DNA of 38,828 bases, taken from positions 1 to 38,828 of the IMG/VR virus record IMGVR_UViG_3300022687_000023; one strand, 5' to 3'. This stretch comes from a virus. The number at the start of each line of letters is the position of its first letter. Positions within the stretch are counted from its first letter, which is position 1. The position numbers and the translations under genes are program-made. Of the stretch, positions 1 to 38,828 are shown piece by piece. The notes beneath the pieces were generated by a model that saw only the letters and a program-made list of their open reading frames with translations, had not been told where the DNA came from and did not search any database.

Positions 1-204
1 ATGAACCGCCCCGACCCTCGCTTGGAACAGATGCGCGAAGTCAATGAGGCCGTGGAGTCGTTCCGAACGCGGATGAGAGATGTGCCTCCGGACAAGAAGC
101 TGTCAGTTGCTGTTGTTGAAATTGCAGCCCAACTAATCCAACTAAACGGCGCGCTCGATCGTATCGAGAACGCCACGCAAGACATTGCCTCTAACACCCT
201 CTGA
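1..204 (+). CDS. Small hypothetical protein, window edge
   Basis: A 67-aa ORF starts with the first base of the window, so its upstream region, ribosome binding site and true start cannot be seen. It is predicted helical and charged (repeated Glu/Arg/Gln, a heptad-like stretch about residues 35-58), with no Cys and no membrane segment. It converges on the mom-like gene, and an 8-bp inverted repeat lies between the two stops. I do not recognise a family. It may be the last phage gene at the right end or the first host gene. Confidence 0.5.
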   Translation: MNRPDPRLEQMREVNEAVESFRTRMRDVPPDKKLSVAVVEIAAQLIQLNGALDRIENATQDIASNTL

Positions 205-212
205 CAGTCGCG

Positions 213-237
213 GCCGGGCAGGCTGAACTTGCCCGGC
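213..237. terminator. Hairpin between convergent genes
   Basis: GCCGGGCA (213-220) and TGCCCGGC (230-237) form a perfect 8-bp stem with a 9-nt loop. It lies between the stop of the plus-strand ORF (204) and the stop of the mom-like gene (245), the expected place for a shared bidirectional terminator. There is no clear U-tract on either side, so terminator function is inferred from position and symmetry. Confidence 0.5.
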
Positions 238-244
238 GCGCACG

Positions 245-1372
245 CTATCCCAAATACCGAAATCCCTGCACCGCACGGAAGTGTCCGCCATAGCCGCCCT
301 TCGCGGCCGTCGCTTTCGCGCCCCCACGCTTGAGCTCCGACCGCAGAATAGATTGCCGGCATCTGACCTTGTTCTGCCCGTAGAGATGCGCACTGACCTG
401 GCACCAGCGAGGATCTCGCCTAAGGGCGGCCGCGAGGCCGGGGTGAGACGTGTGAAACAGAGTCGGCATCGGTCGGCCGTACCGGTTGCGTCCGCGCCGC
501 CAGCGGTCGCATACGGCGTTCAGGAAGCGCATTCCGACGCCAGCGCCCTGCCACTCCGGCATGATGACGAGGCGGCAGGCGCGCGCCTCCTTCAGCCCTG
601 GCCGCGTGCTGAATGCGACGTGGGCCACCGGGGTGCCATCCGCTAGTCCGACATAGTTGGTCGCCGCGATCATCTTCGGCAGCTTCAGATAGTGATGCGG
701 CTCAAACAGCGGCCAGTGCCGCCAATCGGTTTCGTGGATGGAGAGCCTGATATCGGGGCGTCGCCAAAGACCCCTCCCGGCATACTTGCCCGTCGCTGTG
801 TCCAGAACCCAATCCGGCTCCAGCCATTCGACGATGTCGTAATGGCACGAGAGCAAGACGCACTGCCCGCCAGTCCGGCGCCAGGCTTTCTGGAAGGCGA
901 GGGCGCCGATCTTTGCAATCTGGCGGTCGACTACGCTGGTGAACTCATCGACGACAATGCGCGCCGGCGCATCGCATACGATCCGCGCGAGATCCGCGCG
1001 GAACTTCTCGCCATTTGAGAGGGCGCTGTACGGCCGTAACCAGGCCGGGACCGATCCGAGGCCAACCGCAGAGAGCGCGGCGGTCACGGAATCAAAGTGG
1101 CCCGCCGGCGCAATCGCGTCGACGATCGGCCGGCGCTCCGGCCAGTCGCCCGGCCCGTAGAGTGCGCCGCCGCCCCAGAGCGCCCGGCCGATGCTTGACT
1201 TGCCGGAGCCGGATGGGCCGACCACAAGGCCGACGCGCCAGCCGTCATCGTCAATCGGCAACTCGACGTCCAGGTCGAAGTTGCAGCCGGTCTCGACGTT
1301 GAACAGGCTTTTGACCCTTGCGGCCCGATAGCTCTCAAAGTCCGAGCAACGATTCCTGATGCTGATCTTCAT
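245..1372 (-). CDS. ABC ATPase - GNAT fusion, Mom-like DNA-modification protein
   Basis: The protein has 375 aa from the ATG at 1372, whose ATGA overlaps the stop of the upstream ORF. Its N-terminal half is an ABC-type P-loop ATPase: Walker A GPSGSGKS (52-59), signature-like LSNGEK (118-123), Walker B IVVDE (139-143) and switch His177. Its C-terminal half is a GNAT-like acyltransferase: motif A around RLVIMPEWQGAGVG (267-280) and a conserved-looking end FRAVQGFRYL. Mu Mom is a GNAT-fold enzyme that makes a modified adenine; it has no ATPase domain. A Com homologue two genes upstream and the position at the phage right end support a Mom-type role in protecting DNA from restriction. The substrate and the task of the ATPase are unknown. 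Confidence 0.8.
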   Translation of the reverse strand: MKISIRNRCSDFESYRAARVKSLFNVETGCNFDLDVELPIDDDGWRVGLVVGPSGSGKSSIGRALWGGGALYGPGDWPERRPIVDAIAPAGHFDSVTAALSAVGLGSVPAWLRPYSALSNGEKFRADLARIVCDAPARIVVDEFTSVVDRQIAKIGALAFQKAWRRTGGQCVLLSCHYDIVEWLEPDWVLDTATGKYAGRGLWRRPDIRLSIHETDWRHWPLFEPHHYLKLPKMIAATNYVGLADGTPVAHVAFSTRPGLKEARACRLVIMPEWQGAGVGMRFLNAVCDRWRRGRNRYGRPMPTLFHTSHPGLAAALRRDPRWCQVSAHLYGQNKVRCRQSILRSELKRGGAKATAAKGGYGGHFRAVQGFRYLG

Positions 1373-1548
1373 GTGACCACCACCCGGCAATTGAAGCGCT
1401 GCTTTCTCAGAGCCGCATAGGTTCGGCGCTGGTCAGCCTCGTCACGGCAGATGACGATGACACCATACTGCTCGCGATAGCGATTGCCTTTTGGCCGGCC
1501 AGGTGCGCCGGCCGGGAGCTTGGGAAGTCTAGGGGGCTGCCTCTTCAT
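1369..1548 (-). CDS. 59-aa linker ORF of the com-mom operon
   Basis: This small basic protein lies between com and the ABC/GNAT gene. I chose the ATG at 1548 because GGAGAG lies about 6 nt upstream; a longer version from 1575 is possible. Its start overlaps the 3' end of com by 20 bases and its TGA overlaps the mom-like ATG (ATGA), so all three genes are probably translationally coupled. The N-terminus is Pro/Lys/Arg-rich (residues 1-24); the second half (about 28-59) looks like a short alpha/beta segment with VIVICRDE and RVVVT strands. I do not know the family. A nucleic-acid-binding accessory of the modification system is a guess from context. Confidence 0.6.
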   Translation of the reverse strand: MKRQPPRLPKLPAGAPGRPKGNRYREQYGVIVICRDEADQRRTYAALRKQRFNCRVVVT

Positions 1549-1726
1549 GAGCCCGCTCTCCATCGTCGCGCTCATCGGCGCTTCGGGACGGGCTCTTGAT
1601 ATCGGGAGGCCTCAGGACGATCAGCGTCCGGCATCGCCGGCACTTGATCTCGATGACGCCTTTTATAGCGTTCCGGGCGGACCGGAACAAGAGCGCTCGG
1701 CAGCGCCCGCAACGTATGGACTCCAT
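1529..1726 (-). CDS. com: Com-like zinc-binding translational activator
   Basis: The 65-aa protein starts at the ATG at 1726. Residues 1-40 match the pattern of phage Mu Com: MESIRCGRC ... LLF ... IEIKCRRC, with four Cys (6, 9, 29, 32) able to bind one zinc, followed by a hydrophobic strand. Mu Com binds the com-mom mRNA and opens a structure that hides the mom start. Here it is the first gene of a three-gene overlapping operon, so the same logic probably controls the linker ORF and the ABC/GNAT gene. The C-terminal tail (about 45-65) is polar and lies over the start of the next gene. An upstream in-frame start at 1759 would add 11 residues not found in Com. Confidence 0.85.
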   Translation of the reverse strand: MESIRCGRCRALLFRSARNAIKGVIEIKCRRCRTLIVLRPPDIKSPSRSADERDDGERAHEEAAP

Positions 1727-1751
1727 GCATCCCCGCAAGCAGACTGACCCG

Positions 1752-1789
1752 GCCGCCATCGCCCCGCCAGGGGCGAATTCGGTGGCGGC
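1752..1789 (-). promoter_or_regulatory. Nested inverted repeats in the com leader
   Basis: GCCGCCA (1752-1758) pairs with TGGCGGC (1783-1789), and inside it GCCCC (1761-1765) pairs with GGGGC (1770-1774) around a GCCA loop. The structure ends about 25 nt before the com ATG. It could fold in the com 5' leader as a regulatory RNA element, or be a DNA operator at the mom promoter. I see no GATC or GANTC site between 1727 and 1884, so methylation-dependent control as at Mu Pmom is not supported. Confidence 0.4.
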
Positions 1790-1849
1790 GGGATGACGTT
1801 AAGATTGCTTGCGTCTAGCGGGGTTATGGCTTGCCGGCTGTCCTCGCTG

Positions 1850-1872
1850 CCGGACAGGCTGTGCCTGTCCGG
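1850..1872 (-). terminator. Strong hairpin at end of late structural operon
   Basis: CCGGACAGGC (1850-1859), loop TGT, GCCTGTCCGG (1863-1872): a perfect 10-bp stem, 12 nt after the stop of the 1885-2268 gene in the minus direction. It is well placed to end the late structural transcript and separate it from the com-mom unit. The following bases on the minus strand are not U-rich, so it is not a textbook intrinsic terminator. Confidence 0.6.
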
Positions 1873-1884
1873 CCCCGTCCGGTG

Positions 1885-2268
1885 CTAGTGGAATTCTTCC
1901 GGCTTCCTACCGTCGGCGAAAATGACGGGTCGGCCAGCATAAGCATCCAGGAGCACACTCACGTATTCGGCAGTGCTGCCGGTTTCGTGCGCCAGACTGG
2001 GCCAGTGAAACGGAATGGTGCCGGTAGTGACGGTTTGCTCCAGTTCCATACCCAGAAGCTTGGCCACGGCCATCGCCTGCGCAGGCTCTTTGCCTTCTGG
2101 CCACAAGTCCACGTCGAAGGAAATCCATACATCTTTGTCTTCTTCGTCGACGTTAATCTCCGCCCACAGGGCCGCGAGACGCTCACCTGTATTTGCCGCG
2201 TCGTCGAGCAAAGCAGCGCGAATCAAAAGCTCAATCTTCTTTTTGTCGAGTTCGAGTTTCGGTGCCAT
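1885..2268 (-). CDS. Hypothetical late protein, 127 aa
   Basis: This acidic soluble protein has a lysine-rich N-terminus (LELDKKKIELLI) and no membrane segment or Cys motif. The ATG at 2268 has a good GGGAGG 9 nt upstream. It is the last gene before the hairpin at 1850-1872 and is separated from the fibre-like genes by 109 bases, so it may have its own promoter. I do not recognise it. Candidates are a fibre-associated protein or right-end accessory gene, both by position only. Confidence 0.65.
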   Translation of the reverse strand: MAPKLELDKKKIELLIRAALLDDAANTGERLAALWAEINVDEEDKDVWISFDVDLWPEGKEPAQAMAVAKLLGMELEQTVTTGTIPFHWPSLAHETGSTAEYVSVLLDAYAGRPVIFADGRKPEEFH

Positions 2269-2377
2269 ATCGTGCCTCCCAGGCCTTACAGTGTGAGCAT
2301 ATTTGCCAGCGGGGTCCAGATCTCGAGGCTCCGCTCTCAGTCACATTGTCAAAGAGCCAATTGTTCCTCCACGCGCC
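2269..2377 (-). promoter_or_regulatory. Intergenic gap with possible -35 box
   Basis: A perfect TTGACA reads on the minus strand at 2352-2347, but no convincing -10 follows at 16-18 nt. A TATGCT-like box lies further down (about 2302-2297). The gap could hold a promoter for the 127-aa gene; nothing else is seen in it. Confidence 0.25.
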
Positions 2378-3145
2378 TTAGCTCGGCGACAGGACTAGGG
2401 CGCTGCCGATCCAGTTGTTCGTGCTTGAACCGCCGGATTGGTCCACTTCAATAGAAAGGCCGATCTGTCCGTCGGCATAAGTGCGGGACGCTGCACCGAA
2501 CCGGTTATTCGAGTTGGTGAGGATCTGCTCTTCATCGCCGTCGATGCCGCTCCACACAAATGTACCGACGCTGCCAGACCTATTGGCGCCGGTGCCGGCG
2601 ATGACCGCACCGCCGGCGGGGACATCCACGGACATTGTCAGCGGTATGCTGTTATCCGTGTCGCTCGTGACACTGTGAGATTTGGCATTCAGCGCCCTGT
2701 AAACGACGATCCCAGAGCCGTTGTTTGAAGGGTTGGTGTCTAGCGAGCCAACAAAGGTTGCCGTCGTTCCGGTCGGAATGTCGATGTAGAACCAGGCTCC
2801 GACGTTGCTTGGCGAGCCGCCTTTTATGGCGTCTGCAATTTTCGTGGCGCTCGCTCCGTCCACCGTCAGCCCGCTCCAGAATGTCGAATTTACTGTGTAG
2901 AGCCAGGCATACAGTCTACGCCCCGGATCAGCGGCACCTATCGAGAGGCTGCCGAAATCCGGAGACACCGTGTTGGTCTCAACCTTGCCCCAGCTCGTAT
3001 TGGCGGTTTCGACGGGCTTTGCCCGGCCGGAAGCGCCAACCGGCAGCCCCGGCACGCCGGCATATTTGAGAACGTCATCGGGAGCGGGCCGAACGATGGC
3101 CGGTTTCGGAAACCAGAGATCGGGCGGCGGACCGGCATCAGACAT
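2378..3145 (-). CDS. Putative tail fibre/appendage protein, 255 aa
   Basis: Start chosen at the ATG at 3145 because the longer open frame upstream is low-complexity Arg-rich shadow sequence. The first 8 bases overlap the end of the preceding gene. After a short Pro-rich N-terminus (about 1-30), the protein is Ser/Thr/Gly/Asn-rich and beta-like with repeated strand-turn patterns and no Cys, as in secreted or virion-surface proteins. It ends the tail cluster, where receptor-binding or fibre proteins normally sit. No specific family is recognised; the tail role comes from position and composition. Confidence 0.65.
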   Translation of the reverse strand: MSDAGPPPDLWFPKPAIVRPAPDDVLKYAGVPGLPVGASGRAKPVETANTSWGKVETNTVSPDFGSLSIGAADPGRRLYAWLYTVNSTFWSGLTVDGASATKIADAIKGGSPSNVGAWFYIDIPTGTTATFVGSLDTNPSNNGSGIVVYRALNAKSHSVTSDTDNSIPLTMSVDVPAGGAVIAGTGANRSGSVGTFVWSGIDGDEEQILTNSNNRFGAASRTYADGQIGLSIEVDQSGGSSTNNWIGSALVLSPS

Positions 3146-3473
3146 CCAGCACCGCCTTGATCTCGTCGACCGTGAGACCGGTCGCGGCTTCCAGCTTCTC
3201 GCCTTCGCTGAGCGCGGGCGGCGCAGGGATGTCCTCCAGCGTCGGCCGCAGGACCGCATTGCCGCCCGCGTCGATGGTCGGCGTCCAGGCGGTCGCGCGC
3301 TTGCCCTCCGGCACCGCCTCGCGTTCGGCCCAGTGCAGGCCGTAGCTCTCCAGCTCGGCCGTCTTGCCTTCGCGCGCCAGGCGCAACGCCGTGGCGCGGC
3401 CGATCCGCCGCGCCATACCAAATGTCTTCTCGGTCGCCTCGACCGCCGCGCCGCTTTCAATCCTCACCAGCAT
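3138..3473 (-). CDS. Hypothetical tail-cluster protein, 111 aa
   Basis: The ATG at 3473 overlaps the TAA of the fibre-like gene (TAATG), and the stop overlaps the start of the 255-aa gene by 8 bases, so it belongs to the tail operon. The first half is basic and helical (about 15-55); the last 35 residues include an ALSEGEKLEAATGLTVDEIK helix. There is no membrane segment. It could be a fibre chaperone or a connector between the two fibre-like proteins. This is position-based only. Confidence 0.6.
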   Translation of the reverse strand: MLVRIESGAAVEATEKTFGMARRIGRATALRLAREGKTAELESYGLHWAEREAVPEGKRATAWTPTIDAGGNAVLRPTLEDIPAPPALSEGEKLEAATGLTVDEIKAVLDV

Positions 3474-5125
3474 TATGATCCGTCTCCAAAGTCGTCGCCG
3501 GCGACGAACACGCGATAGGCCGCGCCCCGCCGCTTGATCAGAAGTTCCGTTTCGGCCGTCAGGTCGGGCAGCTCATTGCCAGCCCCGACGAAGCCGGCCG
3601 CGAAAGCGAGGGTGTTGCCGTTCGGGATCACATTGATGTCGATCCACAGACCGTCAGGCATGTCGAGAGGGACCTGGAGCGTTTCGTTACCCGCCATCGA
3701 CCGCTCGAAGGACACGACCGCGCCATTGTCCACGTCGAGTGTGATGTCGCCGCCGCTTTCCGCGCCCGCGGCCGGGTCGACCCAGGCGAAAACATCGGCC
3801 TGCGCCAGCTTCTCGCTGTCCAGATCGGCCAGGTCGTCATCCAGTTCGGCGAGCGCTGCGGCCGCATCGGTGGCGACCAGGTTGGTGCCGGCATTGTCGA
3901 ACGGGATGTCGCCGGCGGCGAGCACCACATTGCCGTCCGTGGGTGCAATGGAATTCACGGTATCGACGGCGCCCAGCCCGTCCGCGCCCTGGTCGCCAGT
4001 GCGGTTGAACTGGACCGATGTCACCCCGGCGATGACGCCCCAGCCGTCGAGGTTCTGGACCGTGACGCGGAAAAAGCCTTCCTCGTCGGTGAAGGCGGTT
4101 GCCTCGGCCCAGAGACGCCCCGCGTCGGCCTTGATGACGAACTCGCCCTTCACCGGCGACGTGGAGCCGCCCCAGCGCGTCAGGATCGTTTCCACGTTCG
4201 GATTGCCGGCCTCCGCAGATTGGGCGTCGAAGGCGAACTCCGTTGCCAGAAGCGGATCTGCATTGTTAGCGATCCACGTGCCCAGGCCGGGGTCGTTGCC
4301 CGTGTCCTGGTTCTCCGCGTCGAAGGTCCAGCGAATGCCGGGATCGACGCCATCGATGCCGGGAGCGCCGCGCCCGCCCGTGAGGTTGACGATCCAGTCG
4401 TCGAAGGGTCCGCCGGCAGCGGTCGGCGATACGAGATCGATCACGGCCGTGAGCGCGGGGTGTTCGTAATCCGTGACCGGACCTTCCATCCAGTTGTCGG
4501 CCGGGTTGGCGGCCGAGGCGAAGCGGAGCCGCCCGCCGACGCCCCAGCCCCGCAGCTTGGCCTCGACGATGGCGAAGGCCTTCTCACCGGTCGCGAGCGT
4601 CTCGCTCGTCTCCGAAGTGCCGACGACATCGCTGGAGCCCGGCGCGCCGATGATCGCCGGCAGCCATTGCCAGTGCTCGTCGGACTCGTCTTCGGTCGGC
4701 GGCGCGTTGCCCTGGTTGGCGGCGTGACGCGAGGCGAATAGTCGCCCCTGCGCGGACGTGACCATCGCATTCGCGGCGAAGCTGGTTTCGCCGTCATAGT
4801 CGCCGGCGGGAACGAGGCCGGTTATGTCCGTCTGCGCGCCAAGGCCAACCTGCTGGAACGGGAGCTTGATCTCAAGCGTGGGGTTCGCGCTGCTGCCGAT
4901 CCAGGCGCGAACGTGGTAGAGCCCGCCGGGCGCATGAAGCGCGAGCTGGCCGAGCGCCGTCTGGAACGGGTTGTCGAGCGGGGTGGCGCCGTCCTCGTCG
5001 GCATAGAGCTGCACCGCCAGCGCGCCACCTTCATTCCGGTATCGCACCTCCACATTGACCGTCTGGCCGGCGAGGCTGTTGCCCTGCCCGTCCTGCAGCG
5101 CGGCATAATAAGGGGCGTAAGGCAT
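3473..5125 (-). CDS. Tail fibre-like protein, 550 aa
   Basis: A large acidic beta-rich protein. The N-terminal part (about 1-110) looks like a virion-attachment domain (PYAPYYAALQDGQGNSLAG ... VEVRYRNEGG). A short collagen-like GGRGAPGIDGVDPG lies near residues 250-263, and the C-terminal quarter includes DGNVVLAAGDIPFDN, a pattern common in phage tail fibres, plus an alpha-helical stretch (AAAALAELDDDLADLDSEKL) that may trimerise. An AGGAGG lies 12 nt before the ATG. It directly follows the tail hub gene, the usual fibre position. The receptor cannot be read from sequence. Confidence 0.75.
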   Translation of the reverse strand: MPYAPYYAALQDGQGNSLAGQTVNVEVRYRNEGGALAVQLYADEDGATPLDNPFQTALGQLALHAPGGLYHVRAWIGSSANPTLEIKLPFQQVGLGAQTDITGLVPAGDYDGETSFAANAMVTSAQGRLFASRHAANQGNAPPTEDESDEHWQWLPAIIGAPGSSDVVGTSETSETLATGEKAFAIVEAKLRGWGVGGRLRFASAANPADNWMEGPVTDYEHPALTAVIDLVSPTAAGGPFDDWIVNLTGGRGAPGIDGVDPGIRWTFDAENQDTGNDPGLGTWIANNADPLLATEFAFDAQSAEAGNPNVETILTRWGGSTSPVKGEFVIKADAGRLWAEATAFTDEEGFFRVTVQNLDGWGVIAGVTSVQFNRTGDQGADGLGAVDTVNSIAPTDGNVVLAAGDIPFDNAGTNLVATDAAAALAELDDDLADLDSEKLAQADVFAWVDPAAGAESGGDITLDVDNGAVVSFERSMAGNETLQVPLDMPDGLWIDINVIPNGNTLAFAAGFVGAGNELPDLTAETELLIKRRGAAYRVFVAGDDFGDGS

Positions 5126-5147
5126 GGTCTGGCTTTTCCTCCTGAGG

Positions 5148-7499
5148 TCAGTTGATCAGCGGGCCGCGAATGTCTTCCTCGCCGGTCGCGCCTGCGGTCC
5201 ATTCGAAACTGTCGGCATCCCAGACGCCCAGTTCGACGAAGCTCCATCCGTCGATCGCCGCGCCGGGTTGGCCGCCGGACTCGCCGCCATGCGTGCCGTC
5301 CTCGCCGGCTTCCCCGAGGTCGCCGCCATCTCCGCTCCGTCGAACGTCGCTGAGCCCGCCGTCGGTACCGGCGTTGCCGCCGGTGGTCGCGCTGCCGCTT
5401 TGCCCGTAGTTGAGGTAGCCGTCTCCGCCAGCCCCCGCTTGCGTGCCGGCGCCTCCTCCCGCTCCCGTTCCGACAATGAACCATCCGCTGTCGGGCGGGC
5501 TTTCCTGTCCGCCCGATCCGCCACCACCACCGCCGCCGGCAGCGATCCGGCCCGTCGGTGGAATCGAGAGCCTTATGGGGACTCGCGTGTAAAGGCAGGT
5601 CCCGCCCTTCTGTCCGGCCGATGCGACCGGCTGCGCGCCCTGTCCATTATTCTGGCGCTTGTTCCCGGTTCCGCCGCGCCCGCCGCGCCCGCTCCCCTTG
5701 CCCTTGCAAACAATGATGGGCACTACGCCCTCGGGCCAGTCGCCCACCTCTATCGCGCGGAGGTTGACGTTGCTCGAGCCGACCGTGACCGGCTCTTCGA
5801 TGGTGAAGATGATCGGAAATTCCGGATCGGGCGCGCCGTAAATCTGGTCGTAGTAGTCGCGCAGGTTCAGATTGTTCTGGTTGTTCTCGACGGTAACGAA
5901 CCGGATGCCGAGATCGGGCGGTGCCTCGTACAGCATCTCCTCGGCTTCGACCTCATAGACGCCCCGGACTTTGCGAACCCGCGTTGCCTGGATGGGCACG
6001 CTCTCGCCGGCGCCTGTTGCTAACTGAAGCTGCAGCGCCTTAAGGCGATAGCCCTGGCCACGCACTGGCACGATCGAGGCGCCGCGCCGGGTGCGGAACT
6101 TGAAGCGCCGGGGAGGCCGCTTGAACCGGCTGAGCAGGATCGAGCCGAGCTTCAATGCCACCGGCCGGCCGGCTTCAGGTATCCAGCGGGCATAAATGAC
6201 CCGGATCGCCCGCCCGTAGAGCTTCTCCGCATCGGTGTCGATGGACTTCGCGGAGCTGCGATAGTTGTTCTTGTCATCGAGCGGCTCCAGCGGGTTGATC
6301 AGGCCGTAATAGACCCAGACCTGCGAAACGCGCTGATTGGGTTGCTCGCTCGAATCGAGGCTCGCCGCCTGGATGTTGCTGTCGTCGAAGACTGCCGCGT
6401 CGGTGCTAATGCCGCGGAGCACCTGCCATTTGATCTGCTGGTTGATCTCGTCGGGCCAGACGGCAAGGCCGGCCTGCTCGATCAGTTCCGAGAGAAGCTC
6501 ACGCGCAGGCGTCGGCTGGGCAATGTCGGCGGAGTAGAGCTGGCCCAGATAGGCGTCATTCTCCGCCAGCCAGCCGTCGAGAGGGATTTGAGAGGCCGGC
6601 ACGCCGCAGTCATTTTCAAGAATGTCGGCGAAGATGTTCGGCGCCTTCTCGGACGTGTAGACGCGGGCGAGCTGGAAGCGGTCTTCTTCCTTGTGGCTTT
6701 GCGCGGCCGTGTTGCTTCGACCCCGCGCGGTCAGCGTGATCATGTCGCCGGCGCGTGTGAAGCTGACGCGCTCCTTGCCGCCGATCGATGCCTCGCCGGA
6801 TGCGGGATATTCCTCATCGCCAATGCCGACCGGTGACAACTCGAAGCTGATGCCGTTCCCGGTGCCGATATTCTCCGAAAGGAATCCGGTCGAGAGCGCC
6901 GGGACCATGGTCCGGTCGCCGTCCGCCAGCTTGAGCACGTCGCGGGCGACCAGTTCGAAGCCGCGCGGCGTCGGGCCGCTGAACCCGTCGGCGATGAAGT
7001 GGCTGGTCTCCATGTCCAGGAGGGTCTGGCCAAGCTCGCCCGTGAGAACGCGCAGGCCCATGCCGCGCACGCTTCTGTGCCGGGCGCGGAACTTCCCCCA
7101 GAAGGTGCCGAGCGCATAGGCGTCATAGGGGCGTTCACTCAGATACTTGTCGAACCCTGTCCCGGTGTCGGAATGGCTGCCGTCCTTGAACCGGATCGTC
7201 ACCTTGCTGCGCTTGCCCAGGTCCTTGCCGAGCGAGATCCGCCCCGGATCGAATTCCACGGCCTGAATGGACGGGATGGCGTCGAACTCGATCGGCAGAT
7301 AGCTCTGCGCCTCCATGCCGAAGCGCCAGGTCACGGGCGCGGTACTGATATTGGCGAGGTCCTGACAGGTCGCACGGGTGTTGAAGCACTTGATGGTGCC
7401 GGTCGGCGTCTCGCCCTCGAGCGTCGCCGTGCAGGGCGCGGTGCCATAGACATGCTCGCAAGCGGGGATATCGAGCTCGACCAGGGTGAGATCGCGCAT
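5148..7499 (-). CDS. Tail tip/baseplate hub protein with Gly-rich C-terminus
   Basis: 783 aa from the ATG at 7499, which shares one base with the previous stop (TGATG); a GTG just before is a possible alternative. The N-terminus (about 1-60) has four Cys (CEHVYGTAPC, CFNTRATC), unusual for a cytoplasmic virion protein. The middle (about 60-560) reads like the central hub/host-specificity proteins of B3/D3112-type and related siphoviruses. The last about 180 residues are extremely glycine-rich (GGGGGGGSGG, GTGAGGGAGTQ, DGGDLGEAGEDG), resembling Gly-rich fibre-tip domains that form polyglycine helices. It follows the tape measure and one distal tail gene in the expected order. Confidence 0.75.
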   Translation of the reverse strand: MRDLTLVELDIPACEHVYGTAPCTATLEGETPTGTIKCFNTRATCQDLANISTAPVTWRFGMEAQSYLPIEFDAIPSIQAVEFDPGRISLGKDLGKRSKVTIRFKDGSHSDTGTGFDKYLSERPYDAYALGTFWGKFRARHRSVRGMGLRVLTGELGQTLLDMETSHFIADGFSGPTPRGFELVARDVLKLADGDRTMVPALSTGFLSENIGTGNGISFELSPVGIGDEEYPASGEASIGGKERVSFTRAGDMITLTARGRSNTAAQSHKEEDRFQLARVYTSEKAPNIFADILENDCGVPASQIPLDGWLAENDAYLGQLYSADIAQPTPARELLSELIEQAGLAVWPDEINQQIKWQVLRGISTDAAVFDDSNIQAASLDSSEQPNQRVSQVWVYYGLINPLEPLDDKNNYRSSAKSIDTDAEKLYGRAIRVIYARWIPEAGRPVALKLGSILLSRFKRPPRRFKFRTRRGASIVPVRGQGYRLKALQLQLATGAGESVPIQATRVRKVRGVYEVEAEEMLYEAPPDLGIRFVTVENNQNNLNLRDYYDQIYGAPDPEFPIIFTIEEPVTVGSSNVNLRAIEVGDWPEGVVPIIVCKGKGSGRGGRGGTGNKRQNNGQGAQPVASAGQKGGTCLYTRVPIRLSIPPTGRIAAGGGGGGGSGGQESPPDSGWFIVGTGAGGGAGTQAGAGGDGYLNYGQSGSATTGGNAGTDGGLSDVRRSGDGGDLGEAGEDGTHGGESGGQPGAAIDGWSFVELGVWDADSFEWTAGATGEEDIRGPLIN

Positions 7500-8302
7500 C
7501 ACGCCACCCCGACCATGTCGAACTGGATGGAGACGCGGCCGCGGCCGACCTGCTGCGGCACCGGCTGGTTTGCGATGCGGGCGAAGCCGACTTCGCGCGG
7601 CCAGCGAACGGGGTGCCAGGCGTAGAAGAAGGGGCCGCCCGCGCTCGCCCAGGCCACGAAGGGATCAAGCACCTCGCGGTACCAGAGTTCCGGGACCTCG
7701 GAGAAGGCGATCGAGCTGCGCCGGTACTCACCCGTCACGACGCTGCCGAGCAGGTTGCCGGAGACGCTCCGGCCGCCGTCCAGGTCGATCACCCGCGCGT
7801 AAGGCGGCGGGACATAGCCGGGCTCGATGCCGTCGAGAAATTGCGTCCGCGCGCCCGCCATGAGGTTGGCGATCTGCGCCGGTGCATTGCCCGCGCCGAG
7901 GCTGAGGCGAAGATCTCCACCCCGGATGGGGAAGGACAGCATTAGAGGCCGGTCGTCGCTCGGAAGGATGGCCACCAGCTCCTCCCACGTGTCGCCCGCA
8001 TCGCGCCGCCCCTCGACGACGAGCGAGATGCGGGCGCTGCCGAGATTGTGCCGGACGATGCCGAGATAGTCGCTGACATCATCGGTTGCCGCGGTCACGG
8101 TTAGCGTTTGCGCATCGGAGCTGTCGGCCTTCCATGTCTCGCCCGTCGACGGGTTTGCGAGGCGCGATGCGGGCGAACCCGCTGCCTCGCTCGACGCGGT
8201 GACGTTGGCGGCCGTGACGATGCTGCGCCAGCCGAGCACCGGATTGTCAGGATGCGCGGTTGCCGGCTTCTTCAGGACGAGGGCGGAGACGAGCTGCATC
8301 AT
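7499..8302 (-). CDS. Distal tail protein, 267 aa
   Basis: It lies directly after the tape measure gene (2-nt gap) and ends on the start of the hub gene (TGATG), the place of the distal tail protein in siphovirus-type operons. The N-terminal part is beta-rich (WRSIVTAANVTASSEA ... ADSSDAQTLTV), suggesting a discoidin-like sandwich; the C-terminal third is aromatic-rich (AWASAGGPFFYAWHPVRWP). Two consecutive ATG codons make the exact start uncertain by one residue. The function as tail assembly or distal tail protein is from order and general similarity. Confidence 0.65.
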   Translation of the reverse strand: MMQLVSALVLKKPATAHPDNPVLGWRSIVTAANVTASSEAAGSPASRLANPSTGETWKADSSDAQTLTVTAATDDVSDYLGIVRHNLGSARISLVVEGRRDAGDTWEELVAILPSDDRPLMLSFPIRGGDLRLSLGAGNAPAQIANLMAGARTQFLDGIEPGYVPPPYARVIDLDGGRSVSGNLLGSVVTGEYRRSSIAFSEVPELWYREVLDPFVAWASAGGPFFYAWHPVRWPREVGFARIANQPVPQQVGRGRVSIQFDMVGVA

Positions 8303-8304
8303 GG

Positions 8305-10245
8305 CTACACCAGGATGGCTTCGCCGCCGTCGCGGCGGTTGTCATTGATCTCCTGGATCAGCGCCTCGATGTCACTGGCGCCGAAGCTGCTGCCGTGCAG
8401 CGCAAAGTATTGTGTCGGCCCTGCCTGCTGCGCCGGTGCTCCGGGCGGCGAGCCCGCATAGGCGCCGGTGCCGACGGGCGAAGCGGCGCTCACCGCGCCG
8501 CCCTTCGAGCCGCTGTCGGAGCTGGCGATCTGAGCGACATAGGCGAGGCCGGTCGCAACCGTTGCCGCCGCCATGATCGGACCAATGATCGGCCCCAGCT
8601 CCAGCGCCTTGGCCGCGCCGCGATAGGTCGAGATCAAGGCATTCGTAATGCCGGCCGCCTTGTTGATCGCGCTCCACTTGTCGCTCTCGGCCGCGAGTGC
8701 GCCGGTGAATCCCTGTATCTGGCCGACGGTGCTTTGAAGGTCGGATGCCCATTGGTCGCGCATACTGCCGCTAGCTTCTGCGACGGCTCGGGCATAAAGC
8801 TCCCACGATATCGTGCCCGTCAGCACCGCATTGTCCAGGACAGCCAGCTGTTCGGCGAGCCGTTCGCTCTCGGTGCGCGTCTGGTCATAGAGGGAGCGGC
8901 GGAACTCGAAGGCTGCAAGGTCCTCCTCCTGGAACGCCTGAGCCTCCGCCCGCGCCTCAAGCAGGCTGCGCAGCGAAGCTTCTTCTTCAGCCGTCGCGAA
9001 TGCCAGCGCCTGGCGGTTCCGCACCATTTCGCGCTGGATCGGATCTGCTATCGAGAGGGCTTCGAGCTCCAGTTGAAGCCCTTCCAAAAGCCGGTCGAGG
9101 CTCTGACGGCCCGAGCGTGCTTCCGTCTCCGCGCGGCGCCGCGCTTCGTTCGCGCGTTCCTGCGCCTCGGTCTCCTGCTCGCGAACCGCCACCAGGCGCG
9201 CGATCTCCTGAGCCTCGAGCGCGGTCAAACCGGCCCCGGCGCGCTTGAGCTCAAGATCTATTTTTCGTTGGATCTCTGACTTGCCCAACGCCGCGATCTC
9301 GGCCTCGATTTGCGCGATGATGCCCTTGCCACCTATCTTGTTGAGAGCTTCGTTCGCGCTCTGAAGAGCCCGCTCGCTCAGCGAAGCCCCTTCCGTCATC
9401 TCCAAAAGAGCTTTGGCGGTCTCGCGCAGTTTCTCGTCTGCGGTCGTGTTCGCAATAGCGGTGACTCTGGCGCGGAAGGCTTCGACACTGGCATTGCCGG
9501 CCGTCACCGAAGCGATGAACTTTTCCATCTCTCCCTGGAACGCGGCGAATTCGGCAAATTGGCTTTCACCGACAACGCCCCGCGAGAAGTTGAGCGAGTC
9601 GCTGATGCCCAAAAGTTCTTCCGCGATGCCCCGGGTCTGTTCCCGGAGCTGCGCCCGCAGGTCGGCTGCCTCGCTCCCGGTCGAAAACTCCAATACCGAA
9701 CGGCTTTCCGCGGCGAAGGCCTTAACGTCCTTGGTGGCTTCGCCGTAAGCCTCCTTGATCCGCTTGATGATATCTTCATGGCTCTCAAGCAGGCCTTCCG
9801 CCTCGTCGCCGCCGCTGGAGACTTCGGTAAAGAATGTGCTGGCCGCGGCCGCGGCGATGCCGAAACCCAGAACGGCCAGATTGAGCGGGTTGAGGACGAA
9901 CGAGGCGATTGCCCCGCCGGTGGCCTTCAGGGCCGCGCCGACGGACGTGGTGCCCTTGGCGCCGAATATCTGGCTGATCTGGAGGCCTTGCTGGGCCATG
10001 ATCGTGAAGGGCGACTGGCCCGATGCCAGGCCGGTGGCAATATCGTTGATCTGGAACTGAAGATTCGTGATGTCATGCGTTGCCAGCCGAACGCCCTTGG
10101 ACGCTGCGGCCGCGCCGCTAGCCATTGCGGTGTTTGCCTTCGAGGCGCCGCCAGCGACGGCTTGCATGCCTTGCGAGGTATCGTCGAGGGCGCGCTTGGC
10201 GCCCCGCGCGTCGCCTTCTATGACAAGGGCAGTACGCAGCGTCAT
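8305..10245 (-). CDS. Tail length tape measure protein, 646 aa
   Basis: The N-terminal third has the typical tape measure signature (about 55-95): LQFQINDIATGLASGQSPFT followed by an MAQQGLQISQIFG segment. A hydrophobic stretch follows (about 110-140), then a long coiled coil (about 150-480) rich in Glu/Ala/Arg, then a small C-terminal domain with a second hydrophobic patch (about 545-575). It sits next to the tail assembly chaperone/DUF1799 pair as in lambda-like tails. At 646 aa it is short, predicting a short to medium tail if the usual residue-to-length relation holds. Confidence 0.9.
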   Translation of the reverse strand: MTLRTALVIEGDARGAKRALDDTSQGMQAVAGGASKANTAMASGAAAASKGVRLATHDITNLQFQINDIATGLASGQSPFTIMAQQGLQISQIFGAKGTTSVGAALKATGGAIASFVLNPLNLAVLGFGIAAAAASTFFTEVSSGGDEAEGLLESHEDIIKRIKEAYGEATKDVKAFAAESRSVLEFSTGSEAADLRAQLREQTRGIAEELLGISDSLNFSRGVVGESQFAEFAAFQGEMEKFIASVTAGNASVEAFRARVTAIANTTADEKLRETAKALLEMTEGASLSERALQSANEALNKIGGKGIIAQIEAEIAALGKSEIQRKIDLELKRAGAGLTALEAQEIARLVAVREQETEAQERANEARRRAETEARSGRQSLDRLLEGLQLELEALSIADPIQREMVRNRQALAFATAEEEASLRSLLEARAEAQAFQEEDLAAFEFRRSLYDQTRTESERLAEQLAVLDNAVLTGTISWELYARAVAEASGSMRDQWASDLQSTVGQIQGFTGALAAESDKWSAINKAAGITNALISTYRGAAKALELGPIIGPIMAAATVATGLAYVAQIASSDSGSKGGAVSAASPVGTGAYAGSPPGAPAQQAGPTQYFALHGSSFGASDIEALIQEINDNRRDGGEAILV

Positions 10246-10249
10246 GCTT

Positions 10250-10995
10250 CTATCCGCTCCGCACGCCGTTCAAAACATTGCGCGCCTCTGCCTCCATGAA
10301 GCGCACGCCGCGCCACAGGTCGGGTGTGACCGCGATGCCCTCCATCTCGAGACCGGCGCAAGCGGCGGCGTAGTCGAGCCCGTGAAACAGGATTGCCGAG
10401 CGGCCGTTCGCAATGACCGTGTCGGTTCGCCACTGCGTCGCGACCGCAAGGAAGGCAACGACGGTGTCGACGTTCTCCGGCCAGACGCCCGAATAGGAAG
10501 CATCGGCAGGCCCGAGAGACTGGGCGACCGCCGCAGCAACATTGTCTATAGCGGCATCTGAAAGTCCGAATCGCCGGGCGTCTGCGGTCGCTTCCGCACC
10601 GGCCTCGCGCTGTCGCGAAGGGCTGCTTTCGAGGCCGCCGGACGCCCACGCCCGAGCGGCCCATTTCAGTTTCCCTCCCGCGCGCCCGCGATGGAATCGA
10701 TGTAGGTGCGGATCAGTGCCGAGCGGCAGTCGGGTCGAGCTACGATCGCGTCGCGCAGTTCATCGGTGTAGGCGAGGGGCTTGCCCTGTGCATCGGCAAT
10801 GTCGCCGAGCTCGACGATGCATTCTCGAAGGAGATCCCTCACGCCCTCCGGCTGGCCCAGGTCGTGAGCTGCCATTTGGTCCGTCGTAAGCATTCGATAG
10901 GTGGCGGCCATAGTCTCCCGGCTATAACCGTCGTCCGTCGGGACCTTCACCGTCACCGTGCGCTTGAAGGTCGGACTGTCAGCAAGCTTCAGCAT
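10250..10995 (-). CDS. Tail assembly chaperone - DUF1799 fusion by -1 frameshift
   Basis: The frame after the chaperone stop encodes a DUF1799-like protein (VWPENVDTVVAFLAVATQW, GLDYAAACAGLEMEGI, TPDLWRGVRFMEAEARNVL) but has no ATG, GTG or TTG before the conserved VWPEN segment. It lies in the -1 frame relative to the chaperone. A slippery GGGAAAC (10675-10669) in the correct phase (G GGA AAC) precedes the TGA, and a 12-bp stem-loop follows after 7 nt. Slippage would give a 248-aa fusion (109 + 139 residues) ending at the TAG at 10250. This parallels lambda gpG/gpGT, where the extended product recruits tail tube subunits to the tape measure. Confidence 0.85.
10633..10675 (-). promoter_or_regulatory. 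Programmed -1 frameshift signal
   Basis: Read on the minus strand: GGGAAAC at 10675-10669, then the zero-frame stop TGA, a 7-nt spacer, and a stem-loop at 10661-10633. The stem is GGCCGC, bulged T, CGGGCG, loop TGGG, CGTCCG, GCGGCC: 12 pairs including one G-U. Slippery site, spacer and stem all have the layout of a -1 ribosomal frameshift signal; lambda uses GGGAAAG in the equivalent gene. Confidence 0.85.
10666..10995 (-). CDS. Tail assembly chaperone, short (zero-frame) form
   Basis: 109 aa. It follows the tail tube gene and precedes the tape measure, the place of lambda gpG. The N-terminus (MLKLADSPTFKRTVTVKVP) is beta-like, the rest helical, as in phage tail assembly chaperones. It ends at TGA 10668-10666 immediately after a GGGAAAC slippery heptamer, so it is probably the major product and the longer fusion the minor one. 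Confidence 0.85.
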   Translation of the reverse strand: MLKLADSPTFKRTVTVKVPTDDGYSRETMAATYRMLTTDQMAAHDLGQPEGVRDLLRECIVELGDIADAQGKPLAYTDELRDAIVARPDCRSALIRTYIDSIAGAREGN

Positions 10996-11010
10996 TGTTC
11001 ATTCTCCTGG

Positions 11011-11949
11011 TCAGGTGAGCGCGATGGCAAACTGGTCATTGCCTGTGCTTGGCAGCGGCCGCAGGCGTAGCGGCCACTCCACCACATCGTCAGCATTCTC
11101 GTAGCCTTCGAGCCGTTGCATCTCGCAGGTTGGGGCGGTGACGGTGACGATGTTGCCGGCCTGCGTTCCATGCGTGATTGTCGCCTCGATTTCTTCCTTC
11201 GAGAGGGCGAGGGCGAAGGGGTTGAAGTCGTCGAGCGGCAACGCTTCCACCGTGGCGGTCATCAGCTCGGCCCGGTTGACGATCTTGATTTCGTCGCGGC
11301 CGATCAGAAGCCGGGGTGTCACCTCGTTGCCCAGGTCGAGGCTGAATGTCCGCAGGACCAGGTCGACCTCATCGATACTGAAGTCGGGGGTGTTGGTGCT
11401 GTTGGCGAGAAGCGGCTTCTGGAAGCCGGTGAGGGTCGGCGCGTCACGGGCCGTTTCGCTCGGCGCGTTCCACAGGCCCGTCAGCGTCCACTGGATGTTC
11501 GGCACGCCTTGGGCCGGGATCGTAAGGACGCCCGTGCCGCGAACTCCGGTGAGAACATGGAGCGTCTCCTCGATCCAGAAATAGATCGAGATGCTTTCGT
11601 GAGCATTTGTCACTGGGGCATAGCTTACGCTGGTGTCTGTAACGATGGTTTCGCCCAAGGCGCAAGCGCGCGCCAGCGGTCCCCATCCCGGGGCGGTGCC
11701 GGCGGCGCCCGAGCCGGCAAGCTCGGTTGCGCCGGTCAGCGCGCCACGCAGGCCGCCCGCCAGCGTTGCCTGGTTCCCGAGGTAGGGAAGCTCCAGCTCG
11801 CGGGCCACATCGTCGCCGTCCATCGGCGTGAAGCTGACATTCTGCATCAGAATCCCGTTGGCCGCTCCGGTCGGTTCCGAGTCGGTGCCGTACTCGGTCT
11901 CCATCTTCGCGAGGATGATCTTGGATCGCCATTTGAGCGCCTCGGCCAT
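11011..11949 (-). CDS. Major tail tube protein, 312 aa
   Basis: A beta-rich acidic protein without membrane segments or Cys clusters, placed immediately before the tail assembly chaperone. The N-terminus (MAEALKWRSKIILAKMETEYG) and the body with repeated short strands fit phage tail tube proteins of the siphovirus type. Its 312 aa are larger than the roughly 150-250 aa common for tube proteins, leaving room for an extra Ig-like domain. There is no contractile sheath gene anywhere in the window, consistent with a non-contractile tail. Confidence 0.8.
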   Translation of the reverse strand: MAEALKWRSKIILAKMETEYGTDSEPTGAANGILMQNVSFTPMDGDDVARELELPYLGNQATLAGGLRGALTGATELAGSGAAGTAPGWGPLARACALGETIVTDTSVSYAPVTNAHESISIYFWIEETLHVLTGVRGTGVLTIPAQGVPNIQWTLTGLWNAPSETARDAPTLTGFQKPLLANSTNTPDFSIDEVDLVLRTFSLDLGNEVTPRLLIGRDEIKIVNRAELMTATVEALPLDDFNPFALALSKEEIEATITHGTQAGNIVTVTAPTCEMQRLEGYENADDVVEWPLRLRPLPSTGNDQFAIALT

Positions 11950-11952
11950 CGA

Positions 11953-12171
11953 TTACGTCCTCTCCTTGGCGCGCGGCTCGCCGCCGCCTTTCTTGCTGTT
12001 GAGCTCATCCGTGCGTGCGGCTGCGCCTTCCTCGGTCGCGGCCGCCCGGCGCCGCAACTCGGCCCGATCGGGCGCGGGCGCGGTGTGCTCCCTGCGGTCG
12101 AGCTTGCCTTTCGGGTCCAGCACATATGATCCGCCGACAGCCGGTCGGGGCGGGTGGGCGCTTTTCGTCAT
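11953..12171 (-). CDS. Small basic tail-cluster protein, 72 aa
   Basis: The ATG at 12171 overlaps the previous stop (ATGA); the longer open frame through it is shadow. The N-terminal GGSYVLDPKGKLDRRE resembles small DUF2635-like/gpK-like proteins that precede tail sheath or tube genes in Mu relatives. The rest is a charged, Ala/Glu/Arg-rich probably disordered tail. It directly precedes the tail tube gene. The family call is tentative. Confidence 0.6.
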   Translation of the reverse strand: MTKSAHPPRPAVGGSYVLDPKGKLDRREHTAPAPDRAELRRRAAATEEGAAARTDELNSKKGGGEPRAKERT

Positions 12172-12602
12172 GCTTGAATCCTCACCTGGTCGGAGATCGC
12201 GAAATCGAGCTGGTAGATGATCAGGCCGTGCTGGGCGCTGACGAGCTGGCCGCGCGCGATGCGGAATGCACCCCAGACATCGCCAGGCGTCCAACCGGCG
12301 AGTGCGGCGATCGTGGCGTCCTTCAAGCTGTCGATCGCCGGCAGTGCCGGCGCGCCGGTTACATCGCCGCCCGCTTCGGCGACGATGACGATGCCGAGCA
12401 CCTCCTCGATCGTCTGGCGGTAGAGACCGGAAGCCGCATCGGCCGGGCCGCCGCGCAGCCCCAGCGGCACGACGAAAGCGGCCGGCGTTACGTTTGGCAT
12501 CGCCCCGTCGCGCACGAGGGCGGCGAGTTCGGCCAGCCCTTCGACGCGGGATCCAAGGTCCTGGATCTGGTCCTTCAGACGCGCAATGACTGCCGGGATC
12601 AT
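12168..12602 (-). CDS. Putative tail terminator-like protein, 144 aa
   Basis: Start chosen at the ATG at 12602, which overlaps the stop of gpG (ATGA) and has GGAG 8 nt upstream; a start at 12623 would lie within gpG. The N-terminal helix (IPAVIARLKDQIQDLGSRVE) and the alpha/beta body match the general pattern of Mu gp37-like/tail terminator proteins. Its position between gpG and the tail tube gene supports a role at the tail end that joins the head. Confidence 0.65.
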   Translation of the reverse strand: MIPAVIARLKDQIQDLGSRVEGLAELAALVRDGAMPNVTPAAFVVPLGLRGGPADAASGLYRQTIEEVLGIVIVAEAGGDVTGAPALPAIDSLKDATIAALAGWTPGDVWGAFRIARGQLVSAQHGLIIYQLDFAISDQVRIQA

Positions 12603-13090
12603 TCCGCCTCTCCAATCAGCCATTCGCCCGCGATTGCCTCGATGTCCGCTTCGTCGCCGTCGTCGAGGCCGAGGAAGGGCCGCGCCGGGATGGTGACCTT
12701 CTTGGCGAAGATCTGCTGCTTGCCGATCCGGAAGGCGAGCGACTTCGCGTTGACCGGCACGATGGTTGCGCCGAACTGGTGCACGGCGGCGGAGATAGCG
12801 TTGGTGCCGACTTGCAAGCCGCTGTCGTCCGCCTCGTAGGTGATCGACCCAACGAGCGCCTGGGTATCCATCAGCGTCTTTCCGCCTTCTGCGAGCGCCC
12901 GGAACGACGGAGGCCAGGGCGAACCATCAGGGCCCTCGCCACGCTCAAATCGGCTTTGCGTCGAAGCGACAAGCGCCGCGCCGATCGCGCCGTAAAGGTC
13001 GCGTGGATGCTCGGCGACGGCGGCGGCCCGGCCCAGCACCGCCAGCGCCTCGTCCGCCCCGACAACGCGGATTTGAGCCCCTCCCGCCAT
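12599..13090 (-). CDS. G: Virion morphogenesis protein, Mu gpG family
   Basis: 163 aa. Hallmarks of the phage virion morphogenesis family are visible: SRFERGEGPDGSPWPP (about 46-61), GGKTLMDTQALVGSI (about 69-83), HQFG (about 107-110) and ARPFLG (about 136-141). In Mu, gpG is needed for head-tail completion. Its start shares a base with the DUF1320 stop (TGATG). Confidence 0.9.
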   Translation of the reverse strand: MAGGAQIRVVGADEALAVLGRAAAVAEHPRDLYGAIGAALVASTQSRFERGEGPDGSPWPPSFRALAEGGKTLMDTQALVGSITYEADDSGLQVGTNAISAAVHQFGATIVPVNAKSLAFRIGKQQIFAKKVTIPARPFLGLDDGDEADIEAIAGEWLIGEAE

Positions 13091-13518
13091 CAGATGAACC
13101 CCTTGAGGTTCTCGGGCGTCATGTCCCGCTGGCGATCGGTGGTCTTCACCCCGCTCGAGCCGGATGCAGCCGGCTCGATCCCGGCAACGCTCAGCCGGAT
13201 CGTGCCGGCGGATATCTGCTTGAGGGTGGAGAGCGCGTCACGGTAGTCGGCCTCGACCTTCTCCGGAACGGCCGTCACGTGAAGCTTGTAGATGACGATT
13301 GCCTGGGCGACATCGGCGACCAGGTTGGGTGTCTCGGCGAGAGGCAGCCTGTAGCGCCCCGCCAGATAGCCGTCGATCATCGCGTCGGTATCGGCCAGGG
13401 CGCGGTCAATCACCTCCTGGTCGATCGCGCCGGCCGGCGGCGTCGCGCGGTCGGTGAGCTGGCGCAACCGGGTTGCGCCGTAGCGGTCGGTCAGTTGCTC
13501 CAGTGACGTGTAGGACAT
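13090..13518 (-). CDS. DUF1320 protein, Mu gp36-like
   Basis: 142 aa beginning MSYTSLEQLTDRYG, a start typical of DUF1320. Residues 35-60 (VIDRALADTDAMIDGYLAGRY followed by RLPL) are the family core. Such proteins are thought to act as head-tail adaptors (gp6/connector-like fold). It follows the tRNA and precedes gpG in the Mu order. The C-terminal tail is polar. Confidence 0.9.
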   Translation of the reverse strand: MSYTSLEQLTDRYGATRLRQLTDRATPPAGAIDQEVIDRALADTDAMIDGYLAGRYRLPLAETPNLVADVAQAIVIYKLHVTAVPEKVEADYRDALSTLKQISAGTIRLSVAGIEPAASGSSGVKTTDRQRDMTPENLKGFI

Positions 13519-13552
13519 CAGGCGCGCTCAACAGGTTGGTTTCGGGTCCGGT

Positions 13553-13587
13553 GCCGGTGGCGGCCTCGTCGGAAAACCGCCACCGGC
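13553..13587 (-). other. 11-bp hairpin between tRNA and DUF1320 gene
   Basis: GCCGGTGGCGG (13553-13563) and CCGCCACCGGC (13577-13587) form a perfect 11-bp stem with a 13-nt loop. It lies 45 nt beyond the encoded CCA of the tRNA and 35 nt before the next ATG. It may be a processing or stability element for the tRNA precursor, or a partial terminator. Confidence 0.55.
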
Positions 13588-13631
13588 GTCGGGTTGCGCC
13601 GGGCGACAGGAACACACGGCGCGCTGGGTAT

Positions 13632-13707
13632 TGGTTGCGGGGGCAGGAGTCGAACCTGCGGCCTCCGGATTATGAGTCCGGCGCTCTGACCTCTGAGCTA
13701 CCCCGCC
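13632..13707 (-). tRNA. tRNA with CAU anticodon (Met-type), unpaired G1/A72
   Basis: A complete cloverleaf with encoded CCA. Acceptor GGCGGGG / CCCCGCA, D-stem GCTC/GAGC, anticodon stem CCGGA/TCCGG with loop CTCATAA (anticodon CAU), variable AGGCC, T-arm GCAGG-TTCGACT-CCTGC, discriminator A. Six acceptor pairs form, but G1 and A72 do not pair, a feature of initiator tRNAs; the 3' strand CCCCGCAACCA equals that of E. coli tRNA-fMet. The C11:G24 pair and A31:U39 pair are elongator-like. It begins 8 nt after the stop of the upstream protein gene, so it is inside the late mRNA. Met elongator, Ile2 (lysidine) or an initiator-like hybrid remain possible. Confidence 0.9.
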
Positions 13708-13714
13708 GCGTCTG

Positions 13715-14437
13715 TCACTCCGCCGGCGTTTCGTCCGGCTCGACCCGCACGATGAGCTGTGGGTCGGCGTCCATTGCTTCGATGGCGGCCGCGCTCACTT
13801 GCGGCGCGGGAATACGGGTTTCCTGCTTCCCGAATGAACGTCCCGCCCGCCGTCTGCGATCGACCTTGGCCGTTACGATCACGACCCAGCCGGGCGTGCC
13901 GTAAACCTCGGACGGGTCCGGGGACGCGACACCTTTGCCCGGCCCGGCCTCGGATGCGCCGGATGGCACAGGCGGGGAAGCCTCGCCGGAGACTGGCGTG
14001 CCGCCCGCATCCGCTCCCCCGCCCTCTGCGCCGCCACTGGCATTGGTAGTCTCGTTTGAGCCGGCAGCGGGAGACGAGCTGGCGCCGTCGATGCTCTTGC
14101 TGGTGTGGGAGCCGCTCGCATCCCCCGCCGCCGTACCTGAATGAGATTTCACGTCGCCAGACTGGGCTCCGCCGGCCAGCTTCGTCGCCGCAACGGTCCA
14201 GGCGGGCCAGTCGCTCCCGCCGGGAATGTCCAGCACGCCATCCAGTTTCGCGCGCGTCGCCTCGTCCAGGACGGCAAGCTGCGCGAATGTGGCGATGCCC
14301 GCACTGGCCAGCTTCTTGACGGTCGCCGGCCCGATGCCCGAGATCTTGGTGAGATCGTCGGCCGGCGCGGCCGGAGAGCTTGCGCCCCCCTTTGCGGCCG
14401 CGCCGGCGCTCTCTGGGGTATTCTTTTGCTTAGCCAT
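13715..14437 (-). CDS. FluMu HI1506-like protein with helix-hairpin-helix domain
   Basis: 240 aa in three parts. Residues about 27-60 are a helix-hairpin-helix (DDLTKISGIGPATVKKLASA), usually DNA-binding or a protein contact. Residues about 90-180 are a Ser/Gly/Ala/Pro-rich linker. The C-terminal part (about 183-230) has RRRRAGRSFGKQETRIP and ..ALEAMDADPQLIV-like sequence as in the Mu-like prophage FluMu HI1506 family. It lies between capsid and DUF1320 genes. A head completion or DNA-contacting role inside the head is inferred. Confidence 0.8.
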   Translation of the reverse strand: MAKQKNTPESAGAAAKGGASSPAAPADDLTKISGIGPATVKKLASAGIATFAQLAVLDEATRAKLDGVLDIPGGSDWPAWTVAATKLAGGAQSGDVKSHSGTAAGDASGSHTSKSIDGASSSPAAGSNETTNASGGAEGGGADAGGTPVSGEASPPVPSGASEAGPGKGVASPDPSEVYGTPGWVVIVTAKVDRRRRAGRSFGKQETRIPAPQVSAAAIEAMDADPQLIVRVEPDETPAE

Positions 14438-14489
14438 GCGGCCCGATCCTTCTTGCTTCGCGTTCGCGTCTTCGCTGGACTGTCCCGGT

Positions 14490-15383
14490 TCAGGCCAGCC
14501 AGGGCACGACTAGGAGCTCGGCCGTGTTCTTGTAGACGTTGGTCGCGCCGGCGGCGTCGCGCTCGGCATTGAGGATCTCCAGGCCCTCGCCTTCGAGAGA
14601 CGGCGGCACGACGAGCAGGTCGGGCATCAGGCCGAGCGGGCGCCCGCCGTCGCCCTTCATGCCCATCAGCGCCTCGCGGCCGGCGGCATAGGCATCCTTG
14701 TCGAGGGTCTGCTTCGAGCCGTAGGCCATCTGCCAGAAGCCGAAGCCCACTTCCATCCGGCCGTCGACGCCGTAACGGAATTCCTTGAGGTCGAAGACAT
14801 TGTCGTCGGTCGGTTTGTCCTTGGCGACGAAGTTGAACGCTTCGCGCTCCTGAAAGATGAGTGGCTTGAGTGCCCGCTTGGTGCTGAGCAGGTACCAGCC
14901 AGTGCCGCCGCCGCCGCCCGTGTTTGAGACGGAGGTGACCTCGCCGTTGGCGTCGAGCACGGGATGGTCGGTGTCGAAGAAGTTCTGGCCGTCATAGCAG
15001 GGGCTGTCGAAGCCGCCCTTCAGGAGGCCCCACACCAGCATGTCGGGATGCGCGGCCGTCGACATGCCCATTTCCTGGAACATGGGCGTGTAGACGCCGA
15101 GATTGTCGTCCTTGATGTCGTCGCGGTCGACGCCGATCGTCAGCTCCCACGTCTTGTTGACGATCGCGTAATCGTGCTCCTGCAGGCCGTGCACGGCGCG
15201 CGGGCCGATCCACTCGCGGACGTTCGGCATCTTGCCGAGCCAGCCATATTTGTTCTCGCGGGTGCTGGAGGGCACGGTGGTCGCGATGCGGCCGTACTGT
15301 GTTTCGGCCTGGCCAAGCCCCTGCTGGAAGCTGGTCTTGAAGCCGACGCGAAGCGCGTCGAGATTGGCGCTGTTGATGATCAT
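14490..15383 (-). CDS. T: Major capsid protein, Mu gpT family
   Basis: 297 aa with clear Mu major head subunit features: start MIINSANLDALRVGFKTSFQ, Y-G-W-L-G-x-P-x-x-R-E-W-G segment (about 46-60), the ELTIGVDRDDIKDD motif (about 80-95), and YDGQNFFDTDHPV (about 130-142). It assembles the icosahedral head after scaffold removal by gpI. It follows the decoration protein gene as in other Mu-like phages. Confidence 0.95.
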   Translation of the reverse strand: MIINSANLDALRVGFKTSFQQGLGQAETQYGRIATTVPSSTRENKYGWLGKMPNVREWIGPRAVHGLQEHDYAIVNKTWELTIGVDRDDIKDDNLGVYTPMFQEMGMSTAAHPDMLVWGLLKGGFDSPCYDGQNFFDTDHPVLDANGEVTSVSNTGGGGGTGWYLLSTKRALKPLIFQEREAFNFVAKDKPTDDNVFDLKEFRYGVDGRMEVGFGFWQMAYGSKQTLDKDAYAAGREALMGMKGDGGRPLGLMPDLLVVPPSLEGEGLEILNAERDAAGATNVYKNTAELLVVPWLA

Positions 15384-15419
15384 CTGTGTTCTGTCCTCTT
15401 TGCGTGTCGCGCGCTGGCG

Positions 15420-15875
15420 TCAGGCTTCGGGGTTGGTGATGCCGGCGAGGTAGGTCTGGACCATCGCTTCGTCGAAGCGCACCCAGACGCCAATCTCGTC
15501 GACATGATCGACGAAGCCGGCGATCGAGCGGGCGCCGGTACCATCCGTGGCCGCCACCGTTTCGTCATCCACGGCATAGGCCGGCATGCCGATGTGAGAG
15601 GCGTCGATTTCGTCGCCATCGGCCGAATTCGCGAAGCGGAAGACGCCCGGTCGGTAATCGGCCTCGACAGCGGCATCGGCGCCGCCCGTATTGTCGGCGC
15701 GGCTCTGGGTGCGGCCCACGCCGATCAAGCCTGTCGCGGTCTGCCCGGCGACGAGGAAGCCATCGGCGTCGCGCATGACGAGCGCGCCCTTGTAAAGAAC
15801 CTCGTCGGCTGCGACCCCGCCGCGACGGTCGGAGCCGATCGCTTCGGGGGTGTTACGGTCAGCGCTGAGCGCCAT
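15420..15875 (-). CDS. Capsid decoration/cement-like protein, 151 aa
   Basis: It lies between the protease/scaffold gene and the capsid gene, sharing a base with the gpI stop (TGATG). The sequence is beta-rich with capping-protein-like stretches (GALVMRDADGFLVAG, FRFANSADGDEIDAS) and no Cys. In Mu-like phages this position often carries a DUF2190-like or gpD-like decoration protein. Position and composition carry the call. Confidence 0.7.
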   Translation of the reverse strand: MALSADRNTPEAIGSDRRGGVAADEVLYKGALVMRDADGFLVAGQTATGLIGVGRTQSRADNTGGADAAVEADYRPGVFRFANSADGDEIDASHIGMPAYAVDDETVAATDGTGARSIAGFVDHVDEIGVWVRFDEAMVQTYLAGITNPEA

Positions 15876-16564
15876 CAGAGCACCTCCTGGGCTTTGGCCT
15901 CATTGGCCAGGGTTTTCTTGTAGGCGTCGGCGTCGAGGCCAAGCAGAGCGACCGCGCTCGAATGAGCGTCGCCCATTGCAGCTCCGCCGCCCTTCGGCTG
16001 TTCGGCGACGAGGCGTCCGCCATCGATCTTCGGCAGGGCCGAAAGCTCGGCCTTGACCTCTTCGAGGGCCGCGGCGCCAGCGCTCCCGCGCTTGATGTAG
16101 TGGTCGCGCAGCGCCTTCGCGCCAACGCGGCCTTCCTTGATCGCGCCATCGACCAGGGCCGTTGCCGCCTCGGTGCCGCGGTCCGCCTGCAGGGTCGCGA
16201 GTTTGGTGCCCAGCTCCTTCAACTCGGCGTGCAGCGCGGCGACGGTGTTGGCGTCGCCGCCGTTCCGGCTCAGCGTCTCGACGGCTGCCACGATCGCGTC
16301 GGCGCCGGCGTCATCCTTCAGGCCGGCCGCCTTGGCGACCTTCGCGAGGGTCGCTTTCGCCGCGCCGTCCTGGGCCAGCTTCTCGACGGCCACAAGGACA
16401 ACCTTACCGTCCGCGCCATCATCGAGGCCGGCGGCCTTGGCAAGGGCGGACATCTCTTCCTTGGCGGGCCCCTTCTTGAGCGCGGCAATGGCTTCCATCG
16501 CCGCCTCCTCGGTCGCGTCATCGGCAAGGCCTAGCGCCTTGCGCAGCTTGGCAAGCAAATCCAT
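15875..16564 (-). CDS. Z: Nested in-frame scaffold protein, Mu gpZ analogue
   Basis: Inside the gpI frame an ATG at 16564 (MDLLAKLRKALG) has AAGGAG 7 nt upstream, far better than the gpI start itself. It would give a 229-aa, almost wholly helical Ala/Lys/Glu-rich protein, as expected for an assembly scaffold. Mu uses the same arrangement, with Z starting within I in the same frame. Confidence 0.8.
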   Translation of the reverse strand: MDLLAKLRKALGLADDATEEAAMEAIAALKKGPAKEEMSALAKAAGLDDGADGKVVLVAVEKLAQDGAAKATLAKVAKAAGLKDDAGADAIVAAVETLSRNGGDANTVAALHAELKELGTKLATLQADRGTEAATALVDGAIKEGRVGAKALRDHYIKRGSAGAAALEEVKAELSALPKIDGGRLVAEQPKGGGAAMGDAHSSAVALLGLDADAYKKTLANEAKAQEVL

Positions 16565-17083
16565 GTCGTTGCTCCTTGAGTTCAGGGAAACCAGATCCGG
16601 CAGGCCTGGATCATTCGTCAGCGCAGCGCGCAGCAGCTCCAGCACGCGGCCGCTTTTCTCGTCATAGGTGAAGACCGGCGAGATGTGCCGATAGGCTTTG
16701 TCATCGAGCAGGGCCTTGCCGCTGTTGGTCCACTCAACCCGGCCATAGAGGCCGTCGCCGCGGGTCTGCAGTTCGACGATCCAGCCGCGCGCCGGCGCGG
16801 GCTCGCCGCGCTTGGCGGCGAAGTCAGTCGCATGGTCCTGGTCGATCACCAGCCTGCCGCCGCCTCGTTTCAGGCTGGCGCGAGCGATCACATCCAAATT
16901 CTCGCACTGGAAAGGCCCGCGACCGTCCACGGTCACGAAGCGACCGGCCGGCAGCAGCCGGACCCAGTCCGTCCCCTGCTCGAGCTCGGCCAGCGGGGCG
17001 GCCATGAGGGCCGTCGCCGGGAGGGCGTTGAGAATGGCTGTTGCGCTGGTGCGGTACATGACGGCACTATTGCCGCGACGCAC
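15875..17083 (-). CDS. I: Head maturation protease, Mu gpI family, with scaffold domain
   Basis: 402 aa from a GTG at 17083; an ATG at 17059 (MYRTSAT) is an alternative, and neither has a strong ribosome site. The N-terminal half (about 25-170) is the Mu I protease: WVRLLPAGRFVTVDGRGPF, VIDQDHATDF (with the catalytic-type His), ..YRHISPVFTYD. The second half is a long Ala/Lys/Glu-rich helical scaffold. In Mu, gpI cleaves scaffold and itself during head maturation. It is the first structural gene after the SIR2 cargo gene, and a hairpin lies just upstream. Confidence 0.9.
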   Translation of the reverse strand: MRRGNSAVMYRTSATAILNALPATALMAAPLAELEQGTDWVRLLPAGRFVTVDGRGPFQCENLDVIARASLKRGGGRLVIDQDHATDFAAKRGEPAPARGWIVELQTRGDGLYGRVEWTNSGKALLDDKAYRHISPVFTYDEKSGRVLELLRAALTNDPGLPDLVSLNSRSNDMDLLAKLRKALGLADDATEEAAMEAIAALKKGPAKEEMSALAKAAGLDDGADGKVVLVAVEKLAQDGAAKATLAKVAKAAGLKDDAGADAIVAAVETLSRNGGDANTVAALHAELKELGTKLATLQADRGTEAATALVDGAIKEGRVGAKALRDHYIKRGSAGAAALEEVKAELSALPKIDGGRLVAEQPKGGGAAMGDAHSSAVALLGLDADAYKKTLANEAKAQEVL

Positions 17084-17094
17084 GCAAAGATGTT

Positions 17095-17112
17095 CCCCGA
17101 AGGGCTTCGGGG
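17095..17112. terminator. CCCCGAA-TTCGGGG hairpin upstream of gpI
   Basis: CCCCGAA GGGC TTCGGGG: 7-bp stem, 4-nt loop, 158 nt after the stop of the SIR2 gene and 11 nt before the gpI GTG. It nearly equals the palindrome at 27563-27580. It may terminate the cargo transcript, or hide the gpI ribosome site in read-through RNA. Confidence 0.5.
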
Positions 17113-17269
17113 AGGGGAGCGATGGGCTGGCGGGTCAACGACCACTATGAAGAGGTGATGGAAGCGGATTAGCGACGGTGGCGCGTATCGCTGAAGCAGG
17201 TGTCTCGTACTGCCCTGTTCCTAGCGCCTGTCGCGGCGTTAGTTTTCGGATTCTGGCGGGGCTGACAGC
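17113..17269 (-). other. Non-coding gap between SIR2 cargo gene and gpI
   Basis: No gene is seen. In Mu a late, activator-dependent promoter (PI) lies upstream of gene I, so this is the expected place for one. A TTGACC reads on the minus strand at about 17138-17133 but no good -10 follows. Nothing firm can be called. Confidence 0.3.
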
Positions 17270-20200
17270 TTATCTGCGCTCAACGAGAGCGGGCGATTGT
17301 GCTGTAACTACGTTAATTGCAGTCGCTCCCCGGAAGGTGAAGGCAAGGTTGAATGTAACGTCTTCATAGAGCTGTATATTTTCCCAAGCTTCATGAGCGC
17401 TGTTGTTTTCATGCGCGAAAATATTCCGACCGTGAATCGGGCTCGCGATGAACACGTAGCCGACTTCCTGCTTGACGACTTGACCCTTGAAGATCGAAAG
17501 TTCTCCATCCTGATCGGTCAAGGAGGCTTTGGTCTGCCTTTTCGCCGCTGGGGAAACGTCGGCATCCTGCAAGCTGTCAAATATACTGTCGCTGGTGGCA
17601 AAGTCGCCTGCACGAAATAGCTCGCGTCCATACCAGAGCTGAGCGTCATAATTGCTGTCGCCATTCGAAAAGCCCGAGCGGAAATGCTGTATCGCCGAAC
17701 TCCGCTCGGCGGCATCGGACGATTCTGCGTGAAGCATACCTAGTCGCCAGTGAGCTGTCTTTGCCGTTGGGTGCTCAGAAATGACCTTCCGCAAGACGCT
17801 CTTTGCGGAAGCAACGTCGCCGCCATCGAGATAGAGATCCGCCAATCTGACAGCGATCCACTCCTGCCGCGAATTTGCAGTGAAGGCCCTCTCCAAGGCA
17901 AGTTTAGCCTTGGGCTCGTCGCTTATCGCGGTTCGATAGTTCGCCTCGGTGGTCAAAATGTACTCATCGTTCGGAAATAGAATCCGACCAGTCGATATCT
18001 CGGCTTCAATTTCCTTCATGCGCTCTACAAGGACGCGATCCCGGCCGCCTTCCTCAGCCTCTTCTCGGAGATGATCTTTCAATTCATCCACCAGAACTTG
18101 CAATCTAGTGTTGACCGCGTAGGCATGCCGGCGAGAACCGGAACCAAGGCGGTGGAGTGAACGGTGGCGGTACTGCTTTCGAAGAAGCGGATTGGTTTCT
18201 TCTAGCGCCTTCTTCCGATAAAGGACCGCCATCGAATGCTGAATGCTGGCATCGTGCTCAGCAAGCTTTTCGGCATCTCCTAGAAGTGACTCAGCGCGTC
18301 TGAGGTTGCCACCGCCGTGGTTCATCTCGAATATCGCTTCCTGCTGAAGCACATACGGGTCATCCTGTCCGACCGCTTCGCGCGCGACTTTATAGAGTGA
18401 CCGACCCATTTCCACCGAGGGGAAGGCGTCGACCACGGCGCGCCCTCGCGTCAAATGATCAAACGCCTCCTTGTCCACGGAGAAGCTGATGTTCAGACCG
18501 CCCAAGATTCGCAGAATCTGATTCAGCATGTCTTCATGACTCGACAGCGTCTCAGAGAAAACAATCTCCGCGACGTGAGGGTGTCTGGCACGATACAAAC
18601 GGTCGCCGATATAGCGGTCGTATTCGCTATAGACAATCTTCTCAAGGGGCCGAAACAGCTCCTTCTCGAACTCATCGAAATGGATGTCGGATACTCTGGC
18701 GATCACACCCGCACGTACCGGGACGCCGAACCGGTTAAGGGTACAGACGTCAAGATAAAGGAGCTTCGCAGAGTCGGGCGTAATGCGGGCGTATTCGTCA
18801 GCGACGATCTCTTCGAAGGGGCGCCCGAGGGTTGCCTCATGGAGTGCTACGAGGATCTGTCGTTGCGCCCTGTCCTTAAATGCTCTCACACGATCATCGG
18901 GCTTCAAGTCCGCCAAAAGTCCCAAAGCTCGGTGGGTCTGTAGCTTTTCGAGGAGCTCGCCAATCTCCAAGTCCGAAAGGTAGCGAACCGGGTAGGAATT
19001 CACTACAAATTCCTCTAGAGCCTCGCAACGCGTGTTCCATTCGTTGTCGCGTTCAGCAGCGACGACGCTCAGTTGCACTTTCCGAGTCTGCATCTGTTTT
19101 AGAAACTGCGACAGTTCCGAGACGCGGAGCGATGGGCGATCGACAAATAGAAAGATGCGGCGATTGGTGATTTCGTAGATTTCCTGAAAATGATTGGCGC
19201 GAAGCGCGCCGACATCGGAAAGATAGAAAACCAACGCGTCATAGTCGGTGGCCGCGTCCCATGCCGTTCGCTTAAGTGCTGTGGTCTTACCGTTACCGGC
19301 TGCTCCCTTGAGCACGAAGAGTTCGACTGGCTTCCTAGATGCGGTTTCTTCCTCGAGGACAGCGTCAACGAGAATAGTGTCGGAAACCTTCCGGCGAACG
19401 TCCATCTTTGCCAGGATGCCTGCAAATCCGCGGTCATAGCCCTTGTAGTAGTCGACTGGCGCCACTTGCTCGACCGGCATGCCGGACCGGACATGAAGGA
19501 TGTCGGTAGTGAGATACTGCACCGTGGTGTCGCTGTAGGTGCGGTTGCCTAGTACACGGAAGCGATCGATCGAAGGTGCGTCGGAAGGATTGATTTTAGA
19601 AAGTTTGCGGTTATTGGCGGGAATTTGCTGATCCAACTCCTTGAGAAACGCTTCAAAGGTCGCCTTGATCGCGGTAATGCGATTGGCTTGCCAGTCACGG
19701 GCTTCGATTTCATCGAACGTGGGCGAGACTACATAATATTGCGGCCGTCTCTGGTTCGCATTGAACAGGTCGAAAAGCACCGTTTGTACGTTCGGATCGT
19801 CGATGGAATAGCCGCAAAAGATTATGGGGAATTCGTGTCCCATGCCTTTGAGCATATCGAATAACCGCGACCGGTGCCGCGCGAAGGTGACATACTGATC
19901 GGATGTTATGATCAGCGGGGCTTCAGGGTCGTTCGAGTGATGCAGGCATCCGTGCAGTTTGAGGAATTTAAGCGGGTTCTGAAATTTTTTCGCATCTCTC
20001 TCTACAAGCTGGTCATTCTTAATGAAGGGTACCAGCGTTTGCAGCGACTGCTTATTTGTTTGGTATGCGCGGTCGACGATGAGATCATAATTGGTGGTCG
20101 CGATAGCGTGCCAATGAAATTCCGGTATCAGCTGGTGGAAGTCGGCGGGAGAAAAATCGATAAAGACATCCCTGAGATACGATTGCATCAACAGCAGTCC

Positions 20201-20443
20201 AGCCTCCGAAACACAATACCGTGCTACGACAGCAAGCGACCGATCCTTGAGCTTGCCGCCAAGAAATTTATCAGAAAGCAGATCCCTCAGGTCGTCTCCC
20301 TTGGGAGCGCGGGTTTGCGGATTCGGATGCTTGGCACCTCTGGATGCCCCGGATCCTAGGAACAAGATTGCATTGCCTTCGCGCACGGCGTCGATGAGCG
20401 TCGGCGGAAGGTTTAGCGGCGTTTGGTTCAAAATCCCCCCCAT
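17270..20443 (-). CDS. SIR2 - P-loop NTPase - TPR-like - cold-shock-like defence protein
   Basis: 1057 aa from the ATG at 20443 (a TTG at 20482 would add 13). SIR2-like domain, about 10-270: FLGSGAS (28-34), TTNYD with Asn118, KLHG with His164, GYSIDDPN (211-218), the usual NADase residues. P-loop domain from about 330: GAAGNGKT (380-387) and IFLFVD with Asp435. A long helical, TPR-like part follows (about 690-970). The end (987-1046) has a cold-shock/OB pattern: GYVFI, NIFAHE, VTFNL, RGATAINV. SIR2-STAND proteins such as Avs5 sense phage and deplete NAD; a defence role is inferred. Sampled 60-base lines are 40-47% GC against about 70% nearby, so it is recently acquired cargo in the late operon. 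No partner gene is seen. Confidence 0.85.
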   Translation of the reverse strand: MGGILNQTPLNLPPTLIDAVREGNAILFLGSGASRGAKHPNPQTRAPKGDDLRDLLSDKFLGGKLKDRSLAVVARYCVSEAGLLLMQSYLRDVFIDFSPADFHQLIPEFHWHAIATTNYDLIVDRAYQTNKQSLQTLVPFIKNDQLVERDAKKFQNPLKFLKLHGCLHHSNDPEAPLIITSDQYVTFARHRSRLFDMLKGMGHEFPIIFCGYSIDDPNVQTVLFDLFNANQRRPQYYVVSPTFDEIEARDWQANRITAIKATFEAFLKELDQQIPANNRKLSKINPSDAPSIDRFRVLGNRTYSDTTVQYLTTDILHVRSGMPVEQVAPVDYYKGYDRGFAGILAKMDVRRKVSDTILVDAVLEEETASRKPVELFVLKGAAGNGKTTALKRTAWDAATDYDALVFYLSDVGALRANHFQEIYEITNRRIFLFVDRPSLRVSELSQFLKQMQTRKVQLSVVAAERDNEWNTRCEALEEFVVNSYPVRYLSDLEIGELLEKLQTHRALGLLADLKPDDRVRAFKDRAQRQILVALHEATLGRPFEEIVADEYARITPDSAKLLYLDVCTLNRFGVPVRAGVIARVSDIHFDEFEKELFRPLEKIVYSEYDRYIGDRLYRARHPHVAEIVFSETLSSHEDMLNQILRILGGLNISFSVDKEAFDHLTRGRAVVDAFPSVEMGRSLYKVAREAVGQDDPYVLQQEAIFEMNHGGGNLRRAESLLGDAEKLAEHDASIQHSMAVLYRKKALEETNPLLRKQYRHRSLHRLGSGSRRHAYAVNTRLQVLVDELKDHLREEAEEGGRDRVLVERMKEIEAEISTGRILFPNDEYILTTEANYRTAISDEPKAKLALERAFTANSRQEWIAVRLADLYLDGGDVASAKSVLRKVISEHPTAKTAHWRLGMLHAESSDAAERSSAIQHFRSGFSNGDSNYDAQLWYGRELFRAGDFATSDSIFDSLQDADVSPAAKRQTKASLTDQDGELSIFKGQVVKQEVGYVFIASPIHGRNIFAHENNSAHEAWENIQLYEDVTFNLAFTFRGATAINVVTAQSPALVERR

Positions 20444-20635
20444 AGCCGAAAAGTCGAACAGCAACTCTAGTTTTGAATTCAAAGCAGAGTAATGCGCCTC
20501 GCCTCGTATTAAAATCGATTTTGAAGGGGCTTAAAAGCCCGTCGAAGGGCTCAAAAGTCTTTCGTGGGCCCTGGACACTAGCCAAGGTCGGCAGACGGTC
20601 TCTAAGGATCTGTGACGATCGCCGCTGGAGTGGGC
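20444..20635 (-). promoter_or_regulatory. AT-rich region upstream of SIR2 cargo gene, with hairpin
   Basis: The stop of gpF and the cargo gene start are about 190 bases apart, unlike the overlapping genes around. GGGCT (20527-20531) and AGCCC (20536-20540) form a short hairpin that could end the gpF transcript. Downstream on the minus strand lies an AT-rich stretch with a -10-like TAATAC near 20510. This suggests a private promoter for the cargo gene, but no strong -35 is seen. Confidence 0.35.
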
Positions 20636-21277
20636 CTACCTGAGCCGCTCCCAGGCAACTCCCACATTGCCCGACCAGCCTGGATCGGGCGGGATCGCCA
20701 AGCGCGGGTCATCGCCGGGCGTGATGGAATACGCGTAGCGGGCGAGATCGCGCTCAGAAAGGCTCTGGGCGTAACAGCGGCACTGGAAGCCGTTCGGCGG
20801 ATAGTGCGTCAGCCAAAATGGATCATCGACGGGCAGCACGACACCGTGCCACTCGCGGTGCGTCTCGCGCACACGAGGGTCGTTAGCCGTCACATAGCGA
20901 ATATAGGGTCGAATGCGCTTGAGCTGCTGGATCTGCGCCCAGCGGCCCGCGGCGCGCGCATTCGCTGTCTGCACCCGAAAGATCAGATTCGCGCGCCGGC
21001 CGGCGTCCTCTTCGCCATCGCTCCAGCCATACTCGGCGACGATGCGATCATACTCCCTGCGGAAGTCGGCCGCCGTGCCGCCTTTCTCCATGATTTCCAG
21101 TATCGCTTTCAGCATGTCCTGACGGAGCGCCTCGGCCGCCTGGTCGGCCGCGCTGCTTGAGGCAGTATCGGCGCCGGCTAGAACTGCCCGCCACTGCGTT
21201 TCGCTGATCCCCAGCTGGCCCCGCAGGAAGTCGATCGCCTCCTGGAACCGGACCGCGAATTCCCTTGCGTCAGCCAT
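20636..21277 (-). CDS. F: Minor head/morphogenesis protein, Mu gpF family (short)
   Basis: 213 aa. The gpF/SPP1 gp7-type core is visible: VQTANARAAGRWAQI (about 117-131), RPYIRYVTANDPRVRETHRE (about 138-157), W-HGVVLPVDDPFW, and HYPPNGFQCRC (about 173-183) with its two Cys. Mu gpF is about twice as long, so this is a reduced form; the first 100 residues are a helical linker. Its start overlaps the portal gene by 8 bases. It precedes the cargo gene but its C-terminus looks complete. Confidence 0.85.
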   Translation of the reverse strand: MADAREFAVRFQEAIDFLRGQLGISETQWRAVLAGADTASSSAADQAAEALRQDMLKAILEIMEKGGTAADFRREYDRIVAEYGWSDGEEDAGRRANLIFRVQTANARAAGRWAQIQQLKRIRPYIRYVTANDPRVRETHREWHGVVLPVDDPFWLTHYPPNGFQCRCYAQSLSERDLARYAYSITPGDDPRLAIPPDPGWSGNVGVAWERLR

Positions 21278-22838
21278 CGCCTCTCACAATCTCGTCGGCC
21301 AGTTCAGCGCGGCCGGACAGCTCTGCCAGGACGAGCGCCTGGCGCATCGCCATCGCGAGATCCTCGGAGGAAAGTCGCAGCGCGGCAAGCGCCTCGCTCA
21401 GCGCCTCAGCATTCGCCGAATCCTCGACCGCCTTGCGCACCTGATCGATGATATCTTGCCGCGCGTCGGCCGTGATCGCGGCCGCGCCTGCGATCAGCTC
21501 CTCATCGTCGGGTACCCGCGGCCTGCGGGCCAGCGTCTCGCGCCCGGTTTGGGACCCGAGGGACGGCGAGGTGGGAACGCTGGGCACTGATGCGGGTTTG
21601 AGCACGTCGTCGCCCTCGTCCGGCTCGGAGAGCCCGAGCATCTCGTACATCTCTGACGTCCTAACACGCAGCCCCATGCCGACGAGCTGGCGCACGCCTG
21701 AGAGCGTCAGTCGAACGTCGCGCTCCTCGGCGCGGCCGATCCTCAAGCGCGGATAGCTCGGCTGCGGTCCGTATTCCAGATCGATCCAAGGACGGATCAG
21801 GTCGCGATTGAGGACAGCGGCGACGGATTTGCAATCGGCCCGCTCGATATCCTCCTGGACGAGGCGATGCTCCTTGCCGACCGCATGGCCCCCGGCAATG
21901 GCGTCGGTGGTCGCGGTCTGGCCGAGCACTGCTTTCGAGATCTGGCGGTCCAGCCAGTCGGAGCGCTTCTCATAGAGGTCGGAGCCCTGGCCGACATTCT
22001 TCGATTCGATGAACTCGATCAGCATGCCTTCGGGAACGATTGCGGCGCAGTCGCCGGCAATATTCGCAACGGCGCGGAACAGCGTCGCCTTATCCTCCTC
22101 GGTGGCGCTGGAGTGATATTTGCCGACACGGACAGGCTGTCCGAAGGTCTGCGCGAAGATCGCCCAATCGCGTTGCGTGAATGCCTTGAACATCCAGCCC
22201 CAGGTGGCGAGCCGCGCCAGCCCGGAGCGGATCGGCAGGCCGGACTTGGCGCGCATCACGGGCGCGATGAACTTGAAAGGCGGCAGCGGCGTGTCGCCGC
22301 CCTGGTCGATCAGCAGCGGCGTCTTGCCGTCATCGCGCGAAAAGCGGAAGTGGCGCGGGTCGCGCCATTCCAGCCGGTCCGGCCGCCACTGGCCCGCGCT
22401 CGTGTCCCAGATGATTTCCGTGAAGCTGACGCCCTTGCCGACCGCGTCGAGAATGTCGAAAAGCTCATCGGCCAGTTCGTCGCGGGCGAGCCACTCGCGC
22501 ACCGTCTCGGCCTGGTCGGCCTGGTGCTTTTCGTCGCCGGCGGCGTCGACCGTGATTTCGAGCTGGCACACGGCGCGCTTGCGCGTGCCGAGCACCGCGG
22601 CGTAATGCGGGTCGCGCTCCTCGATCAGTTCGGCCAGTTCGAGGTAGCGCATCGGCTCACCCTGGTCGGCCTCGCGCAGCATATTGGCCAGGCGCACCGG
22701 ATTTAGGCCGTCAGCCGGATAGCCGGCGAAAGGCGAGCGCACGCCGCCGATGGTCGGAGCGGCGATCTCCTGTTTCAGCGCCGCGCGCTGGATCGGCCGA
22801 TTGAACTGGTCGTAAAGGACGGGTCGGGTTTCAGCCAT
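21270..22838 (-). CDS. Portal protein, Mu gp29 family (DUF935)
   Basis: 522 aa from the ATG at 22838, which overlaps the terminase stop (TAATG) and has GAGGAGG 6 nt upstream; the frame continues upstream only as shadow. Features of DUF935: LAELIEERDPHYAAVLGTRK (about 66-85), V-GKGVSFTEI-W (about 134-144), F-K-FTQRDWAIFAQTFGQP (about 218-237) and AVLGQTATTDA (about 299-309). It forms the dodecameric portal through which DNA is packaged. The last 90 residues are a polar helical tail. Confidence 0.92.
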   Translation of the reverse strand: MAETRPVLYDQFNRPIQRAALKQEIAAPTIGGVRSPFAGYPADGLNPVRLANMLREADQGEPMRYLELAELIEERDPHYAAVLGTRKRAVCQLEITVDAAGDEKHQADQAETVREWLARDELADELFDILDAVGKGVSFTEIIWDTSAGQWRPDRLEWRDPRHFRFSRDDGKTPLLIDQGGDTPLPPFKFIAPVMRAKSGLPIRSGLARLATWGWMFKAFTQRDWAIFAQTFGQPVRVGKYHSSATEEDKATLFRAVANIAGDCAAIVPEGMLIEFIESKNVGQGSDLYEKRSDWLDRQISKAVLGQTATTDAIAGGHAVGKEHRLVQEDIERADCKSVAAVLNRDLIRPWIDLEYGPQPSYPRLRIGRAEERDVRLTLSGVRQLVGMGLRVRTSEMYEMLGLSEPDEGDDVLKPASVPSVPTSPSLGSQTGRETLARRPRVPDDEELIAGAAAITADARQDIIDQVRKAVEDSANAEALSEALAALRLSSEDLAMAMRQALVLAELSGRAELADEIVRGDG

Positions 22839-24520
22839 TACAGGCCTCCTCTCAGTCGCGCGCCGAATGGCGAGCGCCACCAGCTCGTATTGATGCCGGC
22901 CGCGGCATCGTCTTCGGGTTCGTCACGCATTCGCCCTTCGGCGGGCGCGGGCTGCGTCGCGGGGCGGTAGCCATATTCGGCAACATCTTCGTCGGCGGCC
23001 GCGTTGGCCAGCATGACACTCACCACGGAGTCGCCGTGCCGCTGCGCGCCGTCAGCCCCTTGGGTGTGCTCATTGTCGGGGATCTTCGGCACGCCACGCA
23101 CGACCCGAAGCAACCGGAAGTCGCCCTTCACGTCGGCATCGAGTGGAACCTGGATCGTGCGGTCCTGAAAGCGCACCATCATTTTCGGCGCATGGTCGAG
23201 ATACCAGGCTTGCGTCAGCATCACGGCCTCGATCCGCGACGGCCCATACTTCTGCACGCAGCGCTCGGCGAGATATTGGCCGTTGCCGCGCGCGTCGAGC
23301 TTTCCGGCCGCGAAGCGGGGCAGGCGGTCGGTAATGTGAAACGTCACCTGCTCCTGCTCGCGGAATGGCACGTTGCGCATCTCCAGCATGAAAGGCGCGC
23401 GGCGAACCAGGTCGCGACCCTCTTGGAGCGGCGTATAGACGGAAAGGTCGCCTGTCCGCCCAAAGTCGAAACCGAAACTGTGGCGCAGGCTCTCGTCGAG
23501 CGTCTCAATCACCGGGTCGATATCCTCGGCGAGCCACTCAGAGATCCATGCCTCGCGAAAGGCGTCCGGCTTCAGAGCGAAGTCGTCGGGGCAGCGCAGT
23601 CGGATGACCTTCGTTTCGGCATCCATGCAGGATTCGACCAGGGCGCCGGAAATGTAGACGCCGCCGCCCAGGCTCGGCACGCAATCCAGTTCCTCGCCCG
23701 CCGCCGCGCCGTAATAGCTGCGGATCTCGCTCCGCCATTGCGCCTCAGCCTCGGGCGACCATTCCTTGCCGGTCACAAGGCAGATGCGCTGATAGAGGCC
23801 TTGGCGCAGAGCGTCGTCGAAGGTGGTCCGTACCACATGGCCGGCACGCTTGCCGGAGCGCACCTCCTCGATGAGGGACGCGAATGCGTTGTCCGCGCCA
23901 TTGTGGGTAGATATGACCAGGACGCGGCCGCCCCAGATCAGCAGGGCCATCGCCGACTTGAGCAGCTCGTCGGGCTCATCGTGGAAGGCGAACTCGTCCA
24001 GGATCACGAAGCCCTGCTTGCCACGCAGCGAGCGCGGCCGGGATGAGAGCGCCACGATCTCGAAGCCGCTGGCGAAGCTGATCCGGAATGCCTTGATCGA
24101 CCGGTCCGCGCCGTTCTCGTCCTGCTCCTCGAAAAGGAACTCCTGGACGGCGCTCGCGGCGGGCATGAAGGCGCGCGCCCACATGGCGCATGCGTCGATG
24201 AATTCGCGCGCCATGTCGAGATTGTAGCCGATGTAAAAGGTGTCCATGCCGCCGGCCGATTTCGCAGCGCCGCTGAACAATACGCCGGCCGAGCCGATTC
24301 CCCAGGTGGCGCCGATGCGGCGGCTCTTTTCATCGACGACCAGGGCATGCGTCGAGACGCTTTCGAGACGCTCTTTCTGGTAAGTCAGGAGGACGCCCAG
24401 CAGATCTGTATCGGCCAGCGCATCGGGGAGGGATTGCATGGCCGCGCGGCGATGCCGCGCCCAATCCTCCTCTGTGACCGGGCCGGCGTCATCTTCGGCG
24501 AGATGGTCGAGTAGCGTCAT
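22838..24520 (-). CDS. Large terminase subunit, Mu gp28 family
   Basis: 560 aa. ATPase part: Walker A-like EKSRRIGATWGI (about 64-75), ALSSRPRSLRGKQGFVILDE with Walker B VILDE (about 172-176), and the coupling STHNG (about 203-207). RNase H-like nuclease part in the second half: FGFDFGRTGDLSVY (about 340-353), with Asp residues fitting the nuclease core. It cuts and packages phage DNA by a headful mechanism in Mu. Its start overlaps the 76-aa gene (ATGA). Confidence 0.93.
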   Translation of the reverse strand: MTLLDHLAEDDAGPVTEEDWARHRRAAMQSLPDALADTDLLGVLLTYQKERLESVSTHALVVDEKSRRIGATWGIGSAGVLFSGAAKSAGGMDTFYIGYNLDMAREFIDACAMWARAFMPAASAVQEFLFEEQDENGADRSIKAFRISFASGFEIVALSSRPRSLRGKQGFVILDEFAFHDEPDELLKSAMALLIWGGRVLVISTHNGADNAFASLIEEVRSGKRAGHVVRTTFDDALRQGLYQRICLVTGKEWSPEAEAQWRSEIRSYYGAAAGEELDCVPSLGGGVYISGALVESCMDAETKVIRLRCPDDFALKPDAFREAWISEWLAEDIDPVIETLDESLRHSFGFDFGRTGDLSVYTPLQEGRDLVRRAPFMLEMRNVPFREQEQVTFHITDRLPRFAAGKLDARGNGQYLAERCVQKYGPSRIEAVMLTQAWYLDHAPKMMVRFQDRTIQVPLDADVKGDFRLLRVVRGVPKIPDNEHTQGADGAQRHGDSVVSVMLANAAADEDVAEYGYRPATQPAPAEGRMRDEPEDDAAAGINTSWWRSPFGARLRGGL

Positions 24521-24747
24521 GCCGTCCCCGCTGGCTCGGCGGTCGCGAGGCGGGCGACTTGAATGCCGCGATTGATGCTGTCGCGGATGCCTTCCGCCTG
24601 TTCGATCGTCATGTCAGCGATCATTACTGTTCCGCTGGCCGCGATCATCCTCAGGCGCACGAAGGGCTCCTTCGGACCCGAAGGAAACTCCAGCTCGCCG
24701 TGATCCACCGCGACATGGCTGGCCTCGATCGGGGCGAACGCCTTCAC
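24517..24747 (-). CDS. Hypothetical protein between terminase subunit genes, 76 aa
   Basis: A small acidic protein coupled by ATGA overlaps on both sides. The body looks like a single alpha/beta unit (VRLRMIAASGTVMIADMTIE then EQAEGIRDSINRGIQVARL). There are no Cys or membrane segments. It is unrecognised; its position suggests a packaging accessory. Confidence 0.7.
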   Translation of the reverse strand: MKAFAPIEASHVAVDHGELEFPSGPKEPFVRLRMIAASGTVMIADMTIEQAEGIRDSINRGIQVARLATAEPAGTA

Positions 24748-25325
24748 TGCGCACCCCCGAACAGGATGCGGTCGCGGATCTCGCTCACGGTCTCCGCCGT
24801 GAGTCCCTTCTCCTTCGCCACGGCGTCAAGCGCCTTCGTCGTCTTCTCCGCCAGCTCGCGTTCGACCTTGCGGCGCCGTTCGCTCGAAACCGATTGCGCG
24901 GAGACGGCAGACTGCAGCGCGCGCGCCAGCTCCATCGCACCCTTTGTGTCCATGCCGCCGTCTTCGGTGGTTTCGAGGATTTCGAAGACCAGCGTCTTGA
25001 TGGCCTCCGCGACCATCACCGTCAGATCGTCGGTGTCGCCGGGCTGCAGCCGCTCGGTCAGAGCGCCAGCGATCTCGCGCGTCTCCTCGAGCCGTCGCGC
25101 GGTGGCGGCGAGGCGGAGCGTGTAGCGGTTGAAGGCCGAGGCGGAGACCGGCTCGAGGCCAAGCGCCGCGAGCCGCTCATTGAACTCGGCGAGGATCTCC
25201 GTCTGCGGCCGCGCCCGCTCGCGCAGTTCCTGCATCGCCCAGGCGACGGCCGGCTGCGCCGCCTCAGGCAACAGCTCGATCGAGGAGAGACGCCCGCGGC
25301 CCTTTCGCCGCTTCGCTCGGGCCAT
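24744..25325 (-). CDS. Small terminase-like protein, Mu gp27 family (DUF3486)
   Basis: 193 aa from the ATG at 25325, 1 nt after the previous stop, with GGAG upstream; the longer frame from 25382 runs into the previous gene. The N-terminus (MARAKRRKGRGRLSSIELLP) is the DUF3486 hallmark, followed by an HTH-like segment (SASAFNRYTLRLAATARRLE) and a long helical region. DUF3486 proteins precede the large terminase in Mu relatives and probably recognise the packaging start. Confidence 0.88.
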   Translation of the reverse strand: MARAKRRKGRGRLSSIELLPEAAQPAVAWAMQELRERARPQTEILAEFNERLAALGLEPVSASAFNRYTLRLAATARRLEETREIAGALTERLQPGDTDDLTVMVAEAIKTLVFEILETTEDGGMDTKGAMELARALQSAVSAQSVSSERRRKVERELAEKTTKALDAVAKEKGLTAETVSEIRDRILFGGAQ

Positions 25326-25326
25326 C

Positions 25327-25623
25327 TCAGCTCTCCGGGGAGGGCCGGGCGACTCCCTCGAGAATGGCGCGGCGCTCGACATGGTCGATGCCGGGCCGAA
25401 GGATCATGGCCACCATCACTGTTCCGGCCTCGGAGATCTTCACCCCGCCGACATCGGCAAGAGCTCGTAGTTGGGTGCGCACATAGTCGCGGGACTTCTG
25501 GTGGCCGAATGCCTCCAGTGCCCGGGTCAGAAGAACCTCGTTGAGCGATTGGTTGGTCTGCTCATAAAGGCTGCGCAGGATGACCAGTCTGCAATCCTCG
25601 GCGATGAATTGCTGGAAGCTCAT
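25327..25623 (-). CDS. Winged-helix-like phage protein, Mu gp26 type
   Basis: 98 aa. The pattern RLVILRSLYEQTNQSLNEVL, the helix SRDYVRTQLRALADVGGVKI, and the wing-like ISEAGTVMVAMI match the small winged-helix (VpaChn25_0724-type) proteins next to gp27 in Mu-like phages. It shares one base or so with both neighbours (packed operon). DNA binding during packaging or late control is possible. Confidence 0.8.
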   Translation of the reverse strand: MSFQQFIAEDCRLVILRSLYEQTNQSLNEVLLTRALEAFGHQKSRDYVRTQLRALADVGGVKISEAGTVMVAMILRPGIDHVERRAILEGVARPSPES

Positions 25624-25994
25624 TATTCCCCGCCTTTCTTGAGAAGGTATTCTTCGACGCGGGTCGCGGTCGCGCCGACGCCCTGAAGTTGCGCTCCCAT
25701 CTGTTTGATGTCGCCCTGGATTGACGAAACGGTCAGTGACAGCTCATGGACCGCATCCTTGCTCGGCATCTGTTCCAGCGTCTTTTCGACGAGGGCGAGC
25801 CGTTGCTTGATGTCGCTGCGCGATTCGTTTCCGTCGTTCTTGTGCTCGCTGAGCTCCCCGGCCACCCCGGAAATCTTCTGGTCGAGCTTTTCGATCTCTG
25901 ATTTGCGCGCGCTCTCGCGCCTGACCCAGATGCTGGTGAGAAAGGACACCGCAGCCACGGCCAGAGTTCCAATTCTGATGAGGTCCAACTCCAT
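25623..25994 (-). CDS. DUF2730 membrane-anchored coiled-coil protein, Mu gp25 type
   Basis: 123 aa with an N-terminal membrane helix (about 6-24, LIRIGTLAVAAVSFLTSIWV) and then a long coiled coil (about 30-118). This is the layout of DUF2730 proteins, which lie between lysis and terminase genes in Mu-like phages. Function is unknown; a structural or lysis-related role at the inner membrane is inferred. Confidence 0.85.
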   Translation of the reverse strand: MELDLIRIGTLAVAAVSFLTSIWVRRESARKSEIEKLDQKISGVAGELSEHKNDGNESRSDIKQRLALVEKTLEQMPSKDAVHELSLTVSSIQGDIKQMGAQLQGVGATATRVEEYLLKKGGE

Positions 25995-26012
25995 GCCGGT
26001 CAGATCCCGCGA

Positions 26013-26156
26013 TCAGCCCCCGCCCAGGGCGGAGGCAAGACCGAAGAGAATGGCGCCGGCGACGGCGCCGAGTATGAGCTTCATGTGCAGCGGCAGGCCG
26101 GCGAAACTCTTGCGCGCCTCGTCCATGTCGAACTTGTCCTGGGGAAATTCGTCCAT
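26013..26156 (-). CDS. Small single-pass membrane protein, 47 aa
   Basis: Translating the minus strand from the ATG at 26156 gives MDEFPQDKFDMDEARKSFAG, then a hydrophobic helix (KLILGAVAGAILFGLASAL) and Gly3 before TGA 26015-26013. It begins 2 nt after the Rz1 stop and ends 18 nt before the DUF2730 start. The acidic N-terminus and single C-terminal TM suggest a tail-anchored or small lysis-modulating protein (antiholin/second holin). Confidence 0.65.
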   Translation of the reverse strand: MDEFPQDKFDMDEARKSFAGLPLHMKLILGAVAGAILFGLASALGGG

Positions 26157-26158
26157 TC

Positions 26159-26446
26159 TCAGTCTCCTTGGTGAAAGGCGCGGGCCCGGTCGATCTGGTT
26201 GATCAGCCGGCGGCCGGCAGCGTTCTTGCGCTCCTCGGACACCATGAGACGGCTCGTGTAGCGCAAGGATTCCGACCGGGTCATGGGACCGGTCGGCGCG
26301 GGCGTGACGCGGCCGAACTCCGCACGGATGTCGCCCGGAACCGGATTGATGGCGACCGGCGCCCGGTCAACGCCGGAGCCTACGCAGCCGCTCGATGTCA
26401 GGGCGATCCCAAACGACAGGATCATCGCCACGGGTGTCCTGAGCAT
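26159..26446 (-). CDS. Rz1-like outer-membrane spanin lipoprotein
   Basis: 95 aa from the ATG at 26446, with GGAGG 9 nt upstream. The N-terminus is a lipoprotein signal: MLRTPVAMILSFGIALTSSG followed by Cys21 (lipobox TSSGC). The mature part is Pro-containing and then charged. Its first 80 bases overlap the end of the i-spanin gene in another frame, the typical Rz/Rz1 arrangement. It would span to the outer membrane and fuse membranes in the last step of lysis. Confidence 0.85.
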   Translation of the reverse strand: MLRTPVAMILSFGIALTSSGCVGSGVDRAPVAINPVPGDIRAEFGRVTPAPTGPMTRSESLRYTSRLMVSEERKNAAGRRLINQIDRARAFHQGD

Positions 26447-26717
26447 TTGCCAGGTCCTCCAGTTGCCGCAGCCGGAGCGTGTCCAGCTCGGCCTGCTCAG
26501 CGTCGGCCTCGGCCGCCGCGTCCTTTTCCGCGAGCACCTCGCGCGTTTCGGTGAGTTGCTTCTCCAGCGCGCGATAGCTCTCGCGCGAAACATAGTTGGC
26601 CTGATGCCACAGCCAGGCCGCGCCGAGGCCGAGCACCATCACGGCGCCGGAGATCAGGATCCGGCGCACGGAAAGTCCGGCCAGGGCCGCGCCAATGCCG
26701 ATTATCCATCCCGGCAT
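26367..26717 (-). CDS. Rz-like inner-membrane spanin
   Basis: 116 aa: a hydrophobic N-terminal part (about 3-36, single membrane anchor) then a coiled coil (about 45-92, LEKQLTETREVLAEKDAAAE) and a basic C-terminus. It shares a base with the endolysin stop (TGATG) and contains the start of the Rz1-like gene. The pair forms the spanin complex. Confidence 0.85.
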   Translation of the reverse strand: MPGWIIGIGAALAGLSVRRILISGAVMVLGLGAAWLWHQANYVSRESYRALEKQLTETREVLAEKDAAAEADAEQAELDTLRLRQLEDLANAQDTRGDDPVVWDRPDIERLRRLRR

Positions 26718-27244
26718 CAGGCAGCCTGCCGATGCTGTTCGTTGTCATTCGCGGGTAAGGGTGGCAATCGAAGCGAGGACGTTTTGAGCCCTTCCAGGCA
26801 CATTCGCCGTTCGGCTTGCCGACGGTTGACGAGGCCCTGGACGACGCGGCCGCCCGCCCTGTTCCAGAGCAGGATGGCGTCGCAGGCATCGCGGTAGCGC
26901 CCCTCGTTCGCGAGGCGGCGAACGCTGGACCGGCAGAACGCTCCCGTGCCGATGTTGTAGGAAAGCGAGAGCATGGCGACGTATGGGCCGTCGGGGATCT
27001 TGTCCGGTTCGACGAGGCAACGCCTCATTCCGCGCTCGAAATCCTTCAGCCCTTCGCCGAGCATAGTCGCGCATTCCTCGTCGGTCGCCTTGTCGCCCAT
27101 CTTCACGCCGCGGGTCTCGCCAAAGCAGATGGTCGGCACGCCGACGATGTCGCGATAGGCGAAGTTGCGCTTGCCTTCCCAGCCGCCGACGAATGCGATG
27201 GCCAGGGCGAGCACTCCGCCGACCAGGCGTGACGGGGATTTCAT
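26717..27244 (-). CDS. SAR-type GH24 endolysin (lysozyme)
   Basis: 175 aa from the ATG at 27244 that overlaps the holin-like stop (ATGA). The GH24/T4-lysozyme catalytic triad is present with correct spacing: Glu23 (GWEGKRN), Asp32, Thr38 (E-x8-D-x5-T). Later hallmarks are VAMLSLSYNIGTGAFCRSS and LLWNRAGGRVVQGLVNRRQA followed by ER. The N-terminal LVGGVLALAIAFVGG is a weakly hydrophobic Gly/Ala-rich segment, as in signal-anchor-release endolysins. Several Cys (40, about 60, 77, 106) could allow disulfide control after release. Confidence 0.92.
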   Translation of the reverse strand: MKSPSRLVGGVLALAIAFVGGWEGKRNFAYRDIVGVPTICFGETRGVKMGDKATDEECATMLGEGLKDFERGMRRCLVEPDKIPDGPYVAMLSLSYNIGTGAFCRSSVRRLANEGRYRDACDAILLWNRAGGRVVQGLVNRRQAERRMCLEGLKTSSLRLPPLPANDNEQHRQAA

Positions 27245-27495
27245 GCTTCGTCTCCACTCAGCTTGGATTGAACGACGACCCGGGCGAGGAACGCCGCGAC
27301 AGTGGTGAGGATGGACAGAGCGGCGAAGATCCCGCGCGGGAGCGGCAACCACTGCTCGATGAAAGGCAGGGCGATCTCCGCGCCGGACAACAGCGCGGCA
27401 AGAGCGATGAGTCTGACGCTCCAGGCGTAGCGGATGATCGCGAGCCAGTTCGGCAGCAGCCGAAAACGTCTTGCTTGTTTGGGGTTGCCGCTCAT
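27241..27495 (-). CDS. Holin-like membrane protein, 84 aa
   Basis: Start chosen at the ATG at 27495 (MSGNPKQ) with GAGG about 8 nt upstream. A basic N-terminus is followed by RLLPNWLAIIRYAWSVRLIA, then two membrane segments (about 27-45 and 55-72) and a charged end. This is the pattern of the small holin-like proteins directly before endolysin genes in Mu-like phages of alphaproteobacteria. It opens the lysis cassette. Confidence 0.8.
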   Translation of the reverse strand: MSGNPKQARRFRLLPNWLAIIRYAWSVRLIALAALLSGAEIALPFIEQWLPLPRGIFAALSILTTVAAFLARVVVQSKLSGDEA

Positions 27496-27562
27496 AGTCT
27501 GGCCTCGAAATCGCATCGTGCGAATGAGGCCGAACACTACTCGCGGCGGTGGGTTGGCTGTC
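27496..27562 (-). promoter_or_regulatory. Probable late/lysis promoter region
   Basis: The gap between the Mor-like gene and the holin-like gene corresponds to the place of Plys in Mu, downstream of the activator gene. No recognisable -35/-10 pair is seen, consistent with an activator-dependent promoter. The assignment is by position. Confidence 0.4.
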
Positions 27563-27580
27563 CCCCGAAGGCCTTCGGGG
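27563..27580. terminator. Perfect palindrome after the Mor-like gene
   Basis: CCCCGAAGGCCTTCGGGG is an exact 18-bp palindrome (7-bp stem, GGCC loop) 5 nt beyond the stop of the Mor-like gene. It likely ends the middle transcript. It differs from the hairpin at 17095-17112 by one base. Confidence 0.55.
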
Positions 27581-27585
27581 TTTCC

Positions 27586-27999
27586 CTAGAACAGTTCGTG
27601 CTGGTCTAAGTTGCGGCGCTCTCGCAACCGCCGTTTGCGCATCTCGATCGCGCGCGCCGTGTAGCCTGTCGCGCGGGCAATCTTCGAGACCGGATCGCCG
27701 TTACGGATCATCTCATCGGCTATGCGCCTGGCCGCGGCAAGCGTTCCTGTCGGACCGAGCGGCAGACGCAACGTCTGCCCCTTGTTGCCGGCCCGAAAAT
27801 GATCGCAGATCAGGTCGGCCGTCTCACGGCCTACCGCCATGACCAACCAATGGCCATCCGGGGCAGCCGCGGGGATATGGACTTCTGTTCCGCCGCGCTC
27901 GCGCGCCAGCCGGAGCGCCGCCTCCAGTCCGGCCACCTCGGCGACCTCGGCCAGCAGAGCTGGCAGCCACGAGAAATCCTCGCGCGGTCCGGCATTCAT
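27586..27999 (-). CDS. mor: Mor/C-type transcription activator
   Basis: 137 aa from the ATG at 27999, overlapping the previous stop (ATGA). The C-terminal half has the Mor/C DNA-binding part: GPTGTLAAARRIADEMIRNG, PVSKIARATGYTARAIEMRK and a basic end. The N-terminal half forms the dimerisation region, with a GTEVHIPAA beta strand. Mor and C activate middle and late promoters that lack a good -35. Only one member of the family is seen here, so it probably controls the late, I and com-mom promoters alone. Confidence 0.88.
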   Translation of the reverse strand: MNAGPREDFSWLPALLAEVAEVAGLEAALRLARERGGTEVHIPAAAPDGHWLVMAVGRETADLICDHFRAGNKGQTLRLPLGPTGTLAAARRIADEMIRNGDPVSKIARATGYTARAIEMRKRRLRERRNLDQHELF

Positions 28000-28238
28000 G
28001 CCTTGCCCCGCATCACATAGACGATGGAGCCGATCTCGCCCTTGGCGCGGCGCCGATAGGCAATCCGCACCGTCGTCGTCCCGTCGCGCCGCCACCAGAC
28101 GCGCGAGGTCTTGGAAAGAGTATAACCCTCCTCCAGGTGATGCTGATGCGCATCGACGAGAGAGTTCGCCAGGTTCTCGAGAAGGCTCCCATCGAGCCCG
28201 CGCGTCTTCCAGCGCGTGGCTGCCGATCGCCGCGCCAT
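27996..28238 (-). CDS. Hypothetical protein, 80 aa
   Basis: A basic protein with a helical N-terminus (LENLANSLVDAHQHHLEEG) and beta-like C-terminus (TRVWWRRDGTTTVRIAYRRR). It is coupled by ATGA to the Mor-like gene and by TGATG to the upstream gene. No family is recognised. Confidence 0.65.
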   Translation of the reverse strand: MARRSAATRWKTRGLDGSLLENLANSLVDAHQHHLEEGYTLSKTSRVWWRRDGTTTVRIAYRRRAKGEIGSIVYVMRGKA

Positions 28239-28471
28239 CAGTTCAGCCCCTCGATCATGTCGGGCTGCTCTGGCACGCGCTTTCTCGACGCCTTCGCCGT
28301 GGCGCGAGCTGCCCGGTTCTCGGCGTCGAGCTGCGCCGTCACCAGCGCCTTGAGCCGCTCCGGGTCCTTGCCCACGGGGTGACCGAGGCGGCGGTTCATG
28401 GCGATGCGCACGCGCAGGCGGCGCGTCTCATGCGCGAATTTTTCCGGCGAGAACGGCTGCCGCAGGTACAT
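28238..28471 (-). CDS. Hypothetical basic helical protein, 77 aa
   Basis: Almost wholly helical and Arg/Ala-rich (about 10-65), with no Cys or membrane segment. The ATG at 28471 has AGGGG about 9 nt upstream. It belongs to the packed early/middle operon. Unrecognised. Confidence 0.6.
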   Translation of the reverse strand: MYLRQPFSPEKFAHETRRLRVRIAMNRRLGHPVGKDPERLKALVTAQLDAENRAARATAKASRKRVPEQPDMIEGLN

Positions 28472-28474
28472 CGC

Positions 28475-28711
28475 TTAGATCCCCTGACCGGCCCGCGGCG
28501 CGAGGAGGCGACTCTGATCCTTGACGACGCCGCAGGACCGAACGTCGGCATCAAGCCTCAGCAGGAGGGCAAGCAAGAGCACGATAACCGCGGCGGCCCA
28601 CAGCATCGTCATGCCGGCGTTGCGAAGGTCCCGGGCAAGCCGGTCTGTTAGACCGCACTCGCATGGGAATGAGCGGCAACCGCGGCAGACGGGGGAACGC
28701 TGCGCAATCAT
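28475..28711 (-). CDS. Cys-rich small membrane protein, 78 aa
   Basis: The N-terminal C9-x2-C12-x4-C17-x-C19 cluster (VCRGCRSFPCECG) may bind zinc; it is followed by a membrane helix (about 35-54, MTMLWAAAVIVLLLALLL) and a short charged tail with another Cys. The start overlaps GemA (ATGA). Zinc-ribbon plus TM is unusual in this operon; function unknown. Confidence 0.65.
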   Translation of the reverse strand: MIAQRSPVCRGCRSFPCECGLTDRLARDLRNAGMTMLWAAAVIVLLLALLLRLDADVRSCGVVKDQSRLLAPRAGQGI

Positions 28712-29328
28712 GACGCGCCTCCATGTTGCTTCCCGGTCTCGGCTTCACCGCTCCCGGCCTCTTGTTTGCGGATCAGCGCGCCGAGCTCCGGCATCCACTC
28801 CCGTTCCTTCTCCCGCCTGAGAGCGAAGTCGCTCCACGCGGCTTCCGGCGCGCGCGTGCCGAGCTTCTTGAGTTGCGCCTCCACAACGCAGCGGTATGGA
28901 TCATCTGGCCAGAGATCCCAGATGACGCCGCCTTCGCGTGAGAGCCACGCCTTGAGACCTTCAATCGCCTTGGTGGCGAGGGCCGCGTCGCGCAGGAAGT
29001 GGGTATGGTCGACGCCGGTCTGCCGTTTCACGAATGCGAGCAGGGCAGTGTCGCGGCGGTCCCGCGCGAGGCCGAGATGGAAGGCGGATATCCAGAGCGC
29101 GCGCAGCTTGGGCGCATACGGGCCATCGAGGCCCTTTCGAGGGGCGTTCGAGTGCCCCTTGAGATGGTCGATGACGCGGATCGCGTCGCCGCGCGAAAGG
29201 TCCTTGGAACTGGCCTTGCCGGTAACGGCCTGCAGCATCGCGCGGTAGGCCGTGTCGTCCAGACCGATCCGCCCCTTGAGGGCGTGGATGGCGCCGATCT
29301 GCGCCTTGCTGATGCTGGTGGCGCTCAT
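28708..29328 (-). CDS. gemA: GemA-like regulatory protein, Mu gp16 family (DUF1018)
   Basis: 206 aa. The DUF1018 pattern is clear: KAQIGAIHALKGRIGLDDTA followed by YRAML (about 9-33), SSKDLSRGDA--VIDHLKG (about 40-57), PKLRALWISAFHLGLARDR (about 73-91) and ..FVKRQTGVDH..FL (about 99-113). In Mu, GemA modulates host gene expression and DNA supercoiling. The charged C-terminal tail is specific to this copy. Confidence 0.9.
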   Translation of the reverse strand: MSATSISKAQIGAIHALKGRIGLDDTAYRAMLQAVTGKASSKDLSRGDAIRVIDHLKGHSNAPRKGLDGPYAPKLRALWISAFHLGLARDRRDTALLAFVKRQTGVDHTHFLRDAALATKAIEGLKAWLSREGGVIWDLWPDDPYRCVVEAQLKKLGTRAPEAAWSDFALRREKEREWMPELGALIRKQEAGSGEAETGKQHGGAS

Positions 29329-29546
29329 CGCTTCGGGCTCCGCTCGAAGGTGACGGACCCGTCCGGGTGGTCAGTCCGGCTGATCAGCGCATCCTCGGGA
29401 ACCGCTTGCAGCCGGCCGGCGCCTACCGTCAGCGTTCCGCCCGCCTGGTCGATCAGCAGCCACAAGGCGTCAAAGCATGACTGGCGAAAGGCTTTCTTGC
29501 CGGCGGCTTGGTCGCGGGAGATTGGCGTATCGCTTTTCTCGGCCAT
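29325..29546 (-). CDS. Hypothetical protein, 73 aa
   Basis: Start set at the ATG at 29546 with GGAG 6 nt upstream; a start at 29561 would include the ribosome site. The middle (KAFRQSCFDALWLLIDQAGG) is a helix, then a strand-rich end (LISRTDHPDGSVTFERS). Overlaps GemA by ATGA. Unrecognised. Confidence 0.65.
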   Translation of the reverse strand: MAEKSDTPISRDQAAGKKAFRQSCFDALWLLIDQAGGTLTVGAGRLQAVPEDALISRTDHPDGSVTFERSPKR

Positions 29547-29557
29547 GGTTCTCTCCT

Positions 29558-29806
29558 TCATTGCCGGTTGAGTGCCTTGCGGCCTTCGCCGGTGATGTGC
29601 GCCGTCCGCCTCCCGCCGCCGGCGCCGTGGATCTCCATCAGGCCGCGCTCAACCAGGGCATCGATCGCTTGAACCCCGTGCACGGCTTGCCGGCCGGGTG
29701 CGTTCTCGACCCAGCCGACCGTGAAGTGGTGGAGCGGCCCGAGTGCCGCTCCTTCGAGGGCTTCGCGTTCCGCAGGCTCAAGTTCGTGTCGTCTGGTGTC
29801 GTTCAC
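29558..29806 (-). CDS. Hypothetical winged-helix-like protein with GTG start, 82 aa
   Basis: The GTG at 29806 has AAGGAG 8 nt upstream and overlaps the previous stop (GTGA), deciding this start against the long open frame upstream. The sequence (REALEGAALGPLHHFTVGWV, IDALVERGLMEIHGAGGGRR, AHITGEGRKALNRQ) has the helix-helix-wing pattern of winged-helix DNA-binding proteins. Its target is unknown. Confidence 0.65.
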   Translation of the reverse strand: MNDTRRHELEPAEREALEGAALGPLHHFTVGWVENAPGRQAVHGVQAIDALVERGLMEIHGAGGGRRTAHITGEGRKALNRQ

Positions 29807-29979
29807 CGGGCGATCTCCTTCGGCTTTTGTGGATGGAAGACCGGCGCGGCGAACACCCGCGCCAGCTCGCGTTTGTGGCGGTCGTCGCAGCATGTTTCGC
29901 GCAGCTTGGATCGCTTGCCCGTATTGCGCCGGCCGGCGAGCCGCGGGCAGTCCTTGCAGCGGCTTGTCCGGCCGCTCAT
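29803..29979 (-). CDS. Small zinc-ribbon-like protein, 58 aa
   Basis: Start at the ATG at 29979, overlapping the previous stop (ATGA). Cys residues in C8-x2-C11 and a C29-C30 pair suggest a zinc site; the rest is basic. It is one of three tiny Cys-rich proteins in this stretch. Function unknown. Confidence 0.6.
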   Translation of the reverse strand: MSGRTSRCKDCPRLAGRRNTGKRSKLRETCCDDRHKRELARVFAAPVFHPQKPKEIAR

Positions 29980-30170
29980 CTTTTGATTCCATTGCGAGAG
30001 GCCCGAAGCTGCTCGAGGCCGAACCAACGCTCGCACGCAGGATCATCGCGATCGCGGTCGCGACCCGTCGCGGCGCAAAAGCCAGTGAGCGCCTCTTCAT
30101 TCCCCGCATTGCGCTTCACGCAATTTCCGCAGGTTTTGACAGGCTTCCGGTTGAAGAGCGGCAGTTGCAT
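29976..30170 (-). CDS. Small zinc-ribbon-like protein, 64 aa
   Basis: The ATG at 30170 shares a base with the upstream stop (TGATG). TCGNCVKRN (CxxC) plus FC and PAC (four Cys in total) form a probable zinc ribbon, ending in CERWFGLEQLRASR. The Arg-rich open frame upstream is shadow. The CERW-type end is frequent in small phage zinc proteins; role unknown. Confidence 0.65.
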   Translation of the reverse strand: MQLPLFNRKPVKTCGNCVKRNAGNEEALTGFCAATGRDRDRDDPACERWFGLEQLRASRNGIKR

Positions 30171-30304
30171 CACGACACGCCCTCCCACAGAAGGACGAGT
30201 GCGATGCCGACCAGCCCGGCTGCCGCCTGCAGCTGGCCGGGCAGGCCGAACCACTGGACGGCGGCAGCGAGCAGAGCGGCGACTACGAAGCCGAGGGCGG
30301 TCAT
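30170..30304 (-). CDS. Small membrane protein, 44 aa
   Basis: Translating the minus strand from the ATG at 30304 gives MTALGFVVAALLAAAVQWFG, LPGQLQAAAGLVG, IALVLLWEGVS, then TGA. It has two short hydrophobic segments. Its start overlaps the upstream stop (ATGA) and its stop overlaps the next start (TGATG), so it fills the operon exactly, which supports it as real. Confidence 0.65.
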   Translation of the reverse strand: MTALGFVVAALLAAAVQWFGLPGQLQAAAGLVGIALVLLWEGVS

Positions 30305-30555
30305 GACAGCCGCGCCTTCGAAAGCCGCCGCTGTGCGTTACGGCGCCAGCTTTCGATCGCCGCCCCGTGACCGATCGTGCTGCTCCCGGCAACGCCGGCG
30401 ATCCGCACCTCGTAGGCGCCGCAATTAAACCGATGTTGCGCTGCGTGCTCGCGGGTCAGGCCGTCGAGGATCTTCTTCGGATCCGTTCCGGCTGCAAGGG
30501 CGCGCTCGATCGTGACGCAAGCCGCAACCAATGCTTGGATGCGTGCCGGCTTCAT
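30301..30555 (-). CDS. Hypothetical protein, 84 aa
   Basis: The ATG at 30555 overlaps the upstream stop (TGATG) with GGGAGGG upstream; a GTG one codon earlier is an alternative. The N-terminal helix (ARIQALVAACVTIERALAAG) is followed by a short domain ending SWRRNAQRRL. Unrecognised. Confidence 0.65.
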   Translation of the reverse strand: MKPARIQALVAACVTIERALAAGTDPKKILDGLTREHAAQHRFNCGAYEVRIAGVAGSSTIGHGAAIESWRRNAQRRLSKARLS

Positions 30556-30839
30556 CACGATCCCTCCCCGAGCGTGGCCGCAAGGAAGGCGGCTTCGGAG
30601 AGGTTCGCTCGAGCGGCCTCGGAGACGGTGCCTGGATACGGCGCGCCGGCATCAGCGAGGGCCGCCAGATTGGCATCGATCAGACCGTCCAGATGCTCAA
30701 CGCCTTCGCGGTCCTCATCATCGAGGAAGTCGCCGTCCTCGCTGGCTCCGTTTTCAAACAGGCAATCGCGGGTTGCAATCAGTTCGCGCGTGGAAGCATG
30801 CAGGGCGGCCACGAGCGCGCTCTCGGTCGCGTCGGCCAT
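30555..30839 (-). CDS. Hypothetical acidic protein, 94 aa
   Basis: Start at the ATG at 30839 (MADATES), overlapping the DUF3164 stop (TGATG). It is a very acidic, helical protein (GASEDGDFLDDEDREGVEHL). The Arg/Pro-rich open frame upstream is shadow. No known function; the acidity could suit a DNA mimic, but this is speculation. Confidence 0.65.
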   Translation of the reverse strand: MADATESALVAALHASTRELIATRDCLFENGASEDGDFLDDEDREGVEHLDGLIDANLAALADAGAPYPGTVSEAARANLSEAAFLAATLGEGS

Positions 30840-31504
30840 CACAGCACCGCGATGTCGATGGGGATGGGCTCCCACTTCGCCTGTGCATTCTCGCGCCGGT
30901 GAAAACGGACATAGGAGCTGGAGCTCGACACGCGCATGGAGTCGGTCAGCGCCTCCATTGCGCGGCTCCAGGCGTCGTCTTCGATGTTGAGGCGGCGGAG
31001 CTGGTAGAGCGCCGCCCGGTTGATCTGGCCCTCCTTGTCGACCTGGAAGGCGTGGTCGATCAGAGCTTGCAGCTCTGGACGCGTGCCCTCGGCCCATCCG
31101 GAAATGCATTCGTCGACGAGCTTCTTGGCGACCTGCATTTCAGGGCCGAAGGTGAGATGGTCCTGGACCTGCAGCGTCACCTTGAGGGTGCCGTCGAAGC
31201 TGGTCAGCGTCAGGTTGCCTTTCCTGCCGCCGATCGAGGTGCCGTATTTCTCCGCCAGCAGCTCGCGCAGCGCGGCCACGTCGTCATGAGTATGGCCCTT
31301 GAAGCGCTTGATCTGGGCCGACAGGTCGTTGGCATAGCCGATGATGCTCCGCACCGTCTGGTCCATCAGCTTGTCCACGTCCTTCACGCATTCGACGGGC
31401 ACGAGCGCGCCGCGCGTGTCGCGCATGTAGGTCTTTCCGGCGATCTCCTCGACGGCGTCGCCGACCGCATCGATCGGCGGATTCTCAGTGGTGACGGAGT
31501 CCAT
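30839..31504 (-). CDS. DUF3164 protein
   Basis: 221 aa from the ATG at 31504 (MDSVTTEN). Typical DUF3164 pieces: YMRDTRGALVPVECVKDVDK (about 27-46), QIKRFKGHTHDDVAALRELL followed by AEKYG (about 64-88), GNLTLTSFDGTLKV (about 95-108), and LQALIDHAFQVDKEGQINRA (about 147-166). DUF3164 is frequent in early operons of Mu-like phages; function unknown. Confidence 0.88.
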   Translation of the reverse strand: MDSVTTENPPIDAVGDAVEEIAGKTYMRDTRGALVPVECVKDVDKLMDQTVRSIIGYANDLSAQIKRFKGHTHDDVAALRELLAEKYGTSIGGRKGNLTLTSFDGTLKVTLQVQDHLTFGPEMQVAKKLVDECISGWAEGTRPELQALIDHAFQVDKEGQINRAALYQLRRLNIEDDAWSRAMEALTDSMRVSSSSSYVRFHRRENAQAKWEPIPIDIAVL

Positions 31505-32186
31505 CCTCGTTTCCTTTCTCTTGGCAGGGTGTTGGGGCAGCGCCGTCGTGTGCCGCGACGGCATGTTTGAGAGCGACAAGTGCGCGATTGAAGACGATTG
31601 CTGCGTTACGGCTCGCGGCGACAGTTGCAGCCGCGTCATGGGCTTTGCTGAGTGCGCGGGCTGCGGTGATCACCTTTTCCCGCAACGGATGGGTGGTTGC
31701 CGCGTCCGGCTCGGCAGCGTGAGCCGTGAGCCGCTTGCAGGACGCTACGACTTCGTTGAGGCGCGCCGCCAGGCGGAGGCTTTCGTTCACCGAGCGGCTC
31801 AGCTCGTCGCTCAGCTTGTCGACTGCGTCGGAACTAAGCGTGCGCGCCGCCTCCTGGTCGGGAGTAGCAGTCAGGCCGAGGGCATCCTCTATCGCGGCGA
31901 TGTCCTTCCGCAGCCGAGGATTCTTGCAGCACTCACGCTCGACCTTCTTGACGGCGTGGACGACCGTCGTGTGATCGCGGCCGCCCAATGCGTGGCCAAT
32001 GGTCGGGAGGCTGTGAGGAGTACGGTGCGCAGCGATATAGGCGATGACCTGGCGAGCCAGCACATAGGGTTGGTGACGCCGCGCGCTCAGAATCGGCGGA
32101 ACGTTCAGGCCGTAATATCTGGCTGTCTCCTTGGTGATCGCCTTGACCGAAGGCGCTCCTTTCAGGTGGCGAAACTCCTTGCTCAT
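31485..32186 (-). CDS. DnaA domain IV-like DNA-binding protein
   Basis: 233 aa. Residues about 35-82 carry the DnaA C-terminal HTH: RRHQPYVLARQVIAYIAAHR, SLPTIGHALGGRDHTTVVHA and VKKVERE, including the GGRDHTTV signature that reads the DnaA box. There is no AAA+ domain, so it cannot act as a full initiator. The rest (about 105-225) is helical and Ala-rich. It overlaps DUF3164 by 20 bases. It may bind host DnaA boxes or phage sites near the transposition/replication genes. Confidence 0.85.
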   Translation of the reverse strand: MSKEFRHLKGAPSVKAITKETARYYGLNVPPILSARRHQPYVLARQVIAYIAAHRTPHSLPTIGHALGGRDHTTVVHAVKKVERECCKNPRLRKDIAAIEDALGLTATPDQEAARTLSSDAVDKLSDELSRSVNESLRLAARLNEVVASCKRLTAHAAEPDAATTHPLREKVITAARALSKAHDAAATVAASRNAAIVFNRALVALKHAVAAHDGAAPTPCQEKGNEDGLRHH

Positions 32187-32452
32187 GACGCAGTACCTCC
32201 AAGCGATGCCAGCCGCCGCACAGGCAGGCGGATGACGTTTCCATTGGCATTGAGGGATTGCTGGGCGGCGCGGGAGCGCTCGCCGAGGGTTTGCTCCAGG
32301 GCACGGGCGTCTTCAGCGGCAGCCAGCGCCCATTCGCGCAGGGCGAGCGTCGCGACCTCGTCCATGACGAGGCCGCCGTTGCCGTAGCGGACGAGGAAGT
32401 CCGCCAGTTCGTCGAGCCGCCCGCTCAGGGGATCGGCCTCGCGCGCGCTCAT
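32183..32452 (-). CDS. Hypothetical protein, 89 aa
   Basis: A helical protein (about 10-65) with a basic Leu/Arg end, linked by ATGA overlaps to the MuB-like gene upstream and the DnaA-like gene downstream. Unrecognised. Confidence 0.65.
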   Translation of the reverse strand: MSAREADPLSGRLDELADFLVRYGNGGLVMDEVATLALREWALAAAEDARALEQTLGERSRAAQQSLNANGNVIRLPVRRLASLGGTAS

Positions 32453-33765
32453 TGCAGCGTCTCCGCGCCGCGGTTCTCCCAGGCGGTCCGGATGTCTTTT
32501 GCCTCGATCGCGCGATCCTCGCCGCGCGCATACATGCCGGCGAGCTGCATCGTCTTGGTGATCTGGGAGAGGGCGCCCGGCTTCTTGCCAATCACGCGCA
32601 ACAGGGCGCGTATGTTCTTGTCTTCAACGCCCCACGCATCGATGAGGGCGCTTATGTCGCCCTCAAGCGGCTCACGGCGCAGCACGCGCTTGCCGATGCG
32701 GCGATGGATCTGGGCGTAGGCGGGACTCGGCCGCTGCCCGCCGAACCGGCCATACAGTTCCTCGTTGCCGATCAGGGCAATCCCGACGCCGTAGATGTCG
32801 AGATAGTGGCGGAGCTGATTGACGGCGTCGTCCTGGAGGTTCTGCGCTTCGTCGATGATCAGGAGGGTCTGCCGGCCGTTGCGCTTCAGCGCATCGCCAA
32901 GGGCACTGTCCATCCGCGCAGGATCGCGCTCATGCACGTCGAGCACGCGCGCGAGTTCCTTGATCATGTTGTAGACGCCCTTGGTGGTCGGACGCATGGT
33001 CGCGACATAGGCGTGAGGATTTGTCCGCCGGTAATGCTCGACGGTCATGCTCTTGCCCATGCCGGCGCCGAGCGTGACGATCACCATCTCCGACATCACT
33101 TGCGCATAGAGCAGTGCGTCGATGATCTGCTTGGCGGTGGGTGTTTCGATGAAGCCGGGTGCGGTGGGCACCTTGGCGGCTGCTTCCGTCATCTGCCGCA
33201 GCGAGTTCAGCCAATGCTCGATGCGGTCGGAGACGTTTTTGATGACGCCCTTGTAGACCCCGTCATACCAGCCCGAGAACGTCCCGCCGGGCACGTCGGA
33301 CCGGCGGGAAACTTCGGCCTTGGAGAACTGATGCTCTTCGGCAACGACGCGGCATTCCTCGGTCAGCCGCTCCCACCGCTCCAGCTCTGTATCGGGCAGG
33401 TCGGGCTTGGCCTTGGGAAGCGCCCAGGCCTCCCATTTGTTGCCGCCGCCATTCACCTTGGCCGGCGCCGCCGCCTCGCGCGCAGCGATCCTGACGTCCG
33501 GATCGTCCAGAAATGTCTTTATGCGTGCGTTCAGCGTGGCGAAGCGCCCCGCATAGCGCCCGTTGTACCATTCCGAGAAAGACGCCGAAGCCTCTCCCGA
33601 CTGGCGGGCGAATTCCGTCTTGCTCCAGTCCTTCTGCGCGGCAAGCACAGCTGCGCGTACCGTCAGAGCGCGCCAATCGGCCACGTCTTCGTTCGTCGTG
33701 ACACCGTTGGGCTCGGGTTCCCGCGCGGGAGCCCCCCAGGTGCCATAGCCTTTCACTGATTTCAT
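32449..33765 (-). CDS. B: MuB-like transposition ATPase with two N-terminal HTH domains
   Basis: 438 aa; Mu B is 312. AAA+ part: Walker A LGAGMGKSMT (about 232-241), Walker B LLIIDEAQNL with Asp305-Glu306, sensor region LIGNEELYGRF. It activates the transposase and delivers target DNA. The N-terminal part has two alignable HTH units: about 30-88 (DWRALTVRAAVLAAQKDWSK ... FSEWYNGRYAG) and about 129-188 (ERWERLTEECRVVAEEHQFS ... FSGWYDGVYKG). One copy is usual in MuB. GGAG lies 9 nt before the ATG. Confidence 0.9.
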   Translation of the reverse strand: MKSVKGYGTWGAPAREPEPNGVTTNEDVADWRALTVRAAVLAAQKDWSKTEFARQSGEASASFSEWYNGRYAGRFATLNARIKTFLDDPDVRIAAREAAAPAKVNGGGNKWEAWALPKAKPDLPDTELERWERLTEECRVVAEEHQFSKAEVSRRSDVPGGTFSGWYDGVYKGVIKNVSDRIEHWLNSLRQMTEAAAKVPTAPGFIETPTAKQIIDALLYAQVMSEMVIVTLGAGMGKSMTVEHYRRTNPHAYVATMRPTTKGVYNMIKELARVLDVHERDPARMDSALGDALKRNGRQTLLIIDEAQNLQDDAVNQLRHYLDIYGVGIALIGNEELYGRFGGQRPSPAYAQIHRRIGKRVLRREPLEGDISALIDAWGVEDKNIRALLRVIGKKPGALSQITKTMQLAGMYARGEDRAIEAKDIRTAWENRGAETLQ

Positions 33766-33799
33766 TTTGCCAGTCTCCGTGTCTCGGGCGGCCTACGCG

Positions 33800-35725
33800 C
33801 TACGAGTCGGTGCCTTCTTGGTTGCGTGGAAAACGCAGTACATCCGTGTCGCCGGCGAGAGAGCGAATGGCCCTGCCAAAGCTCTCCTCGGCTTGATCCT
33901 GATCGGCGCGCGGCGGGGCGGGGGCATTGACCGCCAGCTTCACCACGCGCGGGTGTTCGGGGAATTTGGTCGCCTCGGCCGCGGGCAGCATTGCCGCGAC
34001 CTGATCGATGGTCATGCGGCGCTCCAGCTCGAGGCATTCGCGCTGCTTCTTGAGCCAGAGCCGCTTGGCCCTCGCATGCTCGCGCGCCGCCTCGATATCG
34101 TCGAACCCGGTCGCCGCAATGCAGGCGGCGTCGCAGATGTAACGCCCGTCGCGGGAGTAGACAGAGACGCCGCCGATCAGGTTCTGCGGGTCGAATCGAA
34201 CGATAAGCTTCGTCCCGATACGCTCGACAAGGGGATCGGCCCAATAGCGGTTGCCGGCGAGCTGGATTTCCCCTGTGGGTTTGCGCGCCGAGACGCCTTC
34301 CGCGGCCATCAGGAACAGGCGGAGTTGAGCGGCGGTGGCTCTCGTGACCATCGTCGCCGGCGCTTCCATGCTGGCCTTGAAGACGTCCGCGAAAGATCGA
34401 CCCCGCGCCAGCGTGGAACGGCGACCCTCGCGCATGTTGTGCCGTTTGATTTCCTCGGCGACGAGGGCGCGGAAGTCTTCGATCGGCACCGCCTTGCTGC
34501 GGTAGTTGGCGGGCTTGGCGTCAGGCTTGTTGCCTGTGTAGGCACCCGCACATGCCGGGTGCTTGGCGATCTCCTCGCACATGTCGCGGAAGGCGCGCTC
34601 GATGGGCTTGGCCTGGCCGTGATAGGGCGTCGTCCAGTGCACCTTGATGCCGAGACGCGTCAGCAGGCCTTCCGGCTCGTCGTCCTTCACCTTGAAACGG
34701 AACCGGGTCTTCATGCCGCCGGTCAGCCATTTCGAGGCGAAGTTGCGGCCATTGTCGAACCAGACGCGCTCCGGGATGCCGAAGCTTTCCATCATGTCGG
34801 CGAAGGCGTGCCGAACGACCGACCAGTTCTCGGTCCGGTCAATCCGGTGCCCGACGATCATTCCGGAATGGAGGTCCTGAATGGCCACCATGACGGGGCG
34901 CCCAATCTCTCCGTCTTCCCACTTCACGAACACATCGAAGCGGTGCCCGTCGGCGTTGACCGCCTGCATTGCATGAAAGGTGGAGCGGTCGCGGGTCTGG
35001 TGCGGGAAGACCTGGGCGGCACTGTCCCTGCCGCCTCGCGCCAGCGTTCGCGCACCGCGGGGCACTTCGCGCTCCAATCGCCGCTTAAGCGTCTTGGATG
35101 ACGGGACAGGCGACCACCCATGTTCTTCGGCCGCGTCTTCCAGACGGCGATAGCAGGCAATGAAGGAAGGTTGCTCGGGGCGCAGATAATCCGCCTTGAG
35201 GAATTCCCAGGCGCGGGGGTCGCACTGCGCCGTCTTGGTGCGCCCCTGATAGCGTGGCGCAAGCGCGGGCTCCCAATCGTTGCGAGGCAGGCCTTCGACA
35301 AGCGCCCGCCAGTTCCAGAGCGTTCCCGTGCTGACGCTGCTTCGCTTTGCGACGAGGGCGACCGCTGTCGTTGCGTCCATTCCGCCCGCCAGCAGATCCG
35401 CGACCTGGACGACTGCGGCGAGGCGGGTCCGTGCCGCCTTCTTGGCCTTCTCGGGCAGTGCCTCGAATTTTTGCCAGAGGCATTCTCGCTGCCCGTCGTC
35501 AGGTTCGCTTGCTCCATCTGCTGCGAGCAGGGTCGCCTGCGTTTCGGGCGGGAGAATCGAATAGTGGTATTCCCATCCGCCGCCGCGGCCTTCGCGTGCC
35601 CGTGCCTTGCCGGGCACCTCGCGCCAGCCATGCCGCTCGATGTGCCGAGAGAGTGCGCCCTTGTCGGTTGGCAACGCCGGGCTGCGCAGCGCAAGCAACT
35701 CGGCTGATGTCACCCAGCGGCTCAT
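33800..35725 (-). CDS. A: MuA-type DDE transposase
   Basis: 641 aa, close to MuA (663). Order: Mu-type end/enhancer-binding HTH (about 1-65), site-binding helical domains (about 80-225), RNase H catalytic core with Asp259 (AVNADGHRFDV), Asp324 (VWFDNGRNFASKWLTGG) and Glu376 (GQAKPIERAF), the three residues matching MuA D269, D336, E392; beta-barrel and C-terminal tail that contacts MuB and ClpX. It inserts and replicates the phage by transposition. Confidence 0.95.
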   Translation of the reverse strand: MSRWVTSAELLALRSPALPTDKGALSRHIERHGWREVPGKARAREGRGGGWEYHYSILPPETQATLLAADGASEPDDGQRECLWQKFEALPEKAKKAARTRLAAVVQVADLLAGGMDATTAVALVAKRSSVSTGTLWNWRALVEGLPRNDWEPALAPRYQGRTKTAQCDPRAWEFLKADYLRPEQPSFIACYRRLEDAAEEHGWSPVPSSKTLKRRLEREVPRGARTLARGGRDSAAQVFPHQTRDRSTFHAMQAVNADGHRFDVFVKWEDGEIGRPVMVAIQDLHSGMIVGHRIDRTENWSVVRHAFADMMESFGIPERVWFDNGRNFASKWLTGGMKTRFRFKVKDDEPEGLLTRLGIKVHWTTPYHGQAKPIERAFRDMCEEIAKHPACAGAYTGNKPDAKPANYRSKAVPIEDFRALVAEEIKRHNMREGRRSTLARGRSFADVFKASMEAPATMVTRATAAQLRLFLMAAEGVSARKPTGEIQLAGNRYWADPLVERIGTKLIVRFDPQNLIGGVSVYSRDGRYICDAACIAATGFDDIEAAREHARAKRLWLKKQRECLELERRMTIDQVAAMLPAAEATKFPEHPRVVKLAVNAPAPPRADQDQAEESFGRAIRSLAGDTDVLRFPRNQEGTDS

Positions 35726-36108
35726 CGGTCGGCCTCGCCACGCAAGTCGCGGACGAGTGCCCGGATTTCATCCTCGTTCTGACGCTGATCCAGCAGCAGC
35801 CTGCCCAATCGGGCGTGCCGCGCCTGTTGCTCACCGACCGCGCTAAGCCCATCCTCCTCAAGCAGGACGTCCCAAAGCCATGTCGCCCCCGTAACGCGGA
35901 CGAATGCGACGAAGCGCGTGATGCCGATGTCATGCTCGGTCTTGCTTGGCGCCGTGTAGGCATAAAGGGCGTCGGCGGTGATCTCGCGGCCTGTTAGCTC
36001 CGACATGCGCGCGGCAACGATGGTCGCGCTCTCATCGTAATCCTTGAGAGCCTTGCCCATCGCTGACTTGATCCGCAGCGTCAGGTCTATCGCGCGGGGC
36101 TTGCTCAT
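35722..36108 (-). CDS. Hypothetical early protein, 128 aa
   Basis: A helical protein overlapping both neighbours by ATGA. The part AARMSELTGREITADALYAY (about 32-51) looks like a helix-turn-helix, and FVAFVRVTGATWLWDVLLEE follows. A regulator that acts with the transposase is possible; no family is recognised with certainty. Confidence 0.65.
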   Translation of the reverse strand: MSKPRAIDLTLRIKSAMGKALKDYDESATIVAARMSELTGREITADALYAYTAPSKTEHDIGITRFVAFVRVTGATWLWDVLLEEDGLSAVGEQQARHARLGRLLLDQRQNEDEIRALVRDLRGEADR

Positions 36109-36914
36109 TTGCCTCCCGCCAGTTCCGCGCCGATCTCGGCGAGGAATCGGTTGCGCGCCTTAGCGCCGGCACGGTTCCATATCTTCAACAGGGCTTCGAA
36201 AGCGGCCTGATCTGCTGCCTGTTTTGTCTTGCCGTTGCCCGTTGCCGAGGCCTTGGCATCGCCGAACGACCTGGCGCGCCCGCTGGCGAGTTCTTCCGCG
36301 ACTTTCGCCTGCGCGTCCGAACCGAGGCGGGCGAGTGCGCCGAGTTGCGATTGGTTGTCGGCGATGGGGAGGCCGCGGACTGCCTCTCGCACCGTCGGGT
36401 CGAGCGCCTCAAAAAGTGAGACGGCGCGGCGGATGGATCGAGGATTGAGACCGCACTTCTCCGCGGCCGAGTCAGCAAAGGACAAAATGTCCGTTGCTGA
36501 ATTCTGCCGTGCCTTGCCGCCGGCGACGCCCCGTTTCGTTTCCGGGTAGAGAGTCTCGTGAATGCGCTTGAGTTCGGCCAGGTGTGCCGCCCGATCGAGG
36601 GCGGTGAGTTCTCGGCGTCCGAAATTCTCCATCACCTCCCGCAGGCGCGATTCCGCTTCCGGGTTGTCCGTTTCGGGCTCATGGATGCCCGCCTTGATCG
36701 TCTTCCGGTTGAGGAGTTTTATCGCCTCCAACCGATGCAGGCCGAAGACAAGCTTGAAGCCCTTGCCATCCGGTCGAATGTCGATGGGCGATTGCATCTG
36801 ATCGGCTTCGATCATTCGCGAAAGCGCCAACACCCAATCCGGGTCCAGCGGTCTAACACGGTCGCCAACCGCGATCTGGTCGACAGGCACGTCACGGTAT
36901 TCGATGAACTTCAC
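36105..36914 (-). CDS. ParB/sulfiredoxin-like DNA-binding protein
   Basis: 269 aa. N-terminal ParB-like fold: VDQIAVGDRVRPLDPDWVLA, SIxEADQMQSPIDIRP, LVFGLHRLEAIKLL (box II-like G-x-H-R, about 58-63). A central HTH-like part contains CGLNPRSIRRAVSLFEAL. Such proteins appear in transposable phages and plasmids; here it lies just before the transposase gene. Whether it segregates, cuts or regulates is unknown. Confidence 0.85.
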   Translation of the reverse strand: MKFIEYRDVPVDQIAVGDRVRPLDPDWVLALSRMIEADQMQSPIDIRPDGKGFKLVFGLHRLEAIKLLNRKTIKAGIHEPETDNPEAESRLREVMENFGRRELTALDRAAHLAELKRIHETLYPETKRGVAGGKARQNSATDILSFADSAAEKCGLNPRSIRRAVSLFEALDPTVREAVRGLPIADNQSQLGALARLGSDAQAKVAEELASGRARSFGDAKASATGNGKTKQAADQAAFEALLKIWNRAGAKARNRFLAEIGAELAGGK

Positions 36915-37171
36915 TCGTCACCCCCCGGTTTTTCGTTCTTCTTGAGGTCGGCTATCTGGCGAGCGAGGGCTGAAGCTTGGGCTAAAGCGAGGGCGGCGGC
37001 TTTGGCCTGGGTGACGCCGAGCGGCCACAGCGTGTCCGGCAGGCGGGCGGCATGGGCTTCGAGGAGATTGACAGTGTGCGCCTCGTTCTGCGCCATCCAG
37101 GCGAGATCGTCGGCCAGCTTGTCGAAATCGACGCCTTCGAGGGAGATGGGCTTGTGTTCGGGGCGAGCCAT
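36911..37171 (-). CDS. Hypothetical early protein, 86 aa
   Basis: Start at the ATG at 37171 (MARPEHKP), overlapping the upstream stop (TGATG). Helical, with an Ala-rich stretch (VTQAKAAALALAQASALARQ) and polar ends. Unrecognised. Confidence 0.65.
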   Translation of the reverse strand: MARPEHKPISLEGVDFDKLADDLAWMAQNEAHTVNLLEAHAARLPDTLWPLGVTQAKAAALALAQASALARQIADLKKNEKPGGDE

Positions 37172-37311
37172 CAGGAAGGCGCCCCCGCCAGAAGAAGGGT
37201 CCACAGCGCATGCGCGACCACGCCGATGCCGACCGCGAGCGCGCAGGCGATGAGGGCGAGGACCTCGCTTATGGACGTGCTGTCTTTGCTGCGGTGAGGG
37301 TCGCGGGCCAT
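37171..37311 (-). CDS. Small membrane protein, 46 aa
   Basis: Translating from the ATG at 37311 gives MARDPHRSKDSTS, then ISEVLALIACALAVGIGVVA (one membrane helix), and HALWTLLLAGAPS before TGA. It lies 2 nt after the Ner-like stop and overlaps the next start, fitting the operon exactly. Function unknown; early superinfection-related membrane proteins are a possibility. Confidence 0.6.
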   Translation of the reverse strand: MARDPHRSKDSTSISEVLALIACALAVGIGVVAHALWTLLLAGAPS

Positions 37312-37313
37312 GT

Positions 37314-37607
37314 CTAGCCCCCCTGACCGATTAGACTGGCGGTACGCTCGCCCCGTCCGGTAGGAGAGGCGGGCGGCGAGTGTTCAGTATTGCGTGAGGG
37401 ATTCTGATGACGGCCGCCGTTTGCCCGCCTACCTGTAAGGACCGTCTCGATGCGGTCGAGCATGTTGATGCCGATGGAGCGTCCGGCCCGGATTTCCGGC
37501 ACGAGATGCCCATCGTTGGCGACAAGCTTCCCAAAAGTGCTCTCGCCAATATTCTCACGGCGGCAATGCTCCGCGATGTCCTGGAGGAGTTTCTCGACCC
37601 GATTCAT
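37314..37607 (-). CDS. Ner/Cro-like early regulator
   Basis: 97 aa; the first 58 residues (MNRVEKLLQDIAEHCRREN then IGESTFGKLVANDG, RAGRSIGINMLDRIETVLTG) form a small HTH. It is the first gene of the early operon, divergent from the repressor across two operators, the place of Mu Ner. The last 40 residues are polar and disordered. No ribosome site precedes the ATG. Confidence 0.75.
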   Translation of the reverse strand: MNRVEKLLQDIAEHCRRENIGESTFGKLVANDGHLVPEIRAGRSIGINMLDRIETVLTGRRANGGRHQNPSRNTEHSPPASPTGRGERTASLIGQGG

Positions 37608-37615
37608 GGGGCAAA

Positions 37616-37644
37616 CGCTAATGGGAAATATCCCCCTAGGTCAA
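37616..37644 (-). promoter_or_regulatory. Probable early promoter
   Basis: On the minus strand TTGACC (37644-37639), 17 nt, then TTAGCG (37621-37616). Transcription would start about 37609, 2 nt before the ATG at 37607, so the mRNA may be leaderless. The spacer contains one operator copy, so repressor binding would block it. Confidence 0.5.
37620..37636. promoter_or_regulatory. Operator copy 1
   Basis: AATGGGAAATATCCCCC, containing the dyad GGGA-N4-TCCC. It is repeated exactly 23 bases downstream, between the divergent repressor and Ner-like genes. Confidence 0.75.
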
Positions 37645-37659
37645 TGGGAAATATCCCCC
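37643..37659. promoter_or_regulatory. Operator copy 2
   Basis: AATGGGAAATATCCCCC, an exact 17-bp copy of the first operator, on the same face of the helix (23 bp apart, about two turns). Cooperative binding by repressor and/or the Ner-like protein is likely. Confidence 0.75.
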
Positions 37660-37695
37660 GCGACTTGAGCCGCGCTCGTGGGTAGTTTTCTGTCG

Positions 37696-38394
37696 ATGTC
37701 GAGCGATTGGAGATCGCGCGTCCGCGCGCTGCTGAATGAGCGCCAGCTCACCATGAAAGCCGCATCGCGATTGGCGGGGCGCGGCGAGACGTTTGTGCGC
37801 GATATTCTCGAGCGTTCAGCAACCCCAAGTTCCGATAATTTCGAGGCGTTAGCGCGGGCTTTGGGAGTGACCGCTTCAGAGCTTCACGGAGAACCAGCGA
37901 AGCCACAGTCCACAGACCGGCAACGCGTCATTCCGATCATGGGTTATGTCGGCGCGGGTGCTCAGATCGAACCGGACAGCGAGCAGCCGCCGCCTGAAGG
38001 TTTCGACCAGGTGGAACTCCCATTTTCCTTGGACGCGGAAATGATTGGCTTCGAGGTGCGCGGCAACTCGATGCTGCCTGTCTATGAAGACGGCGAAGTC
38101 ATTGTCTGTTTTCGCGAACAACGCCGCGCTGCCGACTGGTTTATCGGCCGCACCGCCATTGTCAGGACGAGTGACGGAAAACGCTGCCTCAAGCGGCTCT
38201 CGAAAGGGCGCCGTGCCAACAGTTATACCTTGCGGAGCTGGAACGCCGAGGACATCGAGGATGTCGGTATCGAATGGGTAGGGGAGATCGTGGCGAGCGT
38301 GAAGGCGGAAGTCATCCGGCATGTCGGACGGTTAGGAAAGAAGCGGATACCGGCTAACGCCGAGCGCCAGGCGGGGAAGCGGACTGAGTCTTAA
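37696..38394 (+). CDS. c: Phage repressor, HTH plus S24 (LexA/CI-type) peptidase
   Basis: 232 aa from the ATG at 37696; a GTG at 37678 would add 6 residues and neither has a clear ribosome site. HTH, about 5-60 (RSRVRALLNERQLTMKAASR, GRGETFVRDILE). S24 domain, about 80-205: cleavage-like GYVGAGAQI (Ala-Gly), nucleophile Ser in RGNSMLPVYEDGE, general-base Lys in KRCLKRL. This layout predicts RecA-triggered self-cleavage, unlike the Mu c repressor. It is the only large plus-strand gene and diverges from the early operon. Confidence 0.92.
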   Translation: MSSDWRSRVRALLNERQLTMKAASRLAGRGETFVRDILERSATPSSDNFEALARALGVTASELHGEPAKPQSTDRQRVIPIMGYVGAGAQIEPDSEQPPPEGFDQVELPFSLDAEMIGFEVRGNSMLPVYEDGEVIVCFREQRRAADWFIGRTAIVRTSDGKRCLKRLSKGRRANSYTLRSWNAEDIEDVGIEWVGEIVASVKAEVIRHVGRLGKKRIPANAERQAGKRTES

Positions 38395-38714
38395 CGGACG
38401 AAGCCGAAGCTCTGTGCAATTCTCCTGATCTGGGAACAATGCGCCGTCTTGGCGGACGGCGACATGCTCTGCTGATCGCGCCCGCTTACCCTAGTGTAGA
38501 GCCTCAAATTTGCGGGAAATTTCATGTCGTCTGCAGGCACGCGCTTTTCTATGAAGGCAGCTATAGCTTCCTGATCATAGTTGAGCGTGCAGAATTGCTC
38601 CGCAGCGAGAACCGTACCCAGCTCCTGCGCAAGGCGGCCGTCTTGCGCTTCCGCGGATGTGGCGGGCAACGCGGCCAAACATACGAGCGCTGCCGCGACG
38701 CCTTTCTTTTTCAA
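38391..38714 (-). CDS. Small secreted protein, 107 aa
   Basis: Start chosen at TTG 38714 because GGGAGGG lies 5 nt upstream and a signal peptide follows at once: LKKKGVAAALVCLAALPATS with cleavage after AEA. The mature part has two Cys (EQFCTLN and TAHCSQI) that may form a disulfide. The sequence (..DQEAIAAFIEKRVPADDMKF, SPSAKTAHCSQIRR) resembles periplasmic proteins I associate with Rhizobiales. Its stop overlaps the repressor stop by 4 bases, so the two are convergent. It may be phage cargo or host DNA. Confidence 0.7.
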   Translation of the reverse strand: MKKKGVAAALVCLAALPATSAEAQDGRLAQELGTVLAAEQFCTLNYDQEAIAAFIEKRVPADDMKFPANLRLYTRVSGRDQQSMSPSAKTAHCSQIRRIAQSFGFVR

Positions 38715-38765
38715 TTGTCCCTCCCGGTGCCGATAGGCGTCATTGTGCGGGACGCACGAGATTTT

Positions 38766-38817
38766 GCAACACTTCGAAATGCCGTTTTGGCCGAGCTGCG
38801 CCATTTCGGAACTGTTG
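38766..38817. repeat. Imperfect 20-bp inverted repeat, possible transposase sites
   Basis: GCAACACTTCGAAATGCCG (38766-38784, plus) and GCAACAGTTCCGAAATGGCG (38817-38798, minus) match at about 17 of 20 positions in opposite orientation. This is beyond the repressor, at the expected left end of a Mu-like genome, where MuA-type end sites lie. Only one pair is seen in the window, so promoter operators are an alternative. Confidence 0.45.
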
Positions 38818-38828
38818 CGCCGTGCCAT

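Follow-up and report, generated by a model that had tools for sequence, protein, structure and literature searches.

A Com-associated operon in a Mu-like phage, predicted to specify an ATP-dependent acyl modification of DNA

Genes at the end of a Mu-like phage genome

The window analysed here is the whole of an IMG/VR record of 38,828 bases (IMGVR_UViG_3300022687_000023), a Mu-like phage with genes for transposition (a transposase and a transposition protein) and for the portal, terminase and tail. By gene order, the last genes of the phage are an operon at the left end of the window (245-1759), made up of com, a short linker ORF and a gene for an ABC ATPase fused to a GNAT domain (ABC-GNAT; Table 1); the contig ends 244 bases downstream of the ABC-GNAT stop codon. 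The genes are tightly packed: com and the linker ORF overlap by about 20 nt or more, and the linker stop and the ABC-GNAT start share the sequence ATGA. The original prediction for this DNA had described three overlapping ORFs (a Com homologue, a 59-aa ORF and an ABC-GNAT fusion), and all of them were found on the minus strand. Between com and the tail region lies a 127-aa ORF (1885-2268) with no Pfam, PHROG or NCBIfam match. A BLAST search of the structural region (11000-24500) against phages gave nothing beyond matches of 1% coverage.

Table 1. Features of the operon
Feature	Position	Strand	Remarks
Com-like zinc-ribbon gene	1529..1759	-	CxxC..CxxC ribbon; PHROG and HMM matches, Pfam match just under cut-off
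Predicted Com-binding RNA hairpin	1567..1582	-	GCGC-CGATGA-GCGC plus one flanking base per side
Linker ORF, 59 aa	1369..1548	-	PHROG 28816, 6e-15; 68 aa if the start is at 1575
ABC-GNAT gene including stop, 375 aa	245..1372	-	Start overlaps linker stop as ATGA
ABC ATPase half, residues 1-200	773..1372	-	Walker A, LSxGE signature, Walker B DE, D-loop, H-loop
GNAT half, residues 201-375	248..772	-	CoA-binding RxVxxPxxQGxGxG; family motifs HHYL and GFRY

Out of 50,697 phage records, 70 hold a relative of the ABC-GNAT protein; further relatives were found in 81 IMG/VR stretches (80 of them retained) and in 486 stretches of genomes, from which the best 80 were taken. With relatives in all three kinds of record, the fusion is far beyond chance. 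When the set of com, 59-aa ORF and ABC-GNAT was sought in other phages and genomes, as the original prediction had proposed, 65 Com-linker-ABC-GNAT cassettes were recovered. The neighbourhood counts below refer to a 171-locus set that includes near-duplicates and in which the genome loci are the best 80 of 486; relatives were divided into close and distant ones by hand, from the identity columns and the origins of the loci.

The ABC-GNAT protein

Is the fusion, as first described, a real protein? The match of PHROG 11143 (a family of unknown function) spans the entire sequence at 7e-153, the motifs of both halves are intact, and an AlphaFold model (pLDDT 91, pTM 0.85) has two domains; Pfam returns a weak ABC match and a weak GNAT match. 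In VIA-align comparisons, model residues from about 1 to 203 align with ABC cassettes (Z about 15, rmsd about 3, 165-191 residues) and residues 208-375 with the GNAT protein 1y9k (Z 15.4, rmsd 3.4, 138 residues) and with RimI 5isv (Z 15.0, rmsd 3.0, 133 residues). Among 112 aligned sequences the ABC residues G52, S54, G55, G57, K58, S119, G121, D142, E143 and H177 are invariant, as are R267, V269, P272, G276 and G278 of the GNAT loop. Judged from the model and these motifs, both halves look active.

Several phage records annotate this protein as an ABC transporter, and a PADLOC search gave only a match to mad3 that is confined to the P-loop. These hits would fit a transporter or defence ATPase to which a GNAT domain is attached incidentally. 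We consider that highly improbable: the GNAT half is conserved and intact, it stays next door when the protein is split in two, and no membrane partner was seen in the annotated neighbourhoods that were read. The split form is found at loci L022-L028 and L030-L034, from several metagenomes and isolates, where ABC and GNAT are two adjoining ORFs divided near residue 200, with the linker upstream and, where there is room, a formyltransferase gene downstream (see below).

A FastTree tree of 112 ABC-GNAT proteins places 57 of the Com cassettes scattered within a clade of 89 tips (support 0.77). Mapped on this tree by the Fitch method, the upstream arrangement changes 21 times (shuffled mean 46) and the presence of the formyltransferase gene 9 times (shuffled mean 28), and both have therefore been gained and lost repeatedly.

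Com and the genes that follow it

The Com-like ORF has both CxxC pairs and matches PHROG 6417/13819 (translational regulator, 1.3e-9; gpCom, 9.6e-7). Its Pfam Zn_ribbon_Com score is borderline (22.6 bits, 7e-5, just under the cut-off of 22.9); Mu Com scores 36.8 bits with the same model, and six of six scanned Com-like ORFs of relatives exceed the cut-off with 28-73 bits. A home-made Com HMM, which has this Com among its seeds, gives 2e-14. The gene's first description as a Com homologue is supported. A tblastn search of phages with this Com as query returned zero matches. Translation of com likely starts at the internal ATG at 1726, directly before the ribbon.

What does Com normally accompany? 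In a sample of 398 genomes of Proteobacteria, Com was matched in 26, and in 24 of these over the cut-off. In 26 of 29 Com loci (a count that omits the centre genome's own, L206, and one further Com place that has no locus) Com is followed by a D12 adenine methyltransferase or close relative of it, a C5 cytosine methyltransferase, an N6/N4 methyltransferase, or Mom; the three loci with no modification enzyme adjoining Com are L216, L218 and L239. Some assignments need qualification. L234 and L237 fall into a single blastp cluster, and at least one of the two was scored as D12 by Pfam; L222, L224 and the partial L223 were called D12-like from reading their translations; and L221 was assigned via a Mom HMM. 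Such a distribution means that Com predicts a downstream DNA-modification enzyme of any chemistry. Since other Com operons appear by sequence to encode plain methyltransferases, Com need not imply Mom, and phages seem to have exchanged Mom for a different enzyme under the same Com switch. It is of note that in L205, L216 and L218 Com and its hairpin precede a DUF642 protein, an unidentified ORF and a HEAT-repeat protein.

Com would thus be a general switch, with a recognisable RNA site, for whichever DNA-modification enzyme ends the genome of a Mu-like phage, and Com operons offer a handle in the search for new modification enzymes. Standalone linkers occur without a recognisable Com in 24 of 89 cases, 9 of these 24 in phages with split ABC and GNAT genes, and Com is therefore an added regulator that lies outside the core of the system. 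At L128 Com is found about 1,058 nt upstream of ABC-GNAT and about 1 kb from the linker, perhaps because of an insertion.

A predicted Com-binding hairpin before the linker

A SELEX study with a Haemophilus Com (PMC6483171) yielded the RNA motif CC(N)2-3GAG. We scanned 100 nt around the linker start, 70 nt on its upstream side and 30 nt on its downstream side, and found this motif in 57 of 65 cassettes (shuffled mean 25.1, sd 4.5, maximum 37 in 100 shuffles); after removal of near-duplicates it was kept in 39 of 46. A bipartite form of the motif is present in 11 cassettes against 0.2 in shuffles. Control regions had no excess: 15/65 upstream of com, 2/65 at the ABC-GNAT start, and 8/65 and 4/64 within the gene. 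The related sequence GAGN2CC was enriched in one control, a stretch of the GNAT region (21/64 against 6.4), an excess that is probably due to coding. The proximal motif sites fall in all three reading frames of com (28, 15 and 10 in frames 0, 1 and 2), so that protein coding alone does not explain the motif.

The motif tends to sit in a hairpin. All three stem pairs can form at 24 of 45 proximal sites compared with 39 of 784 background sites, and the stems covary: the types of pair differ between sites, and the 88 paired cells exceed all of 2,000 shuffles of the arms (maximum 85). Only 28 of the 46 non-redundant cassettes have the hairpin with all three stem pairs, a shortfall that may perhaps come in part from the linker start being a predicted one. 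The same hairpin is present in 25 of 28 Com-methyltransferase, Com-Mom and other Com loci (L223, L239 and L206 left out, L205 included). The Mu hairpin reads AATGCCTGCGAGCATC and the copy in this phage reads AGCGCCGATGAGCGCG, its closing G lying 23 nt before the linker ATG.

In Mu, occlusion of the translation start has been described. We considered the same for the linker and rejected it as a claim, the folding signal being too weak: the RNA near the linker start shows only mild folding stability (mean z -0.88 across the 65 cassettes), and the pairing of the start itself is 0.57 against 0.50 overall.

The linker and a ParB-like partner

The linker domain has about 40 residues whose pattern fits a strand-helix-strand arrangement. 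It is found directly upstream of ABC-GNAT in 109 of the 113 close relatives with at least 250 nt of upstream sequence, overlapping it as ATGA in 95 of the 109. In 89 of these the linker is a short ORF, as here, and in 20 it forms the end of a longer ORF. Distant relatives with enough room have it in 21 of 47 cases, always within a longer ORF. The original idea of a new small partner protein thus holds as far as its conserved place beside ABC-GNAT goes, but the linker is not a one-off, being fused to a ParB-like protein in many phages.

The evidence for the ParB-like identity is as follows. In Gordonia phages the longer ORF that bears the linker is annotated as a ParB-like nuclease domain protein, and Pfam ParB_N reached the cut-off in three of six linker-bearing longer proteins scanned. 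In the Microbacterium phage MenE a ParB-like protein is encoded directly before Mom, and this protein is homologous to the ParB domain of the linker-bearing proteins (E 2e-28 for the best match, with NHagos; 24 of 41 ParB-linker proteins at E <=1e-3), from which it follows that Mom and ABC-GNAT have a partner type in common. The linker domain itself was not found at eight Mom loci (six Mom-type phage loci and two Com-Mom genome loci). When the linker alignment was searched against the PDB, nothing but noise came up, such as matches of 17 residues to designed repeat proteins. The phage's own ParB-like gene (36108-36914, near the transposase) has no match to the 41 ParB-linker proteins. Certain distant ABC-GNATs (L053-L077 apart from L062, L067 and L071, and L086) adjoin neither a recognisable linker nor a formyltransferase gene.

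These neighbours bear on what the GNAT half might modify. RimI and other protein acetyltransferases are the closest structures to it among the matches listed, and in TmcA an ATPase is coupled to a GNAT domain that acts on tRNA; the target could then be a protein or an RNA, for instance one whose modification inhibits host defence or translation, with Com providing only the timing. Such a target is unlikely in view of the DNA-modification enzymes that adjoin Com in 26 of 29 loci and of the ParB-like partner common to Mom, and we take DNA as the probable substrate.

A formyltransferase-fold gene in relatives

Close relatives commonly have a further gene in the operon. Downstream sequence of 500 nt or more is available for 109 close relatives, and 95 of them have a formyltransferase-fold gene beside ABC-GNAT, usually overlapping or adjacent. 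The gene is present in 51 of the 58 Com cassettes with room for it and in none of 49 distant relatives. All four of the relatives' enzymes that were scanned exceed the cut-off for Formyl_trans_N (PF00551), and their best PDB match is 10-formyl-THF dehydrogenase (2e-40), with the motif HPSLLPRHRG. No such gene was found in the entire 38.8 kb of this phage record, which ends 244 bases past ABC-GNAT. In several formyltransferase-less relatives (L117, L142 and L149) inspection by eye revealed no phage-like ORF downstream, and ABC-GNAT may be the last phage gene there.

A possible acceptor of the formyl group can be approached through the active site. H93, S95 and D129 (L010 numbering) are invariant in 18 sequences and look like the triad described for 10-formyl-THF dehydrogenase in PMC6802093; the same paper proposes that HypX formylates CoA on its thiol. 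All 29 of the relatives' formyltransferases compared lack the NxH asparagine of E. coli Fmt (N109) and PurN (N106), two enzymes with amine acceptors. It is likewise absent in 10-formyl-THF dehydrogenase, whose acceptor is the pantetheine thiol, a pattern that would fit a thiol acceptor such as CoA here. A GNAT next to such an enzyme suggests formyl-CoA as a possible donor.

Relation to Mom

The original prediction identified the GNAT part with Mom, the modification enzyme of Mu, and this identification found no support in comparison. The Mom family PF25680 gave no row against ABC-GNAT at E <=10 (HMMER filters discard most very weak matches), while Mu Mom as a control matched it at 2e-75. With a profile built from 15 diverse Mom proteins, HHalign gave a marginal match to the GNAT half (E 6e-4 to 7e-4, probability 27-28%), the aligned part being the N-terminal strand-helix with the HY motif. 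With the close relatives alone E was 0.11, the ABC half as a control gave 0.37, and a profile of 33 close Mom sequences gave a probability of 0.4%. When the GNAT half was modelled alone, its best structural matches were ordinary RimI-like GNATs, and the Mom structure 8bv8 is absent among the 50 matches listed; for Foldseek and VIA-align alike its absence concerns only the matches listed. After these Pfam, HHalign and structural comparisons, membership in the Mom family was not accepted. Aeromonas phage PX29 (GU396103) carries both a Mom-like gene and an ABC-GNAT (36309-36881 and 53431-54153).

Could the GNAT half nevertheless be a diverged Mom that decorates adenine with the Mom group and has acquired the ATPase as a motor? 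It shares with Mu mom the same Com, the Com RNA site and the position at the genome end; a ParB-like partner type is common to ABC-GNAT and Mom; in distant members the HY motif is followed by N and S, similar to Mom; a FRY-type C-terminal motif resembles that of Mom by eye; and the local HHalign E-value can be counted on its side. Yet the missing PF25680 match, the low HHalign probability and the loss of signal with close relatives alone, the canonical GNATs that head the matches listed, and the plain methyltransferases of other Com operons make it quite an unlikely reading. A distant common origin of the GNAT half and Mom inside the GNAT superfamily is possible. What stands of the first interpretation is a DNA-modification operon, on the strength of the Com neighbourhoods, the ParB-like partner shared with Mom and a published prediction (see below), but without the Mom identity.

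Predicted function

We consider it likely, on the evidence of genes and motifs, that the linker and ABC-GNAT form an operon for an ATP-dependent acyl modification of a DNA base, switched by Com. Com would be made first, bind the hairpin in the com/linker overlap and open translation of the linker, and ABC-GNAT would then be translated by coupling through the ATGA overlap. The linker protein would be an obligate partner of ABC-GNAT; in non-Mu phages the ParB-like protein that carries the linker domain probably targets the enzyme to DNA or loads it there. The ABC half may use ATP to engage and distort the DNA, and the GNAT half would acylate the exocyclic amine of a base with acyl-CoA as the donor; the acylated bases would shield phage DNA late in infection. 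The formyltransferase-fold enzyme of relatives may make the donor (formyl-CoA from formyl-THF) or finish the added group. We infer the translational coupling, partner binding, DNA substrate and acyl-CoA use, and also the roles given to ATP and to the formyltransferase.

A more specific version, which we regard as rather unlikely, is that the full system writes a formylated DNA base by way of formyl-CoA and that Mu-like phages have put the linker under the Com switch. The formyltransferase would pass the formyl group of formyl-THF to the CoA thiol, in analogy to what is proposed for HypX, and ABC-GNAT would spend ATP in moving it to the base amine; members without the formyltransferase, perhaps including this phage, would use another acyl-CoA. 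If it is real, the modification set out above would to our knowledge be the first ATP-dependent acylation of bases in DNA and possibly also the first formylation. The chemistry predicted for ABC-GNAT proteins now comes with a defined gene set: the linker, ABC-GNAT and often the formyltransferase.

Comparison with known systems

In 2013 Iyer et al. predicted that a protein with GNAT and ABC ATPase domains acylates a DNA base, as related for phage pT24 in passages of PMC7824862. The system of this Tenacibaculum phage has the same two-domain logic and a homologous protein (H31/H32). The present operon differs in its Com and RNA hairpin, its standalone linker and, in most close relatives, the formyltransferase, none of which is mentioned in those passages. 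Likewise, the portions covered of the open-licence literature hold no description of a cassette that joins Com to ABC-GNAT or to the formyltransferase. As far as these sources go, an enzyme of the ABC-GNAT kind is already known as a prediction, and Com control with an RNA site, the identity of the linker and the formyltransferase are new.

The formyltransferase of relatives resembles the hydrolase domain of 10-formyl-THF dehydrogenase and the N-domain of HypX in its fold and in the HPSLLPRHRG motif; unlike them, it consists of one domain only, about 200 aa long, and its gene adjoins that of an enzyme of the acyl-CoA type. The ParB-like and Mom pair of MenE has a homologous ParB-like partner directly upstream, as ABC-GNAT has, but the MenE Mom comes without an ABC half, and a search for the linker domain at that locus found none. 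TmcA and NAT10 couple an ATPase to a GNAT domain that acylates the amine of a nucleobase; they differ from ABC-GNAT in having a helicase-type ATPase and an RNA substrate. Mu com-mom likewise has a Com gene, a Com RNA hairpin, overlapping genes and a place at the end of the phage genome, whereas here ABC-GNAT and the linker replace Mom, and the Com site stands before the linker rather than before the enzyme.

Follow-up and report, generated by a model that had tools for sequence, protein, structure and literature searches.

The window analysed here is a 38,828-nt stretch of viral DNA, taken at its full length, in which siphophage-like tail genes lie on the minus strand. Two overlapping open reading frames sit between the gene for a tail tube protein (Phage_tube_2 in Pfam; 11011–11949) and that for a tape measure protein (TMP_2 in Pfam; 8305–10245), all on the minus strand. 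The first frame directly follows the tail tube gene and encodes a G-like tail assembly chaperone of 109 aa (10995–10666), the 3′ end of which reads GAG GGA AAC TGA. The heptamer G GGA AAC (10675–10669) lies in the phase required for a tandem −1 slip and is followed directly by the zero-frame TGA stop (10668–10666). The −1 frame, T (10669–10250), comprises 139 aa, ends with a stop at 10252–10250 directly upstream of the tape measure gene, and together with G would form a fusion of 248 aa. Downstream of the heptamer the RNA can fold into a stem–loop (10662–10632, minus strand) with a 5′ arm at 10662–10649 that contains a bulged U at 10655, a loop at 10648–10645 and a 3′ arm at 10644–10632. The slippery GGGAAAC just before the stop and the 248-aa product had both been proposed in a preliminary description of this DNA, and both are borne out by the reading frames.

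Coding frames and protein families

The T frame matches the DUF1799 domain (PF08809) over residues 61–131 (10277–10489, minus strand) with an E-value of 1.7e-11 and 44.6 bits (cutoff 26), and members of the T family match DUF1799 at E ≤ 1 in 43 of 43 cases. The G protein of the window matches PHROG 569 (tail) with an E-value of 2e-14, as do 36 of 36 members of its family. Its match to Phage_TAC_4 (PF08748; E 0.011, 16.4 bits) falls below the cutoff of 21.1, and 13 of the 36 family members match this entry at E ≤ 0.01. G is consequently described as TAC_4-like and is not filed as a Phage_TAC_4 member.

AlphaFold models of G and T each have a pLDDT of 90.7. The first row of the fold search with the G model is 3klu (YqbN; Z 4.8, rmsd 4.6, 84 aligned) and the third is 2ob9_B (HK97 chaperone; Z 3.2, rmsd 5.4, 81 aligned), both Z scores being low; Foldseek gave no match for this model at E ≤ 0.001. 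The weak likeness of the modelled G to YqbN and the HK97 chaperone fits a chaperone role. No convincing match was obtained in the fold search with the T model. The C-terminal half of T, when represented by family alignments (A3 and A4), gave a profile match to ribosomal protein bL20 (E 2e-4 to 6e-4), and T was considered as a bL20-like RNA binder. This candidate was rejected, as the single window protein has no such match, L20 is absent among the Pfam families of the members and among the listed Foldseek rows (n = 50), and the T model has a β-hairpin in this region.

The first ATG, GTG or TTG in the T frame after its upstream stop is found 323 nt past the G stop. As the DUF1799 domain begins earlier, approximately 180 nt after the heptamer, this codon lies inside the domain, which would be cut, and cannot serve as a start for the whole domain. 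The description of a DUF1799-like coding frame that lacks a start codon was therefore correct. A DUF1799 protein made from its own start had been named as an outcome that would count against a fusion, and the window offers no usable T start. The absence of a T start is not universal, relatives often having a start codon before the junction or closely after it.

Codon usage, scored with eleven window genes as the reference, gives +26 bits for the 139 codons of the T frame and +31 bits for the 109 codons of G, with −73 bits when the G frame is continued beyond its stop. The third frame contains a long open frame of 140 codons (10664–10242, minus strand) whose ATG at 10664 is well spaced from a Shine–Dalgarno-like GGAGG stretch, and this could be taken for a real gene in place of T. 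Its codon usage, however, scores −97 bits over the 140 codons, it has no Pfam or PHROG match, and its ATG is missing from many relatives. Differences between related loci (57 pairs) fall mostly on the third positions of the T frame (47% of differences). A third-frame gene at this position is thus extremely improbable.

The heptamer and its adjacent stop in related loci

Few known phage relatives were retrieved when the window's own proteins were used as queries, and two single-protein scans of viral contigs gave no matches. An alignment-based scan succeeded, yielding 80 viral loci, and a DNA-pattern search yielded a further 37, a set biased towards the pattern used to find it. Family searches, which do not share this bias, covered genomes from the order and from the phylum of a Roseobacter relative and recovered 22 of 390 and 30 of 398, respectively. 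Among the 80 loci from the alignment search, 79 contain both parts and 77 an in-phase heptamer, the misses being L021, in which the junction including the heptamer is missing, L038, in which the junction is unreadable and T is apparently in the other frame, and L077, a fragment; the stop directly adjoins the heptamer at 69. Both G and T are recognisable in L021, where the loss of the junction reflects either a deletion or an assembly fault.

The pattern loci are paired in 36 of 37 cases, L106 being a fragment. The order-survey set comprises 23 loci (L122 coincides with L004), 22 of which are paired, with no T match in L143; the heptamer is present at 22/22 and the adjacent stop at 20/22. Similarly, 26 of the 27 further loci fetched from the phylum survey have T (L171 gave no T match), with an in-phase heptamer at 26/26, one of them AAAAAAG, and an adjacent stop at 22/26. 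The surveyed heptamers are nearly always (G/A)3AAAC. AAC is used at 124 of the 125 non-redundant loci, and L164, with its stop 18 nt away, is the sole AAAAAAG locus. T is in the −1 frame at 139 of the 140 paired loci L002–L144. Sixteen named phages were picked for diversity among the matches listed and thus do not represent a random sample. In every one of them GGGAAAC or AAAAAAC directly abuts the stop; their sources are E. coli, Cronobacter, Serratia, Stenotrophomonas, Pseudomonas, Aeromonas, Variovorax, Vibrio, Synechococcus, Rhodobacter and Thiobacimonas.

With the amino acids fixed and local codon usage taken into account, perfect heptamers would be expected by chance at about 2 of 84 loci, a set that is limited to loci with a heptamer and is to be read beside the misses L021, L038 and L077. 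Lack of the slippery site in close relatives had been proposed as evidence against frameshifting, and the relatives keep the heptamer. The recurrence of the same arrangement across many independent records also argues against transcriptional slippage, or a sequencing error or indel, in place of ribosomal slippage. Six A in a row in some relatives would suit a slipping polymerase, but the homopolymers of GGGAAAC are generally regarded as too short for this, and such an origin is scarcely credible.

The adjacent stop had been described as unusually clean. It is instead the norm of the family, a stop directly after the heptamer being found at 116 of 125 non-redundant loci. For the loci not fetched by pattern alone (n = 61) an adjacent stop is observed at 56 with 22.4 expected, and for the order survey alone (n = 21) at 19 with 7.9 expected, although the loci share ancestry and the P values of these tests are too small. 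Where the second residue of T is Arg and the stop is adjacent (unbiased set), the codon is AGA or AGG in 13 of 13 cases, compared with 8% in the remainder of these genes; CGC is used at the two loci that have Arg at this residue and a distant stop. This bias is adjacency restated, because AGR is needed to complete the overlap with the stop.

On a tree of the 125 T proteins (a quick tree, its branch support not inspected) the minimum number of changes is 6 for adjacency, 12 for GGG/AAA and 29 for the identity of the stop. Adjacency thus persists while the identity of the stop changes at least 29 times, and it is the position of the stop that is kept. Avoidance of a start codon, whereby C as base Z of the heptamer would keep Z and the following TG from forming ATG, GTG or TTG, was considered and rejected, as C occupies Z also at loci with a TAA or TAG stop or with a more distant one. 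The AAAAAAG locus L164 was considered under the same idea, and there the stop is the distant one.

A search restricted to the full text of open papers, in the portions available, found no statement that an adjacent stop is the rule for this family. Zero stop distance has been remarked for single cases, KL1 and Loki, in excerpts of the respective papers (PMC3483164; PMC5313236), and the mean heptamer-to-stop distance in two sets is given as 26 and 36 nt in an extract of PMC10885494. The adjacent stop is nearly always present in the T1/DUF1799 family, a near-rule that we have not found stated in the open papers searched and into which the isolated remarks of genome papers can now be gathered. 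An adjacent stop also occurs outside DUF1799, as the T part of KL1 belongs to another family.

The identity of these stops bears on a further possibility, that T is a separate protein produced by termination–reinitiation at a CUG overlapping the TGA, or from a later start. A GGAGG stretch is found just upstream in the window, the annotation of Rhodobacter phage RC1 starts T at the overlapping CUG, and T has a start of its own in most of the named records inspected. Against this, TAA or TAG is used in 30 of the 116 adjacent-stop rows, which makes the overlapping codon CUA and not a start, the T frame of the window has no ATG, GTG or TTG before +323 nt, and reinitiation leaves the conserved in-phase heptamer unexplained. 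Separate synthesis of T is accordingly considered highly unlikely.

Of the 16 records of named phages that were compared, two (Smarc2 and the T1-like Silvanus) annotate the joined product expected from frameshifting. The records of L177, L173, L175, L179, L180 and L002 place the start of T downstream or at a CUG despite an AAAC-stop junction. What would be a clean and conserved example of a textbook mechanism lies in a group whose named records, as far as inspected, mostly misplace the start of T or give it one of its own.

The downstream stem

The stem of the window consists of 12 pairs and a closing G.U, with one bulged U and a UGGG loop (−24.6 kcal/mol), in agreement with the 12-bp stem, single bulge and 4-nt loop described previously. 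The spacer between the heptamer and the stem, given there as 7 nt, has this length if the G.U is left out and is 6 nt if it is counted. The stem is more stable than shuffled sequences (z −3.0; equally stable in 0 of 200) and than synonymous recodings of the window (z −2.0, p 0.035). Across 84 non-redundant loci the mean z against synonymous recoding is −1.29, with p < 0.05 at 33; some of the 84 loci have no excess stability over synonymous recoding.

When the synonymous-null test is slid over both genes, excess stability is confined to the position that immediately follows the heptamer (mean z −1.08 for the 84 loci), the remaining 41 positions giving mean z values of −0.43 to +0.13. The favoured pairing register (i+j=41) exceeds the synonymous null (z 4.5). 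A conserved stem shape was considered and rejected, as the window's register of 44/45, shifted by 3–4, is not above the synonymous null (z about 1.1–1.2). Selection acts on the presence of a stem and not on the exact stem of the window. The conservation anticipated in related phages consequently holds for a stem at that place, but not for the 12-bp stem itself.

Relation to known systems and proposed mechanism

Frameshifting by −1 in tail chaperone genes is described as classical in an excerpt of PMC5009743. The locus in the window is, judged from its sequence, very probably a −1 programmed ribosomal frameshift cassette for a tail assembly chaperone G/GT of the T1 type, with a TAC_4-like G and a DUF1799 T. 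The G and T proteins of coliphage T1 (ST40/ST39) match the window-family profiles in a four-protein search (3e-13 and 3e-17). T1 G is a TAC_4 protein and T1 T a DUF1799 protein, and T1 shares with the window an AAAC heptamer, a directly adjacent stop and the gene order tube–G–T–tape measure. The junction is AAAAAAC-TAA in T1 and GGGAAAC-TGA in the window. The T1 record (NC_005833) gives T as a separate short gene. For Stevie, one of the T1-like phages (Drexlerviridae), a conserved translational frameshift is described (PMC4319613).

The G/GT genes of lambda resemble those of the window in position, in the −1 shift, in the GGGAAA of the heptamer and in the role expected. However, the lambda heptamer is GGGAAAG with a stop 15 nt later, lambda T belongs to PF06223 and not to DUF1799, and neither lambda G nor T has similarity to the window-family profiles. 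The window cassette thus appears homologous to that of T1 and not detectably to lambda G/T. The earlier comparison with lambda holds as far as the G/GT reading is concerned, but the nearest homologue found is T1.

From the parts of the cassette, their conservation and the selection on them we infer that the majority of ribosomes would terminate at the TGA, with the 109-aa G as their product. A smaller share would slip back by one base on G GGA AAC, aided by the stem–loop 6–7 nt downstream, and would continue in the T frame to give the 248-aa GT as a putative minor product. By analogy with lambda, G may coat the tape measure and GT may recruit tube subunits. The prediction of a defined product ratio, made previously, goes beyond the sequence evidence. 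Several points count against the mechanism. On A_AAA_AAC the ribosomes of E. coli shift much less readily than on ..AAG (extract of PMC5009743), yet the heptamers of this family end in AAC at 124 of 125 loci. In addition, the stem of the window is outside the favoured register, excess stability is absent at some loci, L021 lacks the heptamer and the junction of L038 is unreadable.

The same placement of heptamer and stop is found elsewhere. Burkholderia phage KL1 has, at gp18/gp19, GGGAAAC immediately upstream of TGA as in the window (PMC3483164, in the section available), its T part being Phage_TAC_18 (PF23812) where that of the window is DUF1799. In Acinetobacter phage Loki (gp12/gp13) AAAAAAC adjoins the stop, according to a portion of PMC5313236, a likeness of arrangement. 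A stop follows the heptamer as an 'intercodon' in Rous sarcoma virus and barley yellow dwarf virus, but these are eukaryotic viruses. An HIV-1 site with an engineered stop has the same stop placement as the window, and in the excerpt of a bacterial test of the HIV-1 slippery sequence the stop lowered shifting, which extra RF2 abolished (PMC4373837). This result suggests that the G:GT ratio may depend on release factor.

It is therefore possible, though doubtful, that the adjacent stop makes the slip compete with release factor; reading it as a clean ending of G has equal standing. With similar reserve, the T1/DUF1799 chaperones might represent a class of bacterial −1 site with the stop as a working part, in which a weakly slippery XXXAAAC and a zero-distance stop would leave the G:GT ratio to a race between slippage and release factor. 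Tail assembly would then respond to release-factor supply. With an adjacent stop so nearly invariant, T1 offers a natural bacterial −1 site at which competition by release factor can be tested directly.

Several other features of the window were observed. A Mu-type transposase (PF02914) and Mu B are encoded at 32449–35725 (minus strand) and a Mu portal gene is also present, and the virus resembles a transposable phage that carries siphophage-like tail genes. For Mu-like P. aeruginosa phages a different site, TTTTTTC, is proposed in an extract of PMC4378225. In the part of the VarioGold paper available the DUF1799 protein is a separate gene and frameshifting is not mentioned (PMC9658991). Within the head-gene block a gene of 1070 aa (17270–20482, minus strand) has SIR2-like, STAND NTPase and TPR parts and is similar to proteins of anti-phage defence, ThsA and Dsr2 among them. 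A gene for tRNA-Met (anticodon CAT; 13632–13707, minus strand) lies amid structural genes. Finally, a single open reading frame at 245–1390 (minus strand) combines a weak ABC-ATPase match, below the cutoff, with a GNAT acetyltransferase match.

Follow-up and report, generated by a model that had tools for sequence, protein, structure and literature searches.

A SIR2–STAND gene with a C-terminal cold-shock domain as a probable antiphage cassette of a Mu-like phage

The window analysed here, 38,828 nucleotides of DNA, is one whole IMG/VR record (IMGVR_UViG_3300022687_000023) and represents a Mu-like phage whose late genes are encoded on the minus strand. Two of these, gpF and gpI, flank a gene encoding, in order, a SIR2 domain, an nSTAND5 NTPase, TPR-type repeats and a cold-shock domain (CSD). 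At a probability of roughly three in four, this gene is a prophage-carried, single-gene SIR2–STAND antiphage system, in which the TPR and CSD parts would act as sensor, the NTPase would oligomerise and the SIR2 domain would deplete NAD+, and which would travel as a mobile cassette lodged in an F–I hotspot.

The coding sequence was placed at positions 17270–20443 on the minus strand (1057 amino acids), based on the open reading frame, the start of related proteins and the DNA match to the nearest relative, a Nitratireductor locus (L008). The longest form of the reading frame, 17270–20482 (minus strand), starts at a TTG at 20482, encodes 1070 amino acids and is open throughout; by sequence comparison the ATG at 20443 is the likelier start, because relatives start nearby and DNA similarity to L008 begins at 20440. 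This similarity (78.6% at the nucleotide level over 17310–20440) is confined to the coding region, and the comparison with L008 (dN of 0.108, dS of 1.18; dN/dS about 0.1) shows strong purifying selection on the gene. Mu gpF (MuF) lies upstream (20636–21277, minus strand) and the Mu I protease/scaffold downstream (15875–17083, minus strand); the reading frame and these neighbouring families confirmed the view, put forward in the preliminary description, of a single intact gene between gpF and gpI of a Mu-like phage. The extent first given, 17270–20635, was correct at the stop codon (17270), whereas its other end takes in about 190 bp of upstream gap; the residue numbers N118, H164 and K386 are consistent with the 1057-residue form. 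Two hairpins described at 20527–20540 and 17095–17112 are present, but they were rejected as terminators bounding the gene: their stability is unexceptional (z = −0.36 and −1.56, respectively), and a terminator scan flagged neither. Consensus scans returned no promoter upstream and no terminator belonging to the gene, with a consensus that may not be that of the host. Direct repeats around the gene comprised only short, divergent two-copy matches, and no insertion mechanism was drawn from them.

A genome scan returned 419 relatives; the best 80 were kept, and the aligned near-full-length set comprised 78 sequences. The SIR2, NTPase, TPR and cold-shock parts proposed earlier, as well as the intact catalytic residues, were borne out by Pfam, by this 78-member alignment and by structure models. 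The SIR2 domain (amino acids ~14–273; 19625–20404, minus strand) matched Pfam SIR2_2 at 6e-22, above the cut-off, and its GxG (G30/G32), TTNYD (N118/D120), HG (H164) and D216 residues are invariant across the alignment. The nSTAND_NTPase5 domain (PF25199; amino acids ~331–476; 19016–19453, minus strand) matched at 4e-30 (3.8e-30; 105 bits against a gathering threshold of 34), and contains a Walker A motif, GAAGNGKT (380–387), whose lysine K386 is kept in 76 of 78 members, a Walker B D435 (74/78) and R465 (77/78). Family conservation and the full model mark residues 477–680 (18404–19015, minus strand), directly after the NTPase, as the most conserved helical region, and this is followed by TPR-type helical repeats (amino acids ~681–960; 17564–18403, minus strand) that were recognised by Pfam TPR matches and appear as tandem helices in the model. 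Profile searches with the SIR2 domain matched the solved defence NADases ThsA, KomC, DSR2 and EfAvs5, and those with the NTPase matched EfAvs5 (5e-11) and then NLR P-loops. The full-length model had a pLDDT of 87.2 overall and a pTM of 0.64; when it was searched against the PDB by fold, EfAvs5 was the best match (4e-24), followed by human SAMD9 (1e-17) and then DSR2, with low full-length TM scores of 0.2–0.4. Given this pTM and these TM scores, the placement of the domains relative to one another in the full model is unsure. A fold search of viral structures gave partial ATPase/TPR matches only.

The C-terminal domain (amino acids 985–1047; 17303–17491, minus strand) was below the Pfam CSD cut-off when the window protein was searched alone (18.7 bits against 27), and 53 of 74 C-terminal pieces from the family matched the same model. 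A C-terminal family profile matched solved cold-shock domains (UNR, 2e-12; CspE and CspA, 4e-9). The OB or cold-shock fold anticipated for these residues was obtained with AlphaFold2 as a five-strand barrel (pLDDT 87.7), for which Foldseek returned the YBX1, CspA and UNR cold-shock domains, with a TMt of up to 0.82 (YBX1 CSD). Residues Y996, F998, F1009 and H1011 occupy RNP1/RNP2-like places; across the 78 sequences, position 996 is Y/F in 68, 998 is F in 69 and 1009 is F/Y in 74, and H1011 is kept in only about half. Profile and model together thus confirm the assignment as a cold-shock domain with its RNP1/RNP2 aromatics mostly kept. The preliminary description had taken this end domain to be the new element, a view that did not hold. 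The domain stands at the protein end in all 78 aligned relatives, so that the four-domain order is, on the alignment, a trait of the family and not something assembled by this phage; moreover, the arrangement Sir2–NTPase–TPR–OB, with an OB most similar to cold-shock proteins, had been published in 2017 for the SAMD9 family, bacteria included (PMC5445408).

The 78 relatives are spread over about 12 phyla, and within one order the gene was present in 4 of 347 genomes, counting the genome chosen as centre. Deposited phages, searched by tblastn, yielded no relative of the gene, and PADLOC, which has no dedicated model for the family, gave matches to the SIR2 part alone. The gene is poorer in GC than its neighbours, as first described (53.7% against 65.2% for the rest of the window). 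As a mark of recent capture this observation did not stand: the gene has less GC than its flanks at 75 of the 77 loci of the family, by a mean of 8.7 points, which makes low GC weak evidence of recent capture and a habit of the gene, and its use as proof of recent transfer was rejected.

Several relatives occupy mobile elements. Those in the P4-like satellites L089 and L090 lie between psu and the integrase, and one in the P2-like phage L091 adjoins the portal gene; both sites are published antiviral defence hotspots (PMC9122126). Other relatives are plasmid-borne. The annotation splits a Klebsiella plasmid copy (L006, 2995–6015) into a SIR2 piece and a second piece for the remainder, and this copy is likely a broken gene. 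Beside the Nitratireductor relative, TnsA-like, TniA-like, TniB and TniQ genes are found (L008, 14927–20511), with a C5 methylase gene upstream, and this copy is probably cargo of a Tn7-like element with defence genes. Running PADLOC on the neighbours of relatives identified methylases, BrxHI, DpdF and PsyrT, a result obtained with no control set and from which no enrichment is claimed.

In Mu-like phages, the F–I interval itself was then compared. A related phage (L096; 59–76% protein identity over most head genes) lacks the gene at this site, and in the L243 prophage, where it is also absent, the gap is only about 260 bp; the empty site, the short gap and the GC difference are the features looked for in a phage moron, and the cargo status proposed earlier is supported by the phage without the gene and by a GC content unlike that of the rest of the window. 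Across 83 Mu-like phages the interval measures about 0.3–6 kb, as estimated from tblastn ends, and part of this variation reflects the location of G in the interval in many phages. Other phages carry at this site a full-length Cas13a (L141, 4054–7731; PADLOC 3e-251), RmrA with a weak RmrT (L168), a PDC-S49 KAP NTPase (L158), PDC-M19B (L175) or, in Rhodobacter phage RC1, a SocA/Panacea protein. Based on its variable size, on these genes and on the low-GC accessory region RGP G, which holds anti-CRISPR genes in P. aeruginosa Mu-like phages (PMC4378225), the F–I interval is read as an accessory, defence-cargo hotspot of Mu-like phages. The gene itself is best read, from its sequence contexts, as a one-gene cassette moving horizontally between mobile elements. 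Exact searches of viral contigs for the two junctions found no second record with either, and the insertion is thus seen once.

A 25-bp element, GCTTTTAAGCCCCTTCAAAATCGAT, lies upstream of the gene (20514–20538, minus strand); it is single-copy, and five shuffled patterns gave 0 matches. It also occurs with 2–3 mismatches in the F–I gaps of L243 (3407, minus strand), L140 (6885) and L142 (8326). Its site is near the genome centre, and the strong gyrase site of Mu is presumably at about the same place. Elsewhere in the window, a tRNA-Met (CAU) is encoded near gpJ in the same sense as the late genes (13632–13707, minus strand), and no tRNA was found in the 25 related Mu-like loci examined. The early/middle region encodes a protein with a DnaA C-terminal DNA-binding domain (31485–32186, minus strand).

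The most likely mechanism is drawn by analogy with Avs5. In the lysogen the protein would rest in an off state until the TPR array and/or the C-terminal CSD binds a sign of infection, be it a phage protein, RNA of phage or host origin, or both; the NTPase would then bind nucleotide and oligomerise, and the oligomer would activate the SIR2 domains, so that NAD+ is hydrolysed and the infected cell is arrested. The protein would probably bring about host shutdown upon attack by another virus. The data establish the domain architecture, the intact active sites, the purifying selection and the location in a hotspot, whereas we infer that the protein is an NADase, that it oligomerises and defends, and that its TPR and CSD parts sense the cue. 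The antiphage role proposed in the preliminary description gains support from the related phage without the gene, the relatives in phage defence hotspots and the defence genes of other Mu-like phages at F–I. Being co-oriented with the late head genes, the gene is probably transcribed late unless regulated, and read-through from them would yield protein at a late stage of this phage's cycle. Tolerance could then be explained by a sensor that is blind to its own phage, by an effect that arrives too late or by a switch. Silencing of a prophage-borne defence by a small antisense gene is documented for S. aureus prophages (PMC11087260). An analogy with this arrangement is not claimed, since the antisense ORF downstream of the gene (MGWR...; 17122–17265, plus strand) is broken by a TAG at codon 17; it is likely a remnant of an ORF that is intact in L096 (57 amino acids). 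The intact L096 version (10668–10841, minus strand) is membrane-like and convergent with gpF, their stop codons standing about 10 bp apart.

Within this mechanism the cold-shock end may serve as a sensor, as a tether or as a lock, and sensing of nucleic acid, as proposed in the preliminary description, would be one such role. At somewhat less than even odds, the protein is a defence NADase in which the CSD serves instead as an RNA or ribosome tether or as an off-state lock, the TPR array alone recognising a phage protein as in Avs5, whose activation depends on a C-terminal repeat domain lacking an OB and is triggered by a protein, JADA (PMC12931631). The CSD also belongs to the less well conserved regions of the protein (71% between the window and L008, against 90% for the NTPase), yet its presence in every near-full-length member, with the RNP-like aromatics mostly kept, implies selection for something. 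A general stress or cell-death switch, responding to RNA or translation damage with only indirect benefit to the prophage, is suggested by the domain order shared with SAMD9, which acts in the control of stress, of viruses and of growth (PMC5445408), and by the spread of the family over so many phyla; it is nevertheless unlikely, as the sporadic occurrence within one order and the recurrence in hotspots of phages and satellites point to defence cargo rather than core physiology.

The position of the gene, between two late head genes and in their orientation, would also suit a protein that protects replication of the phage itself or that the virion delivers, in a structural or early role. Such a role is very improbable, because L096 has the same head genes without it, L243 has only its short gap there, relatives are found in plasmids, in satellites and in a Tn7-like element, and no virion-protein family was matched. 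Least probable of all is an assembly chimera, in which a host or plasmid defence gene was wrongly joined to a phage contig: the junctions were not recovered in a second record and the GC of the gene is unlike that of its flanks, but phage late genes stand on both sides in the correct order, the site coincides exactly with the F–I hotspot that other phages use, and an intergenic element of phage type is found immediately upstream. A mobile SIR2–STAND antiphage gene accounts best for these observations.

Among known systems, Avs5 (AVAST type 5; EfAvs5, 9jap, and PaAvs5) is likewise a single protein with an N-terminal SIR2_2 domain, a STAND NTPase and C-terminal helical repeats, and EfAvs5 was the best PDB match both by fold and by NTPase profile. 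Activation of Avs5 leads to NAD+ hydrolysis, for which the SIR2 and Walker residues are required, and its authors had already remarked on a similarity to SAMD9 (PMC12931631). Avs5 combines nSTAND3 (PF20720) with helical repeats only and has no C-terminal OB (PMC12931631), whereas the phage gene's family combines nSTAND5 with a cold-shock domain; this family keeps the HG motif, in place of which about half of Avs5 have NG. A Pfam search of the window protein gave no nSTAND3 match at E<=1, and with nSTAND5 matched instead, Avs5 membership was rejected.

SAMD9/SAMD9L, of animals and some bacteria, share the same core order of Sir2-like domain, P-loop NTPase, TPR and C-terminal OB. Their Walker A has glycine (GGT/S) where the phage gene's family keeps lysine, and the family lacks both the SAM domain and AlbA_2, which is N-terminal in the SAMD9 family and lost in some members; Pfam found no AlbA_2 in the window protein at E<=1. 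The NTPase profile did not match SAMD9 chains significantly (E 0.05–0.09), in contrast to the fold. Because the family does not have glycine in Walker A and its sequence similarity to SAMD9 fell short of significance, SAMD9 membership is not claimed, and on profiles and models the family is called a SIR2–STAND sensor variant, co-linear with SAMD9 and claimed as a member of neither group. A further, rather doubtful suggestion is that the family is the bacterial antiphage counterpart of the SAMD9 core and the CSD a true nucleic-acid sensor, so that phage or damaged host RNA bound there would release the SIR2–STAND NADase; if so, the family would represent an RNA-gated Avs5 relative and would have ancestry and logic in common with SAMD9.

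DSR1/DSR2 have in common an N-terminal SIR2 NADase on a helical protein of ~1000 amino acids (fold matches from 5e-12), and DSR2 is not known to have a STAND NTPase or a CSD; the window protein scored 30.5 bits against NCBIfam Dsr2 (NF041819), for which the equivalog cut-off is 1400. Thoeris ThsA, the best PADLOC match (2.6e-16), shares the SIR2 domain and joins it to a C-terminal domain to which the signal of a TIR partner binds; unlike in Thoeris, no TIR partner gene was noticed beside the phage gene.

We take RGP G of Mu-like phages to be exactly the pre-protease interval. It resembles the present site in holding variable low-GC cargo within a Mu-like genome, and differs in that its cargo is small anti-CRISPR ORFs (PMC4378225), compared with a 3.2-kb predicted defence gene here. 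The F–I interval of Mu-like phages is thereby indicated as a defence-gene hotspot (SIR2–STAND, Cas13a, Rmr and others) and as a place to seek new systems. SIR2–STAND sensors as such are known already; the branch described here, with nSTAND5 and a cold-shock domain, is widespread without a PADLOC model of its own, and a search of the open literature found no paper pairing nSTAND with a cold-shock domain. With the core order of SAMD9 and intact active sites, it may offer a simple bacterial system in which to ask what the OB of SAMD9-like proteins senses.
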